A stretch of 64,000 nt of DNA from Eunapius fragilis (taxonomy: Eukaryota; Porifera; Demospongiae; Spongillida; Spongillidae). The notes below the pieces were generated by a model. The model saw only the letters and a list, made by a program, of their open reading frames with translations, was not told the DNA's origin and ran no database searches. The stretch is taken from NCBI GenBank assembly GCA_963681505.1, contig OY811986.1, positions 6,217,738 through 6,281,737 on the forward strand, given 5' to 3'. Positions 1 to 64,000 of this stretch are shown in pieces. The position numbers and the translations under genes were made by a program. Numbering within the stretch: the stretch's first letter is position 1; every line of letters starts with the position of its first letter.

Positions 1-197
1 CTCTATATTCAGCTCATTGGTTTGGCTGTACGATGCAAATAGATTAGTGGTTCCCTCCCATACATTTCTATGCGAGAAAATTGGCTACATTCCCACCATG
101 GTGTTAAATTAACAAACTAGTGGAGTTGCGATCCTACTGCATGGAACGAGCGAGTAACTTGTTTTTTTTCTCAAAATAATGTCTCCTCTATAATCAG

Positions 198-1492
198 CTC
201 ATTGGTTTGGCTGTACCATGCAAATAGATCAGTGGTTCCCTCCCATACATTTCTATGAGAGATAAATGGCTATCTTCCCACGAATGATTTGATTTAACAA
301 CCTAGTGGACTTGCGATCCTTATTCTTGGAACGAACGAGTAAACTGTTTTATTTCTCTAAATAATGCCTCCTCAATATTCAGCTCATTGGTTTGGCTGTA
401 CCATGCAAATAGATTAGTGATTCCCACCCATACATTTCTATGGGAGAAAATTGGCTATGTTCCAACCAAGGTGTTAATTTAACAAACTAGTGGAGTTGCG
501 ATCTGTATTCATGGAATGAACGAGTAACCTGTTTCCTTTCTCTAAGTAATGCCTCCTCTATATTCATGTCATTGGTTTGGCTGTACCATGCAAATAGATT
601 AGTGGTTCCCTCCCTTACTTTTCTATGGGAGAAAAATGGCTCTCTTCCCACCAATGAGTTAATTTAACAACCTAGTGGACTTGCGATCCTTATTGTTGGA
701 ACGAACGAGTAACCTGTTTTCTTTCTCTAAATAATGCCTCCTCTATATTCAGCTCATTGGTTTGGCTGTACGATGCAAATAGATTAGTGGTTCCCTCCCA
801 TACATTTCTATGCGAGAAAATTGGCTACATTTCCACCATGGTGTTAAATTAACAAACTAGTGGAGTTGCGATCCTACTGCATGGAACGAACGAGTAACCT
901 GTTTTCTTTCTCAAAATAATGTCTCCTCTATAATCAGCTCATTGGTTTGGCTGTACCATGCAAATAGATTAGTGGTTCCCTCCCATACATTTCCATGAGA
1001 GATAAATGGCTATCTTCCCTCCAATGATTTGATTTAACAACCTAGTGGACATGCGATCCTTATTCTTGGAACGAACGAGTAACCTGTTTTATTTCTCTAA
1101 ATAATGCCTCGTCAATATTCAGCTCATTGGGTTGGCGGTACCATGCAAATAGATTAGTGGTTCCCTCCCATACATTTCTATGGGAGAAAATTGGCTATCT
1201 TCCCACCAAGGTGTTAATAAAACAAACTAGTGGAGTTGCGATCCTACTCCATGGAACGAACGAGTAACCTGTTTTCTTTTTCAAAATAATGTCTCCTCTA
1301 TAATCAGCTCATTGGTTTGGTTGCACCATGCAAATAGATTAGTGGTTCCCTCCCATACATTTCTATGGGAGAAAAATGGCTATCTTCCCACCAATGAGTT
1401 AATTTAACAAACTAGTGGAGTTGCGATCCTACTCTATGGAACGAACGAGTAACCTGTTTTCTTTCTCAAAATAATGTCTCCTCTATAATCAG
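198..1492 (+). repeat. A1 higher-order repeat, 7-mer (1295 bp), copy 1
   Basis: Seven consecutive, distinguishable 185-bp monomers that recur in the same order 1295 bp downstream. Markers in order are 'gatcagtgg', then 'agtgattcccaccc', then 'cttacttttc' with 'ggctctcttcc', then 'tgcgagaaaa', then 'tccatgagag', then 'gggttggcggtacc', then 'ggtttggttgcacc'. 'tgcgag' at 811 pairs with 2106, and 'cctcctcaatattc' at 367 pairs with 1662. The first monomer is less similar to its partner than the rest, so the left edge is approximate. Confidence 0.85.
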
Positions 1493-2787
1493 CTAATTAG
1501 TTTGGCTGTACCATGCAAATAGATCAGTGGTTCCCTCCCATACATTTCTATGAGAGATAAATGGCTATCTTCCCACCAATGATTTGATTTAACAACCTAG
1601 TGGACTTGAGATCCTTATTCTTGGAACGAACGAGTAACCTGTTTTATTTCTCTAAATAATGCCTCCTCAATATTCAGCTGATTGGTTTGGCTGTACCATG
1701 CAAATAGATTAGTGATTCCCACCCATACATTTCTATGGGAGAAAATTGGCTATGTTCCAACCAAGGTGTTAATTTAACAAACTAGTGGAGTTGCGATCTG
1801 TATTCATGGAATGAACGAGTAACCTGTTTCCTTTCTCTAAGTAATGCCTCCTCTATATTCATGTCATTGGTTTGGCTGTACCATGCAAATAGATTAGTGG
1901 TTCCCTCCCTTACTTTTCTATGGGAGAAAAATGGCTCTCTTCCCACCAATGAGTTAATTTAACAACCTAGTGGACTTGCGATCCTTATTGTTGGAACGAA
2001 CGAGTAACCTGTTTTCTTTCTCTAAATAATGCCTCCTCTATATTCAGCTCATTGGTTTGGCTGTACGATGCAAATAGATTAGTGGTTCCCTCCCATACAT
2101 TTCTATGCGAGAAAATTGGCTACATTTCCACCATGGTGTTAAATTAACAAACTAGTGGAGTTGCGATCCTACTGCATGGAACGAACGAGTAACCTGTTTT
2201 CTTTCTCAAAATAATGTCTCCTCTATAATCAGCTCATTGGTTTGGCTGTACCATGCAAATAGATTAGTGGTTCCCTCCCATACATTTCCATGAGAGATAA
2301 ATGGCTATCTTCCCTCCAATGATTTGATTTAACAACCTAGTGGACATGCGATCCTTATTCTTGGAACGAACGAGTAACCTGTTTTATTTCTCTAAATAAT
2401 GCCTCGTCAATATTCAGCTCATTGGGTTGGCGGTACCATGCAAATAGATTAGTGGTTCCCTCCCATACATTTCTATGGGAGAAAATTGGCTATCTTCCCA
2501 CCAAGGTGTTAATAAAACAAACTAGTGGAGTTGCGATCCTACTCCATGGAACGAACGAGTAACCTGTTTTCTTTTTCAAAATAATGTCTCCTCTATAATC
2601 AGCTCATTGGTTTGGTTGCACCATGCAAATAGATTAGTGGTTCCCTCCCATACATTTCTATGGGAGAAAAATGGCTATCTTCCCACCAATGAGTTAATTT
2701 AACAAACTAGTGGAGTTGCGATCCTACTCTATGGAACGAACGAGTAACCTGTTTTCTTTCTCAAAATAATGTCTCCTCTATAATCAG
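1493..2787 (+). repeat. A1 higher-order repeat, 7-mer (1295 bp), copy 2
   Basis: Nearly identical tandem copy of the preceding 7-mer with the same private variants in the same order ('agtgattcccaccc', 'tgcgagaaaa' at 2106, 'gggttggcggtacc', 'ggtttggttgcacc', 'ctaattagtttgg'). The order breaks after about 2972, where a monomer with 'gtgttaatataac' follows. Confidence 0.85.
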
Positions 2788-4452
2788 CTAATTAGTTTGG
2801 CTGTACCATGCAAATAGATCAGTGGTTCCCTCCCATACATTTCTATGAGAGATAAATGGCTATCTTCCCACCAATGATTTGATTTAACAACCTAGTGGAC
2901 TTGCGATCCTTATTCTTGGAACGAACGAGTAACCTGTTTTATTTCTCTAAATAATGCCTCCTCAATATTCAGCTGATTGGTTTGGCTGTACCATGCAAAT
3001 AGATTAGTGGTTCCCTCCCATACATTTCTATGGGAGAAAATTGGCTATCTTCCCACCAAGGTGTTAATATAACAAACTAGTGGAGTTGCGATCCTACTGC
3101 ATGGAACGAACGAGTAACCTGTTTTCTTTCTCAAAATAATGTCTCCTCAATAATCAGCTCATTGGTTTGGCTGTACCATGCAAATAGATTAGTGGTTCCC
3201 TCCCATACATTTCTATGGGAGAAAATTGGCTACGTTCCAACCAAGGTTTTAATTTAACAAACTAGTGGAGTTGCGATCCGTATTGATGGAACGAACGAGT
3301 AACCTGTTTTCTATCTCAAAACACTGCCTCCTCTATCATCACCTCATTGGTTTGGCTGTACCATGCAAATAGATTAGTGGTTCCCTCCCATACATTTCTA
3401 TAGGAGTAATTTGGCTATCATCCCACAAAGGTGTTAATTTAACATCCAAGTGGAGTTGCAAATTTAATTCTTGAAACGAACGAGTAACCTGTTTTCTTTC
3501 TCAAAATAATGCCTCCTCTATATTCAGCTCATTGGTTTGGCTGTACCATGCAAATAGATTAGTGATTCCCACCCATACATTTTTATGGGAGAAAATTGGC
3601 TACCTTCCCACCAAGGTGTCAATATAACAAACTAGTGCAGTTGCGATCCTACTGCATGGAACGAACGAGTAACCTGTTTTCTTTCTCAAAATAATGTCTC
3701 CTCAATAATCAGTATATTGGTTTGGCTGTACCATGCAAATAGATTAGCGGTTCCCTCCCATACATTTCTATGAGTGAAAAATGGCTATCTTCCCACCAAT
3801 GATTTGATTTAACAACCTAGTGGACTTGCGATCCTTCTTCTTGGAACGAACGAGTAACCTGTTTTTTTTCTCTAAATAATGCCTCCTCAATATTCAGCTC
3901 ATTGGTTTGGCTGTACCATGCAAATAGATTAGTGGTTCCCTCCCATTCATTTCTATGGGAGAAAATTGGCTATCTTCCCACCAAGGTGATTATATAACAA
4001 ACTAGTGGAGTTGCGATCCTACTGCATGGAACGAACGAGTAACCTGTTTTCTTTCTCATAATATTGTCTCCTCTATAATCAGCTCATTGGTTTGGCTGTA
4101 CCATGCAAATAGATTAGTTGTTCCCTCCCATACATTTCTATGGGAGAAAATTGGCTACATTCCCACAAGGGTGTTAAATTAACAAACTAGTGGAGTTGCG
4201 ATCCTACTGCATGGAACGAACGAGTAACCTGTTTTCTTTCTAAAAATATTGTCTCCTCTATAATCAGCTCATTGGTTTGGCTGTACCATGCAAATAGATT
4301 AGTGGTTCCCTCCCATACATTTCTATGGGAGAAAAATGGCTATCTTCCCACCAATGAGTTAATACAACAACCTAGTGGACTTGCGATCCTTATTGTTGGA
4401 ACGAACGAGTAACCTGTTTTCTTTCTCTAAATAATGCCTCCTCTATATTCAG

Positions 4453-5560
4453 TTCATTGGTTCGGCTGTACCATGCAAATAGATTAGTGGTTCCCTCCCA
4501 TACATTTCTATGGGAGAAAATTGGCTATGTTCCAACCAAGGTGTTAATTTAACAAACTAGTGGAGTTGCGATCTGTATTCATGGAATGAACGAGTAACCT
4601 GTTTCCTTTCTCTAAGTAATGCCTCCTCTATATTCATGTCATTGGTTTGGCTGTACCATGCAAATAGATTAGTGGTTCCCTCCCTTACTTTTCTATGGGA
4701 GAAAAATGGCTCTCTTCCCACCAATGAGTTAATTTAACAACCTAGTGGACTTGCGATCCTCATTGTTGGAACGAACGAGTAACCTGTTTTCTTTCTCTAA
4801 ATAATGCCTCCTCTATATTCAGCTCATTGGTTTGGCTGTACGATGCAAATAGATTAGTGGTTCCCTCCCATACATTTCTATGCGAGAAAATTGGCTACAT
4901 TTCCACCATGGTGTTAAATTAACAAATTAGTGGAGTTGCGATCCTACTGCATGGAACGAACGAGTAACCTGTTTTCTTTCTCAAAATAATGTCTCCTCTA
5001 TAATCAGCTCATTGGTTTGGCTGTACCATGCAAATAGATTAGTGGTTCCCTCCCATACATTTCCATGAGAGATAAATGGCTATCTTCCCTCCAACGATTT
5101 GATTTAACAACCTAGTGGACATGCGATCCTTATTCTTGGAACGAACGAGTAACCTGTTTTATTTCTCTAAATAATGCCTCGTCAATATTCAGCTCATTGG
5201 GTTGGCTGTACCATGCAAATAGATTAGTGGTTCCCTCCCATACATTTCTATGGGAGAAAAATGGCTATCTTCCCACCAATGAGTTAATTTAACAAACTAG
5301 TGGAGTTGCGATTCTACTCCATGGAACGAACGAGTAACCTGTTTTCTTTCTCAAAATAATGTCTCCTCTATAATCAGCTCATTGGTTTGGTTGCACCATG
5401 CAAATAGATTAGTGGTTCCCTCCCATACATTTCTATGGGAGAAAAATGGCTATCTTCCCACCAATGAGTTAATTTAACAAACTAGTGGAGTTGCGATCTG
5501 TTTTCATGGAACGAACGAGTAACCTGTTTCCTTTCTCTTAATAATGCCTCCTCTATATTC
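4453..5560 (+). repeat. A1 partial higher-order repeat, about 6 monomers
   Basis: Begins with the 'ttcattggttcggctg' monomer, followed by the 'cttacttttc', 'tgcgagaaaa' (4881), 'tccatgagag', 'cattgggttgg' and 'ggttgcacc' types. It matches 6672 onward at an offset of 2219 bp, which is 12 monomers less 1 bp. The missing base lies in the 184-bp monomer that begins just after this block. Confidence 0.75.
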
Positions 5561-6671
5561 AGGTCATAGTTTGGCTGTACCATGCAAATAGATTAGTGGT
5601 TCCCTCCCATACATTTCTATGAGAGAAATATGGCTATCTTCCCACCAATGAGTTAATCCAACAACCTAGTGGACTTGCGATCCTTATTGTAGGAATGAAC
5701 GAGTAACCTGTTTCCTTTCTCTTAATAATGGCTCCTCTATATTCAGTTCATTGGTTTGGCTGTACCATGCAAATAGATTAGTGGTTCCCTCCCATAGATT
5801 TCTATGGGAGAAAATTTGCTATGTTCGAACCAAGGTGTTAATTTAACAAACTAGTGGAATTGCGATCTGGATTCATGGAACGAACGAGTAACCTGTTTCC
5901 TTTCTCTCAATAATGCCTCCTCTATATTCAGTTCATTGGTTCGGCTGTACCATGCAAATAGATTAGTGGTTCCCTCCCATACATTTCTATGGGAGAAAAT
6001 TGGCTATGTTCCAACCAAGGTGTTAATTTAACAAACTAGTGGAGTTGCGATCTGTATTCATGGAACGAACGAGTAACCTGTTTCCTTTCTCTAAATAATG
6101 CCTCCTCTATACTCATGTCATTGGTTTGGCTGTACCATGCAAAGAGATTAGTGGTTCCCTCCCATACTTTTCTATGAGAGATAAAAGGCTATCTTCCCAC
6201 CAATGATTTGATTTAACAACCTAGTGGACTTGCGATCCTTATTCTTGGAACGAACGAGTAACCTGTTTTATTTCTCTAAATAATGCCTCCTCAATATTCA
6301 GCTCATTGGTTTGGCTGTACCATGCAAATAGATTAGTGGTTCCCTCCCATTCATTTCTATGGGAGAAAATTGGCTATCTTCCCACCAAGGTGTTTATATA
6401 ACAAACTAGTGGAGTTGCGATCCTACTGCATGGAACGAACGAGTAACCTGTTCTCTTTCTCAAAATATTGTCTCCTCTATAATCAGCTCATTGGTTTGGC
6501 TGTACCATGCAAATAGATTAGTTGTTCCCTCCCATACGTTTCTATAGGAGAAAAATGGCTATCTTCCCACCAATGAGTTAATACAACAACCTAGTGGACT
6601 TGCGATCCTTATTGTTGGAACGAACGAGTAACCTGTTTTCTTTCTCTAAATAATGCCTCCTCTATATTCAG

Positions 6672-7966
6672 TTCATTGGTTCGGCTGTACCATGCAAATA
6701 GATTAGTGGTTCCCTCCCATACATTTCTATGGGAGAAAATTGGCTATGTTCCAACCAAGGTGTTAATTTAACAAACTAGTGGAGTTGCGATCTGTATTCA
6801 TGGAATGAACGAGTAACCTGTTTCCTTTCTCTAAGTAATGCCTCCTCTATATTCATGTCATTGGTTTGGCTGTACCATGCAAATAGATTAGTGGTTCCCT
6901 CCCTTACTTTTCTATGGGAGAAAAATGGCTCTCTTCCCACCAATGAGTTAATTTAACAACCTAGTGGACTTGCGATCCTTATTGTTGGAACGAACGAGTA
7001 ACCTGTTTTCTTTCTCTAAATAATGCCTCCTCTATATTCAGCTCATTGGTTTGGCTGTACGATGCAAATAGATTAGTGGTTCCCTCCCATACATTTCTAT
7101 GCGAGAAAATTGGCTACATTTCCACCATGGTGTTAAATTAACAAACTAGTGGAGTTGCGATCCTACTGCATGGAACGAACGAGTAACCTGTTTTCTTTCT
7201 CAAAATAATGTCTCCTCTATAATCAGCTCATTGGTTTGGCTGTACCATGCAAATAGATTAGTGGTTCCCTCCCATACATTTCCATGAGAGATAAATGGCT
7301 ATCTTCCCTCCAATGATTTGATTTAACAACCTAGTGGACATGCGATCCTTATTCTTGGAACGAACGAGTAACCTGTTTTATTTCTCTAAATAATGCCTCG
7401 TCAATATTCAGCTCATTGGGTTGGCGGTACCATGCAAATAGATTAGTGGTTCCCTCCCATACATTTCTATGGGAGAAAATTGGCTATCTTCCCACCAAGG
7501 TGTTAATAAAACAAACTAGTGGAGTTGCGATCCTACTCCATGGAACGAACGAGTAACCTGTTTTCTTTCTCAAAATAATGTCTCCTCTATAATCAGCTCA
7601 TTGGTTTGGTTGCACCATGCAAATAGATTAGTGGTTCCCTCCCATACATTTCTATGGGAGAAAAATGGCTATCTTCCCACCAATGAGTTAATTTAACAAA
7701 CTAGTGGAGTTGCGATCCTACTCTATGGAACGAACGAGTAACCTGTTTTCTTTCTCAAAATAATGTCTCCTCTATAATCAGCTAATTAGTTTGGCTGTAC
7801 CATGCAAATAGATCAGTGGTTCCCTCCCATACATTTCTATGAGAGATAAATGGCTATCTTCCCACCAATGATTTGATTTAACAACCTAGTGGACTTGCGA
7901 TCCTTATTCTTGGAACGAACGAGTAACCTGTTTTATTTCTCTAAATAATGCCTCCTCAATATTCAG
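6672..7966 (+). repeat. A1 higher-order repeat, 7-mer, dispersed third copy
   Basis: Repeats the same seven monomer types as 1678-2972, shifted by 4994 bp (27 monomers less 1 bp). 'tgcgag' lies at 7100, and 'ggcggtacc', 'ggttgcacc' and 'ctaattagtttgg' follow in order. The first monomer here begins 'ttcattggttcgg' instead of 'gattggtttgg'. Match to the earlier copies continues for about one further monomer (to about 8150). Confidence 0.8.
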
Positions 7967-8689
7967 CTGATTGGTTTGGCTGTACCATGCAAATAGATTA
8001 GTGGTTCCCTCCCATACATTTCTATGGGAGAAAATTGGCTATCTTCCCACCAAGGTGTTAATATAACAAACTAGTGGAGTTGCGATCCTACTGCATGGAA
8101 CGAACGAGTAACCTGTTTTCTTTCTCAAAATAATGTCTCCTCTATAATCAGCTCATTGGTTTGGCTGTACCATGCAAATAGATTAGTGGTTCCCTCCCAT
8201 ACATTTCCATGAGAGATAAATGGCTATCATCCCTCCAATGATTTGATTTAACAACCTAGTGGACATGCGATCCTTATTCTTGGAACGAACGAGTAACCTG
8301 TTTTATTTCTCTAAATAATGCCTCGTCAATATTCAGCTCATTTGGTTGGCTGTACCATGCAAATAGATTAGTGGTTCCCTCCCATACATTTCTATGGGAG
8401 AAAATTGGCTATCTTCCCACCAAGGTGTTAATAAAACAAACTAGTGGAGTTGCGATCCTACTCCATGGAACGAACGAGTAACCTGTTTTCTTTCTCAAAG
8501 TAATGTCTCCTCTATAATCAGCTCATTGGTTTGGTTGCACCGTGCAAATAGATTAGTGGTTCCCTCCCATACATTTCTATGGGAGAAAAATGGCTATCTT
8601 CCCACCAATGAGTTAATTTAACAAACTAGTGGAGTTGCGATCTGTTTTCATGGAACGAACGAGTAACCTGTTTTCTTTCTCAAAATAAT

Positions 8690-11600
8690 GTCTCCTCTAT
8701 AATCAGCTCATTGGTTTGGCTGTACCATGCAAATAGATTAGTGGTTCCCTCCCATACATTTCCATGAGAGATAAATGGCTATCTTCCCTCCAACGATTTG
8801 ATTTAACAACCTAGTGGACATGCGATCCTTATTCTTGGAACTAACGAGTAACCTGTTTTATTTCTCTAAATAATGCCTCGTCAATATTCAGCTCATTGGG
8901 TTGGCTGTACCATGCAAATAGATTAGTGGTTCCCTCCCATACATTTCTATGGGAGAAAAATGGCTATCTTCCCACCAATGAGTTAATTTAACAAACTAGT
9001 GGAGTTGCGATCTGTTTTCATGGAACGAACGAGTAACCTGTTTCCTTTCTCTTAATAATGCCTCCTCTATATTCAGGTCATAGTTTGGCTGTACCATGCA
9101 AATAGATTAGTGGTTCCCTCCCATACATTTCTATGAGAGAAATATGGCTATCTTCCCACCAATGAGTTAATCCAACAACCTAGTGGACTTGCGATCCTTA
9201 TTGTAGGAATGAACGAGTAACCTGTTTCCTTTCTCTTAATAATGGCTCCTCTATATTCAGTTCATTGGTTTGGCTGTACCATGCAAATAGATTAGTGGTT
9301 CCCTCCCATAGATTTCTATGGGAGAAAATTTGCTATGTTCGAACCAAGGTGTTAATTTAACAAACTAGTGGAATTGCGATCTGGATTCATGGAACGAACG
9401 AGTAACCTGTTTCCTTTCTCTCAATAATGCCTCCTCTATATTCAGTTCATTGGTTCGGCTGTACCATGCAAATAGATTAGTGGTTCCCTCCCATACATTT
9501 CTATGGGAGAAAATTGGCTATGTTCCAACCAAGGTGTTAATTTAACAAACTAGTGGAGTTGCGATCTGTATTCATGGATCGAACGAGTAACCTGTTTCCT
9601 TTCTCTAAATAATGCATCCTCTATACTCATGTCATTGGTTTGGCTGTACCATGCAAAGAGATTAGTGGTTCCCTCCCATACTTTTCTATGAGAGATAAAA
9701 GGCTATCTTCCCACCAATGATTTGATTTAACAACCTAGTGGACTTGCGATCCTTATTCTTGGAACGAACGAGTAACCTGTTTTATTTCTCTAAATAATGC
9801 CTCCTCAATATTCAGCTCATTGGTTTGGCTGTACCATGCAAATAGATTAGTGGTTCCCTCCCATACATTTCTATGGGAGAAAATTGGCTATCTTCCCACC
9901 AAGGTGTTAATATAACAAACTAGTGGAGTTGCGATCCTACTGCATGGAACGAACGAGTAACCTGTTTTCTTTCTCAAAATAATGTCTCCTCAATAATCAG
10001 CTCATTGGTTTGGCTGTACCATGCAAATAGATTAGTGGTTCCCTCCCATACACTTCTATGGGAGAAAATTGGCTATGTTCCAACCAAGGTGTTAATTTAA
10101 CAAACTAGTGGAGTTGCGATCTGTATTCATGGAATGAACGAGTAACCTGTTTCCTTTCTCTAAGTAATGCCTCCTCTATATTCATGTCATTGGTTTGGCT
10201 GTACCATGCAAATAGATTAGTGGTTCCCTCCCTTACTTTTCTATGGGAGAAAAATGGCTCTCTTCCCACCAATGAGTTAATTTAACAACCTAGTGGACTT
10301 GCGATCCTTATTGTTGGAACGAACGAGTAACCTGTTTTCTTTCTCTAAATAATGCCTCCTCTATATTCAGCTCATTGGTTTGGCTGTACGATGCAAATAG
10401 ATTAGTGGTTCCCTCCCATACATTTCTATGCGAGAAAATTGGCTACATTTCCACCACGGTGTTAAATTAACAAACTAGTGGAGTTGCGATCCTACTGCAT
10501 GGAACGAACGAGTAACCTGTTTTCTTTCTCAAAATAATGTCTCCTCTATAATCAGCTCTTTGGTTTGGCTGTACCATGCAAATAGATTAGTGGTTCCCTC
10601 CCATACATTTCCATGATAGATAAATGGCTATCTTCCCTCCAACGATTTGATTTAACAACCTAGTGGACATGCGATCCTTATTCTTGGAACGAACGAGTAA
10701 CCTGTTTTATTTCTCTAAATAATGCCTCGTCAATATTCAGATCATTGGGTTGGCTGTACCATGCAAATAGATTAGTGGTTCCCTCCCATACATTTCTATG
10801 GGAGAAAAATGGCTATCTTCCCACCAATGAGTTAATTTAACAAACTAGTGGAGTTGCGATTCTACTCCATGGAACGAACGAGTAACCTGTTTTCTTTCTC
10901 AAAATAATGTCTCCTCTATAATCAGCTCATTGGTTTGGTTGCACCATGCAAATAGATTAGTGGTTCCCTCCCATACATTTCTATGGGAGAAAAATGGCTA
11001 TCTTCCCACCAATGAGTTAATTTAACATACTAGTGGAGTTGCGATCTGTTTTCATGGAACGAACGAGTAACCTGTTTCCTTTCTCTTAATAATGCCTCCT
11101 CTATATTCAGGTCATAGTTTGGCTGTACCATGCAAATAGATTAGTGGTTCCCTCCCATACATTTCTATGAGAGAAATATGGCTATCTTCCCACCAATGAG
11201 TTAATCCAACAACCTATTGGACTTGCGATCCTTATTGTAGGAATGAACGAGTAACCTGTTTCCTTTCTCTTAATAATGGCTCCTCTATATTCAGTTCATT
11301 GGTTTGGCTGTACCATGCAAATAGATTAGTGGTTCCCTCCCATAGATTTCTATGGGAGAAAATTTGCTATGTTCGAACCAAGGTGTTAATTTAACAAACT
11401 AGTGGAATTGCGATCTGGATTCATGGAACGAACGAGTAACCTGTTTCCTTTCTCTCAATAATGCCTCCTCTATATTCAGTTCATTGGTTCGGCTGTACCA
11501 TGCAAATAGATTAGTGGTTCCCTCCCATACATTTCTATGGGAGAAAATTGGCTATGTTCCAACCAAGGTGTTAATTTAACAAACTAGTGGAGTTGCGATC

Positions 11601-12942
11601 TGTATTCATGGATCGAACGAGTAACCTGTTTCCTTTCTCTAAATAATGCCTCCTCTATACTCATGTCATTGGTTTGGCTGTACCATGCAAAGAGATTAGT
11701 GGTTCCCTCCCATACTTTTCTATGAGAGATAAAAGGCTATCTTCCCACCAATGATTTGATTTAACAACCTAGTGGACTTGCGATCCTTATTCTTGGAACG
11801 AACGAGTAACCTGTTTTATTTCTCTAAATAATGCCTCCTCAATATTCAGCTCATTGGTTTGGCTGTACCATGCAAATAGATAAGTGGTTCCCTCCCATAC
11901 ATTTCTATGGGAGAAAAATGGCTATCTTCCCACCAATGAGTTAATCCAACAACCTAGTGGACTTGCGATCCTTATTGTAGGAACGAACGAGTAACCTATT
12001 TTCTTTCTCTAAATAATGCCTCCTCTATATTCAGTTCATTGGTTTGGCTGTACCATGCAAATAGATCAGTGGTTCCCTCCCATAGATTTCTATGGGAGAA
12101 AATTGGCTATGTTCCAACAAAGGTGTTAATTTAACAAACTAGTGGAATTGCGATCTGGATTCATGGAACGAACGAGTAACCTGTTTCCTTTCTCTAAATA
12201 ATGCCTCCTCTATATTCAGTTCATTGGTTCGGCTGTACCATGCAAATAGATTAGTGGTTCCCTCCCATACATTTCTATGGGAGAAAATTGGCTACATTCC
12301 CACAAGGGTGTTAAATTAACAAACTAGTGGAGTTGCGATCCTACTGCATGGAACGAACGAGTAACCTGTTTTCTTTCTAAAAATATTGTCTCCTCTATAA
12401 TCAGCTCATTGGTTTGGCTGTACCATGCAAATAGATTAGTGGTTCCCTCCCATACATTTCTATGGGAGAAAATTGGCTACGTTCCAACCAAGGTTTTAAT
12501 TTAACAAACTAGTGGAGTTGCGATCCGTATTGATGGAACGAACGAGTAACCTGTTTTCTATCTCAAAACACTGCCTCCTCTATCATCAATTCATTGGTTT
12601 GGCTGTACCATGCAAATAGATTAGTGGTTACCTCCCATACATTTCTATAGGAGAAATTTGGCTATCATCCCACCAAGGTGTTAACTTAACATCCAAGTGG
12701 AGTTGCAATTTTAATTCTTGGAACGAACGAATAACCTGTTTTCTTTCTCAAAATAATGCCTCCTCTATATTCAGCTCATTGGTTTGGCTGTACCGTGCAA
12801 ATAGATTAGTGGTTCCCTCCCATACATTTCTATGCGAGAAAATTGGCTACATTTCCACCATGGTGTTAAATTAACAAACTAGTGGAGTTGCGATCCTACT
12901 GCATGGAACGAACGAGTAACCTGTTTTCTTTCTCAAAATAAT
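8690..12942 (+). repeat. A1 segmental duplication (4253 bp), copy 1
   Basis: About 23 monomers repeated in tandem with an offset of exactly 4253 bp (23 x 185 less 2). Paired landmarks are 'aggtcatagtttgg' 9075/13328, 'catggatcgaacg' 9574/13827, 'cacttctatggg' 10051/14304, 'cagctctttgg' 10553/14806 and 'cagatcattggg' 10738/14991. After about 11870 the offset becomes 4438 bp, because copy 2 carries one more monomer. Inside the block are alternating 11-mer (2034 bp) and 12-mer (2219 bp) units. Confidence 0.85.
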
Positions 12943-15900
12943 GTCTCCTCTATAATCAGCTCATTGGTTTGGCTGTACCATGCAAATAGATTAGTGGTTC
13001 CCTCCCATACATTTCCATGAGAGATAAATGGCTATCTTCCCTCCAACGATTTGATTTAACAACCTAGTGGACATGCGATCCTTATTCTTGGAACGAACGA
13101 GTAACCTGTTTTATTTCTCTAAATAATGCCTCGTCAATATTCAGCTCATTGGGTTGGCTGTACCATGCAAATAGATTAGTGGTTCCCTCCCATACATTTC
13201 TATGGGAGAAAAATGGCTATCTTCCCACCAATGAGTTAATTTAACAAACTAGTGGAGTTGCGATCTGTTTTCATGGAACGAACGAGTAACCTGTTTCCTT
13301 TCTCTTAATAATGCCTCCTCTATATTCAGGTCATAGTTTGGCTGTACCATGCAAATAGATTAGTGGTTCCCTCCCATACATTTCTATGAGAGAAATATGG
13401 CTATCTTCCCACCAATGAGTTAATCCAACAACCTAGTGGACTTGCGATCCTTATTGTAGGAATGAACGAGTAACCTGTTTCCTTTCTCTTAATAATGGCT
13501 CCTTTATATTCAGTTCATTGGTTTGGCTGTACCATGCAAATAGATTAGTGGTTCCCTCCCATAGATTTCTATGGGAGAAAATTTGCTATGTTCGAACCAA
13601 GGTGTTAATTTAACAAACTAGTGGAATTGCGATCTGGATTCATGGAACGAACGAGTAACCTGTTTCCTTTCTCTCAATAATGCCTCCTCTATATTCAGTT
13701 CATTGGTTCGGCTGAACCATGCAAATAGATTAGTGGTTCCCTCCCATACATTTCTATGGGAGAAAATTGGCTATGTTCCAACCAAGGTGTTAATTTAACA
13801 AACTAGTGGAGTTGCGATCTGTATTCATGGATCGAACGAGTAACCTGTTTCCTTTCTCTAAATAATGCCTCCTCTATACTCATGTCATTGGTTTGGCTGT
13901 ACCATGCAAAGAGATTAGTGGTTCCCTCCCATACTTTTCTATGAGAGATAAAAGGCTATCTTCCCACCAATGATTTGATTTAACAACCTAGTGGACTTGC
14001 GATCCTTATTCTTGGAACGAACGAGTAACCTGTTTTATTTCTCTAAATAATGCCTCCTCAATATTCAGCTCATTGGTTTGGCTGTACCATGCAAATAGAT
14101 TAGTGGTTCCCTCCCATACATTTCTATGGGAGAAAATTGGCTATCTTCCCACCAAGGTGTTAATATAACAAACTAGTGGAGTTGCGATCCTACTGCATGG
14201 AACGAACGAGTAACCTGTTTTCTTTCTCAAAATAATGTCTCCTCAATAATCAGCTCATTGGTTTGGCTGTACCATGCAAATAGATTAGTGGTTCCCTCCC
14301 ATACACTTCTATGGGAGAAAATTGGCTATGTTCCAACCAAGGTGTTAATTTAACAAACTAGTGGAGTTGCGATCTGTATTCATGGAATGAACGAGTAACC
14401 TGTTTCCTTTCTCTAAGTAATGCCTCCTCTATATTCATGTCATTGGTTTGGCTGTACCATGCAAATAGATTAGTGGTTCCCTCCCTTACTTTTCTATGGG
14501 AGAAAAATGGCTCTCTTCCCACCAATGAGTTAATTTAACAACCTAGTGGACTTGCGATCCTTATTGTTGGAACGAACGAGTAACCTGTTTTCTTTCTCTA
14601 AATAATGCCTCCTCTATATTCAGCTCATTGGTTTGGCTGTACGATGCAAATAGATTAGTGGTTCCCTCCCATACATTTCTATGCGAGAAAATTGGCTACA
14701 TTTCCACCACGGTGTTAAATTAACAAACTAGTGGAGTTGCGATCCTACTGCATGGAACGAACGAGTAACCTGTTTTCTTTCTCAAAATAATGTCTCCTCT
14801 ATAATCAGCTCTTTGGTTTGGCTGTACCATGCAAATAGATTAGTGGTTCCCTCCCATACATTTCCATGACAGATAAATGGCTATCTTCCCTCCAACGATT
14901 TGATTTAACAACCTAGTGGACATGCGATCCTTATTCTTGGAACGAACGAGTAACCTGTTTTATTTCTCTAAATAATGCCTCGTCAATATTCAGATCATTG
15001 GGTTGGCTGTACCATGCAAATAGATTAGTGGTTCCCTCCCATACATTTCTATGGGAGAAAAATGGCTATCTTCCCACCAATGAGTTAATTTAACAAACTA
15101 GTGGAGTTGCGATTCTACTCCATGGAACGAACGAGTAACCTGTTTTCTTTCTCAAAATAATGTCTCCTCTATAATCAGCTCATTGGTTTGGTTGCACCAT
15201 GCAAATAGATTAGTGGTTCCCTCCCATACATTTCTATGGGAGAAAAATGGCTATCTTCCCACCAATGAGTTAATTTAACAAACTAGTGGAGTTGCGATCT
15301 GTTTTCATGGAACGAACGAGTAACCTGTTTCCTTTCTCTTAATAATGCCTCCTCTATATTCAGGTCATAGTTTGGCTGTACCATGCAAATAGATTAGTGG
15401 TTCCCTCCCATACATTTCTATGAGAGAAATATGGCTATCTTCCCACCAATGAGTTAATCCAACAACCTATTGGACTTGCGATCCTTATTGTAGGAATGAA
15501 CGAGTAACCTGTTTCCTTTCTCTTAATAATGGCTCCTCTATATTCAGTTCATTGGTTTGGCTGTACCATGCAAATAGATTAGTGGTTCCCTCCCATAGAT
15601 TTCTATGGGAGAAAATTTGCTATGTTCGAACCAAGGTGTTAATTTAACAAACTAGTGGAATTGCGATCTGGATTCATGGAACGAACGAGTAACCTGTTTC
15701 CTTTCTCTCAATAATGCCTCCTCTATATTCAGTTCATTGGTTCGGCTGTACCATGCAAATAGATTAGTGGTTCCCTCCCATACATTTCTACGGGAGAAAA
15801 TTGGCTATGTTCCAACCAAGGTGTTAATTTAACAAACTAGTGGAGTTGCGATCTGTATTCATGGATCGAACGAGTAACCTGTTTCCTTTCTCTAAATAAT

Positions 15901-17235
15901 GCCTCCTCTATACTCATGTCATTGGTTTGGCTGTACCATGCAAAGAAATTAGTGGTTCCCTCCCATACTTTTCTATGAGAGATAAAAGGCTATCTTCCCA
16001 CCAATGATTTGATTTAACAACCTAGTGGACTTGCGATCCTTATTCTTGGAACGAACGAGTAACCTGTTTTATTTCTCTAAATAATGCCTCCTCAATATTC
16101 AGCTCATTGGTTTGGCTGTACCATGCAAATAGATTAGTGGTTCCCTCCCATACATTTCTATGGGAGAAAATTGGCTATCTTCCCACCAAGGTGTTAATAT
16201 AACAAACTAGTGGAGTTGCGATCCTACTGCATGGAACGAACGAGTAACCTGTTTTCTTTCTCAAAATAATGTCTCCTCAATAATCAGCTCATTGGTTTGG
16301 CTGTACCATGCAAATAGATTAGTGGTTCCCTCCCATACATTTCTATGGGAGAAAAATGGCTATCTTCCCACCAATGAGTTAATCCAACAACCTAGTGGAC
16401 TTGCGATCCTTATTGTAGGAACGAACGAGTAACCTGTTTTCTTTCTCTAAATAATGCCTCCTCTATATTCAGTTCATTGGTTTGGCTGTACCATGCAAAT
16501 AGATCAGTGGTTCCCTCCCATAGATTTCTATGGGAGAAAATTGGCTATGTTCCAACAAAGGTGTTAATTTAACAAACTAGTGGAATTGCGATCTGGATTC
16601 ATGGAACGAACGAGTAACCTGTTTCCTTTCTCTAAATAATGCCTCCTCTATATTCAGTTCATTGGTTCGGCTGTACCATGCAAATAGATTAGTGGTTCCC
16701 TCCCATACATTTCTATGGGAGAAAATTGGCTACATTCCCACAAGGGTGTTAAATTAACAAACTAGTGGAGTTGCGATCCTACTGCATGGAACGAACGAGT
16801 AACCTGTTTTCTTTCTAAAAATATTGTCTCCTCTATAATCAGCTCATTGGTTTGGCTGTACCATGCAAATAGATTAGTGGTTCCCTCCCATACATTTCTA
16901 TGGGAGAAAATTGGCTACGTTCCAACCAAGGTTTTAATTTAACAAACTAGTGGAGTTGCGATCCGTATTGATGGAACGAACGAGTAACCTGTTTTCTATC
17001 TCAAAACACTGCCTCCTCTATCATCAATTCATTGGTTTGGCTGTACCATGCAAATAGATTAGTGGTTACCTCCCATACATTTCTATAGGAGAAATTTGGC
17101 TATCATCCCACCAAGGTGTTAACTTAACATCCAAGTGGAGTTGCAATTTTAATTCTTGAAACGAACGAATAACCTGTTTTCTTTCTCAAAATAATGCCTC
17201 CTCTATATTCAGCTCATTGGTTTGGCTGTACCGTG
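12943..17235 (+). repeat. A1 segmental duplication (4253-4438 bp), copy 2
   Basis: Tandem copy of 8690-12942. It contains one extra monomer near 16260-16445 ('cctcaataatcagctc' type), so late landmarks such as 'taccgtgcaaatag' (12791/17229) are 4438 bp apart. Similarity ends near 17240, where monomers specific to the array edge begin ('cacccatacatttcaatggg', 'tggaggtgcgatcc'). Confidence 0.82.
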
Positions 17236-17879
17236 CAAATAGATTAGTGATTCCCACCCATACATTTCAATGGGAGAAAATTGGCTACATTCCCACCAAG
17301 GTGTCAATATAACAAACTAGTGGAGGTGCGATCCTACTGCATGGAACGAACGAGTAACCTGTTTTCTTTCTCAAAAAAATGTCTCCTCTATAATCAGCTC
17401 ATTGGTTTGGCTGCACCATGCAAATAGATTAGTGGTTCCCTCCCATACATTTCTATGGGAGAAAAATGGCTATCTTCCCACCAATGAGTTAATTGAACAA
17501 ACTAGTGGAGTTGCGATCTGTTTACATGGAACGAACGAGTAACCTGTTTCCTTTCTCTAAATAATGCCTCCTCTATATTCAGGTCATTGGTTTGGCTGTA
17601 CCATGCAAATAGATTAGTGGTTCCCTCCCATACTTTTCTATGGGAGAAAATTGGCTATCTTCCCACCAAGGTGTTAATATAACAAACTAGTGGAGTTGCG
17701 ATCCTACTGCATGGAACGAACGAGTAACCTGTTTTCTTTCTCAAAATAATGTCTCCTCTATAATCAGCTCATTGGTTTGGCTGTACCATGCAAATAGATT
17801 AGTGGTTCCCTCCCATACTTTTCTATGGGAGAAAAATGGCTATCTTCCCACCAATGGGTTAATTTAACAACCTAGTGGA

Positions 17880-17915
17880 CTTGCGATTCTTATTATTGCT
17901 CCGAATTGCTCCAGC
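17880..17915. other. Left satellite junction A1/B
   Basis: Abrupt switch from A to B. The A1 monomer that starts at 17768 runs normally to 'ttgcgattcttatt' (about 17896), roughly 129 bp into the unit, and is followed at once by 'attgctccgaattgctcc' of satellite B. I see no unique spacer, no target-site duplication and no transposon end. The exact base is uncertain by a few positions because 'tatt/att' can belong to either side. Confidence 0.9.
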
Positions 17916-18290
17916 ATGAGCGATTCGGAGCAATTCGTATGGACCAATTGCTCCCAATTGCTCCCGCGGGAGCGATTCGGAGCAATTCCTTTGGACCAAT
18001 TGCTCCCAATTGCTCCCGCGGGAGCGATTCGGAGCAATTCGTTTGGACCGATTGCTTCCGCGGGAGCGATTCGGAGCAATTCGTTTGGACCAATTGCTCC
18101 CAATTGCTCCAGCGGGAGCGATTCGGAGCAATTCGTTTGGAACAATTGCTCCCAATTGCTCCCGCGGGAGCGATTCGGAGCATATCGTTTGGACCAATTA
18201 TTCCCATTTGCTCCCGCATTCGTTTGGAGCAATTGCTCCCAATTGCTCCCGCGGGACCGATTCGGAGCAATTCGTTTGGACCAATTGCTC
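17900..18290 (+). repeat. B duplicated segment, about 2.0-kb offset, copy 1
   Basis: Shares ordered private variants with 19943-20290: 'gcatgagcg', 'cgtatggacc', 'attcctttgg', a 42-bp unit, then the fused unit followed by 'tttggagcaattg' (18223 and 20214). Offsets are 2043 bp early and 1991 bp late, a difference of one 52-bp unit. Confidence 0.65.
17960..17973. repeat. 14-bp perfect palindrome at the B unit boundary (example)
   Basis: 'gctcccgcgggagc' equals its own reverse complement and contains CCGCGG at the centre. It recurs in most B units. Frequent variants break the centre: 'cccgtggg', 'cccacggg', 'ccctcggg', 'cccgctgg', 'cccgcgtg'. With the longer stem it makes the array close to symmetric between strands. 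Confidence 0.9.
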
Positions 18291-18304
18291 CCAATTGCTC
18301 CCGC

Positions 18305-18356
18305 GGGAGCGATTCGGAGCAATTCGTTTGGACCAATTGCTCCCAATTGCTCCCGC
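18305..18356 (+). repeat. Representative B monomer with 20-bp inverted-repeat arms
   Basis: Arm 1 (18305-18324) is 'gggagcgatt' + 'cggagcaatt'. The spacer (18325-18334) is 'cgtttggacc'. Arm 2 (18335-18354) is 'aattgctccc' + 'aattgctccc', followed by 'gc'. The reverse complement of arm 1 differs from arm 2 at 2 of 20 positions. Each arm is itself two related 10-bp modules. The inner nine pairs, 'ggagcaatt'/'aattgctcc', match perfectly. A single strand, or its RNA, could fold into a 20-bp stem with a 10-nt loop in every unit. Confidence 0.9.
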
Positions 18357-19942
18357 GGGAGCGATTCGGAGCAATTCGGTTGGACCAATTGCTCCCAATT
18401 GCTCCCGCGGGAGCGATTCGGAGCAATTCGTTTGGGCCAATTGCTCCAAATTGCTCCCGCGGGAGCGATTCGGAGCAATTCGATTGGACCAATTGCTCCC
18501 ATTTGCTCCTGCGGGAGCGATTCGGAGCAATTCGTTTGGACCAATTGCTCCCAATTGCTCCCGCGGGAGCGATTGGGAGCAATTCGTTTGGACCAATTGC
18601 TCCCAATTGCTCCCGCGAGAGCGATTCGGAGGAATTCGTTTGGACCAATTGCTCCCAATTACTCCCGCGGGAGCAATTCGGAGATATTCGTTTGGACCAA
18701 TTGCACCCAATTGCTCCTGCGGGAGCGATTCGGAGTAATTCGTTTGGACCAATTGCTCCCGCGGGAGCAATTCGGAGCAATTCGTTTGGACCAATTGCTC
18801 CCAATTGCTCACGCGGTAGCGATTCGGAACAATTCGTTTGGACCAATTGCTCCCAATTGCTCCCGTGGGAGCGATTCGGAGCAAATCGTTTGGACCAATT
18901 ATTCCCATTTGCTCCCGCATTCGTTTGGACCAATTGCTCCCAATTGCTCCCGCGGGAGCGATTCGGAGCAATTCGTTTGGACCAATTGCTCCCAATTGCT
19001 CCCTCGGGAGCGATTCGGAGGAATTCGTTTGGACCAATTGCTCCCAATTGCTCCCGCGGGAGCGATTCGGAGCAATTCGTTTGGACCAATTGCTCCCAAT
19101 TGCTCCCTCGGGAGCGATTCGGAGCAATTCGTTTGGACCGATTGCTCCCACTTGCTCCCGCGGGAGCGATTCGGAGGAATTCGTTTGGACCAATTGCTCC
19201 CAATTGCTCCCGCGGGAGCGATTCGGAGCAATTCGTTTGGACCAATTGCTCCCAATTGCTCCCGCGGGAGCGATTCGGAGCAAATCGTTTGGACCAATTA
19301 TTCCCATTTGCTCCCGCATTCGATTGGACCAATTGCTCCCTATTGCTCCCGCGGGACCGATTCGGAGCAATTCGTTTGGACCAATTGCTCCCAATTGCTC
19401 CCGCGGTAGCGATTCGGAACAATTCATTTGGACCAATTGCTCCCAATTGCTCCCGCGGGAGCGATTCGGAGGAATTCGTTTGGACCAATTGCTCCCAATT
19501 GCACCCGCAGGAGCGATTCGGAGCAATTCGTTTGGACCAATTGCTCCCAATTGCTCCCGCGGGAGCAATTCGGAGCAAATCGTTTTGACCAATTATTCCC
19601 ATTTGCTCCCGCATTCGTTTGGACCAATTGTTCCCTATTGCTCCCGCGTGACCGATTCGGAGCAATTCGTTTGGACTAATTGCTCCCAATTGCTCCCACG
19701 GGAGCGATTCGGAGCAATTCGTTTGGACCAATTGCTCCCAATTGCTCCCTCGGGAGCGATTCGGAGGAATTCGTTTGGACCAATTGCTCCCAATTGCTCC
19801 CGTGGAAGCGATTCGGAGCAATTCGTTTGGACCAATTGCTCCCAATTGCTCCCTCGGGAGCGATTCGGAGGAATTCGTTTGGACCAATTGCTCCCAATTG
19901 CTCCCACTGGAGCGATTCGGAGCAATTCGTTTGAACCAATGC

Positions 19943-20290
19943 TCTTAATTGCTCCTGCATGAGCGATTCGGAGCAATTCGTATGGACCAATTGCTCCCAA
20001 TTGCTCCCGCGGGAGCGATTCGGAGCAATTCCTTTGGACCAATTGCTCCCATTTGCTCCCGCGGGAGCGATTCGGAGCAATTCGTTTTGACCAATTGCTC
20101 CCGCGGGAGCGATTCGGAGCAATTCGTTTGGACCAAATGCTCCCAATTGCTCCCGCGGGAGCGATTCGGAGCAAATCGTTTGGACCAATTATTCCCATTT
20201 GCTCCCGCATTCGTTTGGAGCAATTGCTCCCAATTGCTCCCGCGGGAGCGATTCGGAGCAATTCGTTTGGACCAATTGCTCCCAATTGCT
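19943..20290 (+). repeat. B duplicated segment, about 2.0-kb offset, copy 2
   Basis: Second copy of 17900-18290, shorter by one 52-bp unit. It differs at several bases (for example 'cctgcatgag' against 'ccagcatgag'), so this duplication looks older than those further right in the block. Confidence 0.62.
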
Positions 20291-21839
20291 CCCGCTGGAG
20301 CGATTCGGAGCAATTCGTTTGGACCAATTGCTCCCAATTGCTCCCGCGGGAGCGATTCGGAGGAATTCGTTTGGACCAATTGCTCCCAATTGCTCCCGCG
20401 GGAGCGATTCGGAGCAATTCGTTTGGACCAATTGCTCCCAATTGCTCCCGCGGGAGCGATTCGGAGGAATTCGTTTGGACCAATTGCTCCCAATTGCTAC
20501 CGCGGGAGCGATTAGGAGCAATTCGGTTGGACCAATTGCTCCCAATTGCTCCCGCGGGAGCGATTCGGAGCAATTCGATTTGACCAATTGCTCCCATTTG
20601 CTCCTGCGGGAGCGATTGGGAGCAATTCTTTTTGACCAATTGCTCCCAATTGCTCCCGCGAGAGCGATTCGGAGGAATTCGTTTGGACCAATTGCTCCCA
20701 ATTAGTCCCGCGTGAGCGATTAGGAGCAATTCGTTTGGACCAATTGCACCCAATTGCTCCTGCGGGAGCGATTCGGAGCAATTCGTTTGGATCAATTGCT
20801 CCCGCGGGAGCAATTCGGAGCAATTCGTTTGAATCAATGCTCCCAATTGCTCCAGCATGAGCGATTCGGAGCAATTCGTATGGACCAATTGCTCCCAATT
20901 GCTCCCGCGGGAGCGATTTGGAGCAATTCCTTTGGACCAATTGCTCCCAATTGCTCCCGCGGGAGTGATTCGGAGCAATTCGTTTGGACCGATTGCTCCC
21001 GCGGGAGCGATTCGGAGCAATTCGTTTGGACCAATTGCTCCCAATTGCTCCCTCGGGAGCGATTCAAAGGAATTCGTTTGGTCCAATTGCTCCCAATTGC
21101 TCCCGCTGGTGCAATTCTGAGTAATTCGTTTCAACCAATTGCTCCCAATTGCTCCAGCGGGAGCGATTCGGAGGAATTCGTTTGGATCAATTGCTCCCAA
21201 TTGCTCCCGCAGGGGCGATTTGGAGCAATTCGTTTGAGCCAATGCTCCCAATTGCTCCAGCAGGAGCGATTCGGAGCAATTCGTAAGGACCAATTGCTCC
21301 CAATTGCTCCCGCTGGAGCGATTCGGAGCAATTCGTTTGGACCAATTGCTCCCGCGGGAGCGATTCGGAGCAATTCGTTTGGACCAATTGCTCCCAATTG
21401 CTTCCGCGGGAGCGATTCGGAGCAATTCGTTTGGACCAATTGCTCCCAATTGCTCCCGCGGGAGCGATTCGGAGGAAATCGTTTGGACCAATTATTACCA
21501 TTTGCTCTCGTATTTGTTTGGACCAATTGCTCCCAATTGCTCCCGCGGGAGCGATTCGGAGCAATTCATTTGGACCAATTGCTCCCAATTGCTCCCTCGG
21601 GAGCGATTCGGAGGAATTCGTTTGGACCAATTGCTCCCAATTGCTCCCGCGAGAGCGATTCGGAGCAATTCGTTTGGACCAATTGCTCCCAATTGCTCCC
21701 TCGGGAGCGATTCGGAGCAATTCGTTTGGACCAATTGCTCCCACTTGCTCACGCTGGAGCGATTCGGAGGAATTCGTTTGGACCAATTGCTCCCAATTGC
21801 TCCCGCGGGAGCGATTCGGAGCAATTCGTTTGGACCAAT

Positions 21840-22668
21840 TGCTCCCAATTGCTCCCGCGGGAGCGATTCGGAGCAATTTGTTTGGACCAATTGCTCCCAA
21901 TTGCTCCCGCGTGAGCGATTCGGAGCAATTCGTTTGGACCAATTGCTCCCAATTGCTCCCGCGGGAGCGATACGGAGCAATTCGATTGGACCAATTGCTC
22001 CCATTTGCTCCTGCGGGAGCGATTCGGAGCAATTCGTTTGGACCAATTGCTCCCAATTGCTCCCGCGGGAGCGATTGGGAGCAATTCGTTTGGACCAATT
22101 GCTCCCAATTGCTCCCGCGGGAGTGATTCGGAGGAATTCGTTTGGACCAATTGTTCCCATTTGCTCCCGCGGGAGCGATTCAGAGCAAATCGTTTGGACC
22201 AATTATTCCCATTTGCTCCTGCATTCGTTTGGACCAATTGCTCCCAATTGCTCCCACGGGAGCGATTCGGAGCAATTGGTTTGGACCAATTGCTCCCAAT
22301 TGCTCCCTCGGGAGCGATTCGAAGGAATTCGTGTGGTCCAATTGCTCCCAATTGCTCCCGCTGGTGCAATTCAGAGTAATTCGTTTCAACCAATTGCTCC
22401 CAATTGCTCCAGCGGGAGCGATTCGGAGCAATTCGTTTGGACCAATTGCTCCTAATTGCTCCCTCGGGAGCGACTCGGAGCAATTCCTTTGGACCAATTG
22501 CTCCCAATTGCTCCCGCGGGAGCGATTCGGAGCAATTCGTTTGGACCAATTGCTCCCAATTGCTCCCGCGGGAGCGATTCGGAGGAATTCGTTTGGACCA
22601 ATTGCTCCCAATTGCTTCCGCGGTAGCGATTCGGAACAATTCGTTTGGACCAATTGCTCCCAATTGCT
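21840..22668 (+). repeat. B duplicated segment, 2854-bp offset, copy 1
   Basis: Matches 24694-25522 with private variants in order: 'gagcaatttg' 21871/24725, 'gcgatacgga' 21967/24821, 'ggtgcaattcagag' about 22353/25207 and 'cttccgcggtagcg' about 22614/25468. Similarity stops where the unit with 'cccgctggagcg' begins. Confidence 0.75.
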
Positions 22669-22929
22669 CCCGCTGGAGCGATTCGGAGCAATTCGTTTGA
22701 ACCAATGCTCCCAATTGCTCCAGCATGAGCGATTCGAAGCAATTCGTATGGACCAATTGCTCCCCATTGCTCCCGCGGGAGCGATTCGGAGCAATTCCTT
22801 TGGACCAATTGCTCCTAATTGCTCCCGCGGGAGCGATTCGGAGCTATTCGTTTGGACCAATTGCTCCCGCGGGAGCGATTCGGAGCAATTCGTTTGGACC
22901 AATTGCTCCCGCGGGAGCGATTCGGAGCA

Positions 22930-24455
22930 ATTCGTTTGGACCAATTGCTCCCAATTGCTCCCGCGGGAGCGATTACAAAGGAATTCGTTTGGACCAATTG
23001 CTCCCAATTGCTCCCGCGGGAGCGATTCGGAGCAATTCGTTTGGACCAATTGCTCCCAATTGCTCCCGCGGGAGCGATTCGGAGCAATTCGTTTGGACCA
23101 ATTGCTCCCAATTGCTCCCGCGGGAGCGATTCGGAGCAATTCGTTTGGACCAATTGCTCCCAATTGCTCCCGCGGGAGCGATTCGGAGCAAATCGTTTGG
23201 ACCAATTATTCCCATTTGCTCCCGCATTCGTTTGGACCAATTGCTCCCTATTGCTCCCGCGGGAGCGATTCGGAGCAATTCGTTTGGACCAATTGCTCCC
23301 AATTGCTCCCGCGGGAGCGATTGGAAGGAATTCGTTTGGACCAATTGCTCCCAATTGCTCCCGCGGGAGCGATTCGGAGCAATTCGTTTGGACCAATTGC
23401 TCCCAATTGCTCCCGCGGGAGCGATTCGGAGCAAATCGTTTGGACCAATTATTCCCATTTGCTCCCGCATTCGTTTGGACCAATTGCTCCCTATTGATCC
23501 CGCGGGACCGATTCGGAGCAATTCGTTAGGACTAATTGCTCCCAATTGCTCCTGCGGGAGCGATTCGGAGCAATTCGTTTGGACCAATTGCTCCCAATTG
23601 CTCTCTCGGGATCGATTCGGAGGAATTCGTTTGGACCTATTGCTCCCAATTGCTCCCGCTGGAGCGATTCGGAGCAATTCGTTTGAACCAATACTCCCAA
23701 TTGCTCCAGCATGAGCGATTCGAAGCAATTCGTATGCACCAATTGCTCCCAATTGCTCCCGCGGGAGCGATTCGGAGCAATTCGTTTGGTACAATTGCTC
23801 CCAATTGCTCCCGCGGGAGCGATTCGGAGCAATTCGTTTGGACCAATTGCTCCCGCGGGAGCGATTCGGAGCAATTCGATTGGACCAATTGCTCCCATTT
23901 GCTCCTGCGGAGCGATTCGGAGCAATTCGTTTGGACCAATTGCTCCCAATTGCTCCCGCGGGAGCGATTGGGAGCAATTCGTTTGGACCAATTGCTCCCA
24001 ATTGCTCCCGTGGGAGCGATTCGGAGCAATTCGTTTGGACCAATTGCTCCCAATTGCTCCCGCGGGATCGATTCAGAGCAATTGGTTTGGACCAATTGCT
24101 CCCAATTGCTCCCGCGGGAGCGATTTGGAGCAATTCGATTGGACCAATTGCTCCCATTTGCTCCTGCGGGAGCGATTCGGAGCAATTCGTTTGGACCAAT
24201 TGCTCCCAATTGCTCCCGCGGGAGTGATTCAGAGCAGTTCGTTTGGACCAATTGCTCCCAATTGCTCCCGCGGGAGCGATTCGGAGCAATTCGTTTGGAC
24301 CAATTGCTCCCAATTGCTCCCGCGGGAGCGATTCGGAGCAATTCGTTTGGACCAATTGCTCCCAATTGCTCCCGCGGTTGCGATTCGGAGCAAATCGTTT
24401 GGACCAATTATTCCCATTTGCTCCCGTATTCGTTTGGACCAATTGCTCCCAATTG
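22930..24455 (+). repeat. B duplicated segment, 3729-bp offset, copy 1
   Basis: About 1.5 kb nearly identical to 26659-28184. 'gattacaaagg' is at 22971 and 26700. The unusual units 'ttgatcccgcgggaccg', 'cgttaggactaattg', 'ctcctgcggagcg' (1-bp-short arm) and 'gcggttgcgattcgg' recur in order. Confidence 0.82.
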
Positions 24456-24693
24456 CTCCCGCGGGAGCGATTCGGAGCAATTCGTTTGGTACAATTGCTC
24501 CCAATTGCTCCCGCGGGAGCGATTCAGAGCAATTCGTTTGGACCAATTGCTCCCGCGGGAGCGATTCGGAGCAATTCGATTGGACCAATTGCTCCCATTT
24601 GCTCCTGCGGGAGCGATTCGGAGCAATTCGTTTGGACCAATTGCTCCCAATTGCTCCCGCGGGAGCGATTCGGAGCAATTCGTTTGGACCAAT

Positions 24694-25522
24694 TGCTCCC
24701 AATTGCTCCCGCGGGAGCGATTCGGAGCAATTTGTTTGGACCAATTGCTCCCAATTGCTCCCGCGGGAGCGATTCGGAGCAATTCGTTTGGACCAATTGC
24801 TCCCAATTGCTCCCGCGGGAGCGATACGGAGCAATTCGATTGGACCAATTGCTCCCATTTGCTCCTGCGGGAGCGATTCGGAGCAATTCGTTTGGACCAA
24901 TTGCTCCCAATTGCTCCCGCGGGAGCGATTGGGAGCAATTCGTTTGGACCAATTGCTCCCAATTGCTCCCGCGGGAGTGATTCGGAGCAATTCGTTTGGA
25001 CCAATTGTTCCCATTTGCTCCCGCGGGAGCGATTCAGAGCAAATCGTTTGGACCAATTATTCCCATTTGCTCCTGCATTCGTTTGGACCAATTGCTCCCA
25101 ATTGCTCCCACGGGAGCGATTCGGAGCAATTGGTTTGGACCAATTGCTCCCAATTGCTCCCTCGGGAGCGATTCGAAGGAATTCGTTTGGTCCAATTGCT
25201 CCCAATTGCTCCCGCTGGTGCAATTCAGAGTAATTCGTTTCAACCAATTGCTCCCAATTGCTCCAGCGGGAGCGATTCGGAGCAATTCGTTTGGACCAAT
25301 TGCTCCTAATTGCTCCCTCGGGAGCGACTCGGAGCAATTCCTTTGGACCAATTGCTCCCAATTGCTCCCGCGGGAGCGATTCGGAGCAATTCGTTTGGAC
25401 CAATTGCTCCCAATTGCTCCCGCGGGAGCGATTCGGAGGAATTCGTTTGGACCAATTGCTCCCAATTGCTTCCGCGGTAGCGATTCGGAACAATTCGTTT
25501 GGACCAATTGCTCCCAATTGCT
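24694..25522 (+). repeat. B duplicated segment, 2854-bp offset, copy 2
   Basis: Second copy of 21840-22668. It also seeds a later pairing with 28762 onward at 4062 bp, so this segment exists in at least three to four ordered copies, including one near 33830-34600. Confidence 0.75.
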
Positions 25523-26400
25523 CCCGCGGGAGCGATTCAGAGGAATTCGTTTGGACCAATTGCTCCCAATTGCTCCCGCGTCAGCGATTCGGAGCAATTC
25601 GTTTGGACAATTGCTCCCAATTGCTCCCGCAGGAGCGATTCGGAGCAATTCGTTTGGACCAATTGCTCCCAATTGCTCCCGCGGGAGCGATTCGGAGGAA
25701 TTCGTTTAGAACAATTGCTCCCAATTGCTCCCGCTGGAGCGATTCGGAGCAATTCGTTTGAACCAATGCTCCCAATTGCTCCAGCATGAGCGATTCGAAG
25801 CAATTCGTATGGACCAATTGCTCCCAATTGCTCCCGCGGGAGCGATTCGGAGTAATTCCTTTGGACCAATTGCTCCCAATTGCTCCCGCGGGAGCGATTC
25901 GGAGCAAATCGTTTGGACCAATTATTCCCATTTGCTCCCGTATTCGTTTGGACCAATTGCTCCCAATTGCTCCCGCGGGAGCGATTCGGAGCAATTCGTT
26001 TGGACCAATTGCTCCCAATTGCTCCCTCGGGAGCGATTCGAAGGAATTCGTTTGGTCCAATTGCTCCCAATAGCTCCCGCTGGTGCAATTCAGAGTAATT
26101 CGTTTCAACCAATTGCTCCCAATTGCTCCAGCGGGAGCGATTCGGAGGAATTCGTTTGGACCAATTGCTCCCAATTGCTCCCGCAGGAGCGATTTGGTGC
26201 AATTCGTTTGAACCAATGCTCCCAATTGCTCCAGCAGGAGCGATTCGGAGCAATTCGTAAGGACCAATTGCTCCCAATTGCTCTCGCGGGAGCGATTCGG
26301 AGCAATTCGTTTGGACCAATTGCTCCTGCGGGAGCGATTCGGAGCAATTCGTTTGGACCAATTGCTCCCAATTGCTCCCTCGGGAGCGATTCGGAGGAAT
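24700..26400 (+). repeat. B duplicated segment, 4062-bp offset, copy 1
   Basis: About 1.7 kb matching 28762-30462. 'gcgatacgg' lies at 24821 and 28883. The 'ggtgcaattcagagtaattc' unit becomes 'ggtgaaattcagag' in copy 2. The 'cgtcagcg', 'tttagaacaattg' and 'cgtaaggacc' units follow at the same spacing. Confidence 0.82.
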
Positions 26401-29400
26401 TCATTTGGACTAATTGCTCCCAATTGCTCCCTCGGGAGCGATTCGGAGCAATTCGTTTGGACCAATTGCTCCCACTTGATCACGCGGGAGCGATTCCGAG
26501 GAATTCGTTTGGACCAATTGATCCCAATTGCTCCCTCGGGAGCGATTCGTAGCAATTCGTTTGGACCAATTGCTCCCAATAGCTCCCGCGGTAGCGATTC
26601 GGAACAATTCGTTTGGACCAATTGCTCCCAATTGCTCCCGCGGGAGCGATTCGGAGCAATTCGTTTGGACCAATTGCTCCCAATTGCTCCCGCGGGAGCG
26701 ATTACAAAGGAATTCGTTTGGACCAATTGCTCCCAATTGCTCCCGCGGGAGCGATTCGGAGCAATTCGTTTGGACCAATTGCTCCCAATTGCTCCCGCGG
26801 GAGCGATTCGGAGCAATTCGTTTGGACCAATTGCTCCCAATTGCTCCCGCGGGAGCGATTCGGAGCAATTCGTTTGGACCAATTGCTCCCAATTGCTCCC
26901 GCGGGAGCGATTCGGAGCAAATCGTTTGGACCAATTATTCCCATTTGCTCCCGCATTCGTTTGGACCAATTGCTCCCTATTGCTCCCGCGGGAGCGATTC
27001 GGAGCAATTCGTTTGGACCAATTGCTCCCAATTGCTCCCGCGGGAGCGATTGGAAGGAATTCGTTTGGACCAATTGCTCCCAATTGCTCCCGCGGGAGCG
27101 ATTCGGAGCAATTCGTTTGGACCAATTGCTCCCAATTGCTCCCGCGGGAGCGATTCGGAGCAAATCGTTTGGACCAATTATTCCCATTTGCTCCCGCATT
27201 CGTTTGGACCAATTGCTCCCTATTGATCCCGCGGGACCGATTCGGAGCAATTCGTTAGGACTAATTGCTCCCAATTGCTCCTGCGGGAGCGATTCGGAGC
27301 AATTCGTTTGGACCAATTGCTCCCAATTGCTCTCTCGGGAGCGATTCGGAGGAATTCGTTTGGACCTATTGCTCCCAATTGCTCCCGCTGGAGCGATTCG
27401 GAGCAATTCGTTTGAACCAATACTCCCAATTGCTCCAGCATGAGCGATTCGAAGCAATTCGTATGCACCAATTGCTCCCAATTGCTCCCGCGGGAGCGAT
27501 TCGGAGCAATTCGTTTGGTACAATTGCTCCCAATTGCTCCCGCGGGAGCGATTCGGAGCAATTCGTTTGGACCAATTGCTCCCGCGGGAGCGATTCGGAG
27601 CAATTCGATTGGACCAATTGCTCCCATTTGCTCCTGCGGAGCGATTCGGAGCAATTCGTTTGGACCAATTGCTCCCAATTGCTCCCGCGGGAGCGATTGG
27701 GAGCAATTCGTTTGGACCAATTGCTCCCAATTGCTCCCGTGGGAGCGATTCGGAGCAATTCGTTTGGACCAATTGCTCCCAATTGCTCCCGCGGGATCGA
27801 TTCAGAGCAATTCGTTTGGACCAATTGCTCCCAATTGCTCCCGCGGGAGCGATTTGGAGCAATTCGATTGGACCAATTGCTCCCATTTGCTCCTGCGGGA
27901 GCGATTCGGAGCAATTCGTTTGGACCAATTGCTCCCAATTGCTCCCGCGGGAGTGATTCAGAGCAGTTTGTTTGGACCAATTGCTCCCAATTGCTCCCGC
28001 GGGAGCGATTCGGAGCAATTCGTTTGGACCAATTGCTCCCAATTGCTCCCGCGGGAGCGATTCGGAGCAATTCGTTTGGACCAATTGCTCCCAATTGCTC
28101 CCGCGGTTGCGATTCGGAGCAAATCGTTTGGACCAATTATTCCCATTTGCTCCCGTATTCGTTTGGACCAATTGCTCCCAATTGCTCCCGCTGGAGCGAT
28201 TCGGAGCAATTCGTTTGAACCAATGCTCCCAATTGCTCCAGCATGAGCGATTCGAAGCAATTCGTATGGACCAATTGCTCCCCATTGCTCCCGCGGGAGC
28301 GATTCGGAGCAATTCCTTTGGACCAATTGCTCCTAATTGCTCCCGCGGGAGCGATTCGGAGCTATTCGTTTGGACCAATTGCTCCCGCGGGAGCGATTCG
28401 GAGCAATTCGTTTGGACCAATTGCTCCCGCGGGAGCGATTCGGAGCAATTCGATTGGACCAATTGCTCCCATTTGCTCCCGTGGGAGCGATTCGGAGGAA
28501 TTCGTTTGGACCAATTGCTCCCAATTGCTCCCGCGGGAGCGATTCGGAGCAATTCGTTTGGACCAATTGCTCCCGCGGGAGCGATTCGGAGCAATTCGTT
28601 TGGTACAATTGCTCCCAATTGCTCCCGCGGGAGCGATTCGGAGCAATTCGTTTGGACCAATTGCTCCCGCGGGAGCGATTCGGAGCAATTCGATTGGACC
28701 AATTGCTCCCATTTGCTCCTGCGGGAGCGATTCGGAGCAATTCGTTTGGACCAATTGCTCCCAATTGCTCCCGCGGGAGCGATTCGGAGCAATTCGTTTG
28801 GACCAATTGCTCCCAATTGCTCCCGCGGGAGCGATTCGGAGCAATTCGTTTGGACCAATTGCTCCCAATTGCTCCCGCGGGAGCGATACGGAGCAATTCG
28901 ATTGGACCAATTGCTCCCATTTGCTCCTGCGGGAGCGATTCGGAGCAATTCGTTTGGACCAATTGCTCCCAATTGCTCCCGCGGGAGCGATTGGGAGCAA
29001 TTCGTTTGGACCAATTGCTCCCAATTGCTCCCGCGGGAGTGATTCGGAGCAATTCGTTTGGACCAATTGTTCCCATTTGCTCCCGCGGGAGCGATTCAGA
29101 GCAAATCGTTTGGACCAATTATTCCCATTTGCTCCTGCATTCGTTTGGACCAATTGCTCCCAATTGCTCCCACGGGAGCGATTCGGAGCAATTTGTTTGG
29201 ACCAATTGCTCCCAATTGCTCCCTCGGGAGCGATTCGAAGGAATTCGTTTGGTCCAATTGCTCCCAATTGCTCCCGCTGGTGAAATTCAGAGTAATTCGT
29301 TTCAACCAATTGCTCCCAATTGCTCCAGCGGGAGCGATTCGGAGCAATTCGTTTGGACCAATTGCTCCTAATTGCTCCCGCGGGAGCGACTCGGAGCAAT

Positions 29401-29700
29401 TCCTTTGGACCAATTGCTCCCAATTGCTCCCGCGGGAGCGATTCGGAGCAATTCGTTTGGACCAATTGCTCCCAATTGCTCCCGCGGCAGCGATTCGGAG
29501 GAATTCGTTTGGACCAATTGCTCCCAATTGCTTCCGCGGTAGCGATTCGGAACAATTCGTTTGGACCAATTGCTCCCAATTGCTCCCGCGGGAGCGATTC
29601 AGAGGAATTCGTTTGGACCAATTGCTCCCAATTGCTCCCGCGTCAGCGATTCGGAGCAATTCGTTTGGACAATTGCTCCCAATTGCTCCCGCAGGAGCGA
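25490..29700 (+). repeat. B segmental duplication of about 5.0 kb, copy 1
   Basis: Matches 30510-34770. The offset is 5020 bp through about 28600 and 5072 bp afterwards, so copy 2 holds one extra 52-bp unit. 'gattacaaagg' is at 26700 and 31720. The paired units 'ccccattgctcc' (28280 and 33300) and 'ggagctattcg' agree. Confidence 0.85.
26659..28184 (+). repeat. B duplicated segment, 3729-bp offset, copy 2
   Basis: Second copy of 22930-24455. Few base differences were seen (for example 'gggatcgattcgg' against 'gggagcgattcgg' in the 'tctctcggg' unit; 'caattggtttgg' against 'caattcgtttgg'). It lies within the larger 5-kb duplication and so has a third copy near 31679-33204. Confidence 0.82.
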
Positions 29701-30462
29701 TTCGGAGCAATTCGTTTGGACCAATTGCTCCCAATTGCTCCTGCGGGAGCGATTCGGAGGAATTCGTTTAGAACAATTGCTCCCAATTGCTCCCGCTGGA
29801 GCGATTCGGAGCAATTCGTTTGAACCAATGCTCCCAATTGCTCCAGCATGAGCGATTCGAAGCAATTCGTATGGACCAATTGCTCCCAATTGCTCCCGCG
29901 GGAGCGATTCGGAGTAATTCCTTTGGACCAATTGCTCCCAATTGCTCCCGCGGGAGCGATTCGGAGCAAATCGTTTGGACCAATTATTCCCATTTGCTCC
30001 CGTATTCGTTTGGACCAATTGCTCCCAATTGCTCCCGCGGGAGCGATTCGGAGCAATTCGTTTGGACCAATTGCTCCCAATTGCTCCCTCGGGAGCGATT
30101 CGAAGGAATTCGTTTGGTCCAATTGCTCCCAATAGCTCCCGCTGGTGCAATTCAGAGTAATTCGTTTCAACCAATTGCTCCCAATTGCTCCAGCGGGAGC
30201 GATTCGGAGGAATTCGTTTGGACCAATTGCTCCCAATTGCTCCCGCAGGAGCGATTTGGTGCAATTCGTTTGAACCAATGCTCCCAATTGCTCCAGCAGG
30301 AGCGATTCGGAGCAATTCGTAAGGACCAATTGCTCCCAATTGCTCCCGCGGGAGCGATTCGGAGCAATTCGTTTGGACCAATTGCTCCTGCGGGAGCGAT
30401 TCGGAGCAATTCGTTTGGACCAATTGCTCCCAATTGCTCCCTCGGGAGCGATTCGGAGGAAT
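28762..30462 (+). repeat. B duplicated segment, 4062-bp offset, copy 2
   Basis: Second copy of 24700-26400. Its second half (about 29500-30457) is repeated again immediately downstream with an offset of 958 bp. Confidence 0.82.
29500..30457 (+). repeat. B tandem duplication of 958 bp, copy 1
   Basis: Ordered rare units ('cttccgcggtagcg', 'cgtcagcg', 'tttagaacaattg', 'ccagcatgagcgattcgaag', 'ggtgcaattcagag', 'cgtaaggacc') occur here and again exactly 958 bp later. Confidence 0.78.
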
Positions 30463-31415
30463 TCGTTTGGACCAATTGCTCCCAATTGCTTCCGCGGTAG
30501 CGATTCGGAACAATTCGTTTGGACCAATTGCTCCCAATTGCTCCCGCGGGAGCGATTCAGAGGAATTCGTTTGGACCAATTGCTCCCAATTGCTCCCGCG
30601 TCAGCGATTCGGAGCAATTCGTTTGGACAATTGCTCCCAATTGCTCCCGCAGGAGCGATTCGGAGCAATTCGTTTGGACCAATTGCTCCCAATTGCTCCC
30701 GCGGGAGCGATTCGGAGGAATTCGTTTAGAACAATTGCTCCCAATTGCTCCCGCTGGAGCGATTCGGAGCAATTCGTTTGAACCAATGCTCCCAATTGCT
30801 CCAGCATGAGCGATTCGAAGCAATTCGTATGGACCAATTGCTCCCAATTGCTCCCGCGGGAGCGATTCGGAGTAATTCCTTTGGACCAATTGCTCCCAAT
30901 TGCTCCCACGGGAGCGATTCGGAGCAAATCGTTTGGACCAATTATTCCCATTTGCTCCCGTATTCGTTTGGACCAATTGCTCCCAATTGCTCCCGCGGGA
31001 GCGATTCGGAGCAATTCGTTTGGACCAATTGCTCCCAATTGCTCCCTCGGGAGCGATTCGAAGGAATTCGTTTGGTCCAATTGCTCCCAATAGCTCCCGC
31101 TGGTGCAATTCAGAGTAATTCGTTTCAACCAATTGCTCCCAATTGCTCCAGCGGGAGCGATTCGGAGGAATTCGTTTGGACCAATTGCTCCCAATTGCTC
31201 CCGCAGGAGCGATTTGGTGCAATTCGTTTGAACCAATGCTCCCAATTGCTCCAGCAGGAGCGATTCGGAGCAATTCGTAAGGACCAATTGCTCCCAATTG
31301 CTCTCGCGGGAGCGATTCGGAGCAATTCGTTTGGACCAATTGCACCTGCGGGAGCGATTCGGAGCAATTCGTTTGGACCAATTGCTCCCAATTGCTCCCT
31401 CGGGAGCGATTCGGA
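30458..31415 (+). repeat. B tandem duplication of 958 bp, copy 2
   Basis: Tandem copy of 29500-30457 with a handful of differences, for example 'cccacgggagcg' near 30904 and 'attgcacctgcgg' near 31340. These private changes make it possible to tell the copies apart in long reads. Confidence 0.78.
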
Positions 31416-34400
31416 GGAATTCATTTGGACTAATTGCTCTCAATTGCTCCCTCGGGAGCGATTCGGAGCAATTCGTTTGGACCAATTGCTCCCACTTGAT
31501 CACGCGGGAGCGATTCCGAGGAATTCGTTTGGACCAATTGATCCCAATTGCTCCCGCGGGAGCGATTCGTAGCAATTCGTTTGGACCAATTGCTCCCAAT
31601 TGCTCCCGCGGTAGCGATTCGGAACAATTCGTTTGGACCAATTGCTCCCAATTGCTCCCGCGGGAGCGATTCGGAGCAATTCGTTTGGACCAATTGCTCC
31701 CAATTGCTCCCGCGGGAGCGATTACAAAGGAATTCGTTTGGACCAATTGCTCCCAATTGCTCCCGCGGGAGCGATTCGGAGCAATTCGTTTGGACCAATT
31801 GCTCCCAATTGCTCCCGCGGGAGCGATTCGGAGCAATTCGTTTGGACCAATTGCTCCCAATTGCTCCCGCGGGAGCGATTCGGAGCAATTCGTTTGGACC
31901 AATTGCTCCCAATTGCTCCCGCGGGAGCGATTCGGAGCAAATCGTTTGGACCAATTATTCCCATTTGCTCCCGCATTCGTTTGGACCAATTGCTCCCTAT
32001 TGCTCCCGCGGGAGCGATTCGGAGCAATTCGTTTGGACCAATTGCTCCCAATTGCTCCCGCGGGAGCGATTGGAAGGAATTCGTTTGGACCAATTGCTCC
32101 CAATTGCTCCCGCGGGAGCGATTCGGAGCAATTCGTTTGGACCAATTGCTCCCAATTGCTCCCGCGGGAGCGATTCGGAGCAAATCGTTTGGACCAATTA
32201 TTCCCATTTGCTCCCGCATTCGTTTGGACCAATTGCTCCCTATTGATCCCGCGGGACCGATTCGGAGCAATTCGTTAGGACTAATTGCTCCCAATTGCTC
32301 CTGCGGGAGCGATTCGGAGCAATTCGTTTGGACCAATTGCTCCCAATTGCTCTCTCGGGAGCGATTCGGAGGAATTCGTTTGGACCTATTGCTCCCAATT
32401 GCTCCCGCTGGAGCGATTCGGAAAAATTCGTTTGAACCAATACTCCCAATTGCTCCAGCATGAGCGATTCGAAGCAATTCGTATGCACCAATTGCTCCCA
32501 ATTGCTCCCGCGGGAGCGATTCGGAGCAATTCGTTTGGTACAATTGCTCCCAATTGCTCCCGCGGGAGCGATTCGGAGCAATTCGTTTGGACCAATTGCT
32601 CCCGCGGGAGCGATTCGGAGCAATTCGATTGGACCAATTGCTCCCATTTGCTCCTGCGGAGCGATTCGGAGCAATTCGTTTGGACCAATTGCTCCCAATT
32701 GCTCCCGCGGGAGCGATTGGGAGCAATTCGTTTGGACCAATTGCTCCCAATTGCTCCCGTGGGAGCGATTCGGAGCAATTCGTTTGGACCAATTGCTCCC
32801 AATTGCTCCCGCGGGATCGATTCAGAGCAATTCGTTTGGACCAATTGCTCCCAATTGCTCCAGCGGGAGCGATTTGGAGCAATTCGATTGGACCAATTGC
32901 TCCCATTTGCTCCTGCGGGAGCGATTCGGAGCAATTCGTTTGGACCAATTGCTCCCAATTGCTCCCGCGGGAGTGATTCAGAGCAGTTCGTTTGGACCAA
33001 TTGCTCCCAATTGCTCCCGCGGGAGCGATTCGGAGCAATTCGTTTGGACCAATTGCTCCCAATTGCTCCCGCGGGAGCGATTCGGAGCAATTCGTTTGGA
33101 CCAATTGCTCCCAATTGCTCCCGCGGTTGCGATTCGGAGCAAATCGTTTGGACCAATTATTCCCATTTGCTCCCGTATTCGTTTGGACCAATTGCTCCCA
33201 ATTGCTCCCGCTGGAGCGATTCGGAGCAATTCGTTTGAACCAATGCTCCCAATTGCTCCAGCATGAGCGATTCGAAGCAATTCGTATGGACCAATTGCTC
33301 CCCATTGCTCCCGCGGGAGCGATTCGGAGCAATTCCTTTGGACCAATTGCTCCTAATTGCTCCCGCGGGAGCGATTCGGAGCTATTCGTTTGGACCAATT
33401 GCTCCCGCGGGAGCGATTCGGAGCAATTCGTTTGGACCAATTGCTCCCGCGGGAGCGATTCGGAGCAATTCGATTGGACCAATTGCTCCCATTTGCTCCC
33501 GTGGGAGCGATTCGGAGGAATTCGTTTGGACCAATTGCTCCCAATTGCTCCCGCGGGAGCGATTCGGAGCAATTCGTTTGGACCAATTGCTCCCGCGGGA
33601 GCGATTCGGAGCAATTCGTTTGGTACAATTGCTCCCAATAGCTCCCGCGGGAGCGATTCGGAGCAATTCGTTTGGACCAATTGCTCCCGCGGGAGCGATT
33701 CGGAGCAATTCGATTGGACCAATTGCTCCCATTTGCTCCTGCGGGAGCGATTCGGAGCAATTCGTTTGGACCAATTGCTCCCAATTGCTCCCGCGGGAGC
33801 GATTCGGAGCAATTCGTTTGGACCAATTGCTCCCAATTGCTCCCGCGGGAGCGATTCGGAGCAATTTGTTTGGACCAATTGCTCCCAATTGCTCCCGCGG
33901 GAGCGATTCGGAGCAATTCGTTTGGACCAATTGCTCCCAATTGCTCCCGCGGGAGCGATACGGAGCAATTCGATTGGACCAATTGCTCCCATTTGCTCCT
34001 GCGGGAGCGATTCGGAGCAATTCGTTTGGACCAATTGCTCCCAATTGCTCCCGCGGGAGCGATTGGGAGCAATTCGTTTGGACCAATTGCTCCCAATTGC
34101 TCCCGCGGGAGTGATTCGGAGCAATTCGTTTGGACCAATTGTTCCCATTTGCTCCCGCGGGAGCGATTCAGAGCAAATCGTTTGGACCAATTATTCCCAT
34201 TTGCTCCTGCATTCGTTTGGACCAATTGCTCCCAATTGCTCCCACGGGAGCGATTCGGAGCAATTTGTTTGGACCAATTGCTCCCAATTGCTCCCTCGGG
34301 AGCGATTCGAAGGAATTCGTTTGGTCCAATTGCTCCCAATTGCTCCCGCTGGTGCAATTCAGAGTAATTCGTTTCAACCAATTGCTCCCAATTGCTCCAG

Positions 34401-34770
34401 CGGGAGCGATTCGGAGCAATTCGTTTGGACCAATTGCTCCTAATTGCTCCCGCGGGAGCGACTCGGAGCAATTCCTTTGGACCAATTGCTCCCAATTGCT
34501 CCCGCGGGAGCGATTCGGAGCAATTCGTTTGGACCAATTGCTCCCAATTGCTCCCGCGGCAGCGATTCGGAGGAATTCGTTTGGACCAATTGCTCCCAAT
34601 TGCTTCCGCGGTAGCGATTCGGAACAATTCGTTTGGACCAATTGCTCCCAATTGCTCCCGCGGGAGCGATTCAGAGGAATTCGTTTGGACCAATTGCTCC
34701 CAATTGCTCCCGCGTCAGCGATTCGGAGCAATTCGTTTGGACAATTGCTCCCAATTGCTCCCGCAGGAGC
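30510..34770 (+). repeat. B segmental duplication of about 5.0 kb, copy 2
   Basis: Second copy of 25490-29700. Private changes include 'ggaaaaattcg' near 32422 and 'caatagctcccgcggg' near 33637. The longest uninterrupted frame of the window (822 codons, - strand, 31722-34190) lies here. It is open only because the repeat consensus lacks stops. Confidence 0.85.
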
Positions 34771-34779
34771 GATTCGGAG

Positions 34780-35608
34780 CAATTCGTTTGGACCAATTGC
34801 TCCCAATTGCTCCCTCGGGAGCGATTCGAAGGAATTCGTTTGGTCCAATTGCTCCCAATAGCTCCCGCTGGTGCAATTCAGAGTAATTCGTTTCAACCAA
34901 TTGCTCCCAATTGCTCCAGCGGGAGCGATTCGGAGGAATTCGTTTGGACCAATTGCTCCCAATTGCTCCCGCAGGAGCGATTTGGTGCAATTCGTTTGAA
35001 CCAATGCTCCCAATTGCTCCAGCAGGAGCGATTCGGAGCAATTCGTAAGGACCAATTGCTCCCAATTGCTCCCGCGGGAGCGATTCGGAGCAATTCGTTT
35101 GGACCAATTGCTCCTGCGGGAGCGATTCGGAGCAATTCGTTTGGACCAATTGCTCCCAATTGCTCCCTCGGGAGCGATTCGGAGGAATTCATTTGGACTA
35201 ATTGCTCCCAATTGCTCCCTCGGGAGCGATTCGGAGCAATTCGTTTGGACCAATTGCTCCCACTTGATCACGCGGGAGCGATTCCGAGGAATTCGTTTGG
35301 ACCAATTGATCCCAATTGCTCCCGCGGGAGCGATTCGTAGCAATTCGTTTGGACTAATTGCTCCCAATTGCTCCCGCGGTAGCGATTCGGAACAATTCGT
35401 TTGGACCAATTGCTCCCAATTGCTCCCGCGGGAGCGATTCGGAGCAATTCGTTTGGACCAATTGCTCCCAATTGCTCCCGCGGGAGCGATTACAAAGGAA
35501 TTCGTTTGGACCAATTGCTCCCAATTGCTCCCGCGGGAGCGATTCGGAGCAATTCGTTTGGACCAATTGCTCCCAATTGCTCCCGCGGGAGCGATTCGGA
35601 GCAATTCA
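34780..35608 (+). repeat. B duplicated segment, 3768-bp offset from 31012
   Basis: Matches 31012-31840 with the same order of rare units: 'tcgggagcgattcgaagg', 'ggtgcaattcagag', 'cgtaaggacc', 'cttgatcacgcggg', 'gattccgagg', 'gattacaaagg'. The run from about 35600 to 36100 then matches 32127-32627 at an offset of 3473 bp, so a piece was deleted or skipped between the two. Confidence 0.75.
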
Positions 35609-36629
35609 TTTGGACCAATTGCTCCCAATTGCTCCCGCGGGAGCGATTCGGAGCAAATCGTTTGGACCAATTATTCCCATTTGCTCCCGCATTCGTTTGG
35701 ACCAATTGCTCCCTATTGATCCCGCGGGACCGATTCGGAGCAATTCGTTAGGACTAATTGCTCCCAATTGCTCCTGCGGGAGCGATTCGGAGCAATTCGT
35801 TTGGACCAATTGCTCCCAATTGCTCTCTCGGGAGCGATTCGGAGGAATTCGTTTGGACCTATTGCTCCCAATTGCTCCCGCTGGAGCGATTCGGAGCAAT
35901 TCGTTTGAACCAATACTCCCAATTGCTCCAGCATGAGCGATTCGAAGCAATTCGTATGCACCAATTGCTCCCAATTGCTCCCGCGGGAGCGATTCGGAGC
36001 AATTCGTTTGGTACAATTGCTCCCAATTGCTCCCGCGGGAGCGATTCGGAGCAATTCGTTTGGACCAATTGCTCCCGCGGGAGCGATTCGGAGCAATTCG
36101 ATTGGACCAATTGCTCCCATTTGCTCCCGCGGGAGAGATTCGGATCAATTCGTTTGGACCAATTGCTCCCAATTGCTCCCGCGGGAGCGATTCGAAGCAA
36201 TTCTGTTGAACCAATTGCTCCCAATTGCTCCCGCGGGAGCGATTCGGAGCAATTCGTTTCGACCAATTGCTCCCAATTGCTCCCGCGGGAGCGATTCGAA
36301 GCAATTAGATTGGACCAATTGCTCCCATTTGCTCCTGCGGGAGCGATTCGGAGCAATTCGTTTGGACCAATTGCTCCCAATTGCTCCCGCGGGAGCGATT
36401 GGGAGCAATTCGTTTGGACCAATTGCTCCCAATTGCTCCCGCGGGAGCGATTCGGAGCAATTCGTTTGGACCAGTTGCTCCCAATTGCTCCCGCGGGAGC
36501 GATTCGGAGCAATTCGTTTGGACCAATTGCTCCCAATTGCTCCCGCGGGAGCGATTCGGAGCAATTCGATTGGACCAATTGCTCCCATTTGCTCCTGCGG
36601 CTGCGATTCGGAGCAATTCGTTTGGACCA

Positions 36630-36662
36630 ATTGCTCCCAATTGCTGCTGATTATACAGGAGG
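36630..36662. other. Right satellite junction B/A2
   Basis: B reads normally to 'cccaattgct' (ending at 36645), and 'gctgattatacaggagg' of inverted satellite A starts at 36646. The two sides share the 3-bp string 'gct', a possible microhomology. There is no spacer, no target-site duplication and no transposon terminus. The monomer phase differs from that at the left junction, so removing B would not restore one intact A monomer. Confidence 0.92.
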
Positions 36663-39600
36663 CATTATTTAGAGAAAGAAAACAGGTTAGTCGTTCGTTC
36701 CATGAAGTAGGATCACAACTACATTAGTTTGTTTTATTAACATTTTGGTGGGAAGAAAGCCAATTTTCACCCATTGAAATTTATGGGAGGGAACCACTAA
36801 TCTATTTGCAAGGTACAGCCAAACCAATGAGCTGATTATACAGGAGGCATTATTAAGAGAAAGAAAACAGGTCACTCGTTCGTTCCCTGAAGTAGGATCA
36901 CTACTCCATTAGTTTGTTTTATTAACACCTTGGTCGGAAGTTAGCCAATTTTCACCCATAGGAATGTATGGGAGGGAACCACTAATCTATTTGCATGGTA
37001 CAGCCAAACCAATCAGCTGATTATACAGAACGCAATATTTACAGAAAGGAAACAGGTACTCGTTCGTTCCATGAAGTAGGATCGCAACTCCATTAGTTTG
37101 TTTTATTAATACCTTGGCGGGAAGATAGCCAATTTTCACCCATAGAAATGTATGGGAGGGAACCACTAATCTATTTGCATGATACAGCCAAACCAATGAG
37201 CTGATTATACAGGAAGCATTATTTAGAGAAAGAAAAAAGGTTACTCGTTCGTTCCATGAAGTAGGATCGCAACTCCATTAGATTGTTTTATGAACACCTT
37301 GGTGGGAAGATAGCCAATTTTCACCCATTGAAATGTATGGGAGGGAACCACTAATCTATTTGCATGGTACAGCCAAACCAATGAGCTGATTATACAGGAG
37401 GCATTATTTAGAGAAAGAAAACAGGTTACTCGTTCGTTCCATGAAGTAGGATCGCAACTCCATTAGTTTGTTTTATTAACATTTTGGTGGGAAGATAGCC
37501 AATTTTCACCCATTGAAATGTATGGGAGGGAACCACTAATCTATTTGCATGGTACAGCAAAACCAATGAGCTGAATATACAGGAGTCATTATTTCATTAT
37601 TTAGAGAAAGAAAACAGGTTACTCGTTCGTTCCATGAAGTAGGATCGCAACTCCATTACTTAGTTTTATAAACACTATGGTGGGAAGATAGCCAATTTTC
37701 ACCCATAGAAATGTATTGGAGGGAACCACTAATCTATTTGCATGGTACAGCCAAACCAATGAGCTGATTATAGAGGAGGCAGTATTAATAGAAAGAAAAC
37801 AGGTTACTCGTTCGTTCCATGAAGTAGGATCGCAACTCCATTAGTTTGGTTTAACATCACCTTGGTGGGAAGTTGGCCAATTTTCACCCATTGATATGTA
37901 TGGGAGGGAACCACTAATCTATTTGCATGGTACAGCCAAACCAATGAGCTGATTATAGAGGAGGCAGTATTTATAGAAAGAAAACAGGTTACTCGTTCGT
38001 TCCATTAAGTAGGATCGCAACTCAACTAGTTTGTTTTATTAACACCTTGGTGGGAAGATAGCCAACTTTCACCCATAGAAATGGATGGGAGGGAACCACT
38101 AATCTATTAGCATGGTACAGCCAAACCAATGAGCTGATTATAGATGAGGCAGTATTTATAGAAAGAAAACAGGCTACTCGATTGTTCCATGAAGTAGGAT
38201 CGCAACTCAACTAGTTTGTTTTATTAACACCTTGGTGGGAAGTTAGCCAATTTTCACCATAGAAATGTATGGGAGGGAACCACTAATCTATTTGCATGGT
38301 ACAGCCAAACCAATCAGCTGATTATACAGGAGGCATTATTTAGAGAAAGAAAACAGGTTACTCGTTCGTTCCATGAAGTAGGATCGCAACTCCATTAGAT
38401 TGTTTTATTAACAACTTAATGGGAAGATAGCCAATTTTCACCCATTGAAATTTATGGGAGGGAAGCACTAATCTATTTGCAAGGTACAGCTAAACCAATG
38501 AGCTAATTATGCAGGAGGCATTATTAAGAGAAAGAAAACAGGTTACTCGTTCGTTCTCTGAAGTAGTATCACTACTCCATTAGTTTGTTTTATTAACACC
38601 TTGGTCGGAAGTTAGCCAATTTTCACCCATAGGAATGTATGGAAGGGAACCACTAATCTATTTGCATGGTACAGCCAAACCAATGAGCTAATTATACAGG
38701 AGGCATTATTTAGAGAAAGAAAACAGGTTACTCGTTCGTTCCATGAAGTAGGATCGCAACTCCATTAGTTTGTTTTATTAACATTTTGGTGGGAAGATAG
38801 CCAATTTTCACCCATTGAAATGTATAGGAGGGACCACTAATCTATTTGCATGGTACAGCCAAACCAATGAGCTGAATATACAGGAGTCATTATTTAGAGA
38901 AAGAAAACAGGTTACTCGTTCGTTCCATGAAGTAGGATCGCAACTCCATTAGTTTGTTTTATTAACACTATGGTGGGAAGATAGCCAATTTTCACCCATA
39001 GAAATGTATTGGAGGGAACCACTAATCTATTTGCATGGTACAGCCAAACCAATGAGCTGATTATAGAGGAGGCAGTATTTATAGAAAGAAAACAGGTTAC
39101 TCGTTCGTTCCATGAAGTAGGATCGCAACTCCATTAGTTTGGTTTAATATCACCTTGGTGGGAAGTTGGCCAATTTTCACCCATAGAAATGTATGGGAGG
39201 GAACCACTAATCTATTTGCATGGTACAGCGAAACCAATGAGCTGATTATAGATGTGGCAGTATTTAAAGAAAGAAAACAGGTTACTCGTTCGTTCCATGA
39301 AGTAGGATCGCAACTCCATTAGTTTGTTTTATTTACACCCTGGTGGGAAGATAGCCAATTTTCACCCATAGAAATGTATGGGAGGGAACCACTAATCTAT
39401 TTGCATGGTACAGCCAAACCAATGAGCTGATTATAGATGTGGCAGTATTTAAAGAAAGAAATCAGGTTACTCGTTCGTTCCATGAAGTAGGATCGCAACT
39501 CCATTAGATTGTTTTATTAACACCTTGGTGGGAAGATAGCCAATTTTCGCCCATAGAAATGTATGGGAGGGAACCACTAATTTATTTGCATGGTACAGCC

Positions 39601-40139
39601 AAACCAATCAGCTGATTATACAGGAGGCATTATTTAGAGAAAGAAAACAGGTTACTCGTTCGTTCCATGAAGTAGGATCGCAACTCCATTAGTTTGTTTT
39701 ATTAACACCTTGGTGGGAAGATAGCCAATTTTCACCCATAGAAATGTATGGGAGGGAACAACTAATCTATTTGCATGGCACAGCCAAACCAATCAGCTGA
39801 TTATACAGGAGGCATTATTTAGAGAAAGAAAACAGGTTACTCGTTCGTTCCATGAAGTAGGATCGCATCTCCATTAGTTTGTTTTATTAACACGTTGGTG
39901 GGAAGATAGCCAATTTTCACCCATAGAAATGAATGGGAGGGAACCACTAATCTATTTGCATGGTACAGCCAAACCATTGAGCTGATTATAGAGGAGGCAG
40001 TATTTATAAAAAGAAAACAGGTTACTCGTTCGTTCCATGAAGTAGGATCGCAACTCAACTAGTTTGTTTTATTAACACCTTGGTGGGAAGTTAGCCAATT
40101 TTCACCCATAGAAATGTATGGGAGGGAACCACTAATCTA
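36646..40139 (-). repeat. A2 junction-proximal, more divergent segment
   Basis: About 19 monomers with more private substitutions than the rest of A2: 'ggatcactactcc', 'gttggccaattttc', 'ctcgattgttcc', 'ttcaccatag', 'ggaggaagcacta'-like changes near 38460. A 7-monomer periodicity is still visible: 'aggagtcattattt' at 37581 and 38882 is 1301 bp apart, which is 1295 plus the net of an 8-bp gain and two 1-bp losses. Lower homogeneity near an array edge is usual for satellites. Confidence 0.7.
37587..37602. repeat. 8-bp tandem duplication inside one A2 monomer
   Basis: 'cattattt' occurs twice in a row where other monomers have it once ('ggcattatttagag'). The homologous monomer 7 units away (38882) has a single copy. 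It is a private length marker useful for anchoring reads. Confidence 0.85.
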
Positions 40140-43100
40140 TTTGCATGGTACAGCCAAACCAATCAGCTGATTATACAGAAGGCATTATTTAGAGAAAGAA
40201 AACAGGTTACTCGTTCGTTCCATGAAGTAGGATCGCAACTCCATTAGTTTGTTTTAATATCACCTTGGTGGGAAGTTAGCCAATTTTCACCCATAGATAT
40301 GTATGGGAGAGAACCACTAATCTATTTGCATGGTAGAGCCAAACCAATCAGCTGATTATACAGAAGGCATTATTTAGAGAAAGAAAATAGGTCACTCGTT
40401 CGTTCCATGAAGTACGATCGTAACTCCATTAGTTTTTTTTATTAACACCCTGGTGGGAAGATAGCCAATTTTCACCAATAGAAATGTATGGGAGGGAACC
40501 ACTAATCTATTTGCATGGTACAGCCAAACCAATGAGCTGATTATAGATGTGGCAGTATTTAAAGAAAGAAAACAGGTTACTCGTTCGTTCCATGAAGTAG
40601 GATTGCAAATCAACTAGTTTGTTTTATTAACACCTTGGGGGGAAGTTAGCCAATTTTCACCCATAGAAATGTATGGGAGGGAACCACTAATCTATTTGCA
40701 TGGTACAGCCAAACCAATGAGCTGATTATACAGGAGGCATTATTTAGAGAAAGAAAACAGGTTTCTCGTTCGTTCCATGAAGTAGGATTGCAACTCCATT
40801 AGATTGTTTTATTAACACCTTGGTGGAAAGATAGCCAATTTTCATTCATAGAAATGTATGGGATTGAACCACTAATCTACTTGCACGGAACAGCCAAACC
40901 AATGAGCTGATTATACAGAAGGAATTATTTACAGAAAGAAAACAGGTTACTCGTTCGATCCATGAAGTAGGATCGCAACTCCATTAGTTTGTTTTATTAA
41001 CACCTTGGTGGGAAGATAGCCAATTTTCACCCATAGAAATGTATGTGAGGGAACCACTAATCTATTTGCATGGAACAGCCAAACCAATGAGCTGATTATA
41101 CAGGAGGCATTATTTAGAGAAATAAAACAGGTTACTCGTTCGTTCCATGAAGTAGGATCGCAACTCCATTAGTTTGTTTTATTTACACCCTGGTGGGAAG
41201 ATAGCCAATTTTCACCCATAGAAATGTATGGGAGGGAACCACTAATCTATTTGCATGGTACAGCCAAACCAATGAGCTGATTATAGATGTGGCAGTATTT
41301 AAAGAAAGAAAACAGGTTACTCGTTCGTTCCATGAAGTAGGATCGCAACTCCATTAGATTGTTTTATTAACACCTTGGTGGGAAGATAGCCAATTTTCGC
41401 CCATAGAAATGTATGGGAGGGAACCACTAATTTATTTGCATGGTACAGCCAAACCAATCAGCTGATTATACAGGAGGCATTATTTAGAGAAATAAAACAG
41501 GTTACTCGTTCGTTCCATGAAGTAGGATCGCAACTCCATTAGTTTGTTTTATTAACACCTTGGTGGGAAGATAGCCAATTTTCACCCATAGAAATGTATG
41601 GGAGGGAACAACTAATCTATTTGCATGGCACAGCCAAACCAATCAGCTGATTATACAGGAGGCATTATTTAGAGAAAGAAAACAGGTTACTCGTTCGTTC
41701 CATGAAGTAGGATCGCATCTCCATTAGTTTCTTTTATTAACACGTTGGTGGGAAGATAGCCAATTTTCACCCATAGAAATGAATGGGAGGGAACCACTAA
41801 TCTATTTGCATGGTACAGCCAAACCATTGAGCTGATTATAGAGGAGGCAGTATTTATAGAAAGAAAACAGGTTACTCGTTCGTTCCATGAAGTAGGATCG
41901 CAACTCAACTAGTTTGTTTTATTAACACCTTGGTGGGAAGTTAGCCAATTTTCACCCATAGAAATGTATGGGAGGGAACCACTAATCTATTTGCATGGTA
42001 CAGCCAAACCAATGAGCTGATTATACAGGAGGCATTATTTAGAGAAAGAAAACAGGTTTCTCGTTCGTTCCATGAAGTAGGATTGCAACTCCATTAGATT
42101 GTTTTATTAACACCTTGGTGGAAAGATAGCCAATTTTCACCCATAGAAATGTATGGGATTGAACCACTAATCTACTTGCACGGAACAGCCAAACCAATGA
42201 GCTGATTATACAAGAGGAATTATTTAGAGAAAGAAAACAGGTTACTCATTCGATCCATGAAGTAGGATCGCAACTCCATTAGTTTGTTTTATTAACACCT
42301 TGGTGGGAAGATAGCCAATTTTCACCCATAGAAATGTATGTGAGGGAACCACTAATCTATTTGCATGGAACAGCCAAACCAATGAGCTGATTATACAGGA
42401 GGCATTATTTAGAGAAATAAAACAGGTTACTCGTTCGTTCCATGAAGTAGGATCGCAACTCAACTAGTTTGTTTTATTAACACCTTGGTGGGAAGATAGC
42501 CAATTTTCACCCATAGAAATGTATGGGAGGGAACCACTAATCTATTTGCATGGTACAGCCAAACCAATCAGCTGATTATACAGGAGGCATTATTTAGAGA
42601 AAGAATACAGGTTACTCGTTCGTTCCATGAAGTAGGATCGCAACTACATTAGTTTGTTTTATTAACACCTTGGTGGGAAGATAGCCAATTTTCACCCATA
42701 GGAACGTATGGGAGGGAACCACTAATCTATTTGCATGTTACAACCAAACTAATCAGCTGATTATACAGAAGGCATTATTTAGAGAAAGAAAACAGGTTAC
42801 TCGTTCGTTCCATGAAGTAGGAACGCAACTCCATTAGTTTGTTTAAATATCACCTTGGTGGGAAGTTAGCCAATTTTCACCCATAGAAATGTATGGGAGG
42901 GAACCACTAATCTAATTGCATGGTACAGCCAAACCAATCAGCTGATTATACAGAAGGCATTATATATAGAAAGAAAACAGGTTACTCGTTCGTTCCATGA
43001 ATTACGATCGCAACTCCATTAGTTTGTTTTAATATCACCTTGGTGGGAAGTTAGCAAATTTTCACCCATAGAAATGTATGGGAGGGAACCACAAATCTAT

Positions 43101-43149
43101 TTGCATGGTACAGCCAAACCAATGAGCTGATTATACAGGAGGCATTATT

Positions 43150-44444
43150 TAAAGAAAGAAAACAGGTTACTCGTTCGTTCCATGAAGTAGGATCGCAACT
43201 CCATTTGTTTGTTTTATTAACACCTTGGTCGGAAGATAGTCAATTTTCACCCATAGAAATGTATGGGAGGGAACCACTAATCTAATTGCATGGTACAGCC
43301 AAACCAATGAGCTGATTATACTGGAGGCATTATTTAGAGAAAGAAAACAGGTTACTCGTTCGTTCCATGAAGTAGGATCGCAACTCCATTAGTTTGTTTT
43401 ATTAACACCTTGGTGGGAAGATAGCCAATTTTAACCCATTGAAATGTATGGGAGGGAACCACTAATCTATTTGCATGGTACAGCCAAACCAATGAGCTGA
43501 TTATACAGGAGGCAGTATTTATAGCAAGAAAACAGGTTACTCGTTCGTTCCATGAAGTAGGATCGCAACTCAACTAGTTTGTTTTATTAACACCTTGGTG
43601 GTAAGTTAGCCAATTTTCACCCATAGAAATGTATGGGAGGGAACCACTAATCTATTTGCATGGTACAGCCAAACAAATCAGCTGATTTCACTGAAGGCAT
43701 TATTTAGAGAAAGAAAACAGGTTACTCGTTCGTTCCATGAAGTAGGAACGCAACTCCATTTGTTTGTTTTAATATCACCTTGGTGGGAAATTAGCCAATT
43801 TTCACCCATAGAAATGTATGGGAGGGAACCACTAATCTATTTGCATGGTACAGCCAAACCAATCAGCTGATTATACAGAAGGCATTATATAGAGAAAGAA
43901 AATAGGTTACTCGTTCGTTCCATGAAGTAGGATCGCAACTCCATTAGTTTGTTTTATTAACACCCTGGTGGGAAGATAGCCAATTTTCACCCATAGAAAT
44001 GTATGGGAGGGAACCACTAATCTATTTGCATGATACAGCCAAACCAATGAGCTGATTATAGATGTGGCAGTATTTAAAGAAAGAAAACAGGTTACTCGTT
44101 CGTTCCATGAAGTAGGATCGCAACTCCATTAGTTTGTTTTATTAACACCTTGGTGGGAAGATAACCAATTTTCACCCATAGAAATGTATGGGAGGGAACC
44201 ACTAATCTAATTGCATGGTACAGCCAAACCAATGAGCTGATTATACAGGAGGAATTATTTAGAGAAAGAAAACAGGTTACTCGTTTGTTCAATGAAGTAG
44301 GATCGCAACTCCATTAGTTTGTTATATTAACACCTTGGTGGGAAGATAGCCAATTTTCACCCATAGAAATGTATGGGAGGGAACCACTAATCTATTTGCA
44401 TGATACAGCCAAACCAATGAGCTGATTATAGATGTGGCAGTATT
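43150..44444 (-). repeat. A2 internal 7-mer duplication (1295 bp), copy 1
   Basis: 'ccatttgtttg' with 'ccttggtcggaag' at 43201 recurs at 44496. 'gtttgttatattaac' at 44318 recurs at 45613. Both are 1295 bp apart. The downstream 28-monomer block (46615-51800) has only one copy of this 7-mer, so the expansion is private to copy 1. Confidence 0.78.
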
Positions 44445-45739
44445 TAAAGAAAGAAAACAGGTTACTCGTTCGTTCCATGAAGTAGGATCGCAACTCCATT
44501 TGTTTGTTTTATTAACACCTTGGTCGGAAGATAGTCAATTTTCACCCATAGAAATGTATGGGAGGGAACCACTAATCTAATTGCATGGTACAGCCAAACC
44601 AATGAGCTGATTATACTGGAGGCATTATTTAGAGAAAGAAAACAGGTTACTCGTTCGTTCCATGAAGTAGGATCGCAACTCCATTAGTTTGTTTTATTAA
44701 CACCTTGGTGGGAAGATAGCCAATTTTAACCCATTGAAATGTATGGGAGGGAACCACTAATCTATTTGCATGGTACAGCCAAACCAATGAGCTGATTATA
44801 CAGGAGGCAGTATTTATAGCAAGAAAACAGGTTACTCGTTCGTTCCATGAAGTAGGATCGCAACTCAACTAGTTTGTTTTATTAACACCTTGGTGGTAAG
44901 TTAGCCAATTTTCACCCATAGAAATGTATGGGAGGGAACCACTAATCTATTTGCATGGTACAGCCAAACAAATCAGCTGATTTCACTGAAGGCATTATTT
45001 AGAGAAAGAAAACAGGTTACTCGTTCGTTCCATGAAGTAGGAACGCAACTCCATTTGTTTGTTTTAATATCACCTTGGTGGGAAATTAGCCAATTTTCAC
45101 CCATAGAAATGTATGGGAGGGAACCACTAATCTATTTGCATGGTACAGCCAAACCAATCAGCTGATTATACAGAAGGCATTATATAGAGAAAGAAAATAG
45201 GTTACTCGTTCGTTCCATGAAGTAGGATCGCAACTCCATTAGTTTGTTTTATTAACACCCTGGTGGGAAGATAGCCAATTTTCACCCATAGAAATGTATG
45301 GGAGGGAACCACTAATCTATTTGCATGATACAGCCAAACCAATGAGCTGATTATAGATGTGGCAGTATTTAAAGAAAGAAAACAGGTTACTCGTTCGTTC
45401 CATGAAGTAGGATCGCAACTCCATTAGTTTGTTTTATTAACACCTTGGTGGGAAGATAACCAATTTTCACCCATAGAAATGTATGGGAGGGAACCACTAA
45501 TCTATTTGCATGGTACAGCCAAACCAATGAGCTGATTATACAGGAGGAATTATTTAGAGAAAGAAAACAGGTTACTCGTTTGTTCAATGAAGTAGGATCG
45601 CAACTCCATTAGTTTGTTATATTAACACCTTGGTGGGAAGATAGCCAATTTTCACCCATAGAAATGTATGTAAGGGAACCACTAATCTATTTGCATGGAA
45701 CAGCCAAACCAATGAGCTGATTATACAGGAGGCATTATT
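44445..45739 (-). repeat. A2 internal 7-mer duplication (1295 bp), copy 2
   Basis: Tandem copy of the preceding seven monomers. It ends with the 'gtatgtaagggaacc' monomer (45667), which has single counterparts at about 50846 and 56211. Confidence 0.78.
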
Positions 45740-46614
45740 TAGAGAAAGAAAACAGGTTACTCGTTCGTTCCATGAAGTAGGATCGCAACTCAACTAGTTT
45801 GTTTTATTAACACCTTGGTGGGAAGATAGCCAATTTTCACCCATAGAAATGTATGTGAGGGAACCACTAATCTATTTGCATGGTACAGCCAAACCAATCA
45901 GCTGATTATACAGGAGGCATTATTTAGAGAAAGAATACAGGTTACTCGTTCGTTCCATGAAGTAGGATCGCAACTACATTAGTTTGTTTTATTAACACCT
46001 TGGTGGGAAGATAGCCAATTTTCACCCATAGGAATGTATGGGAGGGAACCACTAATCTATTTGCATGTTACAACCAAACTAATCAGCTGATTATACAGAA
46101 GGCATTATATAGAGAAAGAAAACAGGTTACTCGTTCGTTCCATGAAGTAGGAACGCAACTCCATTAGTTTGTTTTAATATCACCTTGGTGGGAAGTTAGC
46201 CAATTTTCACCCATAGAAATGTATGGGAAGGAACCACTAATCTAATTGCATGGTACAGCCAAACCAATCAGCTGATTATACAGAAGGCATTATTTAGAGA
46301 AAGAAAACAGGTTACTCGTTCGTTCCATGAATTACGATCGCAACTCCATTAGTTTGTTTTAATATCACCTTGGTGGGAAGTTAGCAAATTTTCACCCATA
46401 GAAATGTATGGGAGGGAACCACAAAACTATTTGCATGGTACAGCCAAACCAATGAGCTGATTATACAGGAGGCATTATTTAAAGAAAGAAAACAGGTTAC
46501 TCGTTCGTTCCATGAAGTAGGATCGCAACACCATTAGTTTGTTTTATTAACACCTTGGTCGGAAGATAGTCAATTTTCACCCATAGAAATGTATGGGAGG
46601 GAACCACTAATCTA

Positions 46615-49600
46615 TTTGCATGGTACAGCCAAACCAATCAGCTGATTATACAGAAGGCATTATTTAGAGAAAGAAAACAGGTTACTCGTTCGTTCCATGA
46701 AGTAGGATCGCAACTCCATTAGTTTGTTTTAATATCACCTTGGTGGGAAGTTAGCCAATTTTCACCCATAGATATGTATGGGAGAGAACCACTAATCTAT
46801 TTGCATGGTAGAGCCAAACCAATCAGCTGATTATACAGAAGGCATTATTTAGAGAAAGAAAATAGGTCACTCGTTCGTTCCATGAAGTACGATCGTAACT
46901 CCATTAGTTTTTTTTATTAACACCCTGGTGGGAAGATAGCCAATTTTCACCAATAGAAATGTATGGGAGGGAACCACTAATCTATTTGCATGGTACAGCC
47001 AAACCAATGAGCTGATTATAGATGTGGCAGTATATAAAGAAAGAAAACAGGTTACTCGTTCGTTCCATGAAGTAGGATTGCAAATCAACTAGTTTGTTTT
47101 ATTAACACCTTGGTGGGAAGTTAGCCAATTTTCACCCATAGAAATGTATGGGAGGGAACCACTAATCTATTTGCATGGTACAGCCAAACCAATGAGCTGA
47201 TTATACAGGAGGCATTATTTAGAGAAAGAAAACAGGTTTCTCGTTCGTTCCATGAAGTAGGATTGCAACTCCATTAGATTGTTTTATTAACACCTTGGTG
47301 GAAAGATAGCCAATTTTCACCCATAGTAATGTATGGGATTGAACCACTAATCTACTTGCACGGAACAGCCAAACCAATGAGCTGATTATACAGGAGGAAT
47401 TATTTACAGAAAGAAAACAGGTTACTCGTTCGATCCATGAAGTAGGATCGCAACTCCATTAGTTTGTTTTATTAACACCTTGGTGGGAAGATAGCCAATT
47501 TTCACCCATAGAAATGTATGTGAGGGAACCACTAATCTATTTGCATGGAACAGCCAAACCAATGAGCTGATTATACAGGAGGCATTATTTAGAGAAATAA
47601 AACAGGTTACTCGTTCGTTCCATGAAGTAGGATCGCAACTCCATTAGTTTGTTTTATTTACACCCTGGTGGGAAGATAGCCAATTTTCACCCATAGAAAT
47701 GTATGGGAGGGAACCACTAATCTATTTGCATGGTACAGCCAAACCAATGAGCTGATTATAGATGTGGCAGTATTTAAAGAAAGAAAACAGGTTACTCGTT
47801 CGTTCCATGAAGTAGGATCGCAACTCCATTAGATTGTTTTATTAACACCTTGGTGGGAAGATAGCCAATTTTCGCCCATAGAAATGTATGGGAGGGAACC
47901 ACTAATTTATTTGCATGGTACAGCCAAACCAATCAGCTGATTATACAGGAGGCATTATTTAGAGAAATAAAACAGGTTACTCGTTCGTTCCATGAAGTAG
48001 GATCGCAACTCCATTAGTTTGTTTTATTAACACCTTGGTGGGAAGATAGCCAATTTTCACCCATAGAAATGTATGGGAGGGAACAACTAATCTATTTGCA
48101 TGGCACAGCCAAACCAATCAGCTGATTATACAGGAGGCATTATTTAGAGAAAGAAAACAGGTTACTCGTTCGTTCCATGAAGTAGGATCGCATCTCCATT
48201 AGTTTCTTTTATTAACACGTTGGTGGGAAGATAGCCAATTTTCACCCATAGAAATGAATGGGAGGGAACCACTAATCTATTTGCATGGTACAGCCAAACC
48301 ATTGAGCTGATTATAGAGGAGGCAGTATTTATAGAAAGAAAACAGGTTACTCGTTCGTTCCATGAAGTAGGATCGCAACTCAACTAGTTTGTTTTATTAA
48401 CACCTTGGTGGGAAGTTAGCCAATTTTCACCCATAGAAATGTATGGGAGGGAACCACTAATCTATTTGCATGGTACAGCTAACCAATGAGCTGATTATAC
48501 AGGAGGCATTATTTAGAGAAAGAAAACAGGTTTCTCGTTCGTTCCATGAAGTAGGATTGCAACTCCATTAGATTGTTTTATTAACACCTTGGTGGAAAGA
48601 TAGCCAATTTTCACCCATAGAAATGTATGGGATTGAACCACTAATCTACTTGCACGGAACAGCCAAACCAATGAGCTGATTATACAAGAGGAATTATTTA
48701 GAGAAAGAAAACAGGTTACTCGTTCGATCCATGAAGTAGGATCGCAACTCCATTAGTTTGTTTTATTAACACCTTGGTGGGAAGATAGCCAATTTTCACC
48801 CATAGAAATGTATGTGAGGGAACCACTAATCTATTTGCATGGAACAGCCAAACCAATGAGCTGATTATACAGGAGGCATTATTTAGAGAAATAAAACAGG
48901 TTACTCGTTCGTTCCATGAAGTAGGATCGCAACTCAACTAGTTTGTTTTATTAACACCTTGGTGGGAAGATAGCCAATTTTCACCCATAGAAATGTATGG
49001 GAGGGAACCACTAATCTATTTGCATGGTACAGCCAAACCAATCAGCTGATTATACAGGAGGCATTATTTAGAGAAAGAATACAGGTTACTCGTTCGTTCC
49101 ATGAAGTAGGATCGCAACTACATTAGTTTGTTTTATTAACACCTTGGTGGGAAGATAGCCAATTTTCACCCATAGGAACGTATGGGAGGGAACCACTAAT
49201 CTATTTGCATGTTACAACCAAACTAATCAGCTGATTATACAGAAGGCATTATTTAGAGAAAGAAAACAGGTTACTCGTTCGTTCCATGAAGTAGGAACGC
49301 AACTCCATTAGTTTGTTTAAATATCACCTTGGTGGGAAGTTAGCCAATTTTCACCCATAGAAATGTATGGGAGGGAACCACTAATCTAATTGCATGGTAC
49401 AGCCAAACCAATCAGCTGATTATACAGAAGGCATTATTTATAGAAAGAAAACAGGTTACTCGTTCGTTCCATGAATTACGATCGCAACTCCATTAGTTTG
49501 TTTTAATATCACCTTGGTGGGAAGTTAGCAAATTTTCACCCATAGAAATGTATGGGAGGGAACCACAAATCTATTTGCATGGTACAGCCAAACCAATGAG

Positions 49601-51800
49601 CTGATTATACAGGAGGCATTATTTAAAGAAAGAAAACAGGTTACTCGTTCGTTCCATGAAGTAGGATCGCAACTCCATTTGTTTGTTTTATTAACACCTT
49701 GGTCGGAAGATAGTCAATTTTCACCCATAGAAATGTATGGGAGGGAACCACTAATCTAATTGCATGGTACAGCCAAACCAATGAGCTGATTATACTGGAG
49801 GCATTATTTAGAGAAAGAAAACAGGTTACTCGTTCGTTCCATGAAGTAGGATCGCAACTCCATTAGTTTGTTTTATTAACACCTTGGTGGGAAGATAGCC
49901 AATTTTAACCCATTGAAATGTATGGGAGGGAACCACTAATCTATTTGCATGGTACAGCCAAACCAATGAGCTGATTATACAGGAGGCAGTATTTATAGCA
50001 AGAAAACAGGTTACTCGTTCGTTCCATGAAGTAGGATCGCAACTCAACTAGTTTGTTTTATTAACACCTTGGTGGTAAGTTAGCCAATTTTCACCCATAG
50101 AAATGTATGGGAGGGAACCACTAATCTATTTGCATGGTACAGCCAAACAAATCAGCTGATTTCACTGAAGGCATTATTTAGAGAAAGAAAACAGGTTACT
50201 CGTTCGTTCCATGAAGTAGGAACGCAACTCCATTTGTTTGTTTTAATATCACCTTGGTGGGAAATTAGCCAATTTTCACCCATAGAAATGTATGGGAGGG
50301 AACCACTAATCTATTTGCATGGTACAGCCAAACCAATCAGCTGATTATACAGAAGGCATTATATAGAGAAAGAAAATAGGTTACTCGTTCGTTCCATGAA
50401 GTAGGATCGCAACTCCATTAGTTTGTTTTATTAACACCCTGGTGGGAAGATAGCCAATTTTCACCCATAGAAATGTATGGGAGGGAACCACTAATCTATT
50501 TGCATGATACAGCCAAACCAATGAGCTGATTATAGATGTGGCAGTATTTAAAGAAAGAAAACAGGTTACTCGTTCGTTCCATGAAGTAGGATCGCAACTC
50601 CATTAGTTTGTTTTATTAACACCTTGGTGGGAAGATAACCAATTTTCACCCATAGAAATGTATGGGAGGGAACCACTAATCTATTTGCATGGTACAGCCA
50701 AACCAATGAGCTGATTATACAGGAGGAATTATTTAGAGAAAGAAAACAGGTTACTCGTTTGTTCAATGAAGTAGGATCGCAACTCCATTAGTTTGTTATA
50801 TTAACACCTTGGTGGGAAGATAGCCAATTTTCACCCATAGAAATGTATGTAAGGGAACCACTAATCTATTTGCATGGAACAGCCAAACCAATGAGCTGAT
50901 TATACAGGAGGCATTATTTAGAGAAAGAAAACAGGTTACTCGTTCGTTCCATGAAGTAGGATCGCAACTCAACTAGTTTGTTTTATTAACACCTTGGTGG
51001 GAAGATAGCCAATTTTCACCCATAGAAATGTATGTGAGGGAACCACTAATCTATTTGCATGGTACAGCCAAACCAATCAGCTGATTATACAGGAGGCATT
51101 ATTTAGAGAAAGAATACAGGTTACTCGTTCGTTCCATGAAGTAGGATCGCAACTACATTAGTTTGTTTTATTAACACCTTGGTGGGAAGATAGCCAATTT
51201 TCACCCATAGGAATGTATGGGAGGGAACCACTAATCTATTTGCATGTTACAACCAAACTAATCAGCTGATTATACAGAAGGCATTATTTAGAGAAAGAAA
51301 ACAGGTTACTCGTTCGTTCCATGAAGTAGGAACGCAACTCCATTAGTTTGTTTTAATATCACCTTGGTGGGAAGTTAGCCAATTTTCACCCATAGAAATG
51401 TATGGGAAGGAACCACTAATCTAATTGCATGGTACAGCCAAACCAATCAGCTGATTATACAGAAGGCATTATTTAGAGAAAGAAAACAGGTTACTCGTTC
51501 GTTCCATGAATTACGATCGCAACTCCATTAGTTTGTTTTAATATCACCTTGGTGGGAAGTTAGCAAATTTTCACCCATAGAAATGTATGGGAGGGAACCA
51601 CAAAACTATTTGCATGGTACAGCCAAACCAATGAGCTGATTATACAGGAGGCATTATTTAAAGAAAGAAAACAGGTTACTCGTTCGTTCCATGAAGTAGG
51701 ATCGCAACACCATTAGTTTGTTTTATTAACACCTTGGTCGGAAGATAGTCAATTTTCACCCATAGAAATGTATGGGAGGGAACCACTAATCTATTTGCAT
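46615..51800 (-). repeat. A2 segmental duplication, copy 2 (28 monomers)
   Basis: Same monomer order as 40140-46614 without the extra 7-mer. It carries one private 1-bp deletion near 48479 ('tacagctaaccaatg' where others have 'tacagccaaaccaatg'), which explains offsets of 6474 and 5179 rather than exact multiples of 185. Confidence 0.8.
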
Positions 51801-53880
51801 GGTACAGCCAAACCAATGAGCTGATTATACTGGAGGCATTATTTAGAGAAAGAAAACAGGTTACTCGTTCGTTCCATGAAGTAGGATCGCAACTCCATTA
51901 GTTTGTTTTATTAACACCTTGGTGGGAAGATAGCCAATTTTAACCCATAGAAATGTATGGGAGGGAACCACTAATCTATTTGCATGGTACAGCCAAACCA
52001 ATGAGCTGATTATACAGGAGGCAGTATTTATAGCAAGAAAACAGGTTACTCGTTCGTTCCATGAAGTAGGATCGCAACTCAACTAGTTTGTTTTATTAAC
52101 ACCTTGGTGGGAAGTTAGCCAATTTTCACCCATAGAAATGTATGGGAGGGAACCACCAATCTATTTGCATGGTACAGCCAAACAAATCAGCTGATTTCAC
52201 TGAAGGCATTATTTAGAGAAAGAAAACAGGTTACTAGTTCGTTCCATGAAGTAGGAACGCAACTCCATTTGTTTGTTTTAATATCACCTTGGTGGGAAAT
52301 TAGCCAATTTTCACCCATAGAAATGTATGGGAAGGAACCACTAATCTATTTGCATGGTACAGCCAAACCAATCAGCTGATTATTCAGAAGGCATTATATA
52401 GAGAAAGAAAACAGGTTACTCGTTCGTTCCATGAAGTAGGATCGCAACTCCATTAGTTTGTTTTATTAACACCCTGGTGGGAAGATAGCCAATTTTCACC
52501 CATAGAAATGTATGGGAGGGAACCACTAATCTATTTGCATGGTACAGCCAAACCAATGAGCTGATTATAGATGTGGCAGTATTTAAAGAAAGAAAACAGG
52601 TTACTCGTTCGTTCCATGAAGTACGATCGCAACTCCATTAGTTTGTTTTATTAACACCTTGGTGGGAAGATAGCCAATTTTCGCCCATAGAAATGTATGG
52701 GAGGGAACCACTAATTTATTTGCATGGTACAGCCAAACCAATCAGCTGATTATACAGGAGGCATTATTTAGAGAAAGAAAACAGGTTACTCGTTCGTTCC
52801 ATGAAGTAGGATCGCAACTCAACTAGTTTGTTTTATTAACACCTTGGTGGGAAGTTAGCCAATTTTCACCCATAGAAATGTATGGGAGGGAACCACTAAT
52901 CTATTTGCATGGTAGAGCCAAACCAATCAGCTGATTATACAGAAGGCATTATTTAGAGAAAGAAAACAGGTTACTCGTTCGATCCATGAAGTAGGATCGC
53001 AACTCCATTAGTTTGTTTTTTTAACACCTTGGTGGGAAGATAGCCAATTTTCACCCATAGAAATGTATGGGAGGGAACCACTAATCTATTTGCATGGTAC
53101 AGCCAAACCAATCAGCTGATTATACAGGAGGCATTATTTAGAGAAAGAAAACAGGTTACTCGTTCGTTCCATGAAGTAGCATCGCAACTCCATTAGTTTG
53201 TTTTATTAACACCTTGGTGGGAAGATAGCCAATTTTCACCCATAGAAATGTATGGGAGGGAACCACTAATCTATTTGCATGGTACAGCCAAACCAATCAG
53301 CTGATTATACAGGAGGCATTATTTAGAGAAAGAAAACAGGTTACTCGTTCGTTCCATGAAGTAGCATCGCAACTCCATTAGTTTGTTTTATTAACACCTT
53401 GGTGGGAAGATAGCCAATTTTCACCCATAGAAATGTATGGGAGGGAACCACTAATCTATTTGCATGGTACAGCCAAACCAATCAGCTGATTATACAGGAG
53501 GCAGTATTTATAGAAAGAAAACAGGTTACTCGTTCGTTCCATGAAGCAGGATCGCAACTACATTAGTTTGTTTTATTAACACCTTGGTGGGAAGATAGCC
53601 AATTTTCACCCATAGAAATGTATGGGAGGGAACCACTAATCTATTTGCATGGTACAGCCTAACCAATCAGCTGATTATACAGGAGGCATTATTTAGAGAA
53701 AGAAAACAGGTTACTCGTTCGATCCATGAAGTAGGATCGCAACTCCATTAGTTTGTTTTATTAACACCTTGGTGGGAAGATAGCCAATTTTCACCCATAG
53801 AAATGTATGGGAGTGAACCACTAATCTATTTGCATGGTACAGCCAAACCAATCAGCTGATTATACAGGAGGCATTATTTA
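48490..53880 (-). repeat. A2 segmental duplication of 5365 bp (29 monomers), copy 1
   Basis: Matches 53881-59240 at exactly 29 x 185 bp. Paired landmarks are 'tttctcgttc' 48531/53896, 'caaaactat' 51601/56966 and 'cagcctaacc' 53655/59020. It overlaps the previous duplication, so a new amplification unit was drawn across the older block boundary. Confidence 0.84.
53110..53121. repeat. 12-bp palindrome variant in A2 monomers (example)
   Basis: 'aatcagctgatt' is its own reverse complement and contains CAGCTG. Other A2 monomers have 'aatgagctgatt', which is not palindromic. The palindromic form is nearly fixed between about 52740 and 54600 and between about 58090 and 61800, and is mixed elsewhere in A2. 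A1 has the non-palindromic 'cagctcattgg' form almost throughout. Confidence 0.8.
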
Positions 53881-56800
53881 GAGAAAGAAAACAGGTTTCT
53901 CGTTCATTCCATGAAGTAGGATTGCAACTCCATTAGATTGTTTTATTAACACCTTGGTGGAAAGATAGCCAATTTTCACCCATAGAAATGTATGGGATTG
54001 AACCACTAATCTACTTGCACGGAACAGCCAAACCAATGAGCTGATTATACAAGAGGAATTATTTAGAGAAAGAAAACAGGTTACTCGTTCGATCCATGAA
54101 GTAGGATCGCAACTCCATTAGTTTGTTTTATTAACACCTTGGTGGGAAGATAGCCAATTTTCACCCATAGAAATGTATGGGAGGGAACCACTAATCTATT
54201 TGCATGGTACAGCCAAACCAATCAGCTGATTATACAAGAGGAATTATTTAGAGAAAGAAAACAGGTTACTCGTTCGATCCATGAAGTAGGATCGCAACTC
54301 CATTAGTTTGTTTTATTAACACCTTGGTGGGAAGATAGCCAATTTTCACCCATAGAAATGTATGGGAGGGAACCACTAATCTATTTGCATGGTACAGCCA
54401 AACCAATCAGCTGATTATACAGGAGGCATTATTTAGAGAAAGAATACAGGTTACTCGTTCGTTCCATGAAGTAGGATCGCAACTACATTAGTTTGTTTTA
54501 TTAACACCTTGGTGGGAAGATAGCCAATTTTCACCCATAGGAACGTATGGGAGGGAACCACTAATCTATTTGCATGTTACAACCAAACTAATCAGCTGAT
54601 TATACAGAAGGCATTATTTAGAGAAAGAAAACAGGTTACTCGTTCGTTCCATGAAGTAGGAACGCAACTCCATTAGTTTGTTTAAATATCACCTTGGTGG
54701 GAAGTTAGCCAATTTTCACCCATAGAAATGTATGGGAGGGAACCACTAATCTAATTGCATGGTACAGCCAAACCAATCAGCTGATTATACAGAAGGCATT
54801 ATTTATAGAAAGAAAACAGGTTACTCGTTCGTTCCATGAATTACGATCGCAACTCCATTAGTTTGTTTTAATATCACCTTGGTGGGAAGTTAGCAAATTT
54901 TCACCCATAGAAATGTATGGGAGGGAACCACAAATCTATTTGCATGGTACAGCCAAACCAATGAGCTGATTATACAGGAGGCATTATTTAAAGAAAGAAA
55001 ACAGGTTACTCGTTCGTTCCATGAAGTAGGATCGCAACTCCATTTGTTTGTTTTATTAACACCTTGGTCGGAAGATAGTCAATTTTCACCCATAGAAATG
55101 TATGGGAGGGAACCACTAATCTAATTGCATGGTACAGCCAAACCAATGAGCTGATTATACTGGAGGCATTATTTAGAGAAAGAAAACAGGTTACTCGTTC
55201 GTTCCATGAAGTAGGATCGCAACTCCATTAGTTTGTTTTATTAACACCTTGGTGGGAAGATAGCCAATTTTAACCCATTGAAATGTATGGGAGGGAACCA
55301 CTAATCTATTTGCATGGTACAGCCAAACCAATGAGCTGATTATACAGGAGGCAGTATTTATAGCAAGAAAACAGGTTACTCGTTCGTTCCATGAAGTAGG
55401 ATCGCAACTCAACTAGTTTGTTTTATTAACACCTTGGTGGTAAGTTAGCCAATTTTCACCCATAGAAATGTATGGGAGGGAACCACTAATCTATTTGCAT
55501 GGTACAGCCAAACAAATCAGCTGATTTCACTGAAGGCATTATTTAGAGAAAGAAAACAGGTTACTCGTTCGTTCCATGAAGTAGGAACGCAACTCCATTT
55601 GTTTGTTTTAATATCACCTTTGTGGGAAATTAGCCAATTTTCACCCATAGAAATGTATGGGAGGGAACCACTAATCTATTTGCATGGTACAGCCAAACCA
55701 ATCAGCTGATTATACAGAAGGCATTATATAGAGAAAGAAAATAGGTTACTCGTTCGTTCCATGAAGTAGGATCGCAACTCCATTAGTTTGTTTTATTAAC
55801 ACCCTGGTGGGAAGATAGCCAATTTTCACCCATAGAAATGTATGGGAGGGAACCACTAATCTATTTGCATGATACAGCCAAACCAATGAGCTGATTATAG
55901 ATGTGGCAGTATTTAAAGAAAGAAAACAGGTTACTCGTTCGTTCCATGAAGTAGGATCGCAACTCCATTAGTTTGTTTTATTAACACCTTGGTGGGAAGA
56001 TAACCAATTTTCACCCATAGAAATGTATGGGAGGGAACCACTAATCTATTTGCATGGTACAGCCAAACCAATGAGCTGATTATACAGGAGGAATTATTTA
56101 GAGAAAGAAAACAGGTTACTCGTTTGTTCAATGAAGTAGGATCGCAACTCCATTAGTTTGTTATATTAACACCTTGGTGGGAAGATAGCCAATTTTCACC
56201 CATAGAAATGTATGTAAGGGAACCACTAATCTATTTGCATGGAACAGCCAAACCAATGAGCTGATTATACAGGAGGCATTATTTAGAGAAAGAAAACAGG
56301 TTACTCGTTCGTTCCATGAAGTAGGATCGCAACTCAACTAGTTTGTTTTATTAACACCTTGGTGGGAAGATAGCCAATTTTCACCCATAGAAATGTATGT
56401 GAGGGAACCACTAATCTATTTGCATGGTACAGCCAAACCAATCAGCTGATTATACAGGAGGCATTATTTAGAGAAAGAATACAGGTTACTCGTTCGTTCC
56501 ATGAAGTAGGATCGCAACTACATTAGTTTGTTTTATTAACACCTTGGTGGGAAGATAGCCAATTTTCACCCATAGGAATGTATGGGAGGGAACCACTAAT
56601 CTATTTGCATGTTACAACCAAACTAATCAGCTGATTATACAGAAGGCATTATTTAGAGAAAGAAAACAGGTTACTCGTTCGTTCCATGAAGTAGGAACGC
56701 AACTCCATTAGTTTGTTTTAATATCACCTTGGTGGGAAGTTAGCCAATTTTCACCCATAGAAATGTATGGGAAGGAACCACTAATCTAATTGCATGGTAC

Positions 56801-59240
56801 AGCCAAACCAATCAGCTGATTATACAGAAGGCATTATTTAGAGAAAGAAAACAGGTTACACGTTCGTTCCATGAATTACGATCGCAACTCCATTAGTTTG
56901 TTTTAATATCACCTTGGTGGGAAGTTAGCAAATTTTCACCCATAGAAATGTATGGGAGGGAACCACAAAACTATTTGCATGGTACAGCCAAACCAATGAG
57001 CTGATTATACAGGAGGCATTATTTAAAGAAAGAAAACAGGTTACTCGTTCGTTCCATGAAGTAGGATCGCAACACCATTAGTTTGTTTTATTAACACCTT
57101 GGTCGGAAGATAGTCAATTTTCACCCATAGAAATGTATGGGAGGGAACCACTAATCTATTTGCATGGTACAGCCAAACCAATGAGCTGATTATACTGGAG
57201 GCATTATTTAGAGAAAGAAAACAGGTTACTCGTTCGTTCCATGAAGTAGGATCGCAACTCCATTAGTTTGTTTTATTAACACCTTGGTGGGAAGATAGCC
57301 AATTTTAACCCATAGAAATGTATGGGAGGGAACCACTAATCTATTTGCATGGTACAGCCAAACCAATGAGCTGATTATACAGGAGGCAGTATTTATAGCA
57401 AGAAAACAGGTTACTCGTTCGTTCCATGAAGTAGGATCGCAACTCAACTAGTTTGTTTTATTAACACCTTGGTGGGAAGTTAGCCAATTTTCAACCATAG
57501 AAATGTATGGGAGGGAACCACCAATCTATTTGCATGGTACAGCCAAACAAATCAGCTGATTTCACTGACGGCATTATTTAGAGAAAGAAAACAGGTTACT
57601 AGTTCGTTCCATGAAGTAGGAACGCAACTCCATTTGTTTGTTTTAATATCACCTTGGTGGGAAATTAGCCAATTTTCACCCATAGAAATGTATGGGAAGG
57701 AACCACTAATCTATTTGCATGGTACAGCCAAACCAATCAGCTGATTATTCAGAAGGCATTATATAGAGAAAGAAAACAGGTTACTCGTTCGTTCCATGAA
57801 GTAGGATCGCAACTCCATTAGTTTGTTTTATTAACACCCTGGTGGGAAGATAGCCAATTTTCACCCATAGAAATGTATGGGAGGGAACCACTAATCTATT
57901 TGCATGGTACAGCCAAACCAATGAGCTGATTATAGATGTGGCAGTATTTAAAGAAAGAAAACAGGTTACTCGTTCGTTCCATGAAGTACGATCGCAACTC
58001 CATTAGTTTGTTTTATTAACACCTTGGTGGGAAGATAGCCAATTTTCGCCCATAGAAATGTATGGGAGGGAACCACTAATTTATTTGCATGGTACAGCCA
58101 AACCAATCAGCTGATTATACAGGAGGCATTATTTAGAGAAAGAAAACAGGTTACTCGTTCGTTCCATGAAGTAGGATCGCAACTCAACTAGTTTGTTTTA
58201 TTAACACCTTGGTGGGAAGTTAGCCAATTTTCACCCATAGAAATGTATGGGAGGGAACCACTAATCTATTTGCATGGTAGAGCCAAACCAATCAGCTGAT
58301 TATACAGAAGGCATTATTTAGAGAAAGAAAACAGGTTACTCGTTCGATCCATGAAGTAGGATCGCAACTCCATTAGTTTGTTTTTTTAACACCTTGGTGG
58401 GAAGATAGCCAATTTTCACCCATAGAAATGTATGGGAGGGAACCACTAATCTATTTGCATGGTACAGCCAAACCAATCAGCTGATTATACAGGAGGCATT
58501 ATTTAGAGAAAGAAAACAGGTTACTCGTTCGTTCCATGAAGTAGCATCGCAACTCCATTAGTTTGTTTTATTAACACCTTGGTGGGAAGATAGCCAATTT
58601 TCACCCATAGAAATGTATGGGAGGGAACCACTAATCTATTTGCATGGTACAGCCAAACCAATCAGCTGATTATACAGGAGGCATTATTTAGAGAAAGAAA
58701 ACAGGTTACTCGTTCGTTCCATGAAGTAGCATCGCAACTCCATTAGTTTGTTTTATTAACACCTTGGTGGGAAGATAGCCAATTTTCACCCATAGAAATG
58801 TATGGGAGGGAACCACTAATCTATTTGCATGGTACAGCCAAACCAATCAGCTGATTATACAGGAGGCAGTATTTATAGAAAGAAAACAGGTTACTCGTTC
58901 GTTCCATGAAGCAGGATCGCAACTACATTAGTTTGTTTTATTAACACCTTGGTGGGAAGATAGCCAATTTTCACCCATAGAAATGTATGGGAGGGAACCA
59001 CTAATCTATTTGCATGGTACAGCCTAACCAATCAGCTGATTATACAGGAGGCATTATTTAGAGAAAGAAAACAGGTTACTCGTTCGATCCATGAAGTAGG
59101 ATCGCAACTCCATTAGTTTGTTTTATTAACACCTTGGTGGGAAGATAGCCAATTTTCACCCATAGAAATGTATGGGAGTGAACCACTAATCTATTTGCAT
59201 GGTACAGCCAAACCAATCAGCTGATTATACAGGAGGCAGT
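53881..59240 (-). repeat. A2 segmental duplication of 5365 bp (29 monomers), copy 2
   Basis: Tandem copy of 48490-53880 with few differences, for example 'acctttgtgggaaat' near 55616 and 'cactgacggcatt' near 57564. The 'tatacaagaggaatt' monomer appears twice in a row here (54046 and 54231), a local one-monomer gain. Confidence 0.84.
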
Positions 59241-59891
59241 ATTTATAGAAAGAAAACAGATTACACGTTCATTCCATGAAGTAGGATCGCAACTACATTA
59301 GTTTGTTTTATTAACACCTTGGTGGGAAGATAGCCAATTTTCACCCATAGGAATGTATTTGAGGGAACCACTAATCTATTTGCATGGTACAGCCAAACCA
59401 ATCAGCTGATTATACAGAATGCATTATTTAGAGAAAGAAAACAGGTTACTCGTTCGTTCCATGAAGTAGGATCGCAACTCCATTAGTTTGTTTTATTAAC
59501 ACCTTGGTGGGAAGATAGCCAATTTTCACCCATAGAAATGTATGGGAGGGAACCACTAATCTATTTGCATGGTACAGCCAAACCAATGAGCTGATTATAC
59601 AGGAGGCAGTATTTATAGAAAGAAAACATACTCGTTCGTTTCATGAAGTAGGATCGCAACTACATTAGTTTGTTTTATTAACACCTTGGTGGGAAGATAG
59701 CCAATTTTCACCCATAGGAATGTATGGGAGGGAACCACTAATCTATTTGCATGGTACAGCCAAACCAATCAGCTGATTATACAGAATGCATTATTTAGAG
59801 AAAGAAAACAGGTTACTCGTTCGATCCATGAAGTAGGATCGCAACTCCATTAGTTTGTTTTATTAACACCTTGGTGGGAAGATAGCCAATT
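58230..59891 (-). repeat. A2 9-mer higher-order repeat (1662 bp), copy 1
   Basis: Nine monomers repeated in tandem. 'agagccaaacc' 58279/59941, 'cagcctaacc' 59020/60682 and 'aaaacatactcg' 59623/61285 all pair at 1662 bp (9 x 185 less 3). The 3-bp loss is in 'aaaacatactcg', where other monomers read 'aaaacaggttactcg'. A partial earlier copy lies at about 52910-53880. Confidence 0.87.
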
Positions 59892-61553
59892 TTCACCCAT
59901 AGAAATGTATGGGAGGGAACCACTAATCTATTTGCATGGTAGAGCCAAACCAATCAGCTGATTATACAGAAGGCATTATTTAGAGAAAGAAAACAGGTTA
60001 CTCGTTCGATCCATGAAGTAGGATCGCAACTCCATTAGTTTGTTTTTTTAACACCTTGGTGGGAAGATAGCCAATTTTCACCCATAGAAATGTATGGGAG
60101 GGAACCACTAATCTATTTGCATGGTACAGCCAAACCAATCAGCTGATTATACAGGAGGCATTATTTAGAGAAAGAAAACAGGTTACTCGTTCGTTCCATG
60201 AAGTAGCATCGCAACTCCATTAGTTTGTTTTATTAACACCTTGGTGGGAAGATAGCCAATTTTCACCCATAGAAATGTATGGGAGGGAACCACTAATCTA
60301 TTTGCATGGTACAGCCAAACCAATCAGCTGATTATACAGGAGGCATTATTTAGAGAAAGAAAACAGGTTACTCGTTCGTTCCATGAAGTAGCATCGCAAC
60401 TCCATTAGTTTGTTTTATTAACACCTTGGTGGGAAGATAGCCAATTTTCACCCATAGAAATGTATGGGAGGGAACCACTAATCTATTTGCATGGTACAGC
60501 CAAACCAATCAGCTGATTATACAGGAGGCAGTATTTATAGAAAGAAAACAGGTTACTCGTTCGTTCCATGAAGCAGGATCGCAACTACATTAGTTTGTTT
60601 TATTAACACCTTGGTGGGAAGATAGCCAATTTTCACCCATAGAAATGTATGGGAGGGAACCACTAATCTATTTGCATGGTACAGCCTAACCAATCAGCTG
60701 ATTATACAGGAGGCATTATTTAGAGAAAGAAAACAGGTTACTCGTTCGATCCATGAAGTAGGATCGCAACTCCATTAGTTTGTTTTATTAACACCTTGGT
60801 GGGAAGATAGCCAATTTTCACCCATAGAAATGTATGGGAGTGAACCACTAATCTATTTGCATGGTACAGCCAAACCAATCAGCTGATTATACAGGAGGCA
60901 GTATTTATAGAAAGAAAACAGGTTACACGTTCATTCCATGAAGTAGGATCGCAACTACATTAGTTTGTTTTATTAACACCTTGGTGGGAAGATAGCCAAT
61001 TTTCACCCATAGGAATGTATTTGAGGGAACCACTAATCTATTTGCATGGTACAGCCAAACCAATCAGCTGATTATACAGAATGCATTATTTAGAGAAAGA
61101 AAACAGGTTACTCGTTCGTTCCATGAAGTAGGATCGCAACTCCATTAGTTTGTTTTATTAACACCTTGGTGGGAAGATAGCCAATTTTCACCCATAGAAA
61201 TGTATGGGAGGGAACCACTAATCTATTTGCATGGTACAGCCAAACCAATGAGCTGATTATACAGGAGGCAGTATTTATAGAAAGAAAACATACTCGTTCG
61301 TTTCATGAAGTAGGATCGCAACTACATTAGTTTGTTTTATTAACACCTTGGTGGGAAGATAGCCAATTTTCACCCATAGGAATGTATGGGAGGGAACCAC
61401 TAATCTATTTGCATGGTACAGACAAACCAATCAGCTGATTATACAGAATGCATTATTTAGAGAAAGAAAACAGGTTACTCGTTCGATCCATGAAGTAGGA
61501 TCGCAACTCCATTAGTTTGTTTTATTAACACCTTGGTGGGAAGATAGCCAATT
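59892..61553 (-). repeat. A2 9-mer higher-order repeat (1662 bp), copy 2
   Basis: Second copy of 58230-59891 including the 3-bp deletion. It differs at very few positions ('acagattacacg' at 59258 against 'acaggttacacg' at 60920; 'acagacaaacc' near 61430). This is the most homogeneous and presumably youngest amplification in the window. Confidence 0.87.
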
Positions 61554-63159
61554 TTCACCCATAGGAATGTATGGGAGGGAACCACTAATCTATTTGCATG
61601 GTACAGCCAAACCAATCAGCTGATTATACAGGAGGCAGTATTTATAGAAAGAAAACAGGTTACTCGTTCGTTCCATGAAGTAGGATCGCAACTACATTAG
61701 TTTGTTTTATTTACACCTTGGTGGGAAGATAGCCAATTTTCACCCATAGAAATGTATGGGAGGGAACCACTAAACTATTTGCATGGTACAGCCAAACCAA
61801 TCAGCTGATTATACAGAAGGCATTATTTAGTGAAAGAAAATAGGTTACTCGTTCGTTCCATGACGTACGATCGCAACTCCATTAGTTTTTTTTATTAACA
61901 CCCTGGTGGGAAGATAGCCAATTTTCACCCATAGAAATGTATGGGAGGGAACCACTAATCTATTTGCATGGTACAGCCAAACCAATGAGCTGAGTATAGA
62001 TGTGGCAGTATTTAAATAAAGAAAACAGGTTACTCGTTCGTTCCATGAAGTAGGATCGCAACTCCATTAGTTTGTTTTATTAACACCTTGGTGGGAAGAT
62101 AGCCAATTTTCACCCATAGAAATGTATGGGTGGGAACCACTAATCTTTTTGCATGGTAGAGCCAAACCAATCAGCTGATTATACAGAAGGCATTATTTAG
62201 AAAAAGAAAACAGGTTACTCGTTCGATCCATGAAGTAGGATCGCAACTTCATTAGTTTGTTTTATTAACACCTTGGTGGAAAGATATCCAATTTTCACCC
62301 ATAGAAATGTATGGGAGGGAACCAGTAATCTATTTGCATGGTACAGCCAAACCAATCAGCTGATTATACAGGAGGCATTATTTAGAGAAAGAAAACAAGT
62401 TACTCGTTCGTTCCATGAAGTAGGATCGCAACTCAATTAGTTTGTTTTATTAACACCTTGGTGGGAAGATAGCCAATTTTCACCCATAGAAATGTATGGG
62501 AGGGAACCACTAATCTATTTGCATGGTACAGCCAAACCAAAGAGCTGATTATACAGGAGGCAGCATTTATAGAAAGAAAACAGGTTACTCGTTCGTTCCA
62601 TGAAGTAGGATCGCAACTCAACTACTTTGTTTTATTAACACCTTGGTGGGAAGTTAGCCAATTTTCACCCATAGAAATGTATGGGAGGGAACCACTAATC
62701 TATTTGCATGGTACAGCCAAACCAATCAGCTGATTATACAGAAGGCATTATTTAGAGAAAGAAAACAGGTTACTCGTTCGTTCCATGATGTAGGAACGCA
62801 ACTCCATTAGTTTGTTTTAATATCACCTTGGTGGGAAGTTAGCCAATTTTCACCCATAGAAATGTATGGGAGGGAACCACTAATCTATTTGCATGGTAGA
62901 GCCAAACCAATCAGCTGATTATGCAGAAGGCATTATTCAGAGAAAGAAAATAGGTTACTCGTTCGTTCCATGACGTACGATCGCAACTCGTTTAGTTTTT
63001 TTTATTAAGTCCCTGGTGGGAAGATAGCCAATTTTCACCCATAGAAATGTATGGGAGGGAACCACTAATCTATTTGCATGGAACAGCCAAACCAATGAGC
63101 TGATTATACAGGAGGAATTATTAAGAGAAAGAAAACAGGTTACTCGTTCGTTCCATGAA

Positions 63160-64000
63160 GTAGGATCGAAACTCAACTAGTTTGTTTTATTAACACCTTG
63201 GTGGGACGTTAGCCAATTTTCACCCATAGAAATGTATGGGAGGGAACCACTAATCTATTTGCATGGTACAGCCAAACCAATGAGCTGATTATACAGGAGG
63301 CATTATTTAGAGAAAGAAAACAGGTTACTCGTTCGTTCCATGAAGTAGGATCGCAACTCCATTAGTTTGTTTTATTAACACCTTGGTGGGAAGATAACCA
63401 ATTTTCACCCATAGAAATGTATGGGAGGGAACCACTAATCTATTTGCATGGTACAGCCAAACCAATGAGCTGATTATACAGGAGGCATTATTTAGAGAAA
63501 GAAAACAGGTTACTCGTTCGTTCCATGCAGTAGTATTGCAACTCCATTAGATTGTTTTATTAACACCTTGGTGGGAAGATAGCCAATTTTCACCCATAGA
63601 AATGTATGGGAGGGAACCACTAATCTATTTGCATGGAACAGCCAAACCAATAAGCTGATTATACAGGAGGCATTATTTAGAGAAAGAAAACAGGTTACTC
63701 GTTCGTTCCATGAAGTAGGATCGCAACTCCATTAGTTTGTTTTATTAACACCTTGGTGGGAAGATAACCAATTTTCACCCATAGAAATGTATTGGAGGGA
63801 ACCACTAATCTATTTGCATGGTACAGCCAAACCAATGAGCTGATTATACAGGAGGCATTATTTAGAGAAAGAAAACAGGTTACTTGTTCGTTCCATGCAG
63901 TAGTATTGCAACTCCATTAGATTGTTTTATTAACACCTTGGTGGGAAGATAGCCAATTTTCACCCATAGAAATGTATGGGAGGGAACCACTAATCTATTT
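63160..64000 (-). repeat. A2 dimer repeat at the right edge
   Basis: Two alternating monomer types give a 370-bp period. 'ttccatgcagtagtattgc' ends one monomer at 63521 and recurs at 63891, and the intervening type has 'gggaagataaccaattttc' at about 63389 and 63759. The pattern continues to the end of the window. Confidence 0.75.

Follow-up and report, generated by a model that had tools for sequence, protein, structure and literature searches.

A satellite A/B/A orientation switch on chromosome 16 of a freshwater sponge, Eunapius fragilis: a probable subterminal satellite mosaic

The satellite A/B/A switch described here probably forms part of a mosaic of subterminal satellites that was built from blocks of different origin. 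The window, i.e. the whole stretch of 64,000 nucleotides that was analysed, very probably belongs to chromosome 16 of Eunapius fragilis (C16:6217738-6281737), with its right edge 0.55 Mb short of the right chromosome end. In this window, two arrays of satellite A converge in opposite orientations on a block of satellite B. Judged from the sequence of the arms and joins, the reading of this arrangement as an inversion breakpoint is not supported.

Block layout and sequence of the joins

The assembly searched holds 218,937,333 bases in 24 contigs, and odEunFrag1.1 was published with 23 scaffolds (218.91 Mb) and a mitochondrion of 28.5 kb (PMC12616128). TRF assigned satellite A (period 185) to positions 1-17887 and 36646-64000 of the window and satellite B (period 52, 373.3 copies) to 17895-36645. 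A strand scan, in which the satellite core was allowed limited mismatches, recovered 97 A cores on the + strand of the left block (31 to 17786), 147 on the - strand of the right block (36789 to 63797) and 373 B cores on the + strand, with none on the -. A runs + to the left of B and - to the right, and the orientation switch reported in the first-pass annotation is real. The GC content of the three blocks is about 0.39, 0.53 and 0.385, and the GC skew passes from negative to positive at the right edge of B. No N occurs in the window. The blocks and their surroundings are listed in Table 1.

Table 1. Satellite blocks and joins in the window (two-dot positions), on the rest of chromosome 16 and at the left end of chromosome 3
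Feature	Position	Strand	Remarks
Left A array, subfamily A1	1..17894	+	starts outside the window at ~C16:6205050, beside satellite C
Join J1, A1(+)/B(+)	17894..17895		flush
Satellite B, 52-bp monomer	17895..36645	+	
Join J2, B(+)/A2(-)	36645..36646		flush
Right A array, subfamily A2	36646..64000	-	runs on to ~C16:6298196
J3, A2(-)/A2(+) flip	C16:6298197		+ for ~10 kb, ends near 6308061 at satellite E
Satellite C, chr16	~6202102-6202500, 6204501-6205000	-	as two stretches read
Palindromic satellite E, chr16	from about 6308061		right of A2(+)
GGGATTGGTAGT-type satellite D, chr16	6312 to 6380 kb (samples)		after E
Satellite C, chr16	6441 and 6470 kb (samples)	-	
Satellite C, chr16	6700 and 6741 kb (samples)	+	
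A, chr3 left end	18-59 kb	+	
D, chr3 left end	100 and 140 kb	-	
A, chr3 left end	180 and 240 kb	-	
No satellite, chr3 left end	265 kb		
A(-)/A(+), chr3 left end	279 kb		
D and other sequence, chr3 left end	295 kb		
A, chr3 left end	320 kb	-	
E, chr3 left end	360 kb	-	

At J1 (17894/17895), the + array of A ends in CTTATT and B opens with ATTGCTCC. At J2 (36645/36646), B ends in AATTGCT and A opens with GCTGATTATACAGG, the opening letters on the A side being GCTGATT. Spacer, extra bases and microhomology are all absent from both joins when these are read against the best-matching monomers. The base-level reading thereby bears out the earlier description of joins at about 17896 and 36645/36646, correct to about 2 bases, that carry neither spacer nor target-site duplication. 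The A phase is also unequal on the two sides, as had been noted: consensus position 122 of 185 is reached at J1 (5 substitutions in a 40-base fit) and position 181 of 185 at J2 (0 substitutions in a 40-base fit). Since A resumes in another orientation and phase and without duplication, B is not a target-site insertion into A and could not be removed from a single inverted pair. In searches of the genome with up to 3 mismatches, the 35-mer of J1 and the 24-mer of J2 matched no place besides their own. Each is a single copy with no second witness in the assembly.

It is unlikely that chimeric molecules or a mis-walk by HiCanu united A1, B and A2 from separate places. The ULI protocol includes PCR. 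The assembly relied on HiFi reads from this protocol and on HiCanu; it has 802 gaps, and 212 misjoins or missing joins were corrected in it. In the available text of that paper, no word beginning with "amplif" occurs (PMC12616128). Artificial palindromes have been described after whole-genome amplification (PMC6218980), and the finding of J1 and J2 once each would also suit an artefact. Against it stand the absence of N from the window, the presence of J3 in two diverged contexts and the contacts of B with A-family arrays elsewhere, though in the same assembly (see below). The repeats inside the blocks are also shorter than the mean read: the longest exact direct repeats measure 1223 (A+), 821 (B) and 1669 bp (A-), and the longest ungapped stretches of at least 99% identity 3233 (A+), 3424 (B) and 4935 bp (A-), to be set against 184.53 Gb in 18.74 M reads, i.e. 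a mean of about 9.85 kb (PMC12616128). Near-identical repeats of at most 4.9 kb thus favour a correct assembly path. The B block, at 18.75 kb, exceeds the mean read, so that a typical read cannot cross it, and proof of J1 and J2 can come from reads only.

Subfamilies of satellite A and the site J3

Monomers were compared from the left arm (164), the right arm (235), the third block (18 and 10), the subterminal array of chromosome 3 (63) and chromosome 7 (2). Left-arm monomers share a mean identity of 0.891 among themselves and 0.875 with the right arm. Right-arm monomers share 0.941 among themselves, 0.935 with the chromosome 3 array and 0.937 and 0.933 with the third block. The two chromosome 7 monomers match the left arm at a mean of 0.889, about equal to the value within that arm, and are the nearest relatives outside the block for 121 of the 164 left monomers. 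Eight diagnostic sites were chosen as differences between the left and right consensus, and are informative as to the non-overlap of the arms and the placement of chromosome 3 and the third block. At these sites the number of right-type states ranges from 0 to 5 in the left arm (164/164 monomers) and from 6 to 8 in the right arm (235/235), the third block (28/28) and chromosome 3 (63/63). The two monomers from chromosome 7 carry 6 and 2. Monomer comparison thus shows that A1 and A2 are different subfamilies with different histories.

An exact 40-mer of the left arm occurs at 16 places, every one within the left arm of chromosome 16. A1 is nevertheless not confined to this chromosome because of the chromosome 7 monomers, which suggests that A1 is not strictly private to chromosome 16 and weakens the case for its local growth.

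The first-pass annotation had placed B at an inversion or recombination breakpoint. In the sense that the A arms are two halves of a single array, parted by a genuine inversion at whose breakpoint B later filled in or amplified, this agrees with the opposite orientations and the flush joins, but the arms are not each other's closest relatives: left and right share 87.5% whereas right and chromosome 3 share 93.5%, and the left arm is nearer to the two monomers of chromosome 7. The A phases at the joins are unequal as well. Such an inversion appears improbable and, as far as the monomers can tell, largely refuted. Flipping A1 and B back to obtain one uniform array was considered and dropped, the arms being of different subfamilies.

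Beyond the window, the A2 array flips orientation at J3, which carries an 8-bp stretch matching A sequence. A second place in the genome, C3:279437, matches J3 at all but 1 of 34 bases, and at the sequence level J3 is shown to be an inversion site common to two chromosome ends. The two loci are 94.0% identical over 2.4 kb, 94.8% on the left, and identity in 185-column windows of the alignment ranges from 0.897 to 0.978. The flanks of J3 on chromosome 3 match other places of the chromosome 16 array at 95.4-95.5%, slightly above the stretch adjacent to J3. The flanks therefore add no support, any transfer would be old and the site alone argues for it. As both the subfamily and J3 are common with chromosome 3, A2 would belong to material moved between chromosome ends.

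Satellite B and the subterminal neighbourhood

Among 266 B units counted on chromosome 16, 247 carry the variant GATTCGGAG and 10 carry GATTGGGAG. Sampled B on chromosomes 2, 7 and 9 is mostly GATTGGGAG (the chromosome 2 set includes overlapping loci), and a sample from chromosome 5 yielded 0 of either variant. The B block also contains an inner duplication of 3.4 kb that is 99.7% identical (ungapped, lag 5020). Local amplification of B and A1 is suggested by their chr16-enriched variants, but A1-like states are also found on chromosome 7.

The B monomer folds in silico into a hairpin with z -3.9 (0/200 shuffles as good) and, in another rotation, z -3.7 (1/200); the A2 consensus, with z +0.72, forms no hairpin in silico. 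The B block of the window contains 166 perfect GCTCCCGCGGGAGC palindromes. On this predicted folding, the B monomer is plausibly a break-prone site.

The contact of B with A is not a one-off, contrary to the earlier picture of an unrelated satellite lodged at a breakpoint, since B touches A-family arrays on chromosomes 7 and 2 and comes within 6 kb of one on chromosome 9. On chromosome 7, B and A(-) adjoin near 714229, with one or two bases in between left unassigned. The last 28 bases of B are too symmetric there for a strand call, and the exact B unit just before them is +. On chromosome 2, satellite C, of the A family, passes straight into B, whose first ~50 bases are mixed in strand call and which then runs -. 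On chromosome 9, C(-) was found at 1248 kb, followed at 1254 kb by B(+). B itself changes strand at least 4 times between 648 and 714 kb of chromosome 7, where the sampled strand is + up to 670.4 kb, - from 670.5 to 675, + from 680 to 687.5, - from 688.4 to 690 and + from 700 to 714 kb. The one flip that was read there has a single place in the genome by exact search. On chromosome 2, B is followed at once by GG and then three TTAGGG units. On chromosome 5, 96 bases separate the end of B from a degenerate telomeric stretch, and the contig terminates in long TTAGGG.

Satellite C has a period of 185 bp and is 68.5% alike to A2, compared with at most 55% in a control of 10 shuffles at every third rotation. 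On chromosome 16, samples at 6420, 6541, 6580, 6620, 6660, 6770, 6800 and 6820 kb gave no match to A, C, D or E. Among the matches listed, A and B places occur at no fewer than 12 chromosome ends, always at most 1.31 Mb from the end, and thus cluster in terminal zones that together make up 27.5% of the genome. The corresponding f^12 = 1.9e-7 is rough, as the threshold was set post hoc on 100 of 361 B and 100 of 2251 A exact matches listed; the other lists, of 37, 31 and 56 places, are full. Chromosome 3 carries A at both ends. A fixed orientation of A relative to the telomere was considered and dropped, the left end of chromosome 3 being mixed and C4 having both strands near its end. A centromeric reading is likewise weakened by the A arrays at both ends of chromosome 3 and by the order of the match list.

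No match was found in the phage and plasmid collections with one 1601-base query each, in the genome contigs collection with a B 40-mer, in the viral contigs collection with an A 42-mer, or in Rfam at gathering scores.

Known arrangements and a proposed origin

The nearest described arrangement that was found is the macro-dyad symmetry of the major and minor satellites of Tribolium madens (Veseljak et al. 2026, PMC13081366), which the available text presents as documented only in Tribolium until then. Common to both systems are inverted subarrays that range from kb up to tens of kb in length, two intermingled satellites and monomers containing short inverted repeats; in the sponge, an inversion site found at more than one locus is seen at J3 only. 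The Tribolium dyads are putatively (peri)centromeric and oppose two subarrays of one satellite, whereas the sponge block is subterminal and has arms of unlike subfamily around B. Two inverted subarrays of the same satellite meet at J3 alone, as A2(-)/A2(+), and not across A1/B/A2. Inversion sites are conserved in Tribolium, with 2044 copies of one type (PMC13081366), whereas in the sponge a single place each was found for J1 and J2, with up to 3 mismatches allowed, and for the chromosome 7 B flip, by exact search, and two places for J3.

A selected large dyad structure with a function at centromeres or chromosome ends, as proposed for the Tribolium macro-dyads, is improbable here. Arms opposed across tens of kb, a 185-bp monomer, a B that forms hairpins in silico and a J3 common to two chromosomes would suit it; against it speak the unlike subfamilies of the arms, the finding of J1 and J2 nowhere else and the presence of A at both ends of chromosome 3. 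Moreover, the 100 of 2251 exact matches listed for the A 42-mer start at C3, hence none would lie on C1 or C2 if the list is contig-ordered, as it appears, and this absence covers the exact 42-mer only, diverged copies there being possible. That B expanded where it now stands, out of a short seed at an older contact of A1 with A2, is very improbable: chromosome 16 B is mostly the local variant (247 GATTCGGAG against 10 GATTGGGAG), but such homogenisation suits any old B block, and B lies on other ends and touches A-family arrays there at other join points.

We class the block among subterminal satellite mosaics. The subterminal repeats of apes are a case of satellite turnover between chromosome ends. 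The sponge resembles them in having satellite blocks common to non-homologous ends, here chromosomes 16 and 3 through the A2 subfamily and J3, and in the short telomere-repeat relics beside B on chromosomes 2 and 5; the likeness is one of description. Orientation switches inside tandem arrays, some polymorphic, are also described for primate alpha satellite, but those are centromeric, extend to Mb scale (3.2 Mb in one case) and were checked with native ultra-long reads (PMC11062924). A narrow search of the open literature found no paper that treats satellite DNA and tandem repeats together in sponges (Porifera), which does not prove that there is none.

Under the mosaic reading, breakage, template switching and end-to-end exchange during subterminal turnover would join blocks of unlike origin. 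Hairpin-rich B may break or stall replication, and the broken ends would take up other satellite blocks in either orientation. A2 could have been moved by ectopic exchange or by break-induced copying, in either direction, and the opposed orientation of A1 and A2 would be set by which block end joined B. The joins as read would fit blunt end joining at J1 and J2 and a template switch at J3. We think that the arrangement needs no function to explain it. More speculative, and doubtful on present evidence, is the idea of opposed-arm modules at sponge chromosome ends, with inversion sites copied between chromosomes and the hairpin-forming B as the reverser, which would be a convergent counterpart of the Tribolium dyads outside insects and centromeres.

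A striking A/B/A satellite inversion can thus be a join of different subfamilies, and typing of the arms decides this from sequence alone. Eunapius fragilis gives an example, from a sponge, of satellite arrays that switch orientation near chromosome ends. One of the switch sites is common to two chromosomes, which makes exchange between ends testable in reads and in sister species.

Orientation changes and their flanks

A single A(-)|A(+) inversion site is shared by two chromosomes, 16 and 3, and an 8-bp stretch within it matches satellite A. Satellite B of chromosome 7 (C7:648-714 kb) also changes strand, at least four times in the stretches sampled (L084, L092, L093, L113-L115); in the single flip that was read at base level, the switch lies at AATT, which is common to both strands. 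The left edge of this array lies next to C7:646501-647690 (L083, 1-1190), a putative LTR-retrotransposon pol end by visual inspection.

Inversion sites in satellite A and telomere-repeat relics beside satellite B
Feature	Chromosomal position	Stretch
A(-)/A(+) inversion site, chromosome 16 copy	C16:6298189-6298222	L082
A(-)/A(+) inversion site, chromosome 3 copy	C3:279437-279470	L138
TTAGGG relic by B	C2:17622348	L086, around 948
TTAGGG relic by B	C5	L137, around 966

Relatives and duplication of satellite A

A pair of A monomers close to the left terminus of chromosome 7 (C7:24001-24600, L094), one resembling the left arm (A1) and the other the right arm (A2), provides the nearest relatives outside their own block for 121 of the 164 left-arm monomers. 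In the right A(-) array (36646-64000 of the window), a 4935-bp stretch recurs at a lag of 5365 with 99.9% identity and is a recent duplication of a large unit.

Contig ends and palindromic satellites

Short TTAGGG relics lie next to B arrays on C2 and C5, and on C2 satellite B runs into three such units. A subterminal sequence, compared by eye, is common to the contig ends at the C16 start (L081), C2 end (L096) and C16 end (L095), in opposite orientation; one open stretch resembles, also by eye, a SET-type domain. Other satellites nearby (L089, L099, L105, L122) appear palindromic, and for satellite E, which borders the A2(+) block on chromosome 16, an 18-bp perfect palindrome was verified. 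Repeat units prone to hairpin formation may thus be frequent across this satellite zone.
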